A stretch of DNA of 64,000 nucleotides from Thauera propionica (GTDB taxonomy: Bacteria > Pseudomonadota > Gammaproteobacteria > Burkholderiales > Rhodocyclaceae), in assembly GCF_002245655.1 (NCBI RefSeq), contig NZ_NOIH01000009.1, positions 1-64,000 on the forward strand, given 5' to 3'. Position 1 is the first letter of the stretch; each line of letters begins with the position of its first letter. Positions 1 through 64,000 of this stretch are shown piece after piece. Position numbers and translations under genes: made by a program. The notes beneath the pieces were generated by a model. The model was given only the letters and a program-made list of their open reading frames with translations, ran no database searches and was not told the DNA's origin.

Positions 1-863
1 CAGCCGCTGAAAGCGGGAAATTGAATATTTCAGGGCCGACTATTGAGATCGACAGACCGCAGAGCTCCTTTGACGCAGACCTTAAGGATATTCACATGAC
101 CAACCACTGTGGGGGTGGGCATGCCTGGGTTCTGCCGCTTGCGTCGCGGTTGGTGGGTGATTTTTCGACCGTCTACGACGGCTTGGCCGGGGAAGTCCTT
201 TCGGCCGGTTTTATGCTGGATAACCGCAAGACGGCATTGTTCCGCGAGGAGTCGTGGGAGGAGCTGGCGCGGCTCATTCTGGGCGAAAGCAATGCCGAGC
301 CGATGCTGCGCAGCGTATTCACCGATGCGTTCTATTCCCGGATCGGCTTGGAAGAGGCGGTGGGCAGGTTGGTGCCGGAATTGCGCAGGCATGCGGGCCT
401 TCCGAATCCGGTCTTGTCGTTCGTTTTCGGAAACCGCACTCGACGCTACATCGCCTTGATACCATTTGCGACCCTTCATCAGATACCGGTGGTGCACGTG
501 CCGTATCTGGATCATGACGTTTTCGACTTTCTATTTTCACTTGACCCTTCGATGATGGAGGGCGGTCGCCTGCATGACGAGACCATCCGCCGCGCCTATC
601 CGGAATACGCTGACATCCCCTATGAGGACAAGCGCGTCAAGGCGGTGATGTCGGCAACTGACCATGCTTACTACCGCGCGGCGCGGCGGGCATTCTTTTC
701 TTACCTTCGGCAGGCGCCGGCGGCAGCGACGGCCTCGCTGCGGAAAACCCAATTGTATGCGCGGACCGGTGCCGATCTGCTGACATCGCGGAGTCAGGCG
801 ACGTGGTATATGCGGCCAGCACTGCAGACCATCGAACTGGAGCGTCTGCGGCTGGGCTGCTAA
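1..863 (+). CDS. Asparagine synthase-like protein, C-terminal part (5' truncated by window edge)
   Basis: The reading frame is open from the first complete codon at position 3, with no stop before the edge, so the gene almost certainly begins to the left. A TTG at 21 could be read as a start but has no clear ribosome binding site. The visible ~285 residues resemble the end of an asparagine-synthase ATPase domain: a DGLAGEVLSAG segment matching the DGxGGDExxxG loop, then helical sequence and a YPEYADIPYEDK stretch. Proteins of this type are common in exosortase-A polysaccharide loci, where they probably amidate sugars or amino-acid substituents. The PP-loop motif (SGGxDS) would lie outside the window. 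The stop overlaps the stop of the convergent next gene by 3 bases. The family call is fairly good; the substrate is unknown. Confidence 0.6.
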   Translation, partial: AAESGKLNISGPTIEIDRPQSSFDADLKDIHMTNHCGGGHAWVLPLASRLVGDFSTVYDGLAGEVLSAGFMLDNRKTALFREESWEELARLILGESNAEPMLRSVFTDAFYSRIGLEEAVGRLVPELRRHAGLPNPVLSFVFGNRTRRYIALIPFATLHQIPVVHVPYLDHDVFDFLFSLDPSMMEGGRLHDETIRRAYPEYADIPYEDKRVKAVMSATDHAYYRAARRAFFSYLRQAPAAATASLRKTQLYARTGADLLTSRSQATWYMRPALQTIELERLRLGC

Positions 864-2533
864 GTAGGTGCGGAGGATGCCGTGCCCGTGGCGAGACCGT
901 AGCGCCTGCATTGCCGATAGACGTAGGGCGCGGTGTTCCCCGGCGGTGCCCCTGCCGGCTCGCTGAACTGCTTGCTGGCCGGATGCACGCAGCGCGCGTG
1001 GGAGAAAGGCAGGAGCGTAAGTTCCTCCGTGACCGTGAAGCCTTGGGGGTTGGCGTCGAGTTGTAACGTCCGGCTGGCGTCGTGCCCGGGTAGGGGGGTA
1101 CGTTTCAGATTCGCGCCGCGACCCAGGCGCCCGCCGAGGAAGCGCCAGTCGATGGCGGCCACGATGCGCCTGCGGAGGGATGCAGGGGGCGAGGGGGCAA
1201 CCAGATGGGCCTGTCCGTGCAGGCGGAGGGTGAAGCCGCTTGCGGTGGCTTCGAGCACCGGATCTGGGTAGCGATCGATGACACACAGCCGGGTGTCCTC
1301 GCGCAGGAGTGGCGTTGGGCCGGCCAGGGCCGGGGTGGATTGAAGCTGCGAGAGCGGCCCGCGGTAGCCTGGGGTCATGACGGCCGGGCTGCTGCCAACC
1401 CGGAGGTGGTAAATCCGCCCGCCGCTGTATCGCAGATCCGCGGTGCAGCCGGCGGGGGCTTGCGGCGGTTGGCCGGTGGTGCTGAGTAGGATCACGTTGC
1501 CGGCTTCATCCCGCCAGCTCGCGAGCCCGGCTTGCTCGTCGTGGAACAGCCCGCTGCGATTGGCTCGCCACTGCAGTGCCTGCAGGCCCGGGGCGAGCGG
1601 GTAGCGCGCCTGTACCTCGCGCGCTGCGCGAAGGATTGCGGCAGCCCAGGCGTTGTAGATGGAAAGGTGCATGTAGTCGTCCCAGTGCCGGGGGCCTTGG
1701 TTGGGGCCCCAGGGGTCGAGCCACAGAAAGCCGTCGGAGCGCACTTGGCGATGCAGGCGTCGTGCCAGCGCGTCGGCGGGGCCGTGCTCGGGGACGTCGA
1801 GCAGGATCAGCGCAGCGATGAGGCAGGCGTCGCCAAACAGCGCATGGGTGCTGCGGCCAAAACCGCCTGCATAACCGGCATCGTCCCAACAATGAACCAG
1901 CCAGTCGAAGAGCCGCCGCGTCTGCGCAGCAAGTTCATCATCGGCACAGAATCGCAGGGCGAGCGCACCAAGAAACAGGGCTTTGTGGTGATAGGCGAGC
2001 GGCGTGCAGATTGCCTTGCCGGGGTTCGCAGGGTAGTCAATAAACCCGCCCTTGTGGGTCGTCCAGCGCCGGATCATGCTGGCCAGTGCTCTGGCGAGGC
2101 GGGGACGTTGCGCGGGCGTGGCCTCGAGCAGCGTGCAGGTGGCAGCGAGAAGCGTCCAGTTGTTTGACGGATAGTGCTTGCGAAGTTGGCAGCGCTTGAT
2201 CCCGCTCTGGATCATGGCAGCTTGCGAGCTGTCGAACTGGTCTCCGAACAGGATGGCCATCAGGTGCAGGGTGAGGCGGTTGAACGGAAGGTGGCCGATC
2301 TGGCTGATCGGTGTGCCCAGCCAGGCTGCGAGGGCAGCATCGCGTTTGCACGCCTGACCCTGGTTGGGGGAACATAGCGCGAGCGCTGCGCAGGTCTGCC
2401 CATAGTGGTCGGGCGGCGTCGCCTTGCCGGTGTGCGCATCGACAAGGCCGAGTTTGGGGTGGACCCATTCGGCGATTGCTGTAGTCAGGCCGTCCAGCAA
2501 TTGATCAAGCGCAGGTGATGTCTGAGCGGGCAT
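860..2533 (-). CDS. Hypothetical protein, possible alpha/alpha-barrel polysaccharide-active enzyme
   Basis: A 557-aa protein with no signal peptide and no membrane segment. The first ~330 residues are helix-rich with recurring aromatic motifs (FIDYPANPG, GYAGGFGRS, HWDDYMHLSIYNAW). This pattern is typical of alpha/alpha-toroid domains in polysaccharide lyases and glycoside hydrolases. The last ~200 residues look beta-rich (LRYSGGRIYHLRVG, AIDWRFLGGRLG), as in heparinase-like proteins that end in a beta-sandwich. I cannot name a family or assign catalytic residues. It sits inside an exopolysaccharide locus, converges with the upstream asparagine-synthase-like gene, and diverges from the TPR gene across 64 bases. 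A role in trimming or modifying the polymer is inference from context. Confidence 0.6.
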   Translation of the reverse strand: MPAQTSPALDQLLDGLTTAIAEWVHPKLGLVDAHTGKATPPDHYGQTCAALALCSPNQGQACKRDAALAAWLGTPISQIGHLPFNRLTLHLMAILFGDQFDSSQAAMIQSGIKRCQLRKHYPSNNWTLLAATCTLLEATPAQRPRLARALASMIRRWTTHKGGFIDYPANPGKAICTPLAYHHKALFLGALALRFCADDELAAQTRRLFDWLVHCWDDAGYAGGFGRSTHALFGDACLIAALILLDVPEHGPADALARRLHRQVRSDGFLWLDPWGPNQGPRHWDDYMHLSIYNAWAAAILRAAREVQARYPLAPGLQALQWRANRSGLFHDEQAGLASWRDEAGNVILLSTTGQPPQAPAGCTADLRYSGGRIYHLRVGSSPAVMTPGYRGPLSQLQSTPALAGPTPLLREDTRLCVIDRYPDPVLEATASGFTLRLHGQAHLVAPSPPASLRRRIVAAIDWRFLGGRLGRGANLKRTPLPGHDASRTLQLDANPQGFTVTEELTLLPFSHARCVHPASKQFSEPAGAPPGNTAPYVYRQCRRYGLATGTASSAPT

Positions 2534-2597
2534 GGTGTGTTCGTGTTCTTGTCGAATTGACGGCGACGTTAGCCATGATTGATGAAAGGCGAGAAAA

Positions 2598-3254
2598 ATG
2601 GGAATCCGATCGAAGTCTATCTGCTTGGCTGTGATGACGGCCTGCCTGCTGCCTGGCGTAGCAATCGGACAGAGCGGGCTGGAGGCGATGGGCTGTGGAA
2701 CCCTGCAGAAGCAGCCGGGTGGTTACGGGCCTCATGACTATCGGGTAGACAAGGACAAGCTGCCGGTGGTGGAGAAATACCACTTCGATGTGGGCGTCGA
2801 GACTTTCACCAGGCAGAAGACCGGGCCTTTCGGTGGTGATCTCAGCTACACGTTGAGGGCTTTCCCGAATCACCACCGCGCGTTGATGGCGATGGTGAAC
2901 CTCGGGATCAAGGAAAAGGCTAGCCAGCCGCGTGGCGCAAGTTACACGGTTGCCTGTTTTCTTCAAAGAGCCGAAACCTACCAACCTGAAGACGGCATGG
3001 TGAAGGTGATCTATGGGCTGTACCACCTTAAACATGGGCGTCCCAGTGAGGCGGTGAAGAAGCTCGAGGAGGCACGAAAGATTGCTGGCGATGACGCCAA
3101 TGTGCATTACAACCTCGGGCTGGCCTACATGGACCTGAAGCAGCATGACAAGGCGTTGGAGAGTGCGCATGCCGCCTATGCCCGTGGCTTTCCGCTCCCG
3201 GGGCTGAAGGACCGTCTGCGCAGGGCCGGCGCTTGGAGAGAGTTGCCACAGTAG
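2598..3254 (+). CDS. Exported TPR protein
   Basis: 218 aa. The N-terminus (basic MGIRSKS, a hydrophobic stretch, then GVAIGQ) is a plausible Sec signal peptide with cleavage around residue 24. The C-terminal half carries tetratricopeptide repeats: GLYHLKHGRPSEAVKKLEEA and NVHYNLGLAYMDLKQHDKAL with the usual A/G/Y spacing. The N-terminal half has no recognised domain. Periplasmic TPR proteins commonly act as scaffolds in exopolysaccharide export, which suits this locus, but the partner is unknown. ATG at 2598 is preceded by a purine-rich AAAGGCGAG. The gene stands alone between two minus-strand genes. Confidence 0.75.
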   Translation: MGIRSKSICLAVMTACLLPGVAIGQSGLEAMGCGTLQKQPGGYGPHDYRVDKDKLPVVEKYHFDVGVETFTRQKTGPFGGDLSYTLRAFPNHHRALMAMVNLGIKEKASQPRGASYTVACFLQRAETYQPEDGMVKVIYGLYHLKHGRPSEAVKKLEEARKIAGDDANVHYNLGLAYMDLKQHDKALESAHAAYARGFPLPGLKDRLRRAGAWRELPQ

Positions 3255-3296
3255 GCCGCCCCGTTTCGCGGCTGCGCCTGCAGGGCCCGTCCCATT

Positions 3297-3986
3297 TCAG
3301 TGAGGCGGACTGAGTCGCAGCACTGGCCTTCGCGCAGACAGGCTGAGGTGCAGATAAGGACGGCGGTCCAGTGCGCTGAGTTGCAGGCGGCCACATTTTA
3401 GAAAACTTGCCGTGGCAACCTTCCTTATGCCGAGTCGTCGATGCGCGGCGAGCGAGGCTGGGTTGAACGCCGAGATGCGCGACAGACTCCAGCGCACCCC
3501 CTCTGAAGCCAAGTGCGTGTTGGCGGCCTCCCACAGGCGGGAGAAGGTGCGGCCGATGCGAAAGTCGGGTTCGACGTAGACGTCGTAGTCCCATGCACAG
3601 CGGGACGGATCGGCAAGGACGTATCGGCAGCGCACTTCGTCTTCTTCGTATGCACCGTGGGCAAGCCAGAGGAATCCGGAAAAACGTCCGTTGGTTTCGG
3701 CCACGAAGCAGGTGCTGCCGTTGGCAAACCGGTTGGCGATGACCTCGGCCGGTCGCGGAAAGCTCGCCACGACAGGATCCCCAGGGCTGACGAGGCGGAC
3801 GGTGCTCTTTGCGGACGTGCGGTTGCCAGGTGTGGAGGTTTCGGGAACGGGTTGTGCGACGAAGTGGTACCTGATGAAGGTGATGTGGCCGCGGCTGGCG
3901 GCGGAGAGTGCCTTGGCTGCGAGGTAGTAAAGCCCTTCGCGAACGCCGAACTGGTTGAATACGCTTTTCAGACGGGCGGCTAACAT
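3297..3986 (-). CDS. GNAT-family acyltransferase
   Basis: 229 aa from ATG 3986, chosen because the sequence from MLAARLKSVF onward is compact; the frame stays open ~75 bases further upstream without looking protein-like. The middle part has the GNAT layout: FVAETNGRFSGFLWLAHG (beta2-beta3), DVYVEPDFRIGRTFSRLWEAA (beta4 and an acyl-CoA pyrophosphate loop of diverged RxGxxS type), and FNPASLAAHRRLGI (alpha4/beta6). It diverges from the acyl carrier protein gene across about 150 bases, so its donor might be an acyl-ACP rather than acyl-CoA. That is inference. The acceptor could be an amino group on the polysaccharide or on a lipid. Family call good, substrate unknown. Confidence 0.7.
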   Translation of the reverse strand: MLAARLKSVFNQFGVREGLYYLAAKALSAASRGHITFIRYHFVAQPVPETSTPGNRTSAKSTVRLVSPGDPVVASFPRPAEVIANRFANGSTCFVAETNGRFSGFLWLAHGAYEEDEVRCRYVLADPSRCAWDYDVYVEPDFRIGRTFSRLWEAANTHLASEGVRWSLSRISAFNPASLAAHRRLGIRKVATASFLKCGRLQLSALDRRPYLHLSLSARRPVLRLSPPH

Positions 3987-4060
3987 GGGTGGGTCACGAG
4001 GCAGTGTCGGCGGCAGGCGGAATGCCAGCCTGTTTATGCAGGTTGAGCGGATGCTGGCCA

Positions 4061-4066
4061 TATAAT
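4061..4066 (+). promoter_or_regulatory. Candidate -10 box for the ACP-hydrolase operon
   Basis: A perfect TATAAT lies 74 bases upstream of the acyl carrier protein start in the ~150-base divergent gap. No good TTGACA-like hexamer is found 16-18 bases upstream, so if used it would probably need an activator. A GAGCGG-type purine run precedes it. Confidence 0.35.
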
Positions 4067-4139
4067 ACGCGCGCTTCCTGGCCGCGCATCGGGCTGTACT
4101 GGCTGGACGAAACTCAACGCAAGATCACAGGAGACTGTT

Positions 4140-4388
4140 TTGGATATCAAGAAGGAAGTGCTGGCCGTCATCGATGAGGTGCTCAGCCTTGGTGGGCGTG
4201 CACATTCGTTTGACCTGGATACGCCCTTGCTCGGAGCGGTTCCCGAGCTTGACTCGATGGCGGTGGTCGGCTTGATCAACCTGATCGAGGAGCGCTTCGG
4301 GTTCGTTGTTGAAGACGATGAGATCGACGGATCGTCGTTCGCGACCGTGGGTACCTTGGTGGAGTTTGTGGAAGGCAAGCTCGCCTGA
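4140..4388 (+). CDS. Acyl carrier protein, exosortase-A system associated
   Basis: 82 aa, normal ACP length, acidic and helical. The phosphopantetheine attachment motif is ELDSM with Ser39, in the usual place before helix II, followed by GLINLIEERFGFVVEDDEI. It starts at TTG 4140 with AGGAGA five bases upstream; no ATG fits. It is the first gene of a three-gene set, with the stop 2 bases before hydrolase 2. No polyketide or fatty-acid synthase genes are near, so it probably carries an acyl or aminoacyl group for polymer modification. Candidate loading enzyme is the acyl-CoA/ACP ligase at 19991-21571. In XrtA loci an ACP of this kind typically accompanies the two hydrolases. Confidence 0.88.
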   Translation: MDIKKEVLAVIDEVLSLGGRAHSFDLDTPLLGAVPELDSMAVVGLINLIEERFGFVVEDDEIDGSSFATVGTLVEFVEGKLA

Positions 4389-4390
4389 GC

Positions 4391-5224
4391 ATGACGGACG
4401 TGGTCCGCGAGGCCTTCTTTCTGGAAGCCGGGGGGGGTGGGCGCTTTTGCGTACATACACATCACGCCTCGGCGCGCGCCGGCAATGTGCTTTTGGTGCC
4501 GCCGTTTGCAGAAGAGCTGAACAAGTCACGGCGCATGATGGCGCTGGCTGCCCAGGCTTTTGCCGAGCGTGGTTGGCGTGTGCTGCAGCACGACCTGCTC
4601 GGCTGTGGTGACAGCGCGGGCGATTTTGGTGATGCCAGCTGGGCGGCTTGGCTGGACGATGTCGATCGAGCATGTGCCTGGCTGGAACAGGACGACGATG
4701 CGCCGACAGTGATCTGGAGTCTGCGCGCCGGTAGCCTGCTCGCCGCGGACTGGATGAAGAAGGCCGGTAGAGCGTTGCCTTGGTTGGCATGGCAGCCCGT
4801 GAGCAACGGGAAGCAGCATCTGCAGCAGTTCTTGCGCCTGAAGGGCGTCAGCGAAATGCTGGCTGAGGCGGATGCGAAGGCAACGATGTCTGCATTGCGA
4901 CAGGCTTTGGCCGAGCGGCAGGTGGTCGAGGTTGCGGGGTATGCAATTGCGCCGGAGTTGGTCGATGGCCTGGAGTCGTCGGTTCTGGACATTGCGCCAG
5001 GTCATGCCGCGCCGATCTGCATGTTCGAGCTGGTAGGCCAGGCGGAACCCGAGTGTTCCCCCGCTTTGCGCCTGCTCGTGGATCGATTGCGCAAGCAGGG
5101 GGGCACGGTGGAGGCGCGGGCCCTTCAGGGGCCTGCCTTCTGGCAGACCCAGGAGATCGAGACGTCTCCGACGCTCATCGAGGCATCGTGCGAGGTGCTG
5201 GAAGGGTGGCGCCGTGCACACTGA
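4391..5224 (+). CDS. Exosortase-A-associated alpha/beta hydrolase 2
   Basis: 277 aa, an alpha/beta-hydrolase fold protein of the hydrolase-2 type tied to XrtA systems. The hallmark VPPFAEELNKSRRM is at residues 36-50 and the QHDLLGCGDSAGDF strand/loop follows at about 66. At the nucleophile elbow the sequence is IWSLRAGS. Aligned to the partner hydrolase (LWGLCDGA), the nucleophile position is Arg112, so a classical Ser/Cys triad is not apparent. It may therefore be a binding or regulatory paralogue, or use different chemistry. It starts 2 bases after the ACP stop and overlaps hydrolase 1 by 11 bases, indicating translational coupling. Confidence 0.88.
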   Translation: MTDVVREAFFLEAGGGGRFCVHTHHASARAGNVLLVPPFAEELNKSRRMMALAAQAFAERGWRVLQHDLLGCGDSAGDFGDASWAAWLDDVDRACAWLEQDDDAPTVIWSLRAGSLLAADWMKKAGRALPWLAWQPVSNGKQHLQQFLRLKGVSEMLAEADAKATMSALRQALAERQVVEVAGYAIAPELVDGLESSVLDIAPGHAAPICMFELVGQAEPECSPALRLLVDRLRKQGGTVEARALQGPAFWQTQEIETSPTLIEASCEVLEGWRRAH

Positions 5225-6083
5225 GCGAGCCGTAAGTTTCGACTGCGAGGGCGAACGGCTGATCGGTGTCGTGACCCAGCCCGCGGCGAGTGAACGGCCC
5301 GCCAGGATCGGTGTGGTGATCGTGGTGGGGGGGCCTCAGTATCGCGTTGGCAGTCACCGCCAGTTCGTACTTCTGGCGCGATTCCTTGCCGATAACGGCG
5401 TGCCGTGCATGCGCTTCGATTACCGCGGAATGGGCGACGCGACTGGCGCCGCGCGGGACTTCGAGGGTGTGACGCTGGATCTCGAGGCGGCCATCGATGC
5501 ATTCGTGCGCGAGGTGCCCGGCGTGGCCAAGGTCGTGCTGTGGGGCCTGTGTGACGGCGCGAGCGCGATCTGTTTTGGCCTTGGACGCGACGCGCGCGTG
5601 GGCGGCGCGGTACTGCTGAATCCCTGGGTGCGCACCGCTTCCGGTGAGGCACGGACGATGCTCAAGCACTATTACCTGCGCCGGCTTTTTGACCGGCAGT
5701 TCTGGCTCAAGCTGCTGCGGGGCGGGGTCAGCATTCGCAGGGCCTTGGGTGGCGTGACATCTGCGGTTGGACAGGCGGCGGGCGCGGACGGGCAGGCGTC
5801 CGGCGCCGGCCAGCAGGCGAGCGTGCCTGAGCGGATGATCAAGGGGCTGCAGTCGTGCAGCGTGCCGATTGCCGTCTTTCTGAGTGGACGGGATTACGTG
5901 GCACGGGAGTTCGAGCAGTGCGTGGCCGCCGACCGCAACTGGTCGGCGCTGATCCGCTCAGAGCGTTGCGTACTGCGGCACTTCGACGATGCTGATCACA
6001 CGTTTTCAAGTTCGGAGCATCGACATGCGATCGAGTTGGCGACGCTCGAGTGGCTAAACCGGATCGCGGCACATACCGGTTAG
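5214..6083 (+). CDS. Exosortase-A-associated alpha/beta hydrolase 1
   Basis: 289 aa, GTG start inside the end of hydrolase 2 (11-base overlap). Alpha/beta-hydrolase motifs in order: GGPQYRVGSHRQF near 39-51 (oxyanion region), FDYRGMGDA near 68-76, nucleophile elbow WGLCDG with Cys113, likely acid Asp227 (SGRDYVA) and His262 (DDADHTF). A Cys nucleophile in place of Ser is a feature I recall for this subfamily. A Gly/Ala/Gln-rich stretch at about 184-205 looks like a flexible insertion. Hydrolases 1 and 2 occur together beside XrtA loci; the substrate is not established. An ACP thioester on the neighbouring carrier protein is a reasonable guess. The stop overlaps the convergent Mur-Pth gene. 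Confidence 0.88.
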   Translation: MHTERAVSFDCEGERLIGVVTQPAASERPARIGVVIVVGGPQYRVGSHRQFVLLARFLADNGVPCMRFDYRGMGDATGAARDFEGVTLDLEAAIDAFVREVPGVAKVVLWGLCDGASAICFGLGRDARVGGAVLLNPWVRTASGEARTMLKHYYLRRLFDRQFWLKLLRGGVSIRRALGGVTSAVGQAAGADGQASGAGQQASVPERMIKGLQSCSVPIAVFLSGRDYVAREFEQCVAADRNWSALIRSERCVLRHFDDADHTFSSSEHRHAIELATLEWLNRIAAHTG

Positions 6084-7987
6084 CGACCACCATTCGCAAT
6101 GACGGTCTGAACCTGCTCGATCGCTTTGGTTTGTGCGCTTCGGAGCAGGTCGTGGTCCTCTTCCTGAAACCGTTCGAGCACGATCGAGCGTGCCGAGCTT
6201 CCTGCGCGATCCGTCTTGCGTACGCCGACGCGGATGCGCGAGATTGCACCACCATTCCCCAACGCTGAGAAAACTGAACGCAATCCCTTGTGTCCCCCGT
6301 CACTCCCACTGTGCTTCGAGCGCACGTCGCCCAGGTTGAGGTCGGCATCGTCATGAACAAGGGCGATGCGGTTGGGGTGCACGCCAAATCGTTGCAGGGT
6401 GCGGGCAACGAAAGGGCCGCACAAGTTCGTCAGTGTTGACGGCTTGAACAGGATGACTTCGTGATCGTTGAGCTTCGCGTGACTCAGCATCCCTTCGTTG
6501 GTCATCTGCCACTGTGCTGATAGCCGCTCGGCAAGGTGGTCGAGTACGGCGAAACCGATGTTGTGCGGAGTGCCGGTGTAGGCTTCGCCGTGGTTTCCCA
6601 TGCCCACGATGAGCCATCCCGGGTGGACTGATTCGCTCGAGTGCGCTGGTGATCCGATGCCGGGGGAAGCTATGTCGGGGCCTGTCGTGATGCCGGATGC
6701 GACTACCGATGCGGTCGCCACGTTCGCGCCATGGGCCGGCTTGTCCAGTTCCGGACAGGCATCGCAGAAGCGGTTAAAGCCGCAGTCCCGACGCCAACAG
6801 AGAACCTGACGGCGGCGGGCGAGCAGGAGTCGAAAGAGATGGTCGGCGTGATTCGATGCCTTCAACAGGACCAGATCACCCTCGCGTAATTCGCGCTGCA
6901 GGAAACGGTGGGCGTCCTCGAGTTCCGTGAAGCCGACCAGGGAGTGATCGTCTTCACTTTGTCTTGCCTTCAGCGCTCGCAAGGCATGAGGCCCGACGAA
7001 GACGACGAGGTCGGCGACGTCCATGGCCAGCCGCGCCGCTTTGGGGTAGAGCTTGGATGCGGAAAGCGAATAGTCGGAGATGGTCCCGATGATCGCGACC
7101 TTGCGCTTTGCTCTGGCGTCCCGCAGGTACTCGAGCGTTATGGGGAACGACCAGTACGGAGCCTTGTAGTCGTCGCGGATGAAGGTGACCCCGTCGGATT
7201 CGCTGACAATCTGCATCCGTCCCGGTGTCGTCGTCGCGTCTCCGAGCGCAGCCAGGCACGTCTCGATGGGGGCGCCTGCAGCGATGCCGATGCCAATGGC
7301 AGCGAGAACGGGCACCACCAGGTGTTTGCCGTGTATGGCGGTAGCGCACCGGTATTGCACGCCTTGGTACTCGATGACGAGCGTCAAGGGGTCGGGCCAG
7401 GAAGACGTTGCTTCAATGAGCCGGATGTCCGCCTGCGGTGCGCTGCCAAACCAGAGGCATCTTGCGCGGGTCCGGGCCCCGATCGATTGCACGAGAGGGT
7501 CGTCGATATTTAGGACGGCGACGCCGTTCTCGGGCAGGGCCAGGATCATCGCCGCCTTTTCGTCCGCAATTGCCTCGATCGACTCGAAACTCTTCACGTG
7601 CTCCCGCTGCACTACGGTCAGTGCCCCAATCTTCGGCTGTACCAGCTCGGTCTTGCAGGCAATGTCGCCGGGCAGCAGGGTTGCGATCTCTATGACAGAG
7701 AAATGGTCCCGGCCCCGTGTGTTGAGGATGACCATTCCGACTTCAGGAAGGTAGTTGAGCGACGCATGATTGCAACTGACCGGGCCGAGACGGCGCAGGA
7801 TGGCCACGGCCAGGTCCTTCGTTGTGGTTTTTCCGGCTGAGCCGGTGATGCCAACGAAAACCGTATCCTTGAGTCGTCGCCGCTTGAGGCGTGCCAACGC
7901 AAGGACGCAACGATCATGCACCCTGATGCTGCGCCATTCCACGGCGCGTCGCAGGTTATCCAGCAGGCTGACAGCGGCACCTCTCAT
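6080..7987 (-). CDS. Mur ligase-like / peptidyl-tRNA hydrolase-like fusion protein
   Basis: 635 aa from ATG 7987 (GAGG eight bases upstream). Residues ~40-390 are a Mur-ligase core: P-loop GITGSAGKTTTKD (46-58), MurF-like NYLPEVGMVIL, ALPENGVAVLNIDDP and a C-terminal domain with IIGTISDYS. The usual N-terminal UDP-sugar-binding domain is missing. A Cys4 cluster (Cys397, 402, 408, 411) and a ~45-residue Ser/Ala/Pro linker follow. Residues 457-635 are a peptidyl-tRNA hydrolase domain keeping GMGN (Asn465), TPHN (His475), LTN (Asn521) and HDDAD (Asp546). By alignment from memory these match E. coli Pth Asn10, His20, Asn68 and Asp93; E. coli Asn114 is Lys567 here. Neighbours are polysaccharide and ACP genes. 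A tRNA- or peptide-linked amide ligase role is inference. A separate housekeeping pth is expected elsewhere. Confidence 0.82.
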   Translation of the reverse strand: MRGAAVSLLDNLRRAVEWRSIRVHDRCVLALARLKRRRLKDTVFVGITGSAGKTTTKDLAVAILRRLGPVSCNHASLNYLPEVGMVILNTRGRDHFSVIEIATLLPGDIACKTELVQPKIGALTVVQREHVKSFESIEAIADEKAAMILALPENGVAVLNIDDPLVQSIGARTRARCLWFGSAPQADIRLIEATSSWPDPLTLVIEYQGVQYRCATAIHGKHLVVPVLAAIGIGIAAGAPIETCLAALGDATTTPGRMQIVSESDGVTFIRDDYKAPYWSFPITLEYLRDARAKRKVAIIGTISDYSLSASKLYPKAARLAMDVADLVVFVGPHALRALKARQSEDDHSLVGFTELEDAHRFLQRELREGDLVLLKASNHADHLFRLLLARRRQVLCWRRDCGFNRFCDACPELDKPAHGANVATASVVASGITTGPDIASPGIGSPAHSSESVHPGWLIVGMGNHGEAYTGTPHNIGFAVLDHLAERLSAQWQMTNEGMLSHAKLNDHEVILFKPSTLTNLCGPFVARTLQRFGVHPNRIALVHDDADLNLGDVRSKHSGSDGGHKGLRSVFSALGNGGAISRIRVGVRKTDRAGSSARSIVLERFQEEDHDLLRSAQTKAIEQVQTVIANGGR

Positions 7988-8208
7988 GACGAATTCCTCA
8001 CGTCCGAACTTCAAAGTGAAAAAAGCTACATGGTGCTGACGCAAAACGGCTCGCTTTGCAGGGGCACTCCAGGGAGCGCTGGGCCTGCGAGGCGATATCA
8101 CTGCGGCTACGACTGCTGGGCTTGCTCAGGCTACGTGGCGGGGAGTTATGTCGGCAACGCGAGTCCATGACGGCATGACTCATCCCGCGGAGGTCGTCTA
8201 GTTCTTCA

Positions 8209-9552
8209 TCATGTCCGCTGGCGTGCGGGGCGGCCAACACTGAAGTACTGCCAGCCGTCTTCTTCCAGACGGTTCGGGCTGTAGAGGTTGCGTCCGTCCA
8301 CAATGACCTTGCCCTTGAGCAGGTTCGCCATTTCCTCGAAATCCGGTGCCCGGAACTGCTGCCATTCCGTGCAGATTGCCAGTGCATCGGCGCCTTCCAG
8401 CGCGCTGTACTTGTTGCCGCACAGTGCGAGATCAGGCCGGTCGCCGTAGATGCGCCGGGTCTCGTCCATTGCCACCGGATCGAAGGCCTGTACCTTGGCG
8501 CCGGCGCCCCACAGCGCCTCGATGAGCACGCGGCTGGGGGCCTCGCGCATGTCGTCGGTATTGGGCTTGAAGGCCAGGCCCCAGACGGCGATCGTCTTGC
8601 CTGCGAGCTTGTCGGCGCCGCCGAAGTGGCGGGCCAGTTTGGCGAAGAGGGTGGTCTTCTGGCGATTGTTGACCGCTTCGACGGCCTTGAGCAGCGGGGC
8701 CTCGTAGCCGATCTGGTCGGCGGTGCGACCCAGAGCCTGGACGTCCTTGGGGAAGCAGGACCCACCGTAGCCGCAGCCGGGGTAGATGAAGTGGTAACCG
8801 ATACGCGGATCGGCACCGATACCCTTGCGCACTTCCTCGATGTCCGCGCCCACGATCTCGGCCATGTTGGCGAGCTCGTTCATGAAGCTGATCTTGGTGG
8901 CGAGCATGGCGTTAGCGGCGTACTTCGTGAGCTCGGCACTCTTCACGTCCATGAACATGGTGCGTTCGTGGTTGCGGTTGAAAGGCTCGTAGAGCTCTCG
9001 CATCCGCTCTTGCGCCTTGGCCGAGCGGGTGCCGATGATGATGCGGTCGGGCTTCAGGAAGTCACCGACGGCGGCACCTTCCTTGAGGAATTCGGGGTTG
9101 GAAACGACATCGAAGGCGATCTGCTCGCCGCGCTCTGCAAGGATCTGTTCGACTTTGGCCTGGACCTTGTCTGCGGTTCCGACCGGGACTGTGGACTTGT
9201 TGACGATGACGCGGTAGCTCGGCATGTGGCGGGCGATGCTCTCGGCCACTGCGAGCACGTACTGGAGGTCGGCCGAGCCGTCTTCGTCGGGCGGTGTACC
9301 GACGGCAATGAACTGCACCTCGGCATGTTTGACCGCATCTTCCACATCGGTGGTGAAGCGCAACCGGCCCTCGGCGACGTTGCGCTCGACGATGGGCTGC
9401 AGGCCCGGCTCCCAGATCGGTATGACCCCGGCTTTGAGCTTGTCGATCTTGCGCTGGTCGATGTCTATGCAGACGACTGTGTGGCCGACTTCTGCCAGGC
9501 ACGCGCCAGTGACGAGACCGACGTAGCCGGTACCGAAGATGGTGAGTTTCAT
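8209..9552 (-). CDS. ugd: UDP-glucose 6-dehydrogenase
   Basis: 447 aa, full length for the family. Oxidises UDP-glucose to UDP-glucuronate with two NAD+, supplying an acidic sugar for the exopolysaccharide. Rossmann motif [15 protein letters not shown] at 7-21; [33 protein letters not shown]; catalytic Cys266 in [10 protein letters not shown]; second nucleotide domain [17 protein letters not shown]. The gap to the next downstream gene (Mur-Pth fusion) is ~220 bases. I see nothing firm in that gap. It could form an operon with the MBOAT pair upstream on the same strand (139-base gap). Confidence 0.95.
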
Positions 9553-9691
9553 GAGTGGCTCGCTGTTGTGTTAATTATGGCGTCGATCTTGACGAGGCAT
9601 AGATGTAATGTCAAAAGCCTAGCCCCCAAGGATGACGCTTTCAACGGCAGGGGCGGCGGTTCGCGGGGGGCGGGTGAGTTGTGGATCGCTC

Positions 9692-10816
9692 TCAGTTAGG
9701 TAGGCAGCTGTTGTTGTCGAGGAGCCGTGCAAGCATCACCTCGCCCAACTCTGCCGTGTAGTGCGCAGGCTCCCAAAACCACCGTATGTGCTTGTTCAGA
9801 ATCTCCGGGCCAGGTGGCTCCTCGTCCAGATCGAGCCCTTGCGTGTTGAAGTTCTTGAACGGCACGCCCGAAGTCGTCGCTATTTCTTCAATTTTGCTGA
9901 CCCACTGCGCGTAGGTGTCGCCCAATCCCGATTCGGCGATGATTCGGTGGTAGTCGGCGTGGTAAGGATTGATGAAGAGCGTGACGGATAACTCGTGCTG
10001 CCGCGCCCAGTCTAAAAAATTGCGCAGGGCGTCAAAGCTTTCCGAGCTCTGCTGGCCGCGAGGTAGGAGGCCGAGCGTAGGCTTGGATAGGCGGGTGCGC
10101 AGCTCCGCGTTTTTCTGTGCAAAGAGAACGTGCTGTCCTTCGCTCCGAATAATGGCCTGATAGTCACGCCCGGGATTGAAACCGTCGGCTCTACGGTCCG
10201 ACGTGAGGGGGACCTGCTGCTGGATCACGGTTTCGAGCGAGTCAGTCAGGGTTGTGAGTGAGAACAGTGCGCCGAGTTTGTCCCGGGCCTGCAGTTGAAT
10301 GAGTTGCCAGGCGGGAACATCCTCGCTGCGGATGTGAAGGCGCCCGGCGTAGCTCCGTGCCAGCGCGGGCCAGTTGGGCGCGTGGGCCGGCGCGTCTTCG
10401 TCCTCCAGAAAATCCAGGAAGTCAACCGCGAGCAGGACGTGTTTGCCGCCGCCGGCCATTAGGGCGTGCTTTGCGTACTGCGTCTGCATGTAGAAGCTGG
10501 CGCCGGGGATACCAGTGTTGAAGACCGGTTTGTAGTCATCAGGCCAACAGGGGCTTTGCGGGTTGAGACCGAGTTCGGGGCGTGAGTTGCCGGCGATGAC
10601 TGTGGCCGGGCGTGCAGCGGTGGCCATGTAGGGCTTGGCAACTCGCACGCGTTCAGCGGCGGCGGGCTTTATGGCGTTGAAGCCTTGGGTGCGGGGGGTA
10701 CCGAACAGGCCGTAGGGGTCGATGAGGTAATTGAGGCAGGCAACTGCAGCGCACACCAGGGCAAAGCTGAGCGCCAACCAGAGCAGGAAGCGACGCGAGG
10801 CGGTGGGGCTGTCCAT
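9692..10816 (-). CDS. Membrane-anchored SGNH-like protein, partner of MBOAT acyltransferase
   Basis: 374 aa with one N-terminal membrane segment (FLLWLALSFALVCAAVACLNYL, residues ~10-31) and a periplasmic remainder. GNSRPELGL near residue 75 resembles the GxS/GSS block of SGNH/AlgJ-like proteins. WEPAHYTAELGEVMLARLL near the C-terminus sits where a DxxH block would be, with Asp replaced by Glu. It begins 7 bases after the MBOAT stop on the same strand. In alginate and related systems an MBOAT protein moves acetyl groups across the membrane and an SGNH-like partner transfers them to the polymer. Assignment to that role rests on gene pairing and these weak motifs. Confidence 0.65.
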   Translation of the reverse strand: MDSPTASRRFLLWLALSFALVCAAVACLNYLIDPYGLFGTPRTQGFNAIKPAAAERVRVAKPYMATAARPATVIAGNSRPELGLNPQSPCWPDDYKPVFNTGIPGASFYMQTQYAKHALMAGGGKHVLLAVDFLDFLEDEDAPAHAPNWPALARSYAGRLHIRSEDVPAWQLIQLQARDKLGALFSLTTLTDSLETVIQQQVPLTSDRRADGFNPGRDYQAIIRSEGQHVLFAQKNAELRTRLSKPTLGLLPRGQQSSESFDALRNFLDWARQHELSVTLFINPYHADYHRIIAESGLGDTYAQWVSKIEEIATTSGVPFKNFNTQGLDLDEEPPGPEILNKHIRWFWEPAHYTAELGEVMLARLLDNNSCLPN

Positions 10817-10823
10817 GGCGGGT

Positions 10824-12410
10824 TCAGAACTGGAAGTAGAGGAATTCGGAGATGCGCGTCATGGCGAGCACGGCGATTGAGGCGAGCAGACCGATGCCAA
10901 TGGCCCAGCTGATGCTTTCGTGCCAAGCGAGTTTGTCCGTGAGTTGCTTGCCTGGCTGGAGTTCGTCTTCGTCGCGACCTCGATGCAGATGAAGGCCGGG
11001 CTGGGAGTAGCGCATGATCTGCTGCGTGTTGGGCATGATGAGAGCGATTGGCAGCAGCGCGGCGATCCACAGCCAAGTGAAGACGAACTGCGAGCCGCCG
11101 CCGAGGTAGGTGTTGAAGCCGAAGCTGGCGAGTACGGGCCACACCGCATCTAGTCGTGCGGCGATGGCGTTGGGCAGTGCGATGCCGTTGAGGCCGGCCA
11201 TGCCCTGCAGCACGGCGACGGCAGTGTCGAAGCTGCCTGCGCGGAAGAATACCCAGCCGATGACGACGGCGACGAAGGTGACGAGCCACGACAGGGCCTT
11301 GGCAAGCGGTGCTGGAAGCAACCCCTGCGGGCAGAGGCGTGCGGTGGTGTGCCGCCAGGCGTGGTTGATGCACAGATACAGGCCGTGCAGCGCGCCCCAG
11401 GCGACGAAGGCCCAGCCCGCGCCGTGCCACAGGCCGCCGAGCAGCATGGTGAGCATGAGGTTGCGGTAGCGCATGAGCCGCCCTGCGCGGTTGCCGCCGA
11501 GCGCTATGTAGAGGTAGTCGCGTAGGAATGCCGACAGCGTCATGTGCCAGCGCCGCCAGAATTCGATGATGTTGGTGGCCTTGTAGGGCGAGTGGAAGTT
11601 GACCGGCAGGACAATGCCGAACATGCGCGCGGCCCCGATTGCCATGTCGGAGTAACCGGAGAAGTCGAAGTAGAGCTGAAGCGTGTAGGCGAGCGCGCCA
11701 CCCCAGGCTTCGAAGAAGCTAAGCGTGCTACCCGCGGCGGCGGCATTGAAGACCGGAGTGGCGTACTGGGCGACGCCGTCGGCGAGGACGGTCTTCTTGA
11801 AAAGCCCGAGGGCGAAGATGCTGAGGCCGATGGCCATGTTCTGCGCCCGCGGCATGAGCGCACCGGGCTTCATGAACTGCGGCAGTATGTCGCGGTGATG
11901 GACGATGGGGCCGGCGATGAGCTGTGGGAAAAAGGTGACGAAGAGCGCGTAGTGGGCGAACCGGTATTCGCGCGCTTGGCCTTGGTATGCGTCGACGAGG
12001 TAGGCGATCTGCTGGAAGGTGAAGAAGGAGATTGCTAGCGGCAGGATGATGGTGTCGAGGTGGAGGTTGGTGCCTGCGATGGCGTTGAGGCTGTTGACGG
12101 TGAAGTTGGCGTACTTGAAGTAGCCGAGCAGGGCGAGGTTGAAGGCGACACCAGCCGTCAGCCAGGCTTTGCCAACATGCCGAAGGCCTTGGCGGTGCGC
12201 GAGTTCGAGCAGGCTACCGAGGCCGAAGTTAACGAGCATCGAAAAGAGCAGCAGCAGCAGATAAACCGGCCGCCACCACGCGTAAAAGAACAGCGAAGCC
12301 AGCACCAGCCAGACAATCGCTGGCTCATGACCTCGCCGCGCTACCCAGAAGTAGCCTGCGAGCGTAATCGGCAGGAACAGGAAAAGAAATTCGTACGAGT
12401 TGAAGAGCAT
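10824..12410 (-). CDS. MBOAT-family O-acyltransferase (AlgI/DltB-like)
   Basis: 528 aa polytopic membrane protein. The N-terminus MLFNSYEFLFLFLPITL is typical for the AlgI branch. Core motifs are YFKYANF, FFTFQQIAYLVDAY, LYFDFSGYSDMAIG, NIIEFWRRWHMTLS with RDYLYI, and the invariant His in GGLWHGAGWAFVAWG near residue 330. These enzymes bring acyl groups (usually acetyl) across the inner membrane for transfer to a surface polymer. First gene of the MBOAT/SGNH pair. No obvious Shine-Dalgarno precedes ATG 12410. Confidence 0.92.
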   Translation of the reverse strand: MLFNSYEFLFLFLPITLAGYFWVARRGHEPAIVWLVLASLFFYAWWRPVYLLLLLFSMLVNFGLGSLLELAHRQGLRHVGKAWLTAGVAFNLALLGYFKYANFTVNSLNAIAGTNLHLDTIILPLAISFFTFQQIAYLVDAYQGQAREYRFAHYALFVTFFPQLIAGPIVHHRDILPQFMKPGALMPRAQNMAIGLSIFALGLFKKTVLADGVAQYATPVFNAAAAGSTLSFFEAWGGALAYTLQLYFDFSGYSDMAIGAARMFGIVLPVNFHSPYKATNIIEFWRRWHMTLSAFLRDYLYIALGGNRAGRLMRYRNLMLTMLLGGLWHGAGWAFVAWGALHGLYLCINHAWRHTTARLCPQGLLPAPLAKALSWLVTFVAVVIGWVFFRAGSFDTAVAVLQGMAGLNGIALPNAIAARLDAVWPVLASFGFNTYLGGGSQFVFTWLWIAALLPIALIMPNTQQIMRYSQPGLHLHRGRDEDELQPGKQLTDKLAWHESISWAIGIGLLASIAVLAMTRISEFLYFQF

Positions 12411-12734
12411 TGGCTGTCACGCGTCGCGGAGCGCCTAGGGTGGCACGTGATAATGACCGATGAAAAGTGCATTGTCAGCAGGTCAAAGGGCGTGCCCGCA
12501 TGGTGCATTGCTTGGTTGCATGGCTGCGCTCGCGGATGGGCACCTGGGTGTCGAGGTTTCTTACACCGTTCCGGGTCTTGAGCGTCCTGCTCGCGATGCG
12601 CGTATTCCAGGTCATTGATCCAGAAACGGTTCAGCTGCGCTCATCAAGCAAGAACGGTTCTTGCTTAGAGCGATGCAAATGTGTTTTTGCAACTGCAGTG
12701 CGTTTGCAGGCTGCTTAGCGGATCAGGAGAGGAA
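12411..12734. other. 324-base intergenic region between MBOAT and the small ORF upstream of the polymerase
   Basis: Divergent intergenic stretch with no supported gene, richer in A/T-containing direct and inverted motifs than its neighbours. It holds a perfect palindrome at 12646-12666 and, just after it, TGCAAA-N6-TTTGCA. I looked for GG-N10-GC sigma-54 promoter elements, as XrtA systems often use that sigma factor, but found only poor matches. Confidence 0.6.
12646..12666. repeat. Perfect 21-bp palindrome (operator-like)
   Basis: Arms AAGCAAGAAC and GTTCTTGCTT flank one central base, 69 bases upstream of the small ORF and ~320 upstream of the polymerase. There is no T-run after it, so it is more operator-like than terminator-like. 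The regulator is unknown. Confidence 0.6.
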
Positions 12735-12929
12735 ATGGAGCAACGTACGCAGACCAAGCTGCGCCGGGTGGTGGATTTGTGCGTCCGGGCCGTTGCGCGC
12801 GGGTCCATGCCGTTGTCGAGGGCTGCCCGGACCATGGAGGCTGCAGGTGCGTCTTTCGAGGTGGTGTGCCGGGTGCTGCTGCCGTTCAAGGACGGTGTTT
12901 CAAAGAATGTGAGGATCGATGGAGTCTGA
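12735..12929 (+). CDS. Small hypothetical protein, 64 aa
   Basis: Starts at ATG 12735 with a strong AGGAGAGG directly upstream and ends 52 bases before the polymerase gene on the same strand. Basic N-terminal half (TKLRRVVDLCVRAVARG), then amphipathic helices (AARTMEAAGASFEVVCRVLL). No membrane segment or known motif. The good ribosome binding site and position between the palindrome and the polymerase support it being real, possibly a small regulator or leader gene; the product is unrecognised. Confidence 0.45.
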   Translation: MEQRTQTKLRRVVDLCVRAVARGSMPLSRAARTMEAAGASFEVVCRVLLPFKDGVSKNVRIDGV

Positions 12930-12981
12930 CCCGATTGCCCCGTAGACTGGCTGCTTATTCAGGACAGGGGGAAGGCGGAGC

Positions 12982-15408
12982 ATGGGGGCGCATTCGGGAA
13001 GCTTGAAGGGCAGCGCGCTGACACCGACGGGCTGGGGATTGCTGGCGCTGTGTGGTTTGACGGGCTTGGTGGTGTTTGCCCTGCGTCACCCCTTCGGCGT
13101 GGTCGCCGGGTGTGTGATCGCGATCGGCTTTGTTGCCCTGATGAGCGCACGCCGCGACGCCTGGCTGTTCTGTGTGCCGGCGCTGGCGCCCGTGGTCGAT
13201 CTGGCCGGCTGGTCAGGCGCCATTCACCTGACCGAGAGCGATGCGCTGGTGATGAGCGCGCTGCTGGTGGGCAGTGTGCAGTCGATGGCCCCCGTGCGTC
13301 TGTCGCGAGCCGATATTAAGGGCGGGCGGCCCTGGCGGTTCGGCCCGCTTCAGCTCGGCGTGGTCGCATTGCTGGGTCTGAGCTTTCTCGTGTCGACGCA
13401 GTGGTCTGCGGTGGCCGAGGCGGCGGGCGATGCAGCGCTATGGATGGGGTACGGCACCGCCTTGAACGGGCCGCGCCTCGCCAAGGGTTTTCTCTGGGCC
13501 GTGTTGTTGCTGCCGCTGCTGGCGCAGGCCTTGCGCGACCGACCGCAGACGGCGACGCAGACGCTGGTGTTCGGGTTGGTGGCAGGAGCTGTGTTGGTTT
13601 CACTGGCTGCGGTGTGGGAGCGCTGGGCGTTCACCGGCGTGTCGGACTTCGCGAGCGATTACCGCACTACGGCACTGTTCTGGGAGATGAACGTGGGCGG
13701 CGCCACGCTGGACGGCTGGCTGGCGTTGACGGTGCCCGTGGCCTTGTGGTGGGTGCTGGGTGAGCGTGATGCACGCCGGCTGGCGATCGGGGCGGGGTTG
13801 CTTGCTGTGCTGGCCTACGCGAGCTTCACGACCTTCTCCCGCGGGCTGTACCTGGGCTTGGCAGTGGGGGTTGTGGTACTGCTGCTCGCGATGCTGCGGC
13901 GTGGGGCATGGCGGGTGTCGCTTCCGGCGGTGCTTGTGTGGGCCGGGTTTGCGGCGGCGTGCATCTGGCTGCTCGGCGGGGTGTTCCAGGCCGGCGGTTT
14001 TCGTGGGTTGGCGGCCATGCTGGGCCTTGCGCTGGCAGTCTTCGGGGTGGCTCCGGTGTTCGCGCTGGCGTCGGGCCGTGCGCTGGGGGCTGCGCTGCTG
14101 CTTGCACTGACGGGGACTGTTGCGAGCGCGATCGCCATCGTCCTTGTGCCGAAAGGGGTGTACCTCGCCTATGCATTCAATGCGGTGGCGCTGGGCTGGG
14201 CTTTGTTCGCGCATCTTCCGGCACGGCTTGAGCGTGTGGCGGTCGGTCTGGTGCTGGGCCTGCTCGGGTGGCTGGCGGCGAACGCGGTGCTGGTGAGCCA
14301 CCACTGGGCCGAATCAGGCGGATTGTTGCCGGCCCTGCTGTGCACGCTCTTCGTCCTCTTGCCGCTTGCGTGGGTGCGCCTGCAGCCCGCGCGCTGTTGG
14401 CGGCCGACGGTGCATGGTTGGGTGCTGGTTTCGCTCTGCCTGGGCGCGATGGCCCTGACTGTGGTGAGCCTCAACACCTACTACGCGGCCCAGCGCATGG
14501 AGCGTGCCGCTGCCGATCTGGAAGGCCGCTTTGCACACTGGTCCTATGCCGCATCGCTGCCGTCTGCGCAGGGGGCACAGTGGCTGGGCGTGGGTGTGGG
14601 GCAGTTTGCCGAGGCGTATTTCTGGCACGCACCGCAGGAGGTGTTCCCGGGGTCGCACACCCTGGGTTTCGACGCGGGGAATCCCTATCTGAAGCTGGGG
14701 GCACCGCGTCACGTGCTGGGCTTTGGTGAGCTGTACCGGGTTTCTCAGCGCGTGTCGCCGGGCCTGGCTGCGCCCCTGCAGCTGGCGGTGCGCCTGCGCG
14801 CTCCCGAGCAGGATGCCCGGCTGGCGGTGGAGGTGTGCCGCAAGCACCTGTTGTACGACGGGGGGTGCACGACAGTTGGTATCCGGGTGCCGCAGGGGAG
14901 CGCCTGGAACACCTACCAGTTGATGTTGCCCCCGGGGCGTCTCGGCGTGCCGGCTGCGGGCTTTCCACGGCCGACGGTGTTCTCGATTGCCAACAACAGC
15001 CGCGCCTTGCTCGAGGTGGACGAGCTGAGCCTGATCGATGCGCGTGGGCGTGAGCTGCTGGGCAACGGACACTTCGAGCAGGGGGCGGATTACTGGTTCT
15101 TCTCCAGCGATCGTCATCACTTGCCCTGGCATGCCAAGAACCTGTGGCTCCACTTTTTTGTGGAGCAGGGGTGGCTGGGACTGGTCGCGTTCTCTCTGTT
15201 GTGCGTGGCCGCGACGTCGCGCCTGACGCTGGGGCGCGCGTCAGCGCACCCCTTGGCCCCGCCCTTGCTTGCCGGCCTGACCGCCTTCTTCATCGTCGGC
15301 GCCTTCGACAGCCTGGTGGACGCGCCGCGCCTGGCGATGCTCGCGTATCTGCTGATGTTCGCGGCGCTGGGGCTGCAGGGCGGGGGTGCGGCGGCACGGG
15401 CGCCTTAG
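12982..15408 (+). CDS. O-antigen ligase/Wzy-type polymerase family membrane protein
   Basis: 808 aa with at least ten hydrophobic segments through residue ~500 and further ones at the C-terminus. A large extracytoplasmic part at about 550-700 looks beta-rich (RLRAPEQDARLAVEVCRKHLL, then VDELSLIDARGRELLGNGHFEQGADYW), like a carbohydrate-binding jelly roll. The end, NLWLHFFVEQGWLGLVAFSLL, is the usual Wzy/WaaL closing motif (H..xxExGxxG). It probably polymerises or ligates repeat units of the exopolysaccharide at the outer face of the inner membrane. GGAAGGCGGAG precedes ATG 12982. It converges with the PLP decarboxylase. Polymerase versus ligase cannot be decided from sequence. Confidence 0.82.
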   Translation: MGAHSGSLKGSALTPTGWGLLALCGLTGLVVFALRHPFGVVAGCVIAIGFVALMSARRDAWLFCVPALAPVVDLAGWSGAIHLTESDALVMSALLVGSVQSMAPVRLSRADIKGGRPWRFGPLQLGVVALLGLSFLVSTQWSAVAEAAGDAALWMGYGTALNGPRLAKGFLWAVLLLPLLAQALRDRPQTATQTLVFGLVAGAVLVSLAAVWERWAFTGVSDFASDYRTTALFWEMNVGGATLDGWLALTVPVALWWVLGERDARRLAIGAGLLAVLAYASFTTFSRGLYLGLAVGVVVLLLAMLRRGAWRVSLPAVLVWAGFAAACIWLLGGVFQAGGFRGLAAMLGLALAVFGVAPVFALASGRALGAALLLALTGTVASAIAIVLVPKGVYLAYAFNAVALGWALFAHLPARLERVAVGLVLGLLGWLAANAVLVSHHWAESGGLLPALLCTLFVLLPLAWVRLQPARCWRPTVHGWVLVSLCLGAMALTVVSLNTYYAAQRMERAAADLEGRFAHWSYAASLPSAQGAQWLGVGVGQFAEAYFWHAPQEVFPGSHTLGFDAGNPYLKLGAPRHVLGFGELYRVSQRVSPGLAAPLQLAVRLRAPEQDARLAVEVCRKHLLYDGGCTTVGIRVPQGSAWNTYQLMLPPGRLGVPAAGFPRPTVFSIANNSRALLEVDELSLIDARGRELLGNGHFEQGADYWFFSSDRHHLPWHAKNLWLHFFVEQGWLGLVAFSLLCVAATSRLTLGRASAHPLAPPLLAGLTAFFIVGAFDSLVDAPRLAMLAYLLMFAALGLQGGGAAARAP

Positions 15409-15473
15409 CACTCGGCGCCCGACGTCTTCCGGCGACTCCGGATTGGCTCGAGCGCTCGACGCGCGGTGGCTGC

Positions 15474-16715
15474 TCAGATGAGTACTTCGGTGACCGCCGG
15501 ATGCCCCAAAAACCTTTGCGGACTGGCCGTGGCGCCATAGGCGCCCGACTGGTAGATGACCACCAGATCGCCCGGCCCGGCCGCGGCTAGGTTCATGCGG
15601 TCGGCCAGCAGGTCGAGCGGTGTGCATAGCGGGCCAACGACGGAGACGGTTTCCTGCTCGGTTGCGTCCATGCGGTTGCCGATGGCCGCGGGGTAGTTCT
15701 TGCGGATGACCTGGCCGAAGTTGCCCGAGGCGGACAGGTGGTGATGCAGGCCGCCGTCGGTGACGAGGTAGGTGTGGCCGCGCGAGACCTTCTTGTCCAG
15801 CACCTTGGCGACGTATAGCCCCGCTTCGCCCACGAAGTAGCGGCCGAGCTCGATGACGATCTCGGCTTGCGGCAGGGCAGTTTTCGCCTGCGCCACGATG
15901 TCGGCGAGGTTGGCACCGATCGGGGCGAGATCTAGCGGCTGTTCGCCCGGGAAGTAGGGGATGCCGAAGCCGCCGCCAAGGTTGAGGAACCTGACCGGCG
16001 ACGGCGCGTGCTCGGCCAGCCGGCAGGCGAGCGCGAAGCTCTTCTGCTGGGCCTCGACGATGGCTTCGGGCTTGAGGTTCTGCGAGCCGGCGAAGAGGTG
16101 GAAGCCTTCGAAGGCGAGCCCGGCGCGGCCGATCGCGGCGAGCAACTCGGGGACCTGTTCGGCGTCGACGCCGAACTGCTTGGGCCCGCCGCCCATCTTC
16201 ATGCCCGAGGACTTCAGTTCGAAGTCTGGATTCACGCGTACCGCGACGCGCGCCGGCAGGCCGAGCGCCTGCTGGGCGGCGGCGAGGATGGGCAACTCGC
16301 GGAAGGATTCGACGTTGACCAGGATGCCTGCGGCCACGGCCTGGTGCAGCTCGGCGTCGGTCTTGCCGGGGCCCGCGAAGCTGATCTCCTGCGGATCGGC
16401 GCCGGCGTCCAGCGCCACCATCAGCTCGCCCGCGGACGCCACGTCGATGCCGTCGACCAGTGTCGCCATGTGGCACACCAGTGCCGGCATGGGGTTGGCC
16501 TTCATCGCATAGTGCAGCTTGACCTCGGCCGGCAGGGCGGCGCGCAACTGCGCTACGCGGGCGCTGAGCAGACTGCGGTCGTAGGCGTAGAAGGGCGTGC
16601 GTCCCACACGTGCGGCAATGCGGCTGATGGGCTGGTCGTTGATGAGCAGGTCGCCTCCGGCGCTGCGAAACTGGTTCATCGGCGTGTGGTCGGGCAGCTT
16701 GCGGGTTTCGGTCAT
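15474..16715 (-). CDS. PLP-dependent decarboxylase, exosortase-A system associated
   Basis: 413 aa from ATG 16715; the frame is open further upstream but MTETRKLPDH is the first sensible start. Fold-type III (alanine-racemase-like barrel plus beta domain), as in diaminopimelate/ornithine decarboxylases. PLP Lys72 in HYAMKANP, AGELMVAL, NLGGGFGIPYF glycine loop, ELGRYFVGEAGLYV, and active-site Cys in GPLCTPLDLLADR. This is the decarboxylase that accompanies the XrtA acyl-CoA ligase. It probably decarboxylates an amino acid, perhaps while it is tethered, for polymer decoration; the substrate is not known. Last gene of the acyl-CoA ligase/beta-helix/asparagine synthase/decarboxylase run, 80 bases after the synthase stop. 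Confidence 0.9.
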   Translation of the reverse strand: MTETRKLPDHTPMNQFRSAGGDLLINDQPISRIAARVGRTPFYAYDRSLLSARVAQLRAALPAEVKLHYAMKANPMPALVCHMATLVDGIDVASAGELMVALDAGADPQEISFAGPGKTDAELHQAVAAGILVNVESFRELPILAAAQQALGLPARVAVRVNPDFELKSSGMKMGGGPKQFGVDAEQVPELLAAIGRAGLAFEGFHLFAGSQNLKPEAIVEAQQKSFALACRLAEHAPSPVRFLNLGGGFGIPYFPGEQPLDLAPIGANLADIVAQAKTALPQAEIVIELGRYFVGEAGLYVAKVLDKKVSRGHTYLVTDGGLHHHLSASGNFGQVIRKNYPAAIGNRMDATEQETVSVVGPLCTPLDLLADRMNLAAAGPGDLVVIYQSGAYGATASPQRFLGHPAVTEVLI

Positions 16716-16795
16716 TTCGAGTCTCGATTCGGCAGGGCTTTGCGCAGCGTGTGATCGGCTGTTTCGTCGGTGGTGATGAGGGGCACTGACGTGCG

Positions 16796-18592
16796 TCAGG
16801 CCGTCTCGTGTTCCCGCATCCAGAACTCCATCATCATCAGGATCCACACCATTTCGCCGTAGTAGCCGGGGTGGGCCGGCAGGTGCGTCTTCAGGAGTTC
16901 GTCGATGAACTGCGGGCGGACGATGCCGCGGTTGCGGAAGCTGCCCAGGGCATCGGTTGCAAGCGCCTTCAGCCCCGTGTGCTGGCAGGCCCAGACACCG
17001 AAGGGCAGGCCGAAGCCGTGCTTCTTCTTGGCGATGATCTCGTCGGGCAGGAAGCCGCGCAGGGCTTCCTTGAAGAACCAGCGCAGTGTCAGGCGCTTTA
17101 GCTTCCATTCCGGCGGCAGCGTGAGCGAGAAGTCGGTGAGTTCGTCGCTGAGCAGCGGGAAGGCCACATCCACGCCGGCCAACTGGGTGGTGCCGACGAC
17201 CTTGGGCAGGTCGTTGTCGGCCAATGTGTACTTCCAGTCGTAGTTGAGCATGCGGTTAATGTGGGCGCTGGCATTGGTGGCCTGCCACACCTCGCGCTGC
17301 GCGCGGTAGGGGCGGTCGGTGTCGACACGCGCGATGAAGTCGGGCGCGAAGACGGTGTCCATACCCAACTGGATCAGCATGTTGTACATGTGGATGCGGT
17401 CCGGCATGGGCACGCGGGCCTGCTCGACGTAGCTGACACCTTTCTTGAGCAGCGGGATGCGGCCCATGCCGGGCAGGGCCAGCGTGGGCTCGAGCAGGCC
17501 ACGGCGCAGCAGGCCGGGCACGCCGTCGTACCAGCCGAAGATGCGCTGCTTGGCGTAGCGGGTGTTGCCGCCGAACAGTTCGTCGCCGCCGTCGCCGGCG
17601 AGCATGCGCTCGATGCCATCCTCGCGCGCGCGCGTGGCGCAGATCCAGCCGGGCAGGGCCGACGAGTTGCCGAAAGGCTGGTCGTAGTGGGTGGCGACCT
17701 GCGGAATGCCTGCCACGAGGTCGTCGGGAGTGACGTAATACTCGCGGTGGTCCGCGCCGAAGCGCTTGGCGGCGATGCGGGCGTACTCCATCTCGTCATA
17801 GCCACTGGCATCGAAACCGATGGAGTAGGCGCGCGCAGGCTGGCCGACCACCTTGCACAGCATGCCGGTGACAGTGGAACTGTCCGTGCCGCCCGACAGG
17901 AAGCAACCCACGCTGGCGCCCTCGGCCTCGCGGCGTACGTCGTCCTCGATGATCTGGAGGAAGCGTGCTTTGGATTCCTCCAGGCTCGGGGTGTTGTCTT
18001 CCTCGAAGACCGCTTGCCACCAGCGCCGGCATTCGGCCTTGCCATCCTGCCACTTGAGCAGGTGGCCCTGGGGAAGCCGGAAGACGCCTTCGAAGATGGT
18101 CGTCGGCGCCGGGATCATGTGGAAAAATAGGTATTCGAATACCGCCTGCGACGAGATCTTCCGCGGGACGCCGGGGAGCGTGTCGGCGCGGTCGGAGAAA
18201 TGCAGTCGTCCCTCGTGTTCGGCATAGCAGATGGGCCAGGTGCCGAAGCGGTCGGTGGCGAGCAATGCCTGGCTGCCATCCCGGGCGATCAGGATGACGC
18301 TGAAGCGGCCGGCGGCTTGCTGTACAGCGGCGTCTCCGTGGGTGCGGAAGGCCTGCGCCCAGGCCGCGGCGGCGCCGCGCTGCTCTTTGAGTTGCTGCAG
18401 GGCGGCGTTCTTGAAGCGGGGGGAGCCAAGCGCAAGGCAGACGCTGCCGTCATCCTGGAAGACCGTTACATCCGTCCGGTAACCGATGGCACCTTGGGGA
18501 AACTGCAGACGCGCCAGGTTTTCGGGAAAGATCCGGCTGGTGTCGGTGACTGCGTCCGACGCGTGAAGAACACCACAGAACCGCTCGAGCAC
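16796..18592 (-). CDS. Asparagine synthase family protein with atypical glutaminase N-terminus
   Basis: 598 aa, GTG start with GGAG upstream. The C-terminal ATPase half is intact: PP-loop FLSGGTDSSTVTG near residues 231-243, EYYVTPDDLV, HYDQPFGNSSALP, and GDGGDELFGGNTRY. In the N-terminal glutaminase half the catalytic Cys should directly follow the initiator Met, but the sequence reads MLERFCGVLHA, leaving Cys at position 6, and the RGPD loop is not evident. It may therefore use free ammonia or be a sugar/aminoacyl amidotransferase that lost glutaminase activity, unless five residues are cleaved off. In the XrtA cluster, downstream of the beta-helix gene. This is a different branch from the MCGI-starting XrtA amidotransferase. 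Confidence 0.82.
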   Translation of the reverse strand: MLERFCGVLHASDAVTDTSRIFPENLARLQFPQGAIGYRTDVTVFQDDGSVCLALGSPRFKNAALQQLKEQRGAAAAWAQAFRTHGDAAVQQAAGRFSVILIARDGSQALLATDRFGTWPICYAEHEGRLHFSDRADTLPGVPRKISSQAVFEYLFFHMIPAPTTIFEGVFRLPQGHLLKWQDGKAECRRWWQAVFEEDNTPSLEESKARFLQIIEDDVRREAEGASVGCFLSGGTDSSTVTGMLCKVVGQPARAYSIGFDASGYDEMEYARIAAKRFGADHREYYVTPDDLVAGIPQVATHYDQPFGNSSALPGWICATRAREDGIERMLAGDGGDELFGGNTRYAKQRIFGWYDGVPGLLRRGLLEPTLALPGMGRIPLLKKGVSYVEQARVPMPDRIHMYNMLIQLGMDTVFAPDFIARVDTDRPYRAQREVWQATNASAHINRMLNYDWKYTLADNDLPKVVGTTQLAGVDVAFPLLSDELTDFSLTLPPEWKLKRLTLRWFFKEALRGFLPDEIIAKKKHGFGLPFGVWACQHTGLKALATDALGSFRNRGIVRPQFIDELLKTHLPAHPGYYGEMVWILMMMEFWMREHETA

Positions 18593-18742
18593 ACTGAACT
18601 CCGTTGGCCGCGAAGGCTGGAAAGTTTCGAATCGACGGGATGATGCCGCATGAAGGCGGGATTGTCAGTGCCGAGTGCGATCCGGATATGACAGAAGTGC
18701 GGGTTACCCGTGGCTGTGCAGCGTCCCGACCGCCTCCTGCAC

Positions 18743-19972
18743 TCAGAAGTCGTTCTGCAACGCGCCGGGCAACCAGTTTGACGACGGGGTGAGCGGACGG
18801 GTGCCGATCGGCAGTGCGAACTCCGCTTCGGGCACGAGCGAGACGCCGCGTGCGCTACCGGCCGGCGTGGTGAGGTGACGCAGCAGCTCGGCGCCGCTCG
18901 GGCGAAAGTCGAGTGTGTCGGGTGCTAGCAGACCGCCAGGGGGAAGGGGCACGTTGCCGCGGAAATCACCGCTCGCCGCGAGCGTGAAGGCACCGATGCC
19001 CGCTGTGATGTTGTTGATGCCAAGCACCTCGACGTTGCCGGGCAACTTGTCGCTGAAGGTGCGCAGGAACCAGGTGCCGGTCAGGCGATCACTGAGCAGG
19101 GTGTTGTGTGACAGGTAGAGCGCGCTGTCGGGCCAGGCCTTGCCTTCTGCACCGTAGGCAATCACCACGGGGTTCTGGGTGCCGGCACTCTGGCCGATGA
19201 TGTTGCCGATGAGGAAGGCCAGACCGCCGTTGGGCAGGTCGATCTCGTAGGAGGCTTCGCCGCCCGGACCGTCGAGGAGCAGGTTGTAGCGGATGTCGTT
19301 GTAGCGCGCGCGCGATTTGACCAAGTGGCCGTGGTAACCCTGATGGAGGCGGCTGCCGCTGATCTCGAAGCGGGCGATGCGGCCGACGTACAGCAGGTGC
19401 GGCAGCGGCTGTGTCTGCCGAGGCGCCTGAGCGAAAAGGCTGTCGCGGATGATGAGCTCCGCGTCCTCGAAGTTGGCAGTCAGGATGCCTGTTTGGTTGT
19501 CGACGAAGTGACTGTCTCGCACCTCGAGGCGGCCCCGCTCGAAGCGGATGCCCGCGCCGTTGCCGTCACTGGCGCGGGCGCCGTGGAACGCGATGTTCTC
19601 GATCTGGATGTCGCCGTTGCGGATTACCCAGATGGCCTTGCCCTCCGCGTTCTTGCCGTCGGCAATCAGCACCGGACGCTCCCCGATACCCCGGATGAGC
19701 AGGCGTTTTTGGTTCCACACCGTGACATCGCCCCGGTACTCGCCGGGCAGGATCTCGACGATGTCGCCGTCCCGTGCGGCCTTCGCCGCATCAGCGATGC
19801 GCGTGAAGGCTTCGCCCGGACCGACGCGGATGACGGCTGCAGCCAGATCCGATGGCAGGATGCAGGCGGCTATGAGCAGTGCCGTATGGAGAAGTGCCGC
19901 ATGCGCGCGTCGGCAGCGCCGCGCAGCAATCGGGCGAGGGGGCTGCAGGGCCCCTTCACATCCGCGAGACAT
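18743..19972 (-). CDS. Exported right-handed beta-helix protein
   Basis: 409 aa from ATG 19972 (a GTG two codons upstream is equally open). Signal peptide: Arg-rich start, then HTALLIAACILPSDLAAA, cleavage near residue 45. The rest is repetitive ~22-residue coils with parallel beta-helix hallmarks: DGDIVEILPGEYRGDVTV, RGIGERPVLIAD, IQIENIAFHGARASDGNGAGIRFERG, LEVRDSHFVDNQTGI. Such folds serve as polysaccharide lyases, epimerases or adhesion scaffolds; a periplasmic polymer-modifying or degrading role is likely here. No catalytic residues could be assigned. It starts 18 bases after the acyl-CoA ligase stop, so the two are likely co-transcribed. Confidence 0.78.
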   Translation of the reverse strand: MSRGCEGALQPPRPIAARRCRRAHAALLHTALLIAACILPSDLAAAVIRVGPGEAFTRIADAAKAARDGDIVEILPGEYRGDVTVWNQKRLLIRGIGERPVLIADGKNAEGKAIWVIRNGDIQIENIAFHGARASDGNGAGIRFERGRLEVRDSHFVDNQTGILTANFEDAELIIRDSLFAQAPRQTQPLPHLLYVGRIARFEISGSRLHQGYHGHLVKSRARYNDIRYNLLLDGPGGEASYEIDLPNGGLAFLIGNIIGQSAGTQNPVVIAYGAEGKAWPDSALYLSHNTLLSDRLTGTWFLRTFSDKLPGNVEVLGINNITAGIGAFTLAASGDFRGNVPLPPGGLLAPDTLDFRPSGAELLRHLTTPAGSARGVSLVPEAEFALPIGTRPLTPSSNWLPGALQNDF

Positions 19973-19990
19973 GAGCACCGCCGAGCTTGG

Positions 19991-21571
19991 TCAAACCTCG
20001 CTCGACAGCGTCTTGCGGTCGATCTTGCCGTTGGGGTTGCGCGGCAGCGGCCCGTCGCGCACCTCGATGCGCGTCGGCACCATGTAGGCCGGCATGCGCC
20101 GGCGGCATTCGGCCAGCAGCGCGGCGGTGTCGAGCGAACCTCCCTGCGGCGGTGTGGCGATGACCGTGATGCTCTGGCCCAGGGTGTCGTGTGCGACGCC
20201 GAAGGCCGCGCATTCACCGACGAGCTTGGTCGCGTACAGGATCTCCTCGACCTCGGTGGGGCTGACGCGATAGCCGGAGGTCTTGATCATCTCGTCGCGG
20301 CGGCCGATGAAGTAGAGGAAGCCTTCTTCATCGCGCCGCACGGTGTCGCCGGAGAACACGGCGATCTCGGGCAGCACAAGGCCGTTCTGTCGGCCCGGCG
20401 CGTGGCTGGGCAGGGGCTTGAAGCGTTCGGCGGTCTTCTCGGGGTCGTTCCAGTAGCCCATCGCGACGAGCGCGCCGCGCTGCACGAGCTCGCCCGGTTC
20501 GTTGGGGGCGCATTCGCTGCCGTCCTCGCGCAGCACGACCACGTCGGAATTGGGGATGGCCTTGCCGATCGAGTCGGGGCGGCGGTCGGCTTCTTCGGGC
20601 GGCAGGTAGGTGGCGCGGAAGGCCTCGGTGAGGCCGTACATCAGGAAGGGCCGGGTCTTCGGCAGCATGCCGCGCAGCGTGGTCAGAGTCTCGAGCGGCA
20701 TGCGGCCGCCAGTGTTGGCGATGTAGCGCAGGTGCTCGGTGATGGTCTCCGGCCACTTCAACTGCGAGAGCTGGATCCACAGCGGGGGGACGGCGGTCAG
20801 GCCGGTGACCTTCTCCTTCTCGATGGCCTTCAGTACGTCGCGCGGCAGCAGATAGTTGAGCAGGACGACGCGCGCGCCGCTGTGGAAGGCGGTGGTCAGC
20901 TGCGAGAAGCCTGCGTCGAAAGACAGCGGCAGCGCCGCCAGCAGGGTGTCGTCGGGGTTGTTCCCGAGGTACTCGGCAACGCTCTTGGCGCCGGTGACCA
21001 TGTTGCGGTGGGAGAGCACGACGCCCTTGGGCCGGCCGGTGCTGCCCGAGGTGTAGAGGATGGCGGCCATGTCGGCGTCGATGACGCGGTGGCCAGGTAT
21101 GGCGGGCGCCGTCAGCAGGTCGATGAGTCGATGCACGGATGCGCCGGGCAGGGCAGGGAGTTCCGCAGGATTGCCGGTGAGCACGACGTGGCGCAGGTCG
21201 TGGCAGCTACCCAGGGTTTCGGCGAGCGCAGCGAACCGCTCGGGCGAGGTCACCAGCACTCGAACGTTGCAGTCCTGCAGGATGTAGCCCACCTGTTCGG
21301 GCTTGAGGATCGAATTGACCGGTACGAATACGCCGCCCGCAGCCGTGGCGCCGAACATGCCCACCACCGTCTCGATGCGCTTGTCCAGGTAGATGCCGAC
21401 CCGCTCGCTGCGCTCCAGGCCCAGTTGGCGCAGCCCGGCGGCAAAGGCCTGCACTTCGACAGCCAGTGCGTCATAAGTGCGGTGTTCGGCGCCGAAGGTC
21501 AGCGCGACCGCGTCGGGCGTTCGATGGGCGGACGAGAAGATGAGCTGGTGCAGCAAATAGGTTGCGTTCAT
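19991..21571 (-). CDS. Acyl-CoA ligase (AMP-forming), exosortase-A system associated
   Basis: 526 aa from ATG 21571. ANL-superfamily adenylating enzyme: A3 motif LYTSGSTGRPKGVVLSH near 168-185, A5 YGLTEAFRAT, A7 GELVQRGALV, A8 GRRDEMIKTSGYRVSP, and the catalytic Lys in NPNGKIDRK near 516. It activates a carboxylate as the adenylate and transfers it to a thiol, either CoA or possibly the Ser39-linked pantetheine of the nearby ACP. This is the ligase that typically accompanies the XrtA PLP decarboxylase. First gene of a four-gene minus-strand set. The ~180-base gap downstream of the SLC13 gene holds its promoter region, but no clear boxes were found. Confidence 0.9.
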   Translation of the reverse strand: MNATYLLHQLIFSSAHRTPDAVALTFGAEHRTYDALAVEVQAFAAGLRQLGLERSERVGIYLDKRIETVVGMFGATAAGGVFVPVNSILKPEQVGYILQDCNVRVLVTSPERFAALAETLGSCHDLRHVVLTGNPAELPALPGASVHRLIDLLTAPAIPGHRVIDADMAAILYTSGSTGRPKGVVLSHRNMVTGAKSVAEYLGNNPDDTLLAALPLSFDAGFSQLTTAFHSGARVVLLNYLLPRDVLKAIEKEKVTGLTAVPPLWIQLSQLKWPETITEHLRYIANTGGRMPLETLTTLRGMLPKTRPFLMYGLTEAFRATYLPPEEADRRPDSIGKAIPNSDVVVLREDGSECAPNEPGELVQRGALVAMGYWNDPEKTAERFKPLPSHAPGRQNGLVLPEIAVFSGDTVRRDEEGFLYFIGRRDEMIKTSGYRVSPTEVEEILYATKLVGECAAFGVAHDTLGQSITVIATPPQGGSLDTAALLAECRRRMPAYMVPTRIEVRDGPLPRNPNGKIDRKTLSSEV

Positions 21572-21749
21572 GACGGTCTGGGCTTGTGGGAGGCTGTGGA
21601 TGATGCAATGCCACAAGGTTAGACTCAGAGCGTGAAGGCGACAACCGCCTTGGGCCGGAAAACGGCTGCGGAGGTGCCGCGATAGGCGTTTCTATTGAGA
21701 CGCACTCTCCCTTCGCGGGCAGTGCCCGCCAACAGGGCGGGTTGTCGAT

Positions 21750-23486
21750 TCAGGCGGGTCGGAACGGAAACACCAGCGGCACCAGCAGCAGCACCCCGAT
21801 CGAATAGGTGAGGCTGATCGGCAGCCCGGCGCGCAGGAAGTCGCGCATGCGGTAGCGCCCCGCCGAATACACCATCAAGTGCGTCTGATAGCCGAAGGGG
21901 ATCAGGAAGCCCGCACTGGCGCCGTAGGCGACCACCATCACGAAGGGGGTCGGGTCCACGCCGAAGGCACGTGCGGTGCCCAGCGCGATCGGGAAGGCCA
22001 GCGCCGCTGCGGCGTTGTTGGTGACGAGTTCGGTCAGGGCGAGCGTGATCAGGTAGACGCCGACCAACGCGCCATACACGCCATAGCCGTCGAAGGCGGC
22101 GCGCATCCAGCCGGCCATCAGCGCCGCGGCGCCGGAGCGCTCGATGACACCGGCGATCGTCAGCGCGGAGCCGATCACGATCATCAGCTCGAACGGGAAG
22201 CGCCGGCGCATTTCGCCCAGCGTCAGTAGGCCGCTCGCGAGCAGCGCCGCCAGCAGGATCAGTAGCCCGCTGAACAGCGGCAGCCACTCCAGTGCCGACA
22301 GCAGGATGACCGCAGCGAAGCCCGACAGCGCCAGCGTGCTCTGCCGCGATGTCATGCGCGGGCGCAGGCCTGCACCATTGAGCACGTGGAAGTTGCGGTC
22401 GAGGTTGCGGTGCTGGAAGAAGTCCGGTCCGGCGGCCAGCAGCAGGCTATCGCCGACGCGTAGCGGGATGCGCCCGAGCTGACCGGTGAGGCGCTTGTCG
22501 CCGCGGCGGATGCCGACCACGCCGGCATCGAACATGGTGCGGAAGTCGACATCGCGCAGGGTGCGGTTGGCCAGGTCCGACTGGTTGGAGATGACGACCT
22601 CGACCAGGTTGGACTTGAGCAGGGCGTCGGCGCCTGCGCCGAAAACCTGCAGGCCGGGAAAGCGCTGCAGGGCCTGGACCTTGGCGATCTCGCCGGTGAA
22701 CACGAGCACGTCGCCTGCGTGGAGGACTTCCGCGGGGCCGACCGGCGAGATCAGGTGGCCGTCGCGCTCGATCTCGACGAGGAACAGGCCTTCCAGGTTG
22801 CGCAAGCGGTTCTGCTCGATGCTGCGACCGACCAGTGGCGAGTCGGGCGCCAGGCGCGCCTCGAGGAAGTAGGCCGAACGCGATTCCTGCTCGGTGGCCG
22901 CGTTCGCCGGCAGCAGTCGCGCGCCGAGCGCCATGACGACGATGCACATGATCGCTACCGGCAGGCCGACCAGCGTGAACTGGAACATGTGCAGCGCGGG
23001 CAGTCCCGACTCGACGGCGAAGGAGTTCACGACGAGGTTGGTGGAGGTGCCCACCAGGGTCGTGATGCCGCCCAGGATCGAGGCGTAGGAAAGCGGTATC
23101 AATAGCTTCGACGGTGGGTGGAGCCGCTGTTTCGAGAGCGGCCCCAGCAGTGCGCCGACGACCGCGGTGTTGTTCATGAACGCCGACACCAGCGCGGCGA
23201 AACCGCCGAGCTTGAGCGTCGCGCGTGGCTGGCTGCCCCGCAGCAGGGACGAGGACAGGTGGTCGAGCAGCGGCGATCGTTCCAGCGCGAGCGACACCAG
23301 CAGCAGCAGGATCAGCGTGGCCAGCGCCGGGTTGGTGAAGCTGGACAGGAAGGCCTGCTGGCTCGACAGCCCCAGCAGGTGGTAGCCGCCTGCCCAGGTG
23401 ACGAACAGGATGGCGGGGCTGATGCGCCCGTGCACGAGCAGCGCGAGCAGGACGGCGATGGAGCCGAGGACGAGGTAGGCCGTCAT
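21750..23486 (-). CDS. SLC13/DASS-type permease with two RCK_C (TrkA-C) domains, probable sulfate transporter
   Basis: 578 aa from ATG 23486. Two blocks of membrane segments surround a soluble middle region of about residues 200-370 with two RCK_C modules (LVGRSIEQNRLRNLEGLFLVEI...GDVLVFTGE and the ANRTLRDVDFRTMFDAGVVGI...GDSLLLAAG repeat). The transport motifs SAFMNNTAVV, GTSTNLVVNSF and TELVTNNAAAAL are the SLC13 SNT-type signatures. It lies 16 bases after cysQ on the same strand and opposite cysD-cysNC, so inorganic sulfate is the best guess. Similar RCK-containing proteins carry sulfate in algae. Other anions are possible. Confidence 0.85.
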   Translation of the reverse strand: MTAYLVLGSIAVLLALLVHGRISPAILFVTWAGGYHLLGLSSQQAFLSSFTNPALATLILLLLVSLALERSPLLDHLSSSLLRGSQPRATLKLGGFAALVSAFMNNTAVVGALLGPLSKQRLHPPSKLLIPLSYASILGGITTLVGTSTNLVVNSFAVESGLPALHMFQFTLVGLPVAIMCIVVMALGARLLPANAATEQESRSAYFLEARLAPDSPLVGRSIEQNRLRNLEGLFLVEIERDGHLISPVGPAEVLHAGDVLVFTGEIAKVQALQRFPGLQVFGAGADALLKSNLVEVVISNQSDLANRTLRDVDFRTMFDAGVVGIRRGDKRLTGQLGRIPLRVGDSLLLAAGPDFFQHRNLDRNFHVLNGAGLRPRMTSRQSTLALSGFAAVILLSALEWLPLFSGLLILLAALLASGLLTLGEMRRRFPFELMIVIGSALTIAGVIERSGAAALMAGWMRAAFDGYGVYGALVGVYLITLALTELVTNNAAAALAFPIALGTARAFGVDPTPFVMVVAYGASAGFLIPFGYQTHLMVYSAGRYRMRDFLRAGLPISLTYSIGVLLLVPLVFPFRPA

Positions 23487-23502
23487 CTGCGGAGTGTGCG
23501 TA

Positions 23503-24300
<798 letters not shown>

Positions 24301-24466
24301 GGTATTTTAGCGACTGCTTGTGTAGTCGGGGGCGGACGATACCGGTCCAAGGGGCGTTTCGTCGCTGATCCAGCACATTCCGTTCAAATTTTCTGCCGGC
24401 GCGCGGTCCGGATGCGCGATCATTCGGGCTTCACGCTTTTCGCTGGCCGACCTGCCGACCGATTTC

Positions 24467-25384
24467 ATGCAAATCTCTTCGTCGATCAACCTGACCCATC
24501 TGCAACGGCTCGAAGCCGAGAGCATCCATATCCTGCGCGAAGTCGTTGCCGAGGCCGAAAACCCGGTGATGCTGTACTCGATCGGCAAGGACAGTGCGGT
24601 GATGCTGCATCTGGCGATGAAGGCCTTCTACCCGGCTGTGCCGCCCTTTCCGCTGCTGCACGTTGATACACGCTGGAAGTTCCGCGACATGTACGTCTTT
24701 CGCGACCGCATGGCGAAGGAGACCGGCATGGATCTCCTGGTGCACATCAATCCGGAGGGCGTGGAAAAGGACATCAACCCCTTCACCCACGGCTCGGCGA
24801 TCCACACCGACATCATGAAGACCGAGGGTCTGAAGCAGGCGCTCGACAAGTACGGCTTCGATGCGGCCTTTGGCGGCGCGCGACGCGACGAGGAGAAATC
24901 GCGCGCCAAGGAGCGCGTGTTCTCCTTCCGCAGCGCGCAGCACCGCTGGGACCCGAAGAACCAGCGCCCCGAGTTGTGGAAGCTCTACAACGCGCGCAAG
25001 CACAAGGGCGAGTCGATTCGCGTGTTCCCGCTGTCGAACTGGACCGAACTCGACATCTGGCAGTACATCTATCTGGAGAACATCCCGATCGTCCCGCTCT
25101 ATTACGCCGCCGAGCGTCCGGTGGTGGAGCGCGACGGCACGCTGATCATGGTCGACGACGAGCGCATGCCGTTGCGGCCGGGCGAGGTGCCGATGATGAA
25201 GAAGGTGCGCTTCCGCACCTTGGGCTGCTATCCGCTGACGGGCGCGGTCGAGTCCGGGGCCGACACCTTGCCGGCGATCATCCAGGAGATGCTGCTGACC
25301 AAGACCTCGGAACGCCAGGGGCGGGTGATCGACCACGATTCGGCCGGTTCGATGGAAAAGAAGAAGCAGGAAGGGTATTTCTGA
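24467..25384 (+). CDS. cysD: Sulfate adenylyltransferase subunit 2
   Basis: 305 aa, full length. PP-loop ATP pyrophosphatase motif [20 protein letters not shown] near 34-53; [32 protein letters not shown]-terminal [15 protein letters not shown]. It makes adenosine phosphosulfate from ATP and sulfate together with the CysN GTPase. ATG 24467 has no clear Shine-Dalgarno. It is directly followed by cysNC with a 1-base gap. Confidence 0.96.
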
Positions 25385-25385
25385 A

Positions 25386-27299
25386 ATGGCACACGTTTCC
25401 GACCTCATCGCCACCGATATCGAGCAGTACCTCAAGAACCACGAGAACAAGAGCCTGTTGCGCTTCATCACCTGCGGCAGCGTCGATGACGGCAAGAGCA
25501 CGCTGATCGGCCGCCTGCTTTACGAATCGAAGATGCTGTTCGAGGACCAGCTCGCGGCCGTCGAGGCCGATTCGAAGAAGTGGGGGACGCAGGGTGACCA
25601 GATCGACTTCGCGCTGCTGGTCGACGGCCTGGCCGCCGAGCGCGAGCAGGGGATCACGATCGATGTCGCCTATCGCTTCTTCTCGACCGACAAGCGCAAG
25701 TTCATCGTCGCCGACACGCCGGGCCATGAGCAGTACACCCGCAACATGGTCACCGGCGCCTCGACGGCCGACGTTGCGGTCCTGATGGTCGACGCGCGCA
25801 AGGGCGTGCTCACGCAGACCCGGCGCCACAGCTACCTGGTGTCGCTGCTGGGCATCCGCCAGGTGGTGGTGGCGATCAACAAGATGGACCTCGTTGACTA
25901 CTCGGAGAAGGTCTTCCGCAGCATCGTCGAGGACTTCTCCGCGTTCGCGGCGCAGATCGGGCTCGACAGCGTCACCTTCATTCCGCTGTCGGCGTTCAAG
26001 GGCGACAACATCATTGCCCCCAGCGAAGCCATGCCCTGGTACCACGGCACGACGCTGATGGGCTACCTGGAGACGGTGGAGGTCGACGAGGCCCGCATGC
26101 AGCGCGCCCCGTTCCGCCTGCCGGTGCAGTGGGTCAACCGCCCCAATCTGGATTTCCGCGGCTTTGCCGGCACCATCGCAGGCGGTGCGATCCGCCCAGG
26201 GGATCGCGTCCGCGTGCAGCCGTCGGGGCGCGAGAGCACGGTGGCGCGCATCGTCACCCGGGACGGCGACCTGCCGCTGGCGGTGGCCGGCCAATCGGTG
26301 ACGCTGACCCTCGCCGACGAAGTCGATATTTCGCGCGGCGACCTGATCTCGACCGTGGACGCGCCCGCCGAGGTGGCGGACCAGTTCGAGACCACGATCG
26401 TGTGGATGCACGACGAACCGATGCTGCCCGGCCGTCCCTACCTGCTCAAGATCGGAGCCAAGACGGTCACGGCCACGATCACCGACATCAAGTATCAGGT
26501 GAACGTGAACACGCTCGAGCACATCGCGGCCAAGAAGCTCGAGCTGAACGCCATCGGCGTGTGCAACCTGTCGCTCGACCGGCCGATCGCCTTCGACCCC
26601 TACCAGGTCAACCGGGATACCGGCGGCTTCATCCTGATCGACCGCCTGTCGAACAACACGGTGGGCGCGGGCCTGCTGCATTTCGCGCTGCGGCGCGCGC
26701 ACAACATCCACCTGCAGCATGTGGACGTCGACAAGCAGGCGCGGTCGAACCTGAAGCGCCAGAAGAGTTGCATCCTGTGGTTCACCGGGCTGTCCGGCGC
26801 GGGCAAGTCCTCGATCGCCAACCTGGTGGAGAAGAAGCTCCACGCGCTGGGCCACCACACCTATCTGCTCGACGGCGACAATGTCCGCCACGGCCTGAAC
26901 AAGGACCTGGGCTTCACCGACGCCGACCGCGTGGAGAACATCCGCCGCGTGGCGGAAGTCGCGAAACTGATGGTGGACGCCGGCCTGATCGTGCTCACCG
27001 CCTTCATCTCGCCTTTCCGCTCCGAACGGCGCATGGCGAGGACGCTGGTGGAGGAGGGCGAGTTCGTCGAGATCCACGTCGACACGCCGCTGGAAGTGGC
27101 GGAGTCGCGCGACCCGAAGGGCTTGTACAAGAAGGCGCGGCGGGGTGAGCTGAAGAACTTCACCGGCATCGACTCGCCCTACGAGGCGCCGGAGACGCCG
27201 GAGATACGGCTCGATACCGCGAACCGTTCGGTGGAGGAGGTGGCCGACGAAGTGCTGGGCTACCTGCTCCAGCACGGCATCCTCCAGTCAAAAGAGTAG
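25386..27299 (+). CDS. cysNC: Bifunctional sulfate adenylyltransferase subunit 1 / APS kinase (CysN-CysC fusion)
   Basis: 637 aa fusion of NodQ type. Residues 1-~440 are the EF-Tu-like GTPase Cys[16 protein letters not shown] at 31-45, [27 protein letters not shown]. Residues ~458-637 are Cys[15 protein letters not shown]-loop, [48 protein letters not shown]. Together with CysD it converts sulfate to PAPS. No PAPS reductase or sulfotransferase is in the window, so PAPS could feed sulfite formation elsewhere or polymer sulfation. It follows cysD by 1 base. Confidence 0.96.
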
Positions 27300-27311
27300 G
27301 GCGGGGCGACG

Positions 27312-27833
27312 TTGACGCTCTTCCTCCCTTCTCCGAATTTCGATCAACGCCCCGAGGGCGAGCCCATCCGCCTGATCGTGGTGCATGCCATCAGCCTGCC
27401 GCCCGACGAGTTCGGCGGCCCTGGCGTGGCACAGCTGTTCACGAATTCGCTCGATCCGGGCGAGCACCCCTATTACGGGGAAGTTCATCACCTGCGCGTG
27501 TCGGCGCATTACTTCATCCGCCGCGATGGCAAGCTGATCCGCTTCGTGGATCCGGACCTGCGAGCGTGGCACGCAGGGGTGTCGTCGTGGCAGGGCCGGG
27601 AGCGTTGCAACGATTTCTCGATCGGCATCGAACTCGAGGGCTGCGACACCCTGCCGTTCGAGGCTGCCCAGTACGAGCAGCTTGCCCGGCTGGTTGCCGA
27701 GCTCGAGACACGCTATCCGGTCGAGGCCGTCGTGGGTCACTCGGACATCGCGCCGGGGCGCAAGACCGACCCGGGGCCGTGCTTCGACTGGGCTCGCCTC
27801 GGCACGCTGCTGGAACAGGAACGATCGGCTTGA
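27312..27833 (+). CDS. ampD: 1,6-anhydro-N-acetylmuramyl-L-alanine amidase AmpD
   Basis: 173 aa, the usual length. Cytosolic zinc amidase of muropeptide recycling. Zinc ligands are seen in LIVVHAIS (His) and GHSDIAPGRKTDPG (His and Asp); also SAHYFIRRDGKLIRFV and WHAGVSSWQGRERCNDFSIGIEL. The start is TTG 27312, only 12 bases after cysNC, without a strong ribosome binding site. It is probably transcribed with the sulfate genes, an association by position only. The transglycosylase gene downstream also acts on murein. Confidence 0.95.
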   Translation: MTLFLPSPNFDQRPEGEPIRLIVVHAISLPPDEFGGPGVAQLFTNSLDPGEHPYYGEVHHLRVSAHYFIRRDGKLIRFVDPDLRAWHAGVSSWQGRERCNDFSIGIELEGCDTLPFEAAQYEQLARLVAELETRYPVEAVVGHSDIAPGRKTDPGPCFDWARLGTLLEQERSA

Positions 27834-28166
27834 AGTCGGCATACCTGCATGTCAAGTTTTGACAAAATGTTTGCCCGACAATAAAATCCGCCCTCTGTTG
27901 CTCTGCAGCATTCTTATTCATTGACCCATTTCGGTGCGGCGCCTTCCTGAAGGGGAGACGCAGTTTCATGGACGCACGCACCGCGGGGCCCGTCGTCTGG
28001 TTGCGGCGACTGGCTTGAACACCTACTGGCGACCGAGCGTGACTGCACGCAGGACGCAGCCCATCCGCTGCCCCTGCACTTGCTTCTGCTGACCTTGCAG
28101 AAGTCCCGGAGGCCCCTACCACGGCGCTCCGACCGCAGTCCCTCTGGCCACAGCATGGAGGACACC
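27834..28166 (+). other. 333-base intergenic region with promoter and long 5' leader
   Basis: Holds a consensus promoter (27859-27887) and then ~270 bases to the transglycosylase start. A possible 16-codon ORF begins at ATG 27968 with GGGGAG ten bases upstream, ending in TGA; support is weak. No stable hairpin with a T-run is obvious. Confidence 0.6.
27859..27887 (+). promoter_or_regulatory. Sigma-70 promoter for the lytic transglycosylase
   Basis: TTGACA at 27859-27864, 17-base spacer, TAAAAT at 27882-27887: near-consensus boxes at ideal spacing, in an AT-rich island of a GC-rich genome. Transcription would start near 27894, giving a long leader before ATG 28167. Confidence 0.75.
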
Positions 28167-29006
28167 ATGAAACACGCAACTCGAATCAATGCGCTCGCGC
28201 GTCAGGCGGGCGGGGTCGTGTTCAGCATCGCGCACGGCGCCGTTCTTTCTTTTGGTCTCATGGGCATGGCTTACATCGCCACCGAAGGTGGTGCGCCCGC
28301 AACCGTAAGCTACGCAAACACCCGCGGTAACCTGCAGGTCGGCCCCACGGTGGGCGAGGCAGCCATGGCGCTGGCCGAGGCCGATCGCGCCGCGCCGGCG
28401 CTGAAGGCGCCACGCCAGTCGGCGCCCGGTCTCAGCGTGCCCGCACCGCGCGTTCGTCACGCCACGGCGCTCGAGGCCCTTGCCCTGCCGGGTTTCGACC
28501 TGACGGCCGGGGGCGACGAGGGTCTGTCGCCCGAGATGGCGCGTGTGCGTGACTGGATCTCGGACACCTACCGCGTTTCCGACGAGGTGCTGGAGACGGC
28601 GCTATTGGCGGCCGAGGAGTCGGCGCAGGAGCACGGTTTCGACCCGCTGCTGATCGTTGCGATCATGGCGGTGGAGTCCAGCTTCAATCCGCGCGCCGTC
28701 AGCAACATGGGGGCGCAGGGGCTGATGCAGGTGATTCCGCGCTTCCACCAGGACAAGATCGGCACCAAGCGCGGCAAGTACGCGCTGTTCGACCCTGAGC
28801 TCAATGTCCGCGTCGGTACCCAGGTGCTGCAGGAAGGCCTGCAGCGCTATGGCTCCATGCAGCGCGCGCTGCAGTACTACAACGGCGCGCTGAAGGACCC
28901 GAAGGCGCGTTACACGCGCAAGGTCATGGCGGTGAAGAAGCGGTTGGTGGCCGCGTCGGGCCGCGAGGCCCTGGTCAAGACCGAGACGCCTGAATCCGCT
29001 GGCTGA
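28167..29006 (+). CDS. Lytic transglycosylase (SLT domain)
   Basis: 279 aa from ATG 28167, chosen for the GGAGG five bases upstream; an ATG four codons earlier lies before that site. One hydrophobic N-terminal segment (VVFSIAHGAVLSFGLMGMAYIA) suggests an uncleaved anchor or signal. Residues ~70-130 are low-complexity Ala/Pro. The C-terminal ~140 residues are a Slt-type domain: catalytic Glu near 170 in MAVESSFNPRAVSNMGAQGLMQVIP, then VRVGTQVLQEGLQRYG and LQYYNGALKDP. Cleaves murein glycan with 1,6-anhydro formation, products that AmpD (next gene upstream) helps recycle. Confidence 0.9.
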   Translation: MKHATRINALARQAGGVVFSIAHGAVLSFGLMGMAYIATEGGAPATVSYANTRGNLQVGPTVGEAAMALAEADRAAPALKAPRQSAPGLSVPAPRVRHATALEALALPGFDLTAGGDEGLSPEMARVRDWISDTYRVSDEVLETALLAAEESAQEHGFDPLLIVAIMAVESSFNPRAVSNMGAQGLMQVIPRFHQDKIGTKRGKYALFDPELNVRVGTQVLQEGLQRYGSMQRALQYYNGALKDPKARYTRKVMAVKKRLVAASGREALVKTETPESAG

Positions 29007-29053
29007 GTTCGCGCCGGTGCGTGTGCGCCGGCGCTATCCTTAGAGTCTGACCC

Positions 29054-30226
29054 TCAAGGCACGAGTCGCGCGATGCGTTCGGCTGCTTCGAGCAGGCGTT
29101 CCCGGCGCGTCGTGTAGGCGATGCGCAGGTGCTTGCGCGGCAGGTGGTGGCCGAAATCCAGCCCGGGGGTTGCGGCGACGCCCGCCTCTTCGATCAGGCG
29201 GCGCGCGAAAGCCTCCGAATCCTCCGCCAGCTGCGATACGTCGGCGTAGATGTAGAAGGCACCCTGCGGTTCGGTGGCGACGGTGAAGCCCAGCTCGCGC
29301 AGTGCGGGCAGCAGCGTGTCCCGCCGCGCGGCGAACTCGCGGCGGCGCGCTTCGAGGATCTCCAGCGTTTCGGGCCGGAAGGCCGCCAGTGCGGCATGCT
29401 GGGCCGGCGTCGACGGCGAGATGAAGAAATGCTGGGCGAGCTTCTCGATGTCGCGCACGATGCCGCTCGGCGCCACCAGCCACCCCAGCCGCCAGCCCGT
29501 CATGCCGAAGTATTTCGAGAAGCTGTTGACGACGAACAGGTCGTCGGCGGCGTTCAGCACGGGATGGGCGAGGGCGGTGGAGGATGCCACGCCGTAGGTC
29601 AGCCCCTGGTAGATCTCGTCGACCAGCAGCACGCCGCGGCGCGCGTGGGTGACGCCATGCAGTGCGGCGATCCCGGCCGTGTTCAGCAGGGTGCCCGTCG
29701 GGTTCGACGGGGTGGCGATCATCAGGCCCCGCACGCGCTCGCCCCAGGCCGCGTCCACCTGTGCCGGCGTGGGCTGGTAGCGGCTCGCGGCGTCCACCGG
29801 CAGCGCGCGGGCCCGGCCTTCGAAGCTGCGCACCAGGTGGCGGTTTGACGGATAGCCGGGATCGGGCAGCAGCCACTCGTCACCCGGTTCGGTCGTCGCC
29901 GCCAGAGCCAGCATCAGCGCGCCCGATGCGCCGGAGGTGACGATGATGCGCTCGGGGCTGACGTCGGCACCGAAGCGGTCGTGGTAGAAGCGCGCGATGG
30001 CTTCGCGCAGCGCGGGCAGGCCCAGCCCGGGCGTGTAGTGCACGTCGCCGCTGGCGATGAAGCGCGTTGCGGCCTCGACGATGGGCTGCGGCGTCGGAAA
30101 GTCCGGTTCGCCGACCTCCATGTGGATGATGTCGCGCCCCTGCGCCTCGAGTTCGCGCGCGCGGCGCAACAGCTCCATGACGTGGAAGGGCTGGATTTCG
30201 TCGAGGCGGGTCGAGCGGTGAAGCAT
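29054..30226 (-). CDS. Class I/II pyridoxal-phosphate aminotransferase
   Basis: 390 aa. Fold-type I aminotransferase: MEVGEPDFPTPQPI, YTPGLGLPALREAIA, TSGASGALMLAL, NPTGTLL, DEIYQGLTYG, and PLP Lys near 237 in SFSKYFGMTGWRLGW; C-terminal Arg in HLRIAYT. Amino donor and acceptor cannot be read from sequence; aspartate/alanine/branched-chain type are all possible. It converges with the transglycosylase gene and is separated from pckG by an intrinsic terminator, so it likely has its own promoter. Confidence 0.88.
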   Translation of the reverse strand: MLHRSTRLDEIQPFHVMELLRRARELEAQGRDIIHMEVGEPDFPTPQPIVEAATRFIASGDVHYTPGLGLPALREAIARFYHDRFGADVSPERIIVTSGASGALMLALAATTEPGDEWLLPDPGYPSNRHLVRSFEGRARALPVDAASRYQPTPAQVDAAWGERVRGLMIATPSNPTGTLLNTAGIAALHGVTHARRGVLLVDEIYQGLTYGVASSTALAHPVLNAADDLFVVNSFSKYFGMTGWRLGWLVAPSGIVRDIEKLAQHFFISPSTPAQHAALAAFRPETLEILEARRREFAARRDTLLPALRELGFTVATEPQGAFYIYADVSQLAEDSEAFARRLIEEAGVAATPGLDFGHHLPRKHLRIAYTTRRERLLEAAERIARLVP

Positions 30227-30272
30227 GGCGGATGTCCTGTGCAGCGGAGTTGGGCATTGTCGCCCGAAAAAG

Positions 30273-30299
30273 AAAAAGCGCCGACCGGCGGCGCTTTTT
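30273..30299 (-). terminator. Intrinsic terminator after pckG
   Basis: 10-bp perfect stem (AAAAAGCGCC/GGCGCTTTTT) with a 7-base loop, T-rich on both sides. On the minus strand it lies 32 bases past the pckG stop and is followed by a T-run; it also separates pckG from the aminotransferase gene. Confidence 0.9.
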
Positions 30300-30331
30300 C
30301 GATGCGGAGCGCGTCAGCGCCCGGGGCTGGT

Positions 30332-32179
<1,848 letters not shown>

Positions 32180-32605
32180 GTGTACAGCTCTCCCGTGCTG
32201 TGATGCGAAACCATTCCCGTCGGTCGGCCATCGTTGAAGCAGGTGCTGCCTGGCCGGCGGGCTGCTCGGGCGCCCGGCTGGAGCGCCCCGACCTCCGCTT
32301 GCGACAGACCTTGCGTCAAATCGCAATCGGTGAAAGCCCGTAATTATGCCACGACCAAACCCCTCTGATGAACGGGGTCGTAACTATCGGTGAGCGGCGC
32401 ACAGACTATTATTCATGCGGGCGCTGGCCCGATGCCTGCTGCGAGCGAGTTTCACATTGCAAGTCTTCTTTTCGCAATATGAAAGATTGGCGTTTCGGAG
32501 TATCCTGCCCGGGTCGCGCGAGGGTCGTCCGGCTTGCCGAGTTGTCGGGACCGTCGGCCGTGCGTGTCGCGCACTCCACACTGAAGACGAGACAGGAAGA
32601 AGACC
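32180..32605. other. 426-base divergent regulatory region pckG / maeB
   Basis: No supported gene. It contains an AT-rich tract around 32340-32420 and an extended inverted repeat at 32450-32484 (TTTCACATTGC ... GCAATATGAAA), within which lies the palindrome listed next. Clear paired -35/-10 boxes were not found for either direction. Confidence 0.6.
32470..32484. promoter_or_regulatory. Palindromic operator-like site TTTCGCAATATGAAA upstream of maeB
   Basis: 15-base imperfect palindrome 122 bases before the maeB start. It shares the TTTCGC-N3-RTGAAA pattern with the site at 38221-38237 next to the IclR-family regulator. IclR proteins typically bind short palindromes of this kind. That this regulator acts here is inference. 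Confidence 0.5.
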
Positions 32606-34879
32606 ATGGATGAACTGATCCGTAGTGCCGCCCTCGATTACCACCGCTACCCGCGTCCCGGGAAGATCTCGGTGACGCCGACCAAGGTGCTGTCCAACCA
32701 GCGCGACCTGTCGCTGGCCTATTCGCCCGGCGTCGCGGCGGCGTGCGATGCGATCGTCGAGGATCCGGCGCAGGCGGCCGAACTGACCGCGCGTTCCAAC
32801 CTGATCGGCGTGGTCACCAACGGCACTGCGGTGCTGGGCCTGGGCAACATCGGCCCGCTGGCCTCGAAGCCGGTGATGGAAGGCAAGGGGGTGCTGTTCA
32901 AGAAATTCGCCGGCATCGACGTGTTCGACCTCGAGATCGACGAGCCCGATGCCGACAAGCTGATCGACATGATTGCCGCGCTCGAGCCGACCTTCGGCGG
33001 CATCAACCTCGAGGACATCAAGGCGCCCGAGTGCTTCTACATCGAGAAGAAGCTGCGCGAGCGCATGAAGATCCCGGTCTTCCACGATGACCAGCATGGC
33101 ACCGCGATCGTGGTCGGCGCGGCCATCCTCAACGGCCTGCACCTGCAGGGCAAGGACCTGAAGAAGGTCAAGCTCGTGACCTCCGGCGCGGGTGCGGCGG
33201 CGCTGGCCTGCCTCGGGCTGCTCGAGAAGCTCGGCGTGCCGGTCGAGAACATCTGGGTCACCGACATCGAAGGCGTGGTCTATGAGGGCCGTACCGTACT
33301 GATGGACCCGATCAAGGCGCGCTACGCGAAGCACACCGATGCGCGCAAGCTCGCCGAGGTCATCGAGGGCGCCGACGTGTTCCTCGGTCTGTCCGCCGGC
33401 GGCGTGCTGAAGCCGGAAATGGTCGCGAAGATGGCGCCCAATCCGATGATCCTGGCGCTTGCCAACCCCACGCCCGAGATCCTGCCCGAGCAGGTCAAGG
33501 CCGTGCGCGACGACGCGCTGATTGCGACCGGCCGTTCGGACTACCCGAACCAGGTCAACAACGTGCTGTGCTTCCCCTTCATCTTCCGTGGTGCGCTGGA
33601 CGTGGGCGCCACGACCATCACCGACGAGATGCAGCTTGCCGCGGTGAAGGCCATCGCCGAGCTGGCGCGCGTCGAGCAGAGCGACATCGTCGCTGCGGCC
33701 TATGGCGAGAAGGTGGGTGGCTTCGGCCCCGAGTACATCATCCCGCGCCCCTTCGATCCGCGCCTGATCGTCAAGATCGCGCCGGCCGTGGCGGAAGCCG
33801 CGGTGGCCTCGGGGGTGGCGACGCGCCCGATCACCGACTGGGAAGCCTATCGCGCCCAGCTCAACAACTTCGTGTGGCACTCCGGCCTGATCATGAAGCC
33901 GGTGTTCGCCGCCGCGCGCAAGAACCCGAAACGCATCATCTTCTCCGAAGGCGAATCCGAGAAGGTGCTGCGCGCGGTCCAGACCGTGGTCGACGAGGGT
34001 CTGGCGCGCCCGATCCTGATCGGGCGTCCCGACATCGTGAAGGCCAACATCGAACGCTTCGGCCTGCGTATGGCGGCCGATCGCGACTACGAGCTGGTCA
34101 ATCCCGACTCCGACCCGCGCTTCAACCAGCTGTGGCAGCACTACCACGAGCTGATGGAGCGCCGCGGCGTGTCGGTGGAGTATGCGAAGAAGGAAGTCCG
34201 TCGCCGCACCACGCTGATCGGCACGCTGCTGCTGAAGTTCGGCTACGGCGATGGCCTGATCTGCGGCACCTATGGCATGCACCGCCTGCACCGCGAGTTC
34301 GTCGAAACGGTGCTCGGGCGCCGCGAGGGCGTCGATCACCTGTACACGGTGAACCTGCTGAGCCTGCCTGGCCGCACGCTGTTCCTGGCCGACACCTACG
34401 TCAACTATGACCCCACGCCGGCGCAAGTCGTCGAGATGACACTGCTGGCGGCCGAAGAGATGAAGCGCTTCGGTGTCGAGCCCCGGGTGGCGCTGCTGTC
34501 GCATTCGTCCTTCGGTTCGGCCGATTCGCCCACCGCCGAGAAGATGCGCACCGCGCTGCGCATGCTGCACGCTCAGCATCCCGATCTCGCGGTCGAGGGC
34601 GAGATGCACGGCGATTCGGCGCTGGATGCCAAGCATCGCCTGCAGATCTTCCCCAACGCCAAGATGCGCGAGGACGCCAACCTGCTGATCTTCCCGACGC
34701 TGGATGCGGCGAACATCGCCTTCAACCTGCTGAAGAACGCGGCAGGCGAAGGCATGACCGTCGGCCCGATCCTGCTCGGTGCAGCCAAACCGGTGCACAT
34801 CCTCACGCCGTCGGCCACCGTGCGCCGCATCATCAACATGACTGCGCTGACGGTGGTTGAGGCAGGCCAGCACGGCTGA
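32606..34879 (+). CDS. maeB: NADP-dependent malic enzyme (MaeB type, with phosphotransacetylase-like domain)
   Basis: 757 aa, typical MaeB length. Residues 1-~420 form the malic enzyme: [65 protein letters not shown] (NADP site), LANPTPEI. Residues ~430-757 are a PTA-like domain ([44 protein letters not shown]), which in this family gives acetyl-CoA feedback rather than catalysis. It decarboxylates malate to pyruvate, supplying NADPH. AGGAAG precedes ATG 32606. The palindrome upstream suggests control by an IclR-type regulator. Confidence 0.95.
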
Positions 34880-34945
34880 GCGCTTGCCCGCCTCGCTGCA
34901 TCTCGTTCATGCTACCCGGGTGAGCACGGACGGGCGCGACGACAG

Positions 34946-36082
34946 ATGAAGGGCGGGGGCGGGCAGGCTGCGCTGGTACTGACGGGGGGCGGCGCGCGTG
35001 CCGCCTACCAGGTAGGGGTGCTGGCCGCGATCCGCGAACTGCGCGGGCGCCGGAGCGGCAACCCCTTTCCCATCCTGTGCGGCACCTCGGCGGGTGGCAT
35101 CAATGCCGCCGCGCTGGCGGTGTATTCGAGCAGCTTCAACCATGCAGTCGGCCAGATCGAGTACATCTGGCGCCACTTCCACGTCGACCAGGTCTATCGT
35201 GCCGACCCGGTCGCGCTGTTGGGTAGCGCCGCACGCTGGGCTTCGGCGATCGGAACAGGCTGGGCGATCCGGCAGACGCCGCGTTCGCTGCTCGACAACG
35301 CTCCGCTGCGCGAACTGCTGGGGCGCGTGCTCGACTTCTCGGCCATCGACCGTTCCATCCGCCGTGGCCATCTGCGTGCGCTCAGCGTCACCGCGTCGGG
35401 CTATGCGTCGGGGGAAAGTCTGGCCTTCTTCGAGGCCGCGGACGACATCCAGCCCTGGCGGCGCACGCACCGCATGGGGGTTCGCACCCGGATCAACGTC
35501 GATCACCTGATGGCGACCAGCGCGCTGCCCTTCGTGTTTCCTGCGGTGCACATCCATCGTGAGTTCTTCGGCGATGGCTCGATGCGCCAGCTGGCGCCGG
35601 TAAGCCCGGCCATCCACCTCGGCGCCGACCGCATCATGGTGATCGGTGCGGGGCGGCTGGCGGAGGAGGGGCGCCAGCGCGCCGAGTCCTATCCGTCGCC
35701 GGCGCAGATCGCCGGTCACGCCTTGTCGAGCATCTTCCTCGACACGCTTGCGGTCGATCTGGAGCGCCTGCACCGCATCAACCAGACCGTGGGGGCGATG
35801 AGCCCTGAGCAGCGCCAGGCGTCAGGCACGCCGCTCAAGCCCATCGAAACGCTGGTGATGCTGCCTTCGCGGCGGCTGGATGCAATTGCAGGACATCACC
35901 GCAAGGCCTTGCCCCTGTTGCTGCGGACCGTGCTGCGCAGCTTTGGCGCGATGCGGCGCGACGGCTCGACGCTGCTGTCCTACCTGCTGTTCGAACCCGC
36001 CTTCACGCAGGCGCTGATCGAGCTCGGCTACGAGGATGCGATGGCGCGGCGCGGCGAGCTGGCGGACTTCCTTCGCCTGTAG
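34946..36082 (+). CDS. Patatin-like phospholipase/acylhydrolase
   Basis: 378 aa, cytoplasmic or peripheral membrane, without signal peptide. Oxyanion motif GGGARAAYQVGVL at 14-26; nucleophile Ser48 in GTSAGG; catalytic Asp near 209 in FFGDGSMRQ. The Ser-Asp dyad is complete. The C-terminal ~120 residues are helical. Family members act on phospholipids or other lipid esters; the substrate is not determined. 66 bases downstream of maeB with no terminator seen, so partial read-through is possible. Confidence 0.85.
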   Translation: MKGGGGQAALVLTGGGARAAYQVGVLAAIRELRGRRSGNPFPILCGTSAGGINAAALAVYSSSFNHAVGQIEYIWRHFHVDQVYRADPVALLGSAARWASAIGTGWAIRQTPRSLLDNAPLRELLGRVLDFSAIDRSIRRGHLRALSVTASGYASGESLAFFEAADDIQPWRRTHRMGVRTRINVDHLMATSALPFVFPAVHIHREFFGDGSMRQLAPVSPAIHLGADRIMVIGAGRLAEEGRQRAESYPSPAQIAGHALSSIFLDTLAVDLERLHRINQTVGAMSPEQRQASGTPLKPIETLVMLPSRRLDAIAGHHRKALPLLLRTVLRSFGAMRRDGSTLLSYLLFEPAFTQALIELGYEDAMARRGELADFLRL

Positions 36083-36250
36083 ACGGACAAGCCCCAAGTT
36101 GTGCGGGATTTTTTGTATCAGGGGATGCCCGAAACGGGCATTCGTGTGACAATTTCCCTGCATTCCGCGAATCAGCTTCAAAAAGTCTTGCTATCTACTT
36201 ATTTCTGTTACAGATTTAAGCTGGGTATATCTTCGGTAGCACTCCTCGCC

Positions 36251-37357
36251 ATGAAACCACGCTCCCTGCTTGCCGCCGCCGTGCTCGGCCTGTTCATGTT
36301 GCAGCCGGTTTCCAATCTGGCTGAGGCCTCCACCAGCAATGCGACAAAGGTCGGCGCCAAGCCTGCCGCGAAGAAGCCAGTCGCCAAGATGACCGCAAAG
36401 AAAAAAAAGGCGGCGGTGAAACCGACGGCGCGCAAGGCCGTGGCCAAGTCCGGCAGCAAGTCCGCAGCCAAGAATGTCCAGCGCGTTGCAGTGCGCATGG
36501 CGCCCGCCGCTGCGACCACTGCGCTGATTGCGCCGGATACCGAAGCCGCCGACGTTCCTCTTGCGCTCGATGCCAATGGACTGCCCGAACTGGGTTCCAG
36601 TGCGTTTTACATCGTCAACCCCGCCAACGGCGAGGTGCTGCTCGAACGCAATGCCTCTGCGGTGGTGCCGATCGCGTCGATCACCAAGCTGATGACGGCC
36701 ATGGTCGTGCTCGATGCGGGCCAGAGCCTGTCCGAGCCGCTGACCATCTCCAGCGGCGACATCGACACGCTGAAGGGTACGAGTTCGCGTCTGGCCCTCG
36801 GCACCACGCTCACCCGCGAGGAGATGCTGCATCTGGCGCTGATGTCGTCCGAGAACCGTGCCGCGTCGGCGCTGGCACGCTATTACCCGGGCGGCGAGCA
36901 GGCCTTCATCGAGGCGATGAACGTCAAGGCTCGCCTGCTGGGACTGTGGAACACCCGCTTCCATGACAGTACCGGCCTCAACCCGGCCAATGTCTCGAGC
37001 CCCCGCGATCTGGCGAAGATGGTGTCGGCGTCGGCGTCCTATCCGCTGATCCGCGAGTTTTCGACCTCGCAGGAGCGCTACGTCGACGTCCGCGGCCGCA
37101 TGACCCGCTTCGGCAACACGAATGGCTTGGTCAAGAGCCCGGAATGGTCGATCAGCGTGTCCAAGACCGGCTACATCTCCGAGGCCGGGCGCTGCCTGGT
37201 GATGCAGACCTGGCTGCAGCAGCAGCCGGTGGTCATGGTGCTGATGGACTCCAGCGGTCGCTACACCCGCACGGCCGACGCCAAGCGGGTACGCAAGTGG
37301 CTGGAGCAGGTCGCCGCCCACCGCATGGCGGCTGCGCCGATCCGGCGCGAGGGCTGA
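36251..37357 (+). CDS. pbpG: D-alanyl-D-alanine endopeptidase, PBP7/PbpG family
   Basis: 368 aa from ATG 36251. Signal peptide SLLAAAVLGLFMLQPVSNLAEA. It is followed by a Lys/Ala-rich histone-H1-like stretch of about 45 residues (repeats of AAKKP, AKKKKAA, KSGSKSAAKN) before the catalytic domain. S11-type active site: SxxK as SITK near 143, SEN near 201, KTG in VSKTGYISEAG near 304. Cleaves D-Ala-meso-DAP cross-links in the periplasm. The ~170-base upstream gap is AT-richer and probably holds the promoter. It converges with iclR (6-base gap). Confidence 0.88.
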   Translation: MKPRSLLAAAVLGLFMLQPVSNLAEASTSNATKVGAKPAAKKPVAKMTAKKKKAAVKPTARKAVAKSGSKSAAKNVQRVAVRMAPAAATTALIAPDTEAADVPLALDANGLPELGSSAFYIVNPANGEVLLERNASAVVPIASITKLMTAMVVLDAGQSLSEPLTISSGDIDTLKGTSSRLALGTTLTREEMLHLALMSSENRAASALARYYPGGEQAFIEAMNVKARLLGLWNTRFHDSTGLNPANVSSPRDLAKMVSASASYPLIREFSTSQERYVDVRGRMTRFGNTNGLVKSPEWSISVSKTGYISEAGRCLVMQTWLQQQPVVMVLMDSSGRYTRTADAKRVRKWLEQVAAHRMAAAPIRREG

Positions 37358-37363
37358 TCGGCG

Positions 37364-38185
37364 TCAGGCGCCGCGGGCCGGGGTGTAACCGAGCAAGCGC
37401 GAGATTTCGTCCGCGGTCTCACGCACCAGCGGCGCCCAGTCCGGGTTGAAGCGCTCGGAAGGCGTAGACAGCGACAGGCCCGCGACCAGTTCGCCACCAT
37501 CATTGCGGATGCCGGCCGCGATGCAGCGCACGCCGGCTTCCACTTCATCCAGGTCGAAAGCCACGCCGTGGCGGCGTACGCGGTCGAGTTCCTTTTCCAG
37601 CGCGGGCAGGGTGGTAATCGAGGCGGGCGTCGACGGCGGCAGGCCGGTGCGACGAGCGTAGTCGCGAATCCGATCGAGACCGTCCTCGACCAGGAACAGC
37701 TTGCCGGTGGCCGTGGTGTGCAGCGGCGCGCGCGCGCCGACGATGTGCACCACCCGCACCGACGAGCGGCCGCTCGAGGTGCGCTCCACATAGACGATCT
37801 CGTCGCCGGCGCGGATGCCGAGGTTCACGCTTTCGCCGGTCGCGGCATGCAGCTTCAGCATCAGGGGCATGGCCGTATCGCGCAGCGAAATGCGCGATTT
37901 CACCAGGCTGCCCAGCTCGAGCAGGCGGATGCCGAGGCGGTAGATGCCGGCCTCCGAACGGTCGACGAAGCCGCTCTGCGTCATCGCCCCGAGGATGCGG
38001 TGCGCCGTCGACGGATGCAACCCGGTTTCCAGCGCGAGCTGCTTGAGCGGCACGGGGTCGGGGTGTTGGGCAAGCACGTCCAGCAGCTTCATCATGCGAT
38101 CGATGACCTGGATGGGATTCTTGCCCTCGGTGGCGGGGACGGGGTCGATCTTCTTGGCGGGCACGGTAACGCTCGATATGAGCAT
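37364..38185 (-). CDS. IclR-family transcriptional regulator
   Basis: 273 aa. N-terminal winged helix (VIDRMMKLLDVLAQHPDPVPLKQLALETGLHPSTAHRILGAMTQSGFVDR, residues ~27-80) and a C-terminal effector domain (SVNLGIRAGDEIVYVERTSS, HTTATGKLFL, GVRCIAAGIRNDGGELVAGLSLSTP). The effector is unknown. It diverges from the first mrp operon. A palindrome 36 bases upstream of its start, similar to one before maeB, suggests autoregulation. Confidence 0.92.
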   Translation of the reverse strand: MLISSVTVPAKKIDPVPATEGKNPIQVIDRMMKLLDVLAQHPDPVPLKQLALETGLHPSTAHRILGAMTQSGFVDRSEAGIYRLGIRLLELGSLVKSRISLRDTAMPLMLKLHAATGESVNLGIRAGDEIVYVERTSSGRSSVRVVHIVGARAPLHTTATGKLFLVEDGLDRIRDYARRTGLPPSTPASITTLPALEKELDRVRRHGVAFDLDEVEAGVRCIAAGIRNDGGELVAGLSLSTPSERFNPDWAPLVRETADEISRLLGYTPARGA

Positions 38186-38220
38186 GGGTTGTGGAACTCA
38201 AATGTTACTCGTCTGGTCCG

Positions 38221-38237
38221 ATTTCGCCTAGTGAAAT
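38221..38237. promoter_or_regulatory. Palindromic operator-like site between iclR and mrpA
   Basis: ATTTCGCCTAGTGAAAT: matching arms ATTTC/GAAAT, 36 bases before the iclR start and 34 before the predicted mrpA -10. It shares TTTCGC-N3-RTGAAA with 32470-32484. Likely a site for the adjacent IclR protein (inference). Confidence 0.5.
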
Positions 38238-38270
38238 GGAGTGCCGTTTCGTGAAGGCGCGCCGCAGCCT

Positions 38271-38276
38271 TATACT
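38271..38276 (+). promoter_or_regulatory. Candidate -10 box of the first mrp operon
   Basis: TATACT, with no convincing -35 at the right distance (TTCGTG is nearest). A start near 38283 would place the hairpin at 38295 in the first 15 nucleotides of the transcript. Confidence 0.35.
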
Positions 38277-38294
38277 TTGGCGGCAACACACCCA

Positions 38295-38320
38295 GCCCGG
38301 ACCCGGTCCGGGCATTTTTT
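38295..38320 (+). terminator. Intrinsic terminator in the mrpA leader
   Basis: Stem GCCCGGAC/GTCCGGGC (8 bp, perfect) with a 3-base loop, then A and six T's. It points in the direction of mrpA and lies 65 bases before the mrpA start, with no plus-strand gene upstream for it to end; the upstream gene, iclR, is antisense. That suits attenuation of the mrp transcript. Confidence 0.75.
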
Positions 38321-38337
38321 CTTGATAGGAGCCTGCG

Positions 38338-38388
38338 ATGAGGTTTCCCCAGCGCGGGGCTCGCGGGCTGGCCCGGAGTCTCCGATGA
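38338..38388 (+). CDS. 16-aa Arg-rich leader ORF coupled to mrpA
   Basis: ATG 38338 with AGGAG six bases upstream; product MRFPQRGARGLARSLR (5 Arg in 16). Its TGA (38386-38388) overlaps the mrpA ATG (38385) as ATGA. Too short to judge by composition; the ribosome binding site and stop/start overlap are the evidence. It may couple or gate mrpA translation. Confidence 0.4.
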   Translation: MRFPQRGARGLARSLR

Positions 38389-41246
38389 GTCTTCTGTTGA
38401 TCGTGCTGTTGCCTTTCCTCGGCGCCCTGTTCCCGGCGCTGATGATCCGTGCCGGGCGCACGGCGTGCGCGACGACCACCTTCACGTTCTCGCTGCTCGC
38501 CTTCGCGCTGCTGATGTCGCATGCGCCGGCCGTGTTCGACGGCGAGGTGGTTCGCGTCAGCTGGGACTGGTTGCCCGGCCTCGGCCTCAATGCCAGCTTC
38601 TTCCTCGACGGCCTGGGCTTCTTCTTCGCCGGGCTGATCCTGGGTATCGGCCTGCTGATCATCACCTATGCCCGCTTCTACCTGTCGAAAGACGACCCAA
38701 TGGGCAGCTTCTACACCTACCTGCTGCTCTTCCAGGGCGCGATGGTGGGCATCGTGCTGTCGGACAACGTCCTGCTGCTGCTGGTGTTCTGGGAACTGAC
38801 CAGCCTGTCGTCCTTCCTGCTTATCGGTTACTGGAAGCACCTGCCCGAAGGCCGCCAGGGTGCGCGCATGGCGCTGACCGTGACCGGCGCCGGCGGCCTG
38901 GCGATGATCGCGGGCATGCTGCTGCTGGGCGAGATCGCCGGCTCGTACAACCTGTCGGACATCCTGCTGGCGCGCGAGGCGATCCAGGCGTCGCCGCTGT
39001 ACCTGCCGGCCCTGCTGCTGATCCTGGCGGGCTGCTTCACCAAGAGCGCGCAGTTCCCCTTCCATTTCTGGCTGCCGCATGCGATGGCGGCGCCGACGCC
39101 GGTGTCGGCCTACCTGCACTCGGCGACGATGGTGAAGGCGGGCATCTTCCTGATGGCGCGCATGTGGCCGGTGCTGGCCGGCACGCCGGAGTGGTTCTAC
39201 ATCGTCGCCACCACCGGTCTGGTGACGATGCTGTCGGGCGCGGTGATCGCATTGTTCAAGGACGACCTGAAGGGCCTGCTGGCCTTCTCCACCGTGAGCC
39301 ACCTCGGCCTGGTGACGATGCTGCTCGGCTTCGGCACGCCGCTGGCGGCGGTCGCGGCGGTGTTCCACATCCTCAACCACGCCACCTTCAAGGCCGCGCT
39401 GTTCATGAACGCGGGCATCGTCGACCACGAGACCGGCACGCGCCACATCCCGCACCTGGGCGGCCTGCTGCACGTGATGCCGATCACCGCCACGCTGGCA
39501 ATGGTGGCGGCGGCCTCGATGGCGGGCCTGCCGCCCCTCAACGGCTTCATTTCCAAGGAAATGATGCTGCACGAGGCGGTCTCGGCGGAGTGGCTCGGCT
39601 CGGGCTGGGTGATCGCCGCGCTTGCGACGCTGGCGGCCTGCTTCTCGGTGGCGTATTCCTTCCGCTACATCGTGCATGTCTTCTTCGGCCGCACGCGTGG
39701 CACGCTTTCGGTCAAGCCGCACGATCCACCCGCCGGCATGTGGCTGCCGCCCGCGTTGCTGGTCGTGCTGGTGGTGCTGATCGGGCTGTTCCCCGATGCC
39801 GTGGCCGGTCCGCTTGTGGCGATCGTGTCGCGGGCGGTGACCGGCGGCCAGATGATGGACTACCACCTGGCGCTGTGGCACGGCATCACGCCGGCGTTGG
39901 GGCTCAGCGTGGTGGCGGTGGCGGTGGGTCTGACGCTGTTGCGCTGCTACCCGCGGGTGCGCGCCGCGTGGGCGGCGGGTCCGCACCCGGAGGCGAAGGC
40001 GATGTTCGAGGCGGTGATCGCAGCGTTCGTGGCGCTCGCACAGCGCATCACCCATGGTCTGCATAACGGCTCGCTGCAGCGCTACCTCGCGTTCGCCATC
40101 ACGGCCGTCACGACGGCGGGCTTCGTCGCGTTCTTCGGCACCTCGCATGCACCGGGCACGCGTGCGCTGCTGCCGGCTGAACCGGTGGCGATCGTGGCCT
40201 GGCTGCTGCTGGTCGGCGGTTGTGGGCTGACAGTCTTCCTGTTCCGCAGGCGCCTGCTGGCGGTGTTGGTCGCCGGCACCGTCGGTCTGATCGTCTGCGT
40301 CGCCTTCATCTACCTGTCGGCACCCGACCTGGCGCTGACCCAGATCTCGGTCGAGGTGACCACCGTCATCCTGATCCTGCTTGCGCTGTACTTCCTGCCC
40401 AAGCAGGGGCCGCACAGCTCCAGTGTAAAGGCCGACCCGATGCGCCACCTGCGCGATGCCGTACTGGCGATCGTGGCGGGTCTGGGCATGGCGGGCGCGA
40501 GCTGGGCGATGCTGACGCGCGACGGCACCTCGCTGTCGCGCTACTACCTCGAGAACTCCGTGTCCGAGGGCGGTGGCACCAACGTGGTCAACGTCATCCT
40601 GGTGGACTTCCGCGGCTTCGATACCTTTGGCGAGATCACCGTGCTGGGCATCGCCGCGCTCGCGATCTACGCCTTGCTCGACGGCTCGCTGTTCGGCCGC
40701 GTCGGTCGCCGATTGAGTACCTGGACGCCCGACCTGCCGCAGTCCGTGGATCGCCACCCGATGATCATGGTCGTCGCCACGCGCGTGATGCTGCCGCTGG
40801 CGATGCTGGTGGGTGCCTACATCTTCCTGCGCGGGCACAACCAGCCGGGCGGCGGCTTCATCGCGGCGCTGGTCGTGTCGATCGCGCTGATCATGCAGTA
40901 CATGGCGAGTGGCTTCGGCTGGGCCGCGCAGCGCGTGCGGGTTAACTACCACGCGATGATCGGCGCGGGCGTGCTCCTTGCCGCAGCGACCGGTATCGGC
41001 GCGATGGTGATGGAGCATCCCTTCCTGACCTCGACCTTCACCCATGTTCACCTGCCGCTGATCGGTGAATTCGAGATCGCCAGCGCGATGGCCTTCGACA
41101 CCGGCGTGTTCCTCACCGTCGTCGGTGCCGTGATGCTGGCCCTGGCCAACCTGTCGCGCATGGGGCGCCGTACGGCGCATCTGCCGATCAACCAGACCGC
41201 GATGGACGTCGACCCCAGCGCCGCCGGTGCAAAGGAGCACAACTGA
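38385..41246 (+). CDS. mrpA: Mrp cation/proton antiporter subunit A (fused A-B), operon 1
   Basis: 953 aa from ATG 38385 (GGAG upstream). NuoL-like transporter domain with FWELTSLSSFLLIGYW (key Glu), TKSAQFPFHFWLPHAMAAPTPVSAYLHSATMVKAG (key Lys/His), and GLPPLNGFISKE. MrpA-specific segment near 607-675 (SAPDLALTQISVEVTTVILI). MrpB-like domain near 788-925 (RVMLPLAMLVGAYIFLRGHNQPGGGFIAAL). The A-B fusion is typical of six-gene proteobacterial (Pha-type) systems. Exchanges Na+ or K+ for protons as part of the Mrp complex. Stop and mrpC start overlap (ATGA-type). Confidence 0.96.
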   Translation: MSLLLIVLLPFLGALFPALMIRAGRTACATTTFTFSLLAFALLMSHAPAVFDGEVVRVSWDWLPGLGLNASFFLDGLGFFFAGLILGIGLLIITYARFYLSKDDPMGSFYTYLLLFQGAMVGIVLSDNVLLLLVFWELTSLSSFLLIGYWKHLPEGRQGARMALTVTGAGGLAMIAGMLLLGEIAGSYNLSDILLAREAIQASPLYLPALLLILAGCFTKSAQFPFHFWLPHAMAAPTPVSAYLHSATMVKAGIFLMARMWPVLAGTPEWFYIVATTGLVTMLSGAVIALFKDDLKGLLAFSTVSHLGLVTMLLGFGTPLAAVAAVFHILNHATFKAALFMNAGIVDHETGTRHIPHLGGLLHVMPITATLAMVAAASMAGLPPLNGFISKEMMLHEAVSAEWLGSGWVIAALATLAACFSVAYSFRYIVHVFFGRTRGTLSVKPHDPPAGMWLPPALLVVLVVLIGLFPDAVAGPLVAIVSRAVTGGQMMDYHLALWHGITPALGLSVVAVAVGLTLLRCYPRVRAAWAAGPHPEAKAMFEAVIAAFVALAQRITHGLHNGSLQRYLAFAITAVTTAGFVAFFGTSHAPGTRALLPAEPVAIVAWLLLVGGCGLTVFLFRRRLLAVLVAGTVGLIVCVAFIYLSAPDLALTQISVEVTTVILILLALYFLPKQGPHSSSVKADPMRHLRDAVLAIVAGLGMAGASWAMLTRDGTSLSRYYLENSVSEGGGTNVVNVILVDFRGFDTFGEITVLGIAALAIYALLDGSLFGRVGRRLSTWTPDLPQSVDRHPMIMVVATRVMLPLAMLVGAYIFLRGHNQPGGGFIAALVVSIALIMQYMASGFGWAAQRVRVNYHAMIGAGVLLAAATGIGAMVMEHPFLTSTFTHVHLPLIGEFEIASAMAFDTGVFLTVVGAVMLALANLSRMGRRTAHLPINQTAMDVDPSAAGAKEHN

Positions 41247-41668
41247 TGGAGTTTCTCGTCGCCAGTGCGATTGGCGTCATGACCGCAGCTGGCATCTACA
41301 TGGTGCTGCGTGCGCGCACCTTCCCGGTGGTGATCGGCCTGTCACTGCTGACCTATGCCACCAACCTGTTCCTGTTCGCCACCGGGCGGCTCGCGGTCAA
41401 CCAGCCGCCGGTGATCGGTGCCACAGCCGGCGCCTACGTCGACCCCTTGCCCCAGGCGCTGGTGCTGACCGCCATCGTGATCTCCTTCGGCATGACTGCG
41501 GTGGTGGTCGTGATGGCGTTGCGTGCCTATCTGGAGACGGGCAACGACCACGTCGACCTCCCTGGCGATGCCTCGCCCGAGGCGAGCGAGGACGACTGGA
41601 AGCTGCGTGGCCGCAAGCAGGCTCCGGTGCCGCAGTCGGTCTTCGGCAGCGGGGGAGAGCGGGCATGA
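41246..41668 (+). CDS. mrpC: Mrp antiporter subunit C, operon 1
   Basis: 140 aa, NuoK-like with three membrane segments: GVMTAAGIYMVLRARTFPVVIGLSLLTYATNLFLF and DPLPQALVLTAIVISFGMTAVVVVMALRAY. A polar C-terminal tail of ~45 residues follows. The start overlaps the mrpA stop by 1 base, and the stop overlaps the mrpD ATG by 4 bases, so translation is coupled. Confidence 0.94.
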   Translation: MEFLVASAIGVMTAAGIYMVLRARTFPVVIGLSLLTYATNLFLFATGRLAVNQPPVIGATAGAYVDPLPQALVLTAIVISFGMTAVVVVMALRAYLETGNDHVDLPGDASPEASEDDWKLRGRKQAPVPQSVFGSGGERA

Positions 41669-43185
41669 ACCATACGTTGATCCTGCCCATCCTGCTGCCG
41701 GCCGTGGTCGGTGCACTGCTGGTGATGGCGGCACGCTACGACAAGGTGCTCGCACGCGCCTTCTCGCTGGCTTCGGCCGTACTGCTGCTGGGCGTGGCGA
41801 TTGCGCTGTTCGTGATCGCGAGCGACGACAGCGTGCGTACCTACGCGCTCGGGGCGTGGCCTGCGCCGTTCGGCATCGTGCTGGTACTCGACCGCCTAGC
41901 CGCGCTGATGCTGTTGCTCAATGCGGTGCTCGGCCTCGGCGTGCTGCTCTATGCTGTCGGTGGCTGGGACATGCGTGGCAAGCATTTCCACCCGCTGTTC
42001 CAGTTCCAGCTGATGGGTATCAACGGTGCCTTCCTGACCGGCGACTTCTTCAACCTGTTCGTGTTCTTCGAGATCCTGCTGATCGCGTCCTACGGCCTGA
42101 TGGTGCATGGGGGAGGCGGGCTGCGCGTGAAGGCCGGCGTGCAGTACGTGGTGACCAACCTCGTCGGCTCCTCGGTGTTCCTCATTGCGGTGGGTCTCAT
42201 CTACAGCGTCACCGGTACGCTCAACATGGCCGACCTGGCGCTGAAGGTGCCGCAGGTGCCGGCCGGCGACCAGGCTTTGCTGCAAACCGGGGCGGTACTC
42301 CTGCTGCTGGTGTTTGCGGTGAAGGCCGCGCTGGTGCCGCTGCATTTCTGGCTGCCAGGCACCTACGCCAATGCGCCGGGCCCGGTCGCCGCGCTGTTCG
42401 CGATCATGACCAAGGTGGGGGCGTACTCGATCATCCGCATGTATATGCTTGCATTCGGCGCGGATGCCGGCGAGGCTGCCTGGCTGGCAGCGCCCTGGCT
42501 GCTGCCGGCGAGCCTCGTGACGCTGGTGCTGGGCATGACCGGCGTGCTGGCCGCGCGCAGCCTGGGGCAGATGGCGAGCTTTGCCGTGATCGGCTCGATG
42601 GGTATGCTGCTCGCCACCGTGTCGGTGTTCACCCAGCAGGCGATCGGCGCCGCCCTGTACTACCTGGTCCATTCCACCTTCGCCGCGGGGGCGCTGTTCC
42701 TGATCGCCGACCTCGTCGCCGAGCGCCGTGGCGTGCAGCGCGACCGCTTCGTCCTGGCGCCGCGCTTCGCACAGGGCGGGCTGATCACCGCGATGTTCTT
42801 TGTCGCCGCGATCGGCGTCACTGGCATGCCGCCACTGTCCGGCTTCATCGGCAAGCTGCTGATCCTCGATGGCGTGCGGGATTCGGCGCATGCGGCCTGG
42901 TTCTGGACGCTGATCCTGTCGACCTCGCTGATCGCGATCGTCGGTTTCTCGCGCGGTGGCAGCCTGGTGTTCTGGAAGAGCCATGCGCTGCCACCGGCGC
43001 CGGCGTCCGGGCATCGGCCCGCCGCGGCGCCCTTCGTTGCGGTCGGTGCGCTGCTGGCATGCCTGGTGGCGCTGACCGTGTTCGCCGGGCCTGCGCATGC
43101 CTGGCTGGAGGGTGCGGCTGTGCAGCTCTTCGCACCGGCGGGTTACATCGAGGCCGTGATGGGCACGCTGCAGGAGGTCCGCTGA
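41665..43185 (+). CDS. mrpD: Mrp antiporter subunit D, operon 1
   Basis: 506 aa from ATG 41665. NuoM/N-like proton-translocating subunit, ~14 membrane segments. FFEILLIASYGLMVHGGG carries the conserved TM5 Glu; FAVKAALVPLHFWLPGTYANAPGPVAALFAIMTKVGAYS carries the conserved Lys residues; GMPPLSGFIGKLLILD. Overlaps mrpC by 4 bases and mrpE by 1. Confidence 0.95.
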   Translation: MNHTLILPILLPAVVGALLVMAARYDKVLARAFSLASAVLLLGVAIALFVIASDDSVRTYALGAWPAPFGIVLVLDRLAALMLLLNAVLGLGVLLYAVGGWDMRGKHFHPLFQFQLMGINGAFLTGDFFNLFVFFEILLIASYGLMVHGGGGLRVKAGVQYVVTNLVGSSVFLIAVGLIYSVTGTLNMADLALKVPQVPAGDQALLQTGAVLLLLVFAVKAALVPLHFWLPGTYANAPGPVAALFAIMTKVGAYSIIRMYMLAFGADAGEAAWLAAPWLLPASLVTLVLGMTGVLAARSLGQMASFAVIGSMGMLLATVSVFTQQAIGAALYYLVHSTFAAGALFLIADLVAERRGVQRDRFVLAPRFAQGGLITAMFFVAAIGVTGMPPLSGFIGKLLILDGVRDSAHAAWFWTLILSTSLIAIVGFSRGGSLVFWKSHALPPAPASGHRPAAAPFVAVGALLACLVALTVFAGPAHAWLEGAAVQLFAPAGYIEAVMGTLQEVR

Positions 43186-43712
43186 TGGGGAGCAAAACTG
43201 AAGTGCTCGACAAGCGCACGTTCATGCAGCGCTGGCTGCCACATCCGCTGCTGACGGTGGTGCTGATCATGCTCTGGATGCTGCTGCTGAATGCGTTCAG
43301 CGTCGGTGGCTTCGTGATGGGTGCCCTGCTGGGCATCGTGATTCCGCGTGTCACGAGCAATTTCTGGCCTGAACGGCCGCCAATCCAGGCTTATGGCAAG
43401 GCGCTCGCCTACATGGGGCTGGTGTTGTGGGACGTGGTGGTTGCCAACCTGCATGTCACCCGGCTGATCCTTTTCCGCCGCGCGGACCAGCTCCAGGTGC
43501 GCTGGGTCACGTTGCCGATCGAGCTCCGTTCGCCCGAGGCGATCACCGTGCTGGCAGGCACCATCACGATGACGCCCGGCACCGTCTCCTGCGATCTGTC
43601 GGCCGATGGCCACAGCCTGCTGGTGCACTGCCTCGACGCGCCGGATGTCGAAGAGGCCGTGCGGCAGATGAAGGAACGCTACGAGGCCCGCCTGAAGGAG
43701 ATCTTCCCGTGA
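43185..43712 (+). CDS. mrpE: Mrp antiporter subunit E, operon 1
   Basis: 175 aa, with AGGAGG just upstream inside the end of mrpD. Two N-terminal membrane segments (LLTVVLIMLWMLLLNAFSVGGFVMGALLGI), then a soluble domain (LPIELRSPEAITVLAGTITMTPGTVSCDLSADG) with the family's TLTPGT-like motif. Required for assembly of the complex. Its stop overlaps the GTG start of mrpF. Confidence 0.93.
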   Translation: MGSKTEVLDKRTFMQRWLPHPLLTVVLIMLWMLLLNAFSVGGFVMGALLGIVIPRVTSNFWPERPPIQAYGKALAYMGLVLWDVVVANLHVTRLILFRRADQLQVRWVTLPIELRSPEAITVLAGTITMTPGTVSCDLSADGHSLLVHCLDAPDVEEAVRQMKERYEARLKEIFP

Positions 43713-43978
43713 TCGAATATGCACTGACGTTCGGATTCTGTGCGGTCTCGCTTGCGCTGCTGCTCAATCTTTGGCGACTGCTGCGCGGCCCTTCGCTGAT
43801 GGATCGGGTGCTCGCGGTCGATACCATGGTGATCAACGCCATCGCGCTGATCATCCTGTTCGGCATCCAGCAGCGCACCACGATCTTCTTCGAAGGCGCG
43901 CTGCTGTTCGCGATGTTCGGCTTCATTTCCACCGTTGCCTACTGCCGCTTCATCCTGCGCGGCGACGTCATCGAGTGA
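43709..43978 (+). CDS. mrpF: Mrp antiporter subunit F, operon 1
   Basis: 89 aa with three membrane segments and GPSLMDRVLAVDTMVINAIALI, the signature loop with conserved Asp residues (family pattern GPxxxDRVxAxDxL). GTG start overlaps the mrpE stop by 4 bases. Confidence 0.93.
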   Translation: MIEYALTFGFCAVSLALLLNLWRLLRGPSLMDRVLAVDTMVINAIALIILFGIQQRTTIFFEGALLFAMFGFISTVAYCRFILRGDVIE

Positions 43979-43989
43979 GCGGGGACAGT

Positions 43990-44397
43990 ATGGATTTCGT
44001 GTTCGAACTGATCGTGTCCGTCCTCATCGTGCTGGGCGGTTTCTTCTCGCTGGTAGGCTCGGTCGGCCTGATCAAGCTGCCTGACCTGCTGACCCGGCTT
44101 CACGCACCGACCAAGGCGACCACGCTGGGCGTGGGTGGTGCGCTGGCGGCGTCGATGCTGTTCTTCGCCGTGTTCGAGGACTCGCTGACGATTCACGAGG
44201 TGCTGATCACCGCCTTTCTGTTCCTGACCGCGCCGATCAGTGCCCATTTCATCGCCAAGGCGCATCTGCACGAGCATGCCGAGTTGCGCGATCAGTTGCC
44301 GCCCACCGGCCGTCCGCAAGGCTGGAGCACCTTCGATGGGCTGCCGGTCACGGAGGAGGAGGGCGAAGGCGACGACCACAAGGCGGCGCATCACTGA
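43990..44397 (+). CDS. mrpG: Mrp antiporter subunit G, operon 1
   Basis: 135 aa, three membrane segments: IVLGGFFSLVGSVGLIKLPDLLTRLHAPTKATTLGVGG is the family signature. ATG 43990 chosen; a GTG at 43975 overlapping the mrpF stop would add five residues. The His/Asp/Glu-rich tail (HLHEHAEL..., EEEGEGDDHKAAHH) is longer than in its paralogue. Last gene of operon 1; no terminator seen before the pseudouridine synthase gene 31 bases on. Confidence 0.93.
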   Translation: MDFVFELIVSVLIVLGGFFSLVGSVGLIKLPDLLTRLHAPTKATTLGVGGALAASMLFFAVFEDSLTIHEVLITAFLFLTAPISAHFIAKAHLHEHAELRDQLPPTGRPQGWSTFDGLPVTEEEGEGDDHKAAHH

Positions 44398-44428
44398 GGG
44401 CGGCGCAGGGCGTTGGGAGTGAGTGAGA

Positions 44429-45610
44429 ATGGGCGATAATGCGCGTCTGATCTCACCGGATATTGCCTTGAACACCGTTCGCAGAAAGCCTCCCACTCCG
44501 GCGCCGCAGCGCGTCAGCGGAACACTTCGACTCCGGTCGCGCAAGTCCGAGGACGAGGCCGTGGCGCCGGACGCAGGCGAGCAGGCGCCCGAACTGGCTG
44601 CCCGACCCGCTGCCAAGGCGGGCCAGAAGCCGGCGGGCAAACCGGCTGCCCGGCCGACGAGGCCAGCGCAGCCCGCCGATGCAGGTCGGCCCGCACGCCC
44701 GGCGTCTGGCGCCCGGCCCAAGCCTTCGGCAACCGCGTCACCCTCCGCCGGACGCGCTCCGCGTACCGAGCCGCAGCGGCCGGCCCGTAAACCCACGCCC
44801 GCACCGGCTGCACCGGCTGCAGCGCGGCGACCAGCACAGGACACGCCGGCGCGGTCTGCGGCGGACAGTGTTGCCCCGGCCCCGGAAGGCGTGCGCCTGT
44901 CCAAGGTGATGGCCGAACGCGGCATCTGCTCGCGCCGGGAGGCGGACGAATTCATCGAGCGTGGCTGGGTGTTCGTCGACGGCAAGCGCGTGTCCGAGCT
45001 CGGCATCCGCATCGACCCCGAGGCCCGCATCAACCTGGCGCCCGAGGCCACCCGTACGCAGCGCCAGCGCGTCACCATCCTGCTGCACAAGCCGGTCGGT
45101 TACGTTTCCGGCCAGCCCGAACCGGGCTATGCGCCGGCGGTGAGCCTGATCGGTGCCGGAAACCAGTTCGACCGCGACACCGCGCAGCGCTTCCACCCGA
45201 GCCAGCTCAAGAACCTGGCGCCGGCAGGGCGGCTCGACATCGACTCCACTGGCCTGCTGGTGCTGACGCAGGACGGCCGCATCGCACGCCAGCTGATCGG
45301 TGATGACTCCAAGGTGGACAAGGAATACCTGGTGCGTGTCGAAGGCAGGCTGCAGCCCGAAGGCCTGGCCTTGCTCAACCACGGTCTCGAGCTCGACGGC
45401 GTGAAGCTGCGCCCGGCGAAGGTCGAATGGATCAACGACGACCAGCTGCGCTTCGAGTTGCGCGAAGGGCGCAAGCGCCAGATCCGGCGCATGTGCGAAC
45501 TCGTCGGCCTGAAGGTGGTGGGCCTCAAGCGGGTGCGTATCGGCAAGGTCAAGCTGGGCGACCTGCCGCTCGGCGAGTGGCGCTACCTGCGCGAGGACGA
45601 ATCCTTCTGA
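44429..45610 (+). CDS. 23S rRNA pseudouridine synthase, RsuA/RluB/RluF family
   Basis: 393 aa from ATG 44429 (GGGAG upstream; a GTG two codons earlier is possible). Residues ~1-150 are low-complexity Ala/Pro/Arg (many PA/RP repeats). S4 RNA-binding domain near 155-205 ([30 protein letters not shown]). Catalytic domain with active-site Asp near 269 in [17 protein letters not shown], and the end [27 protein letters not shown]...LPLGEWRYL. The C-terminal part looks RluF-like, but RluB cannot be excluded. The 3' end overlaps the convergent mrpG of operon 2 by 28 bases. Confidence 0.87.
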
Positions 45611-45942
45611 TCGCTGTCCTGCGCCATGGCGTCGCCCAGCGGCCCGGTGCGTGGCAGGATGCCCGCACGATAGGCTGCGCGCGACACCGCGTGCGCAGCC
45701 AGCGGCGTGGTCGCCAACAGCACCGCGATCGCGAACAGTGCCTCCAGCGACACCGCGCCTTCGCTCGCCGCGGCGACGCCGGCCAGCACTAGCACGGCGC
45801 CGAGCGCACCGGCCTTGCTCGCGGCATGCATGCGCGTGTAGCTGTCGGGCAGGCGTAGCACGCCGATCGCGCCGACCAGCCCGATCAGCGCGCCAGCCAG
45901 CAATAGCGCGGACGCCAGCCAGGGCAGCACGCCGGCGCTCAC
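45583..45942 (-). CDS. mrpG: Mrp antiporter subunit G, operon 2
   Basis: 119 aa from GTG 45942, overlapping the mrpF stop by 4 bases. [34 protein letters not shown] is the MrpG signature; [27 protein letters not shown] is the third segment. The last ~25 residues are polar. Its 3' end runs 28 bases into the convergent pseudouridine synthase gene. Confidence 0.92.
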
Positions 45943-46265
45943 GATGCGCTCTCCCCGCCGTCGTCGCGTCCCGCCGTCTCCGGCGTGCGGCCGTGGCGGC
46001 GGAACATCAGCATGTAGGCAGCCGTGCCGAGGAAGGACACCAGCGCCAGTACCACTGCGGCGTCGAGCAGCATCGGCTGCGCGGTGGCGAGCGCGATCAG
46101 CGCGACAACGCCAATGCCAAGCAAGGTCAGCGCGTCGATGGCCACCACGCGGTCGGTGGCGCGCGGCCCGCGCACCAGGCGGATCACGATCAGTACCGCC
46201 GACAGCGCCTGCAGCGCGAAGACCAGCGGCAACACCCAGCCGGCGCCGGCGAACTCGACATTCAT
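45939..46265 (-). CDS. mrpF: Mrp antiporter subunit F, operon 2
   Basis: 108 aa, three membrane segments with LVRGPRATDRVVAIDALTLLGIGVVALIAL (family loop with Asp residues) and FRRHG after the last one. It carries an 18-residue polar tail absent from the operon 1 copy. Overlaps both neighbours by 4 bases. Confidence 0.92.
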   Translation of the reverse strand: MNVEFAGAGWVLPLVFALQALSAVLIVIRLVRGPRATDRVVAIDALTLLGIGVVALIALATAQPMLLDAAVVLALVSFLGTAAYMLMFRRHGRTPETAGRDDGGESAS

Positions 46266-46768
46266 GCTTCATCTCCTCCTGCTCGCGCAGCGGCCGGGTC
46301 GCCCGCGTGCAGCCAGGCGAGCAGGCGGGCCTCGATCTCGCGCACGCCATCACGGACGTCGTCGGCATCGCGTGCATCGATCGCGTGGATGTACATCGTG
46401 CCGCTGTCGGCTGCGTAGTCGAGCGCCAGCGTGCCCGGCGTCAGCGTCAGCAGGCAGCCGAGCAGGGTGGCGACGCGTTCGTCAGGCTCGCGCAGCTGCA
46501 GCGCGACCACGGCGGGTTGTGGATCGACGCGCGGCGCGAGCACGATGCGCGCCACGTCCAGGCTCGCCTTGATCACTTCGAGCACGAACCACGCGGCGAA
46601 GCTCACCCCCAGCTCCAGCCTGCGCACGTAGCGGCGCAGGCCGAGCAGGTCCGCACTGAGCCGCAGGGCGACATGGACGAGCACGAACGCCGCCAGCACG
46701 CCGAGCGGGGTCAGCGTCTTGGCGAAGGCGGCGAGGCCGATGGCGACGAGGATGTGAAGTCCGAGCAT
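46262..46768 (-). CDS. mrpE: Mrp antiporter subunit E, operon 2
   Basis: 168 aa from ATG 46768 with GGAGG upstream. N-terminal membrane part HILVAIGLAAFAKTLTPLGVLAAFVLVHVALRLS, then LRRYVRRLELGVSFAAWFVLEVIKASLDVARIVLAP and the soluble motif LLGCLLTLTPGTLALDYAADSG. More diverged from the MrpE consensus than the operon 1 copy; subunit identity is also supported by gene order. Confidence 0.88.
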   Translation of the reverse strand: MLGLHILVAIGLAAFAKTLTPLGVLAAFVLVHVALRLSADLLGLRRYVRRLELGVSFAAWFVLEVIKASLDVARIVLAPRVDPQPAVVALQLREPDERVATLLGCLLTLTPGTLALDYAADSGTMYIHAIDARDADDVRDGVREIEARLLAWLHAGDPAAARAGGDEA

Positions 46769-46779
46769 GGCGTCCTCCG

Positions 46780-48273
46780 CTAACGGGCCGGCGTGCCCAG
46801 CACGGCGTCGATATAGCCCTGCGGCGCGGCCAGCTGCTCGGCGGCGGCACTGGCGTAGTCCATCACGGGGCCGGCCAGCAGGCCGATCGCCACGGTCATC
46901 GCCGCCAGTGCCGAAATCGCCCACAGGGCCGGCCGCAGGCCCGCCACGCGGCGCAGCGCGCCCTCGCCCCCGGGGTGGGGTTTCAGGAAGGCCTCGTTCC
47001 AGATCTTGCTCATCGACAGCAGGGTGAAGATCCCGGTGAGCAGCGCCACGGTGGCGGCAATCCAGGCGCTCGCGTCGAGGCTGGCCTTCACCAGCACGAA
47101 CTTGGCCCAGAAACCCGACAGCGGCGGAATGCCGGCGAGCGACAGCGCCGGTATCGCGAACAGGATCGCCAGCCAGGGCGCGTGTGCGTAGAGGCCGCCC
47201 ATGGCGGCCAGGCGCTCGGCGCCGGTCAGGCGCGCCGCGATGCCACCGATGAAGAACAGGTTGGCCTTCACCACGATGTGGTGGATCAGGTAGAACACCG
47301 CACCGGCCAGCGCCAGCGGCGTGGCGAGCGCGAGGCCGAGGATCATGTAGCCGACCTGGCTGACGATGTGGAAGGACAGGATGCGGCGCACCTCGGTCTG
47401 CGCCGCCGCGCCGAGCACGCCGATCAGCATGGTCGCGCACGCGACCCACAGCAGCACCTCGTGGGCGATGCCGGAGTCGGGCCACAGCAGCGTCACGAGC
47501 CGGATCAGCGCATACACGCCGACCTTGGTCAGCAGGCCGGCGAACAGCGCCGAGATTGGCGTCCAGGCGAGGTGATAGGAGGCCGGCAGCCAGCCGAACA
47601 CCGGGAACAGCGCGGCCTTGATCGAGAACGCGACCAGCATCAGCCCGACCGCGGCATTGGCGGTGGCCGGCACCTCGCCGGAGGCGAACAGGTGCGCGAG
47701 TTCGGCCATGTTCAGGCTGCCGCTGGCGCCATAGAGCAGGCCGGCCGCCAGCAGGAACATCATCGTCGCAACCAGGTTCAGCACGACGTACACCACGGTG
47801 CCCGACAGGCGCCGACGGCCGCCGCCGAGCACGATCAGTGCGAAGGAGCCGACCAGCAGCACCTCGAACCACACGTAGAGGTTGAAGACGTCGCCGGTGA
47901 TGAAGGCGCCGCACACGCCGACCAGCAGGCCGTGCAGCAAGGGATGGAAATCGCGCCCGCGCGCCGCGTCGGTGTCCCGCGCCAGCGCGACGAGCACCGT
48001 CGCCAGGCCGACGATGCCGGTGATGGCGACCATCACCGCCGACAGGCGGTCGATGACCAGCGTGATGCCGTAGGGCGCAGCCCAGCCGCCAGCCTGGCCG
48101 GCGAGGATCTCGCCGCCGGCGGCGAGGCCGACCAGTGCCAGCCCGGCCGAGGTCAGCGCAGCACTGCCGACCAGGCTGAGCGCGCCGACCAGTCGCGGCG
48201 AGCGCCGTGCGAGCAGGCACAACACCAGCGTGGCCAGTGGGATCAGCAGCGGCGAGACGAGCAAGGCCTTCAT
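46780..48273 (-). CDS. mrpD: Mrp antiporter subunit D, operon 2
   Basis: 497 aa, ~14 membrane segments. VWFEVLLVGSFALIVLGGGRRR contains the TM5 Glu; FSIKAALFPVFGWLPASYHLAWTPISALFAGLLTKVGVYALIR carries the conserved Lys residues; GIPPLSGFWAKFVLVKA. Its 3' end is 11 bases from mrpE and its start overlaps mrpC by 4 bases. Confidence 0.94.
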   Translation of the reverse strand: MKALLVSPLLIPLATLVLCLLARRSPRLVGALSLVGSAALTSAGLALVGLAAGGEILAGQAGGWAAPYGITLVIDRLSAVMVAITGIVGLATVLVALARDTDAARGRDFHPLLHGLLVGVCGAFITGDVFNLYVWFEVLLVGSFALIVLGGGRRRLSGTVVYVVLNLVATMMFLLAAGLLYGASGSLNMAELAHLFASGEVPATANAAVGLMLVAFSIKAALFPVFGWLPASYHLAWTPISALFAGLLTKVGVYALIRLVTLLWPDSGIAHEVLLWVACATMLIGVLGAAAQTEVRRILSFHIVSQVGYMILGLALATPLALAGAVFYLIHHIVVKANLFFIGGIAARLTGAERLAAMGGLYAHAPWLAILFAIPALSLAGIPPLSGFWAKFVLVKASLDASAWIAATVALLTGIFTLLSMSKIWNEAFLKPHPGGEGALRRVAGLRPALWAISALAAMTVAIGLLAGPVMDYASAAAEQLAAPQGYIDAVLGTPAR

Positions 48274-48680
48274 CCGCGCACCTCCCGTTGCCCCGCAATG
48301 GGCGCTGCCGGAACGGGCTCGGCCGGCAGGTCGGGCGCTGGTTCCTCGGCTACCGCGGTGATCCGGTCGGTCTCGATGTTGCCGTGCAGTTCCCAGCTGC
48401 GCTTGAGCACCGCCAGCGCGAACACGAACAGCGCAAAGCCGATCACGATCGCGGTCAGCACCAGCGCCTGCGGCAGCGGATTGACGGCTGCGGCCAGGTC
48501 AGCGCTGTCGGCAAAGGCCGCGACGCTGCCGTCCAGGCGTCCGCCCAGCAGCACCGCGAGGTTGACGCCATTGCCCAGCACCACCACGCCCAGCACCACG
48601 CGCAGCAGGCTGCGGTCGAGCAGCATCCAGATGCCGATGGCGACGAGGAGGCCGGCGGTGACCGATGCGACGATTTCCAT
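48270..48680 (-). CDS. mrpC: Mrp antiporter subunit C, operon 2
   Basis: 136 aa from ATG 48680. NuoK-like: TAGLLVAIGIWMLLDRSLLRVVLGVVVLGNGVNLAVLL and DPLP-like NPLPQALVLTAIVIGFALFVFALAVLKRSW. A ~35-residue Pro/Ala/Glu tail follows. One base separates its start from the mrpA stop. Confidence 0.93.
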   Translation of the reverse strand: MEIVASVTAGLLVAIGIWMLLDRSLLRVVLGVVVLGNGVNLAVLLGGRLDGSVAAFADSADLAAAVNPLPQALVLTAIVIGFALFVFALAVLKRSWELHGNIETDRITAVAEEPAPDLPAEPVPAAPIAGQREVRG

Positions 48681-48681
48681 G

Positions 48682-51480
48682 TCAGCCCTCTGTCGGCCGG
48701 CTTGCGGCGGCTTCGTGGGGTCCATCGCCGGCCTGCTCGCGCTCGAGCAGGCGCAGCAGCATGTGCAGCACGGCGCCGAGCACGGTCAGGAACACGCCGA
48801 CATCGAACAGCAGCGGCGAGCCCAGCGGCAGGCCCCCCGGGAAGATCCAGCTGCCGGTCAGGAAGGCTTCGCCGCGCGCGAGCCCGATCACCCCGGCACC
48901 GGCGGCCAGCGCCAGGCCAGTCGCCGCGATGATGGCGGGCGGCACGCGCAGCATCCTCCGTGCGCGCTCGACGCCGTCGCCCAGTGCCAGCAGGACGACC
49001 GCACAGGCGGCGACCAGTCCGCCGATGAAGCCCCCGCCAGGCAGGTTGTGGCCGCGCCACAGGAGCACCAGCGACATCAGCAGCAGCAGCGCCGACAGCG
49101 GTTTCATGCCCTGGCGCAACAGCACCGAGCCGAACTCCGGATTGCCTTGTCCGTGCGGCGGGTGGGCGGTACCCGGCTGCCGCTTCCTGCTCGCGCCCAG
49201 CAGCGATGCGGCGGCGAGCCCCGCCAATGCGACTACGAGGATCTCGCCCAGGGTGTCGAGCGCACGGAAGTCGACCAGGATCACGTTGACCACGTTGGCG
49301 CCGTGTCCGCCCGGCAGGCTGTTGTCGAGGTACCAGCGCGCGATGTTGCCGGGCAAGGGTTCGCTGAGCGACACCAGCAACAGCGCGGTGACGATGGCAC
49401 CGAGCGCGATTGCCACCACCGCATGGAAGCGCTTCGCGGTCGGGTTGCGCGAACCGACGCCGGACAGCGGCGGCAGCTTGCGCAGTACCAGCGCGAGGAA
49501 GATCACGGTCAGTGTCTCCACCATCAACTGCGTGATGGCGACATCGGGCGCATTGGCGGCGAGGAAGAACAGCGCCAGGCCCAGGCCGCTGGCGCCCAGC
49601 GTGGCGACCAGTGCGACGCGGCCGCGCATCACCGCCGCGGCGGCAGCGCCGGCCACCGCGAGCACGCAGCCCACTGTGCCCGCGACCGACAGCGGGCTGG
49701 CGGGAATCGGCCAGCGGATGCCGCCGCCGGCCGCCAGCGCGGAAACCACCCCCACCAGCGTGAAACCCGTGATCGCCAGCACCAGCAGGCTGATGTGCTG
49801 GCGCAGTGAGCCATGCTGGAAACGGTCGGCCACCCCAGTGGCGAAGGCGAAGATGCGCTTGAGCAGGCGGTCCCAGATCATGTCGCCGCTGACTCGCCAT
49901 AGCACCCGCCACAGCGACAGGCGACGGCGCACGCGGGTGCGCTGCAGGTAGAAGAACACGCCGAGGCTCACGGTCAACAGGCTCGCCGCCACCGCCGGCG
50001 TGAGTCCGCCCCACAGGTACAGCTTCACATCCACCGCGTCGCGCGCCACCGCCTGCACCGCGGCGTCGATCAGCCAGATCTCGGCGATGTTGTTGAAGGC
50101 GCCGAACACAAAGCCGCCGAAGGCGAGCAGCATCGGTCCGATCCACATCGGCAGGCTGACCTCGTGCGGGTGCCGCGGATAGCGCCCCTCGCGGCCGAGG
50201 AAGGCGCGAACGAAAACCAGACCGGCGGCGGTGAGCAGCAGCGCGTTGGTCAGGATCATGACCGCGGTGGTGATCCACCCGACCACGCCAAGCTCGATGA
50301 GGCCGGCGTACTTGAACTCCTTGGCAATGAAGCCGAAGAAAGGCGGCAGGCCGGCGTTGGAGAAGGCCGCCAGCGCCACCGCGAAGCCGGTGAGCGGCAT
50401 GTAGCGGATCAGGCCGCCCAGGCGCGGGATCTGGCGTGTGCCGGTGGCGTGGTCGATGGCCCCGACCGCCATGAACAGCGCCGCCTTGTAGAGCGCATGG
50501 GCGACAAGGTAGATTGCGAAGGCCTGCAGGCCGTAGCGGGTGTTGGTGCCGAGCAGCATGGTCAGCTGGCCCAGCACGGTGACGGTGGTGTAGGCGAGCA
50601 CCCGCTTGAGGTCTGTCTGGCGGATCGCCAGCACCGCGCCCACCAGCGCCGTGGCGGCGCCGATGACGATCAGGATCGTGCTCCAGCCGGCCGAGCCGCC
50701 GAGCACCGGGTTGAGGCGGGCGAGCAGATAGACGCCGGCCTTTACCATGGTGGCCGAATGCAGGTAGGCCGACACCGGGGTCGGCGCCGCCATGGCATTG
50801 GGTAGCCAGAGGTGAAACGGGATCTGCGCCGACTTGGTGAAGGCCCCCGCGAGCACCAGCAGCAGGATCGCAGGGTACAACGCGTGTCCCTCGATGGCAG
50901 CGGCCGACAGGCCGGAGAACTGCCAGCTCTCGCCCGCACTGCCGAGGAGGATGAGCCCGGCGAGCAGGGCGAGCCCGCCGCCGCCGGTGATCAGCAGCGC
51001 CTGCAATGCCGAGCGGCGTGATTCCGGCTTGTCGTGCTGGAAGCCGATGAGCAGGAAGGAAGCGACGCTCGTCAGCTCCCAGAACACGAACATGGCGATG
51101 AGGTCGTCTGCCAGCACCATGCCCAGCATGGCCGCCATGAAGCCCAGCAGGTAGGCGTGGAAGCGCCCGAGGTGATGGTGGTCCGACAGGTAGCTGCCGG
51201 CGTAGAGGACGATCAGCGTGCCGATACCGCTGATCAGCAGCGCGAACAGCAGCGACAGTCCGTCCAGGCGGAACGCAAGGGTGACGTCGAGCGCAGGCAC
51301 CCAGGCGTGGTGCTCGAGGATTACGCCGCCTGCCGCGATCTCCGGGGTCAGCGACAGGAAGTGGCCGAACACGACCAGCGGCGCGAGCGCGAGCACCCAT
51401 GCTGCGCGCTCGTCGAGCCAGCGCGTGAGCGGTGGTGCGAGCAGCATCGCCACGGCGATCAGGCCGATGCTGGTCAGCAT
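48682..51480 (-). CDS. mrpA: Mrp cation/proton antiporter subunit A (fused A-B), operon 2
   Basis: 932 aa from ATG 51480 with AGGGGAGG six bases upstream. NuoL-like domain: FWELTSVASFLLIGFQHD, TKSAQIPFHLWLPNAMAAPTPVSAYLHSATMVKAG, GLPPFFGFIAKEFKYAG. MrpA-specific segment near 640-660 (NAPDVAITQLMVETLTVIFLAL). MrpB-like end near 785-915 (LLLMSLVLLWRGHNLPGGGFIGGL). Same domain order as operon 1 but clearly diverged, so an old paralogue or separately acquired copy. Confidence 0.95.
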   Translation of the reverse strand: MLTSIGLIAVAMLLAPPLTRWLDERAAWVLALAPLVVFGHFLSLTPEIAAGGVILEHHAWVPALDVTLAFRLDGLSLLFALLISGIGTLIVLYAGSYLSDHHHLGRFHAYLLGFMAAMLGMVLADDLIAMFVFWELTSVASFLLIGFQHDKPESRRSALQALLITGGGGLALLAGLILLGSAGESWQFSGLSAAAIEGHALYPAILLLVLAGAFTKSAQIPFHLWLPNAMAAPTPVSAYLHSATMVKAGVYLLARLNPVLGGSAGWSTILIVIGAATALVGAVLAIRQTDLKRVLAYTTVTVLGQLTMLLGTNTRYGLQAFAIYLVAHALYKAALFMAVGAIDHATGTRQIPRLGGLIRYMPLTGFAVALAAFSNAGLPPFFGFIAKEFKYAGLIELGVVGWITTAVMILTNALLLTAAGLVFVRAFLGREGRYPRHPHEVSLPMWIGPMLLAFGGFVFGAFNNIAEIWLIDAAVQAVARDAVDVKLYLWGGLTPAVAASLLTVSLGVFFYLQRTRVRRRLSLWRVLWRVSGDMIWDRLLKRIFAFATGVADRFQHGSLRQHISLLVLAITGFTLVGVVSALAAGGGIRWPIPASPLSVAGTVGCVLAVAGAAAAAVMRGRVALVATLGASGLGLALFFLAANAPDVAITQLMVETLTVIFLALVLRKLPPLSGVGSRNPTAKRFHAVVAIALGAIVTALLLVSLSEPLPGNIARWYLDNSLPGGHGANVVNVILVDFRALDTLGEILVVALAGLAAASLLGASRKRQPGTAHPPHGQGNPEFGSVLLRQGMKPLSALLLLMSLVLLWRGHNLPGGGFIGGLVAACAVVLLALGDGVERARRMLRVPPAIIAATGLALAAGAGVIGLARGEAFLTGSWIFPGGLPLGSPLLFDVGVFLTVLGAVLHMLLRLLEREQAGDGPHEAAASRPTEG

Positions 51481-51503
51481 CGCACGCCTCCCCTGAACAG
51501 CAT
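51474..51503 (-). CDS. 9-aa leader ORF overlapping mrpA of operon 2
   Basis: ATG 51503 preceded by AAGGGGAG; product MLFRGGVRC, ending in a TGA that overlaps the first codons of mrpA (7-base overlap). The arrangement parallels the leader ORF of operon 1. It also embeds the mrpA ribosome binding site. Very short, so support is positional only. The rest of the ~230-base gap (51504-51736) shows no gene or clear promoter apart from the 12-bp repeats. Confidence 0.3.
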   Translation of the reverse strand: MLFRGGVRC

Positions 51504-51688
51504 GTTCGTCGTCTCCCCTTTTACCTGGCGCAGGCCGTTGGTGTAGGCCTGCGTTGTTCGTATTGGTGGAAAAGGGACAGGGCGTTCGGTGGCGAGGTTC
51601 CCGGCATGGCCTCCGGATAGGCAGACTTGGCGCGAAAACGCGCCCAACTCACCGAGCGTGCGCCTTGCTGGGCGCCGCTGCGGCGAGT

Positions 51689-51736
51689 TGGACTTCAGAG
51701 TGGACGTCGGCTTGGACGTCGGGCTGGGAGGTGGCC
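51689..51736. repeat. Degenerate 12-bp tandem repeat, four units
   Basis: Four successive 12-base units beginning TGGAC/TGGGA (central two TGGACGTCGGCT and TGGACGTCGGGC) end exactly at the stop codon of the Cys-rich protein gene. Function unknown. Confidence 0.5.
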
Positions 51737-51970
51737 TCAGGCCGCCATGCGAATGCGCTCCTCCCGAATCTTCATGCATTCACCCGCATGCTTCATCATT
51801 TCGGCGTCCTCTTCGCTGAGTCCGCTGACTTCGGCAAAGTAGCCGGCCAGCGGGCAGTCGAACCCTGGTGGACATCCGTGTTCGCACGCGCATTCCTGTT
51901 GCGTCTCGTCCAGCAGAACCATTTCGTGAACGGCTTCGCAACGCCCGATCGGGGAGTCGATGATGCTCAT
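51737..51970 (-). CDS. Small Cys-rich hypothetical protein, 77 aa
   Basis: ATG 51970 with AAGGAGA seven bases upstream. Acidic protein with six Cys (11, 27, 29, 33, 39, 65); the cluster ECACEHGCPPGFDCPLAGYF (CxCx3Cx5C) looks like a metal-binding site or redox motif. The C-terminal half is helical with Met and charged residues (DAEMMKHAGECMKIREERI). No signal peptide. Not a ferredoxin or rubredoxin spacing I recognise. Isolated gene between the second mrp operon and the exporter genes, same strand as both. Confidence 0.7.
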   Translation of the reverse strand: MSIIDSPIGRCEAVHEMVLLDETQQECACEHGCPPGFDCPLAGYFAEVSGLSEEDAEMMKHAGECMKIREERIRMAA

Positions 51971-52062
51971 GACAGTCTCCTTCAATGGTGCAGACCAGCC
52001 CGCGATTCCGTGTATTCATTGCATGTTCGTGACGGATTTCACGGACGCCAACTGATTTAAAT

Positions 52063-52383
52063 CTAGTCGGCGGTGCGCGGCGTGCCCGAGGAAATGGGCG
52101 AAGGTTGACCTGCGTCAACGTGTGGGGAAGGCCGGGAAAGCGGGGCGCGCGGTCGCACCTCGTAGGGCGTGCGGCACTGGCTGTCGCGGTAGGGTCCCCG
52201 GCTGCGTTCCCAGCCAGGACCCGGCTCGGTCTGGCTGCAGAACGGGCGGCCGTCGAGTTTGCTGAGCCATACGTACCATGGGGCAGGGGCGGCTTTTGCG
52301 ACAGGCGCGTGCAGGCTTAGCGCCAGCGTCGTCGCCAGTGCCAGGCGGACGGCCGGGGTGTGACGACGGCGCTCACTCCGCAC
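52063..52383 (-). CDS. Small secreted hypothetical protein, 106 aa
   Basis: GTG start at 52383, 11 bases inside the end of the FtsX-type permease gene. Signal peptide: RSERRRHTPAVR then LALATTLALSLHAPVAKA, cleavage after AKA. The mature part (~75 aa) is Pro/Arg/Ser-rich with two Cys (PFCSQTE, SQCRTPY) and a PWYVWLSKLDG start. Last gene of the exporter set, possibly co-translated with it. Function unknown; a periplasmic accessory is as likely as an exported substrate. Confidence 0.6.
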   Translation of the reverse strand: MRSERRRHTPAVRLALATTLALSLHAPVAKAAPAPWYVWLSKLDGRPFCSQTEPGPGWERSRGPYRDSQCRTPYEVRPRAPLSRPSPHVDAGQPSPISSGTPRTAD

Positions 52384-53572
52384 GCAACGCCTCCACCGGG
52401 TCCAGACGGGCTGCGCGGCGTGCGGGCAGCACTCCGGCCGCGAGTCCGATCGATATGGCCAGCAGTTCGGCGGCGACGACGAAGCTCCACGGCGTGCTCA
52501 CGGGCAGGTCCGGCAGCATCAGGCCGAGCAGGTGCGCAAGGCCTGCTCCCACCGCCAGGCCGACCACGCCGCCCGCGGCAGCCAGCACTACCGCCTCGCC
52601 CAGGAAAAGTCCGAGGATGGTTCGGCGGCGCGCGCCGAGCGCCACCAGCAGGCCGATCTCGTTGGTGCGCTCGGCCACGGCGATGGTCATGATCGTGACG
52701 ATGCCGACGCCGCCCACCAGCAGGGAGATGCCGCCCAAGGCGCCCACCGCGGCGGTGAGGATGTCGAGGATGTTCGAGAGCGTGGCGAGCATGTCTTCCT
52801 GGGTGCGGATCGTGAAGTCCTCGCGGCCGTGACGGGCGATGAGGCTGCGCTTGACGAGTTCGACCACGCGGGCGGCAGGAACGTTTTCCTCGTAGTCGAG
52901 GCCGATCTCCATCAGCCCGTCGCGATTGAACAGGGCGAGGCCGCGCGCGGTGGGGATGAAGGCGGTGTCGTCGAGGTCGATGCCGAGGAACTGGCCCTTC
53001 TCCTCCATGATGCCGATGACCCGATAACGTTCGTCGCCGATCTGCACCCGCTCGCCGAGCGCATTGCCGGCATCGAAAAGCTCACGTTTCAGTTTCGGGC
53101 CGAGCACGACGAAGGCGCGCGGGCTGCTGCTGTCGTCGGGCGGCAGGAACTGGCCGACGCGAACGCGCATCGCGTACACCGCGTGCATGTCGGGACCGAC
53201 GCCCAGCACCATCGTGCGCCGCACGCGGCCGTTGGCGCGCACCTCGGCGTTGCCGTTGACGTTGCCGGTGACGTGGCGCACATGCGGCAGGCGGGCCAGG
53301 GCGGTGACGTCGTCGAGAGTGAGGTCGCGCGCGGTGGACGGCAGGCCGGGCGGGCCGCCACGGGCGCCCTGGCGGCCGGGATTGATCTCGATGACGTTGG
53401 TGCCGAACTGACCGAATTCCTGCAGCACGAAACGATGCAGGCCCTCGCCGATAGAGGTCAGCAGGATCACGGCGGCGATGCCGACGGCGATCCCCCCGAG
53501 CGTCAGGCCGCTGCGCATGCGGTGCGCGGTGACCGAGCGCAGGGCGAGGTGGAGAAAGTCGATCCAGCGCAT
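52373..53572 (-). CDS. MacB-like ABC transporter permease (FtsX domain), second copy
   Basis: 399 aa from ATG 53572, 5 bases after the first permease stop. One N-terminal membrane segment (LTLGGIAVGIAAVILLTSIG), a large periplasmic MacB-PCD domain (~50-250), and three C-terminal segments with the FtsX signature (AVAERTNEIGLLVALGARRRTILGLFLGEAVVL) and closing LPARRAARLDPVEALR. Pairs with the neighbouring permease as a heterodimer driven by the ATPase at 54783-55478. Confidence 0.9.
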   Translation of the reverse strand: MRWIDFLHLALRSVTAHRMRSGLTLGGIAVGIAAVILLTSIGEGLHRFVLQEFGQFGTNVIEINPGRQGARGGPPGLPSTARDLTLDDVTALARLPHVRHVTGNVNGNAEVRANGRVRRTMVLGVGPDMHAVYAMRVRVGQFLPPDDSSSPRAFVVLGPKLKRELFDAGNALGERVQIGDERYRVIGIMEEKGQFLGIDLDDTAFIPTARGLALFNRDGLMEIGLDYEENVPAARVVELVKRSLIARHGREDFTIRTQEDMLATLSNILDILTAAVGALGGISLLVGGVGIVTIMTIAVAERTNEIGLLVALGARRRTILGLFLGEAVVLAAAGGVVGLAVGAGLAHLLGLMLPDLPVSTPWSFVVAAELLAISIGLAAGVLPARRAARLDPVEALRAE

Positions 53573-53577
53573 CGCGC

Positions 53578-54782
53578 TCACCGCTTCATCAGTGCCTGCA
53601 CCGGATCCAGTGCGGCGGCGCGGCGCGCGGGCATCACCCCGAACAGCAGCCCGGTGGTGAGCGCCGTACCCACCGCGGCGGCCACGGCCCAATCCGGCGG
53701 CCAGGCTGGCAGGGCGGGGAATGCCAGCCGGATGCCCCATGCGCCGGCGTGACCGAGCGCGAACCCGGCTACCGCCCCGGCCAGCGACAGCAGCCCGGCT
53801 TCGGCGAGGAAGGCGAGGCGGATCGCACCTGTGCTGGCGCCGAGCGCCTTCAGCAGGCCGATCTCGCCGGTGCGCTGGGTGACCGCGACCAGCATCACGT
53901 TCATGACCAGGATGCCGGCCACCGCCAGGCTGATCGCGGCGATGCCGGCGACCCCCAGCGTGAGCGCGCCGAGGATGCGGTCGAAGGTGCCGAGCACGGC
54001 GTCCTGGGTGATGACGGTGAAGTCGAGCTCGCCGTCGCGGCGAGCGCGCAGCAGATCCTCCACCTGGCGTTGGGCCGGCCCTAGCGCCTCGCGGCCGCGG
54101 GTCTCGACCATGATGCGGAACAGGGCGTTGGTGTTGAACATCGCCTGAGCGGTGGCGACCGGCACCAGCACCAGTTCGTCCGAGTTCATGCCCAGCCCGC
54201 GTCCGGCCGGCCCCATGATGCCGATCACGCGCAGGCGGCGGTCGCCAAGGCGGATCATGCGACCAATCGCATTCTCGTTGCCGAACAGTTCGGCGCGGAT
54301 CGTTTCGCCGATTACCGCGACCGCCGTGGCGCGGCCGAAGTCCTCGCGCGGCAGGAACTGGCCGCCAGCCACGCCGAAGCCGCGGATGCCGAGATAGTCC
54401 GCCGTGGTGCCCAGCACCATCACCTCGCGCAGGCGACCGCCCACCGAGATCTCGGAGTTGCCCACGGTGAGTGGCGCGACGCGCTGCACCAGCGGCAGGC
54501 GCAGCAGGGCCGCAGCGTCGTCATTGGTGAGGTCGCGCGGCGTGCTGCTGACGAAGCTGCCCGGGTTGACGCCGCCGGTCTCGGTGCGCCCCGGCAGCAC
54601 GATCAGCAGGTTGGCGCCGAGCGCGGAGAACTCCTCGACCACGTAGCGGCGCGCACCGTCGCCGAGCGCGGTGAGCATCACCACCGCCGCGACGCCAATC
54701 GACATCGCCAGCACCATCAGTGCAGTGCGAAGGGGGTAGCCGAGCGCGGCGCGGGTGGCGAAGCGCAGCGTGTCGGCGGGAC

Positions 54783-54786
<4 letters not shown>
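53578..54786 (-). CDS. MacB-like ABC transporter permease (FtsX domain), first copy
   Basis: 402 aa from ATG 54786, overlapping the ATPase stop as ATGA. Same layout as its neighbour: ALMVLAMSIGVAAVVMLTALG, periplasmic domain with SSTPRDLTNDDAAALLRLP, and VAVTQRTGEIGLLKALGASTGAIRLAFLAEAG plus MPARRAAALDPVQALMKR. In such systems the ATPase and permease domains, fused in E. coli MacB, are separate, with two different permeases. Confidence 0.9.
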
Positions 54787-55478
<692 letters not shown>

Positions 55479-55487
55479 GTCTGCGCG

Positions 55488-56633
55488 CTAGCGGGTGACG
55501 GACTCGACGCTGACGTGCGCACCGGCCGCCACGCCCGTGCGTTCGAGCGAGGTGACGATGCGCTCGCCGGCCTGCAGGCCTTCGACGACTTCGGTCTGTT
55601 CCCAGTTCGACAGGCCGGTGCGCAGGCCGCGCTCGACCAGTACGCCGTTCTGCTCTACCAGCACGCGCTGGCCTTCGCGCAGCGCGGAGGTCGGGACGCG
55701 CAGCACGTCCGGGCGGGTGTCGAGCACGATCTCGACGTCCGCGCTGTAGCCCACCAGCATGCCGCGGGCCTCGTCCGGGCGGACGAAGTCGACGTCCACC
55801 TCGACCGTGCGGGCCTGCTTCTCCACCGCGGTGATGTAGGGCGCGACACGTTTCACCCGGCCTTCGAACACCGTGCCCGCCATCGCTTCGAGCGAGATCC
55901 GCACCGGCAACCCGGCACGGATCTTGGGCGCGTCGATCTCGTCCATCGGCGCCTTCACGTACAGGCAGGAGTCGTCGATCAGGTCGATGGCCGGCGGCGT
56001 CGGCACGCCGGGCGGGGAGGGGATGGAGATCTCGCCCAGTTCGCCGCTGATCTTGGCCACGGTGCCGGCGAAGGGAGCGATCAGCACCAGGCGCTGGCGC
56101 TCGGTCTCGGTGGCGGTGAGCTGGGCTTGCGCGGTGGCGACGTCCGCGCGTGCCGTGTCGCAGGCAGCGCGGCGGGCGCGGGCTTCGGTGCGCGCCTTCT
56201 CCTCTGCGCTGGCGGACACGAAGCCGCGCTTGACGAGCTGCGCCTGGCGCGCGGCCTCGCGTTCGGCGTTGTCGGCCACGGTGCAGGCTTCCTGCACGCG
56301 CTGGCGTGCGGTGGCGAGCTGCGCCTGGTTGACCGCCAGTCGCGCGTCCAGGTCGCCGTGCCACAGCCGCATCAGCACCTGCCCGGCCTCGACCCGGTCG
56401 CCTTCCTTCACCCCCAGGTAGTCGATGCGCCCGCCGACGATGGTCGCCATCTTGGTCCGCTGGCAAGCCTCGATCTCGCCCGCCCGCGTGTTCGACAGCG
56501 TCGCCTCGACCAGTCCGCGCCCGACCTCATGCACCACGACCGCGACCGGCTTGGGGCGGGTGAACCACCAGCCTGCCGCGCCGAGGAGGGCGAGCACGAT
56601 GACGAAAGGAATCAGGCGCCGGAAGGTATTCAT
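55488..56633 (-). CDS. MacA-like periplasmic adaptor (HlyD/RND family)
   Basis: 381 aa. N-terminal anchor LIPFVIVLALLGAAGWWF; lipoyl halves GGRIDYLGVKEGDRVEAGQVLMRLW and LIAPFAGTVAKISGELGEI; coiled-coil hairpin between them (~95-165, with AQLATARQRVQEACTVADNAE and ARTEARARRAACDTARADVATAQ); beta-barrel and membrane-proximal domains after. Bridges the inner-membrane ABC permeases to an outer-membrane channel (none in the window). First gene of the exporter operon; lies 7 bases after the nuclease gene on the same strand. Confidence 0.9.
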   Translation of the reverse strand: MNTFRRLIPFVIVLALLGAAGWWFTRPKPVAVVVHEVGRGLVEATLSNTRAGEIEACQRTKMATIVGGRIDYLGVKEGDRVEAGQVLMRLWHGDLDARLAVNQAQLATARQRVQEACTVADNAEREAARQAQLVKRGFVSASAEEKARTEARARRAACDTARADVATAQAQLTATETERQRLVLIAPFAGTVAKISGELGEISIPSPPGVPTPPAIDLIDDSCLYVKAPMDEIDAPKIRAGLPVRISLEAMAGTVFEGRVKRVAPYITAVEKQARTVEVDVDFVRPDEARGMLVGYSADVEIVLDTRPDVLRVPTSALREGQRVLVEQNGVLVERGLRTGLSNWEQTEVVEGLQAGERIVTSLERTGVAAGAHVSVESVTR

Positions 56634-56640
56634 CAGAGGC

Positions 56641-57534
56641 TCAGAGATCGTCGAAGAAGTCCGTATCCAGACGCTTCAGTTCTATTTTGCGCTTGATGGA
56701 CACGCCGACGTTGTGTTCGACGGCGAGCCGGGCAAGCTCTTCCCCATCAATCAGGACCAGCCTCAGGTGAGGCAGCTCCACGGCGCGTCTTGCATCTTGG
56801 GTGAAGCGACTCGTCGTCACGAAGACGCCGCGATTTGCGCCATGCTTTGCCAACGCACCGAGGAAGCCATTGATGTCCGGCCCACCCACCGGCGCGTCGG
56901 TCCATCGCTTCGCCTGCAGATAGATCCGGTCCAGTTTCAGCCGGTCTTCGTAGATCACGCCATCGATCCCGCCGTCACCTGAACGGCCTGTCACTTCTCC
57001 GACGCCATAACCCATCGCTGCGAGAAGGCGTACGACAAAGCGTTCGAAGCTCGCCGGACTGATGGCGCGTAGCTGAGTCAGTACTTCCTGTTCCAGGGCC
57101 TCCTGAAGTTCCTTCAACGTCTCGTCGATCTGTTCTTCAGGTGTCAATGTTTCGTCGAATTGGGCGGCAGCGCTGACGGGGGCGTTTTCGGAGGCCGCGG
57201 TCGCCTTCCAGCTGCCGAAGCCGTGGCACTCGAAATACTTGCGATCCAGTTTGACTGGCAGATCGGGCAGTGCGAAACGGCCTTTCGTCGAGATCTTGAA
57301 CATCCCGCGACCGCAGCTTTCGATGAGCCCTGTCTTATTGAGGTCGCTCTTGGCCCAGCCGACTCTGTTGAGGTATCGCGGATAACCACTCGGAAGGGTT
57401 TCCGCGAGGTCTTCCTCGGTGAGTCCCAGATGTTCAGCAAGCTCCTGGGAGGCCTCGCGGAGATTGCGCGGGCGTCCGTCGGCAACCAGATCGAGCAGGG
57501 GGCGAATGAGTTCGTGGTACTTCGGGACACTCAT
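56641..57534 (-). CDS. Mrr-type restriction endonuclease-like protein
   Basis: 297 aa from ATG 57534; the frame is open upstream but enters the repeat region. N-terminal Mrr_N winged-helix domain (VPKYHELIRPLLDLVADGRPRNLREASQEL...PRYLNRVGWAKSDLNKTGLIE). C-terminal PD-(D/E)xK nuclease: FERFVVRLLAAMGYG, GRSGDGGIDGVIY (Asp) and IYLQAKRW (QxK). These cut modified DNA or act in a type IV manner; specificity is unknown. No methylase partner nearby. The tight 7-base spacing to macA-like gene suggests read-through, not shared function. Confidence 0.85.
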   Translation of the reverse strand: MSVPKYHELIRPLLDLVADGRPRNLREASQELAEHLGLTEEDLAETLPSGYPRYLNRVGWAKSDLNKTGLIESCGRGMFKISTKGRFALPDLPVKLDRKYFECHGFGSWKATAASENAPVSAAAQFDETLTPEEQIDETLKELQEALEQEVLTQLRAISPASFERFVVRLLAAMGYGVGEVTGRSGDGGIDGVIYEDRLKLDRIYLQAKRWTDAPVGGPDINGFLGALAKHGANRGVFVTTSRFTQDARRAVELPHLRLVLIDGEELARLAVEHNVGVSIKRKIELKRLDTDFFDDL

Positions 57535-57565
57535 GAGGTCTGAGTCCTGCGGTGGTGCAAAGGAT

Positions 57566-57645
57566 GCGTACGCGGTGTTCCTTCCGAGGCTGCGGAACTC
57601 GCTGCGCTCGGACAGTCCTCGCCTCTCCAGGAACACCACGTACGC
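57566..57645 (+). repeat. REP-like palindromic element, copy 1
   Basis: 80 bp with 17-base terminal inverted repeats matching at 16 positions (left GCGTACGCGGTGTTCCT). The core reads GGCTGCGGAACTC then GCTCGGACAGTCCTCGCC. The same core occurs inverted in copy 2, 96 bases away. Confidence 0.8.
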
Positions 57646-57741
57646 ATGCAGGAACTGATTCTGCTCGTTGAACCGCAGCAAAGACGCGGGCTTGATGATC
57701 TTGTTTTTGGCTGATCGAGCGCGGTGGTGCGAGCCGGGGAT

Positions 57742-57823
57742 GCGTGGGGTATTCCTGGCGCAGGCGAGGACTGTCCGAGCCCGAAGGGTGAGTTCCGCAG
57801 CCTGCAGAAGGAATGCCCCATGC
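57742..57823 (-). repeat. REP-like palindromic element, copy 2 (inverted core)
   Basis: 82 bp with 15-base terminal inverted repeats matching at 13 positions (left GCGTGGGGTATTCCT). On the minus strand the core again reads GGCTGCGGAACTC ... GCTCGGACAGTCCTCGCC. A GCGGTGGTGC direct repeat precedes both copies. Confidence 0.8.
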
Positions 57824-57854
57824 AGCCACGGCGGCGTCTTCTCGCGTGGCTGCA
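57821..57854. repeat. Perfect 10-bp inverted repeat next to copy 2
   Basis: TGCAGCCACG and CGTGGCTGCA with a 14-base loop, adjoining the right end of the second REP-like unit. No T-run follows on either strand. Confidence 0.6.
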
Positions 57855-57932
57855 GGAGCGGACACCCGCGGTGGCGATCGGTGCGATGTTGCGCTGTGTG
57901 ATCACCATCCGCATGCTCCCTTTAGACCAGTC

Positions 57933-59666
<1,734 letters not shown>

Positions 59667-59838
59667 CGGGCGGAGATCTGCGTGGGCCACGGACGGGCCG
59701 GTTTTCAATTGGCGCGATTGTAGCCGATCCCGGTCATGCGCCTTGCTTGCCGAGGCCATGGGCGCAGGGCAATCCGCGAACAGCCGCCACGCCTCGGCCG
59801 GTAGAATCGGGGGCTGCCGAACCAACGAGAGGATGCCG

Positions 59839-60990
59839 ATGCCCGATACGGAAGCGCTTGACTGGGTGGAACCGATGCTCGACCGCATGACCGGCGGGGA
59901 CCACACGCTGACGTTGATCCTGCAACTCTTTCTCGTCGTGCTGGCGGTTGTTGTCACCAATTTCTTTCTGCGCCGCACGCTGGCCAGGCTCGAGGCGCGC
60001 ACGCGCAACACGCCGACGCCGTGGGACTTCGCGCTGGTGTCCGCGGCGCGCAAGCCGCTGACAGTGGTGGCGTGGCTTGTCGGCCTCACTTTCGCGGCGC
60101 GAATCCTGCAGACGGAAACTGAGACAGACGCCGCCCTGTTCGAGGCCATCGAACCGGTCCGCACCGTGGGCGTGATTGCCTGTCTGGCGTGGTTCCTGGT
60201 GCGCTTCGTCGGCAATGTCCAGGACGGGATCATGGCGCAGCGCCTGCGTCGGGGCGAGTCGATCGATCGCACCACTGTCGATGCAATTGGAAAGCTGCTG
60301 CGGGTGTCGGTGATCATCACGGCAGTGCTGGTCGCCTTGCAGAGCCTGGGATTCTCGATCTCCGGCGTGCTCGCCTTCGGCGGCATCGGCGGCATTGCGG
60401 TCGGTTTTGCCGCGAAGGACCTGCTCGCCAACTTCTTTGGCGGACTGATGGTGTACCTCGACCGGCCTTTCGTCGTCGGTGACTGGGTGCGGTCGCCCGA
60501 CAAGCAGATCGAAGGCACTGTGGAGGAGATCGGCTGGCGCCTCACACGCATCCGCACCTTCGACAAACGACCCTTGTACGTGCCCAATGCGGTATTCACG
60601 CAGATCACGGTGGAGAATCCGTCGCGCATGACGAACCGGCGCATCAACGAGGTGGTCGGCGTGCGCTACGATGACGTCGGAAAGGTGGCTGCGATCGTCG
60701 ATGACATCAAGGCGATGCTGCGCGGGCACGAGGAAATCGACCAGGATCAGACCATGATCGTCAATCTCAACCAGTTCGGTCCGTCCTCCCTCGACATCAT
60801 GATCTACACCTTCACCCGCACTACCGCCTGGGTGCGCTTCCACGAGATCAAGCAAGACGTGATGCTTAAGGTGGCCGACATTGTCGCGTCGCATGGGGCC
60901 GAGATCGCGTTTCCGACGCGGACACTGCATCTTGCCGGCGCCGCACAGGCGCCCGGGCACGAGCATGTATTGGAGGGCGCAGCGCAATGA
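59839..60990 (+). CDS. Small-conductance mechanosensitive channel (MscS family)
   Basis: 383 aa; ATG 59839 preferred over the ATG six bases earlier because GAGAGG then sits at normal spacing. Four or five membrane segments; the pore helix region is SGVLAFGGIGGIAVGFAAKDLLANFFGGLMVYLDRPFVVGDWV, followed by the beta domain (GTVEEIGWRLTRIRTFDKRPLYVPNAVFTQITVENPSRM) and a C-terminal alpha/beta part. Releases solutes on hypo-osmotic shock. Overlaps crcB by 4 bases (ATGA), indicating a two-gene operon. Confidence 0.92.
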   Translation: MPDTEALDWVEPMLDRMTGGDHTLTLILQLFLVVLAVVVTNFFLRRTLARLEARTRNTPTPWDFALVSAARKPLTVVAWLVGLTFAARILQTETETDAALFEAIEPVRTVGVIACLAWFLVRFVGNVQDGIMAQRLRRGESIDRTTVDAIGKLLRVSVIITAVLVALQSLGFSISGVLAFGGIGGIAVGFAAKDLLANFFGGLMVYLDRPFVVGDWVRSPDKQIEGTVEEIGWRLTRIRTFDKRPLYVPNAVFTQITVENPSRMTNRRINEVVGVRYDDVGKVAAIVDDIKAMLRGHEEIDQDQTMIVNLNQFGPSSLDIMIYTFTRTTAWVRFHEIKQDVMLKVADIVASHGAEIAFPTRTLHLAGAAQAPGHEHVLEGAAQ

Positions 60991-61370
60991 ATCTTGCGGC
61001 GTTCGTGGCCGTGGGGGCCGGGGCAGCGTGCGGGGCCTGGCTACGCTGGGGTCTGGGGCTGTGGCTCAACCCGGCCTTCGTCTTCGTGCCATTGGGGACG
61101 CTGGTTGCCAACCTGGTGGGCGGCTTGCTGATGGGGCTTGCGCTTGCGCTGATCCAGGCCTGGCCGGCGATGAGCCCGGCCCTGAAGCTGCTGCTGACCA
61201 CAGGGCTGTTGGGTGGGCTGACGACCTTCTCGACCTTTTCGGCGGAGGCTTTCCATCTGCTGCAGCGCGGTGCGCTGGGCTGGCTGACGCTGCACCTCAC
61301 CCTCCACGTCGGCGGATCGGTGTTGATGACCTGGGCGGGTTACTCGATCTTCAACGCGCTGCGCGGCTGA
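60987..61370 (+). CDS. crcB: Fluoride ion exporter CrcB/Fluc
   Basis: 127 aa, four membrane segments. Family motifs: GAGAACGAWLRWGL, PLGTLVANLVGGLLMG (pore Asn) and GGLTTFSTFSAE (Phe-box with Thr/Ser lining). Works as an antiparallel dimeric F- channel. ATG overlaps the mscS stop. No fluoride riboswitch is expected or seen, as the upstream sequence is coding. Confidence 0.94.
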   Translation: MNLAAFVAVGAGAACGAWLRWGLGLWLNPAFVFVPLGTLVANLVGGLLMGLALALIQAWPAMSPALKLLLTTGLLGGLTTFSTFSAEAFHLLQRGALGWLTLHLTLHVGGSVLMTWAGYSIFNALRG

Positions 61371-61484
61371 TCGCGTTATCCCTGATCGGCCGTCGTCATG
61401 CTTTGTTGCACACTGCCACAGGCGTGGAGTTGGGGCTCGCGCCCATAATCGACTGGCCTGTTACAAATCCGGAGGCTGAGAACC

Positions 61485-62150
61485 ATGAACAAGATCGTCG
61501 TTTCCCTGACTGCGCTTACCGTTGCCGCGAGCGGCCTGGTGGGCTGCGCGAACATGAGCGAGACCCAGCGCGACACGAGTATCGGTGCCGGCATCGGTGC
61601 CGTGACGGGTGCGGTCATCGGCCGTGCGACTGCGGGCGGCAACAAGACCAAGAGCACGGCGACGGGCGCTGCCGTCGGTGCCGCGATCGGTGCGGCGGGC
61701 GGCTACCTGTGGTCGCAGAACATGCAGAAGCAGAAGGCCGAGATGGAGCAGGCCACGGCGGGCACCGGCATCGGCGTCAGCCAGACCGCCGACAACCAGT
61801 TGAAGGTCGATATTCCGAGCGACATCTCCTTCGATACCGGCCGTTACGACATCAAGCCGAACATGCGCCCGGTACTCGACAGCCTGGCGAGCAGCCTCAA
61901 CCAGCATCCGGTCACGACGATCACCATCATCGGTCACACCGACAGCACGGGCACCGACGCGATCAACAACCCGCTGTCGGTCAACCGCGCCGCCGCGGTA
62001 CGCGACTATCTGGTGGCGCGCGGCGTGTCCTCGCAGCGCATCGCCATCGACGGCCGCGGCTCGCGCCAGCCGATCGCCGACAACGCGACTGCGTCGGGCC
62101 GCGCGATGAACCGCCGCGTCGAAATTTTCGTCGCGGAACAGGCGCGCTGA
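61485..62150 (+). CDS. OmpA-family lipoprotein with glycine-zipper region
   Basis: 221 aa. Lipobox near residue 18-21 (GLVGC, Cys acylated), glycine-zipper segments IGAGIGAVTGAVIG and GAAVGAAIGAAGGYLW, then an OmpA C-terminal peptidoglycan-binding domain (~105-218): DISFDTGRYDIKPNMRPVLDSLA, GHTDSTGTDAINNPLSVNRAAAVRDYLV, GRGSRQPIADN, NRRVEI. Anchors the outer membrane to murein, YiaD-like. Good AGGAGG-like CGGAGG ten bases before ATG. Confidence 0.93.
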   Translation: MNKIVVSLTALTVAASGLVGCANMSETQRDTSIGAGIGAVTGAVIGRATAGGNKTKSTATGAAVGAAIGAAGGYLWSQNMQKQKAEMEQATAGTGIGVSQTADNQLKVDIPSDISFDTGRYDIKPNMRPVLDSLASSLNQHPVTTITIIGHTDSTGTDAINNPLSVNRAAAVRDYLVARGVSSQRIAIDGRGSRQPIADNATASGRAMNRRVEIFVAEQAR

Positions 62151-62192
62151 GTCCCGTCTGAACCGGCCGGCATCGCCGTCGGCCTTCGCAGA

Positions 62193-62229
62193 AAAACGCC
62201 CGCCGGGATGCCATCCCGGCGGGCGTTTT
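62193..62229. terminator. Bidirectional intrinsic terminator between ompA-like gene and thiC
   Basis: 18-bp perfect arms (AAAACGCCCGCCGGGATG and its complement) around one base; the flanking A- and T-runs allow termination in both directions for the two convergent genes. Confidence 0.93.
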
Positions 62230-62250
62230 GTCATCCGGCTGTTGCAGGGG

Positions 62251-64000
<1,750 letters not shown>

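Follow-up and report, generated by a model that had tools for sequence, protein, structure and literature searches.

The joining of an amide ligase to a peptidyl-tRNA hydrolase (Pth) in one polypeptide, beside genes of an exosortase-linked polysaccharide system, raises the question of what reaction could require both activities on one chain. Such a gene lies in the window studied here, a 64,000-nucleotide stretch of a Thauera propionica contig (NZ_NOIH01000009.1). We examined its reading frame, domains, relatives and neighbours, and weighed the reactions that it might carry out.

A single frame joins a Mur ligase core to a Pth domain

The fusion is read on the minus strand from an ATG at 7987 to a stop codon at 6080–6082, as an open reading frame of 635 residues without interruption (Table 1). 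This agrees with the continuous frame described in the initial annotation, to which the strand is added here. Chance, a frameshift and an assembly artefact are ruled out by a 99% identical protein on one contig of another genome from the same genus (G017) and by fusions in other genera with 35–51% identity. Sequence and model together show one chain combining a predicted MurF-type ATP-dependent ligase core, devoid of the UDP-sugar-binding domain, with a Pth domain that carries the catalytic set. The cysteine cluster and linker reported at the joint were recovered: all four cysteines were located, and the linker is predicted to be disordered. The AlphaFold2 model also gave a long N-terminal helix, and its two halves matched MurF and a Pth structure (7y52) in fold.

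Table 1. Features of the fusion gene and its surroundings (window coordinates)
Feature	Position	Strand	Basis or remark
Acyl carrier protein (PF00550)	4140..4388	+	Profile match
Hydrolase 2, exosortase A system-associated (TIGR03101)	4391..5224	+	Profile match
Hydrolase 1, exosortase A system-associated (TIGR03100)	5214..6083	+	Profile match; stop codon overlaps fusion stop
Mur-Cys4-Pth fusion gene	6080..7987	-	635 aa; single uninterrupted ORF
Pth domain, residues 459-631	6095..6613	-	Pept_tRNA_hydro 7.7e-42; fold match 7y52
Disordered linker, residues 419-455	6623..6733	-	pLDDT <50, AlphaFold2 model
CX4CX5CX2C, residues 397-411	6755..6799	-	C397, C402, C408, C411
Mur_ligase_C, residues 256-378	6854..7222	-	Pfam 9e-13; MurF fold match
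Mur_ligase_M, residues 47-233	7289..7849	-	Pfam 6e-21
N-terminal long helix, residues 2-38, where MurF has its UMP-binding domain	7874..7984	-	AlphaFold2 model
Shine-Dalgarno-like GAGG	7996..7999	-	Sequence; 8 nt ahead of fusion ATG
UDP-glucose 6-dehydrogenase-type enzyme	8209..9552	-	Profile match; upstream of fusion, codirectional
PLP decarboxylase, exosortase A-associated (TIGR03099)	15474..16736	-	Profile match
Asparagine synthase-like amidotransferase	16796..18592	-	Best match TIGR03108, under its cut-off
Acyl-CoA ligase, exosortase A-associated (TIGR03098)	19991..21616	-	Profile match

The Mur core is MurF-like, basic and followed by a cysteine tail

MurF is the top match of the ligase part in both sequence and fold, and the two share the middle and C-terminal domains and the P-loop (GSAGKTT, residues 49–55, with Lys144 at the carbamoyl-lysine site). 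The fusion differs from MurF in its basic core, its C-terminal Cys4 motif and a NCBIfam murF score of 193.5 bits, under the cut-off of 288.6. The profile match of the family to Acinetobacter baumannii MurF begins only at residue 97 of the latter, whereas the window P-loop already stands at residue 49, and a single helix is modelled in place of the UDP-sugar-binding N-terminal domain. The murF score, profile alignment, model and fold match support the earlier description of the ligase as MurF-like and lacking the UMP-binding domain.

The CX4CX5CX2C motif is present in all 35 rows of the family alignment and in none of 53 MurF-like control proteins. Its proposed likeness to the zinc ribbon of MurT found no support. 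MurT is a Mur ligase core without the UMP domain and with four cysteines, which its likeness to the fusion amounts to; its ribbon is an insert within the middle domain, whereas the cysteines of the fusion form a C-terminal tail past the Mur fold, after Mur_ligase_C. The MurT match to the family is weak (E 4e-10) and confined to the ATPase domain.

The P-loop lysine, Glu100 and His130 are kept in 35/35 rows. Seven copies from multi-copy sets carry Met, Val or Ile at the carbamoyl-lysine site, and Gly52 of the P-loop is Ala in three Mur modules, so that some copies may not act as ordinary ligases. The mean charge of the core is +3.8, against -4.4 in the 53 controls. A basic core is expected if it meets tRNA; it is also common to relatives without Pth, and could equally fit an acidic polymer or carrier.

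The Pth domain keeps the active site

The Pth part scores 136.1 bits with the NCBIfam pth profile (cut-off 100) and superimposes on 7y52 with a TM-score of 0.86 on the target, an rmsd of 2.0 and 31% identity. The catalytic His and Asp and two substrate Asn residues reported earlier are all in place (His475, Asp546, Asn465 and Asn521); TPHN indeed replaces TRHN, and Lys567 occupies the position of Escherichia coli Asn114. Numbering by the E. coli protein rests on motifs, a DNA search for the E. coli Pth reference having given no match. Asn10, His20, Asn21, Asn68, Asp93 and His113 are present in every one of the 24 fused Pth domains examined; with only 14 invariant positions among 188, the active site is enriched at a hypergeometric p of 5e-8, uncorrected for kinship. 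Positions 105 and 133, which we take to form the clamp for the tRNA 5'-phosphate, are basic in 23/24 and 24/24 domains, respectively. Canonical Pth has the same residues, so that their invariance is evidence of activity rather than of a new role.

In fold and active site (His20, Asp93, Asn10, Asn68) the domain resembles Pth1. It departs from Pth1 in being tied to a ligase, in having Arg or Lys at position 114 in the 24 domains, in the Pro that replaces Arg before the catalytic His in 21/24, and in being additional to a canonical Pth. Thermus thermophilus Pth has Arg at position 114 and needs it for function (PMC11994314), so that the change of Asn114 to Lys does not argue against activity. Asn10 of Pth discriminates N-acyl-aminoacyl-tRNA from free aminoacyl-tRNA, according to the same text (PMC11994314).

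The catalytic residues bear on what the domain does within the fusion. It might be a non-enzymatic scaffold or tRNA sensor, in the manner of CRS2, a non-catalytic protein of the Pth fold that appears among the sequence matches; six active-site residues invariant in 24/24 domains make this highly improbable. The idea of an unusually basic RNA binder was not supported, the mean charge of the fused domain (-0.4) not being above that of canonical Pth (+0.9).

Sequence evolution is faster in the Pth part, with dN/dS values of 0.97 (based on few changes) and 0.49, than in the Mur part, where they are 0.07 and 0.26. Faster evolution, together with the existence of relatives without Pth, would be accounted for if Pth served in quality control, recycling dead-end N-acyl-aminoacyl-tRNA formed when Mur captures aminoacyl-tRNA instead of a free amino acid. 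We regard this as very unlikely: a separate canonical Pth is present in the source genome, as in 13/13 fusion genomes tested (G484 included), and could do the job alone.

The fusion is rare, recurrent and found in both orders

The order of the window protein, with Pth at the C-terminus, was found in 13 genomes, ranging from Ectothiorhodospira to a metagenome-assembled genome (MAG) of the Desulfuromonadales. Environmental carriers of the fusion gene include Thioalkalivibrio denitrificans and Nitrosomonas mobilis. Four genomes hold 3, 4, 4 and 4 copies, with four in tandem in two of them, and a Thioalkalivibrio protein reads Mur-Cys4-Mur-Cys4-Pth in a single frame of 1110 residues. One MAG, G484, encodes the reversed order, Pth-Mur-Cys4, the only such case among 3 genomes of its family. 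In the best tree its Pth groups with canonical Pth and not in one clade with the other fused Pth domains, but a single origin is not rejected (p-AU 0.308).

Relatives that stand alone as Mur-Cys4, without Pth, also exist. Three of the genomes that carry them (G507, G279, G575) have one canonical Pth each, and the search found no Pth in a fourth, the MAG G576; others belong to one genus of Pseudomonadota (G616, G620, G636, G682). The multi-copy sets, the double-Mur protein, the reversed fusion and the stand-alone relatives are newly found here, and a search of a literature library returned no paper on recurrent Mur ligase-Pth fusion. Two scans of viral contigs gave no relative that would point to a phage or viral origin. 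Among plasmid records 146 matched, none covering more than 80% of the query at one place; the best match listed, a Gemmobacter plasmid, carries a stand-alone Mur-Cys4 adjoining glycosyltransferase genes.

The exosortase link holds for part of the family

The source genome encodes an exosortase (contig C27, E 1.5e-71), and the fusion sits in an exosortase-A setting, as the initial annotation proposed in assigning it to an exopolysaccharide locus. Tabulation of the neighbours shows that this link is not universal. Exosortase-cassette or polysaccharide genes adjoin 7/13 fusions (L071, L073 and L075 counted on neither side); none were seen at the Ectothiorhodospira mobilis loci, where translations were inspected by eye and the second strain was judged by homology, or among the five neighbours scanned at L077. 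The window and L072 have both hydrolases, the acyl ligase and the decarboxylase of the XrtA/PEP-CTERM set next to the fusion, L074 has both hydrolases and the acyl ligase, and L076 has the acyl ligase and decarboxylase. An exosortase is present in 11/12 C-terminal-fusion genomes tested, the exception being G574, and was not found in the reversed-fusion MAG. It is far commoner (92/274 class genomes) than the C-terminal fusion (2/369 genomes). A stand-alone Mur-Cys4 gene at L184 is surrounded by glucose-6-phosphate dehydrogenase, glutamine-synthetase-like and oxidase genes and no exopolysaccharide genes, so that the entire ligase family cannot be assigned to exopolysaccharide loci; L185 has the same series of ORF lengths.

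An ATPgrasp_ST ligase gene lies within about 5 kb of the fusion in 7/12 fusion genomes tested. UDP-glucose 6-dehydrogenase was rejected as a fixed partner, since it occurs only in the window and G017, with a weaker homologue in G949, and not among the ORFs compared elsewhere. No tRNA gene, the mark of a dedicated donor, was detected in the window or the 18 loci scanned (L204 of G949 lay outside the scan).

The neighbouring genes could fit a role for Pth apart from tRNA. Mur may use free amino acids, with Pth recruited as an esterase on a pathway ester or thioester, such as an acyl-ACP or a mis-acylated carrier. The acyl carrier protein gene of the window, which has a homologue in L074, and the acyl ligase and decarboxylase genes named above would suit such a pathway, as would the stand-alone relatives, which imply that the ligase can work without a Pth partner, perhaps on free amino acids. 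A new ester should, however, have relaxed some of the invariant positions, and Asn10, the active site and the presumed clamp are all retained; we consider this reading rather unlikely.

Genes of the FemAB-like/GNAT type (PF13480) occur in four fusion loci (L071, L072, L073, L075). Fem-type enzymes use aminoacyl-tRNA. With nearby aminotransferase genes, they could supply the N-acylation and the amine acceptors for a reaction in which Pth acts first on tRNA to release an N-acyl amino acid or a peptide, whose carboxylate Mur would activate and couple to an amine on the polymer or a carrier. Pth does precede Mur in the G484 chain. This order is nevertheless distinctly unlikely: it requires a separate source of N-acyl-aminoacyl-tRNA, abortive peptidyl-tRNA would be an unspecific feedstock, and the repetition of whole Mur-Pth units is left without a reason.

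A proposed two-step amide synthetase

We tentatively favour a two-step amide synthetase, in which Mur would activate and Pth would then release. The Mur core would phosphorylate a carboxylate of a surface-polymer precursor (a peptide end, a uronic acid or a carrier-bound acyl group), and the amino group of an aminoacyl-tRNA would attack it to give an N-acyl-aminoacyl-tRNA. The tethered Pth would hydrolyse the ester of this product, freeing a chain longer by one residue with a new carboxylate for the next module, and its conserved Asn would make it ignore the free aminoacyl-tRNA donor. Adjacent multiple genes and the double-Mur protein would extend the chain residue by residue, in the manner of MurC to MurF.

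Such chemistry would be that of the PEARLs on an unrelated fold. PEARLs extend ribosomal peptides at an ATP-grasp-like site of a LanB-like protein, where ATP phosphorylates the carboxylate and aminoacyl-tRNA attacks (PMC12945691, PMC11962472). The steps proposed for the fusion, with hydrolytic tRNA release, resemble those of TglB, BhaB and AmmB; its fold is Mur plus Pth rather than LanB-like, and the accessible text of these reports describes no Mur or Pth domain for PEARLs (PMC12945691, PMC11962472).

The coupling of ligase to Pth argues for the two-step synthetase by recurring in C-terminal form, in N-terminal form on another Mur-Cys4 branch, and as one Pth after two Mur modules. The complete Pth active-site set, the conserved Mur residues, the basic Mur core, the multiple copies, the separate canonical Pth, the PF13480 genes and the PEARL precedent point the same way. 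Against it stand the Pth-less relatives and their likewise basic cores, a Pth that is not extra basic and evolves faster, the lack of nearby tRNA genes, and the altered carbamoyl-lysine and P-loop sites of some copies. The fusion is read most economically as linking amide ligation to tRNA. Of the initial proposal, that a group is taken from tRNA or a related carrier and then joined by an amide bond, this link stands; the order with Pth first is possible, and Mur first needs fewer extra parts.

Significance

It is possible, if doubtful, that the fusions form a new class of tRNA-dependent peptide synthetases on the Mur fold, in which each unit adds one residue and frees the tRNA, and serial units would make a ribosome-free line building peptides on exosortase-linked polymers. 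If true, this would be a second, unrelated bacterial route to the PEARL reaction, one that uses the fold of a cell-wall ligase, includes release of the tRNA in the enzyme and runs its modules in series; it would also provide new amide-forming enzymes and a testable role for part of the exosortase-A gene set. Even without the tRNA step, an uncharacterised pathway is indicated by the recurrent fusion of a ligase and a hydrolase, in both orders and with as many as four copies in a genome.

Architecture of the fusion protein

The initial annotation described a MurF-like ligase core without its UDP-sugar-binding N-terminal domain, joined in one continuous frame to peptidyl-tRNA hydrolase (Pth) through a Cys4 cluster, and each of these elements is borne out. 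The frame is open throughout and recurs in other genomes, the cysteines form a CX4CX5CX2C motif, and the MurF N-terminal domain is absent from the fusion, the family profile aligning with A. baumannii MurF only from residue 97 onwards. A frameshift artefact between two genes is contradicted by a 99% identical fusion in G017, a genome of the same genus (28 other genus members searched), and by C-terminal fusions (Pth following Mur-Cys4) in 13 genomes in all.

Coordinates of the fusion gene (window positions) and of its protein features (residues)
Feature	Position	Strand	Remark
Fusion gene	ATG 7987, stop 6080	minus	635 aa, single open frame
Mur_ligase_M	47-233		Pfam
Mur_ligase_C	256-378		Pfam
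CX4CX5CX2C	397-411
Pept_tRNA_hydro	459-631		Pfam

Structure prediction recovers both folds. The AlphaFold2 model (18 aligned fusions; mean pLDDT 82.9, pTM 0.65) has a single N-terminal helix at residues 2-38 and disorder at residues 419-455. In a Foldseek search against the PDB, the top 38 matches all have the Mur-ligase fold, the best being MurF (4qf5; E 3.8e-27, TM 0.70 on target), and rank 39 is Pth (7y52; TM 0.86 on target, rmsd 2.0, 31% identity). Both domains are known folds; the Mur-Cys4-Pth architecture is new as far as the literature searched shows.

Distribution, copy number and origins

The fusion is rare and patchily distributed, which suggests loss or horizontal transfer, and its extent is larger than first described. 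It occurs in only 2 of 200 genomes of the search among relatives (its own and G017), and its own genome is the sole carrier in a phylum sample of 398, where stand-alone Mur-Cys4 proteins without Pth (E 1e-70 or better) occur in four genomes of one other genus. The class sample of 369 genomes contains two C-terminal fusions (G000, G520), one reversed fusion (G484, a MAG) and two stand-alone proteins (G507, G279). A genome_contigs scan with two exact peptide patterns, which sets a lower bound, found near-complete coverage of the fusion by 10 of the best 80 of 125 relatives: Halochromatium, two strains of E. mobilis (one being G520), Nitrosomonas mobilis, Thioalkalivibrio denitrificans, Ca. Propionivibrio aalborgensis, and MAGs of Rhodoferax, Propionivibrio, Desulfuromonadales and Kiloniellaceae. 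In the order of G520 the fusion is present in 4 of 47 genomes; G949 is new, and two of the four are probably the L070 and L076 records again.

Several genomes carry multiple copies: four in tandem in each of the Rhodoferax and Propionivibrio MAGs, three adjacent in N. mobilis (two in one direction, one opposite), and four in P. aalborgensis, split evenly between two contigs, with one copy truncated by a contig end. A supported clade (100/99) unites one paralogue apiece from the sets of Rhodoferax, Propionivibrio and P. aalborgensis; at least some of the duplication therefore predates these genomes. Thioalkalivibrio encodes Mur-Cys4-Mur-Cys4-Pth in a single frame of 1110 aa. Tandem Mur-Cys4 pairs without Pth were also seen in Verrucomicrobia (L078, 133-5556; L079), the L078 pair adjoining an AMP-ligase/carrier/thioesterase protein and a glycosyltransferase.

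In G484, Pth precedes Mur-Cys4. Its Mur domain clusters with stand-alone proteins (100/99), apart from the 23 C-terminal-fusion rows, whose own branch is supported at only 91/91; all 23 C-terminal Pth domains group together (98/95), and the best tree leaves G484 outside this clade. These placements make two origins of the Pth fusion likely, though not proved, a single origin of the fused Pth being compatible with the data (p-AU 0.308).

Conservation of the two domains

The P-loop Lys, Glu100, His130 and the four Cys are kept in all 35 Mur-Cys4 family rows. Of these, 28 retain Lys at the carbamoyl-Lys site; the seven rows with Met, Val or Ile come from L073 and L074 (two of four copies each) and P. 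aalborgensis (all three readable copies). P-loop Gly52 is replaced by Ala in three rows, one each from the double-Mur protein, N. mobilis and G484. The multi-copy sets thus mix standard and altered modules. Copies with Met, Val or Ile occur in L073, L074, L176 and L177; in L073 and L074 they adjoin Lys-type copies, two and two, possibly as pairs of active and altered modules. The Mur core is unusually basic, with a mean charge of +3.8 (alignment residues 41-390) against -4.4 in 53 MurF-like controls (profile match; p 1e-9, kinship ignored). Stand-alone relatives share this property; the Pth domain is not basic.

Pth residues were assigned E. coli numbers by motif; positions 105 and 133 we take to be the tRNA 5'-phosphate clamp. 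The catalytic His and Asp and the two substrate Asn reported initially hold throughout. Asn10, His20, Asn21, Asn68, Asp93 and His113 are invariant in 24 fused domains from 13 genomes (12 C-terminal and G484), among only 14 invariant positions of 188. Position 114, initially singled out as Lys, is Arg in 18 and Lys in 6; all 15 canonical Pth from fusion and stand-alone genomes have Asn there. Excerpts of PMC11994314 place Arg103 of T. thermophilus Pth at this position, R103A retaining 6% of wild-type kcat/Km, and state that the first Asn discriminates peptidyl- from aminoacyl-tRNA. By this analogy Arg or Lys at 114 is consistent with an active enzyme, and the retained Asn suggests that the type of substrate is unchanged. 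In the two pairs compared, Mur has a low dN/dS (0.07 and 0.26); that of Pth is higher, at 0.97 (very few changes) and 0.49.

Genomic context

The annotated exopolysaccharide setting holds for the window and six more of the 13 fusions, but not everywhere. The window carries an exosortase A-type set (hydrolases 1 and 2, ACP, acyl ligase TIGR03098, decarboxylase TIGR03099, an amidotransferase-like protein), with a UDP-glucose dehydrogenase-type gene directly upstream of the fusion, and the G017 locus is syntenic. Both hydrolases and the acyl ligase recur at L072, there with the decarboxylase, and at L074; L076 has acyl ligase and decarboxylase, G949 an amidotransferase-like gene, and L068 a PEP-CTERM protein, glycosyltransferases and a pyruvyltransferase-like gene. 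L071, L073 and L075 were assigned neither way. No cassette or polysaccharide genes were seen at two E. mobilis loci (translations read by eye; second strain by homology) or among five neighbours scanned at L077.

Exosortases are common among the fusion genomes: 11 of 12 C-terminal-fusion genomes tested have one (exception G574), against 92 of 274 in the class sample (Fisher p = 8e-5, 2 of the 12 lying outside that class; 5e-4 for 9 of 10 with near relatives collapsed, kinship otherwise ignored). All four stand-alone Mur-Cys4 genomes tested have an exosortase; none was found in G484. In G017, G566 and G571 the exosortase shares a contig with the fusion, some 21-36 kb away.

A second partner of the fusion belongs to the ATP-grasp family ATPgrasp_ST (PF14397): in 7 of 12 genomes a member scores above cut-off and lies no more than about 5 kb away; G949 has a homologue too. 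The family is represented on other contigs in the E. mobilis pair and in G574, whose single match passes the cut-off only with in-frame neighbours included; none exceeds it in the window's genome or G017. FemAB-like/GNAT proteins (PF13480) occur at L071, L072, L073 and L075.

Other neighbours were also observed. At 9692-12410 of the window, an MBOAT gene (DltB-like, below cut-off) and the next gene, without family match, are codirectional with the fusion and look like a polysaccharide acylation pair; at 38241-51480, two opposed sets resemble Mrp-type Na+/H+ antiporters (translations, by eye). Downstream of the four-copy array, L073 encodes proteins of 936 and 439 aa (15536-19684) with no Pfam or NCBIfam match at the limits used. 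Stand-alone Mur-Cys4 genes occur at L184 and L185, in one Pseudomonadota genus; the L184 gene sits amid others of glutamine-synthetase-like and FAD oxidase type and may belong to a small-molecule amide pathway.

A possible tRNA-dependent synthetase

Mur ligases form an acyl phosphate that is then attacked by an amine, and Pth cleaves N-acyl-aminoacyl-tRNA while sparing free aminoacyl-tRNA. The Mur core could take aminoacyl-tRNA as the amine, yielding N-acyl-aminoacyl-tRNA, which the fused Pth would cleave, leaving the aminoacyl-tRNA donor untouched; repeated Mur-Pth units would make successive additions. PEARLs, LanB-like enzymes (TglB, BhaB, AmmB), are similar in the proposed chemistry and differ in fold (excerpts of PMC12945691 and PMC11962472). 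Such a mechanism would account for both fusion orders, for one Pth behind two Mur modules and for the repeated units, but not for the stand-alone Mur-Cys4 proteins, which lack Pth. The fusion may tentatively be regarded as a new class of tRNA-dependent synthetase, a reading we consider possible rather than probable.
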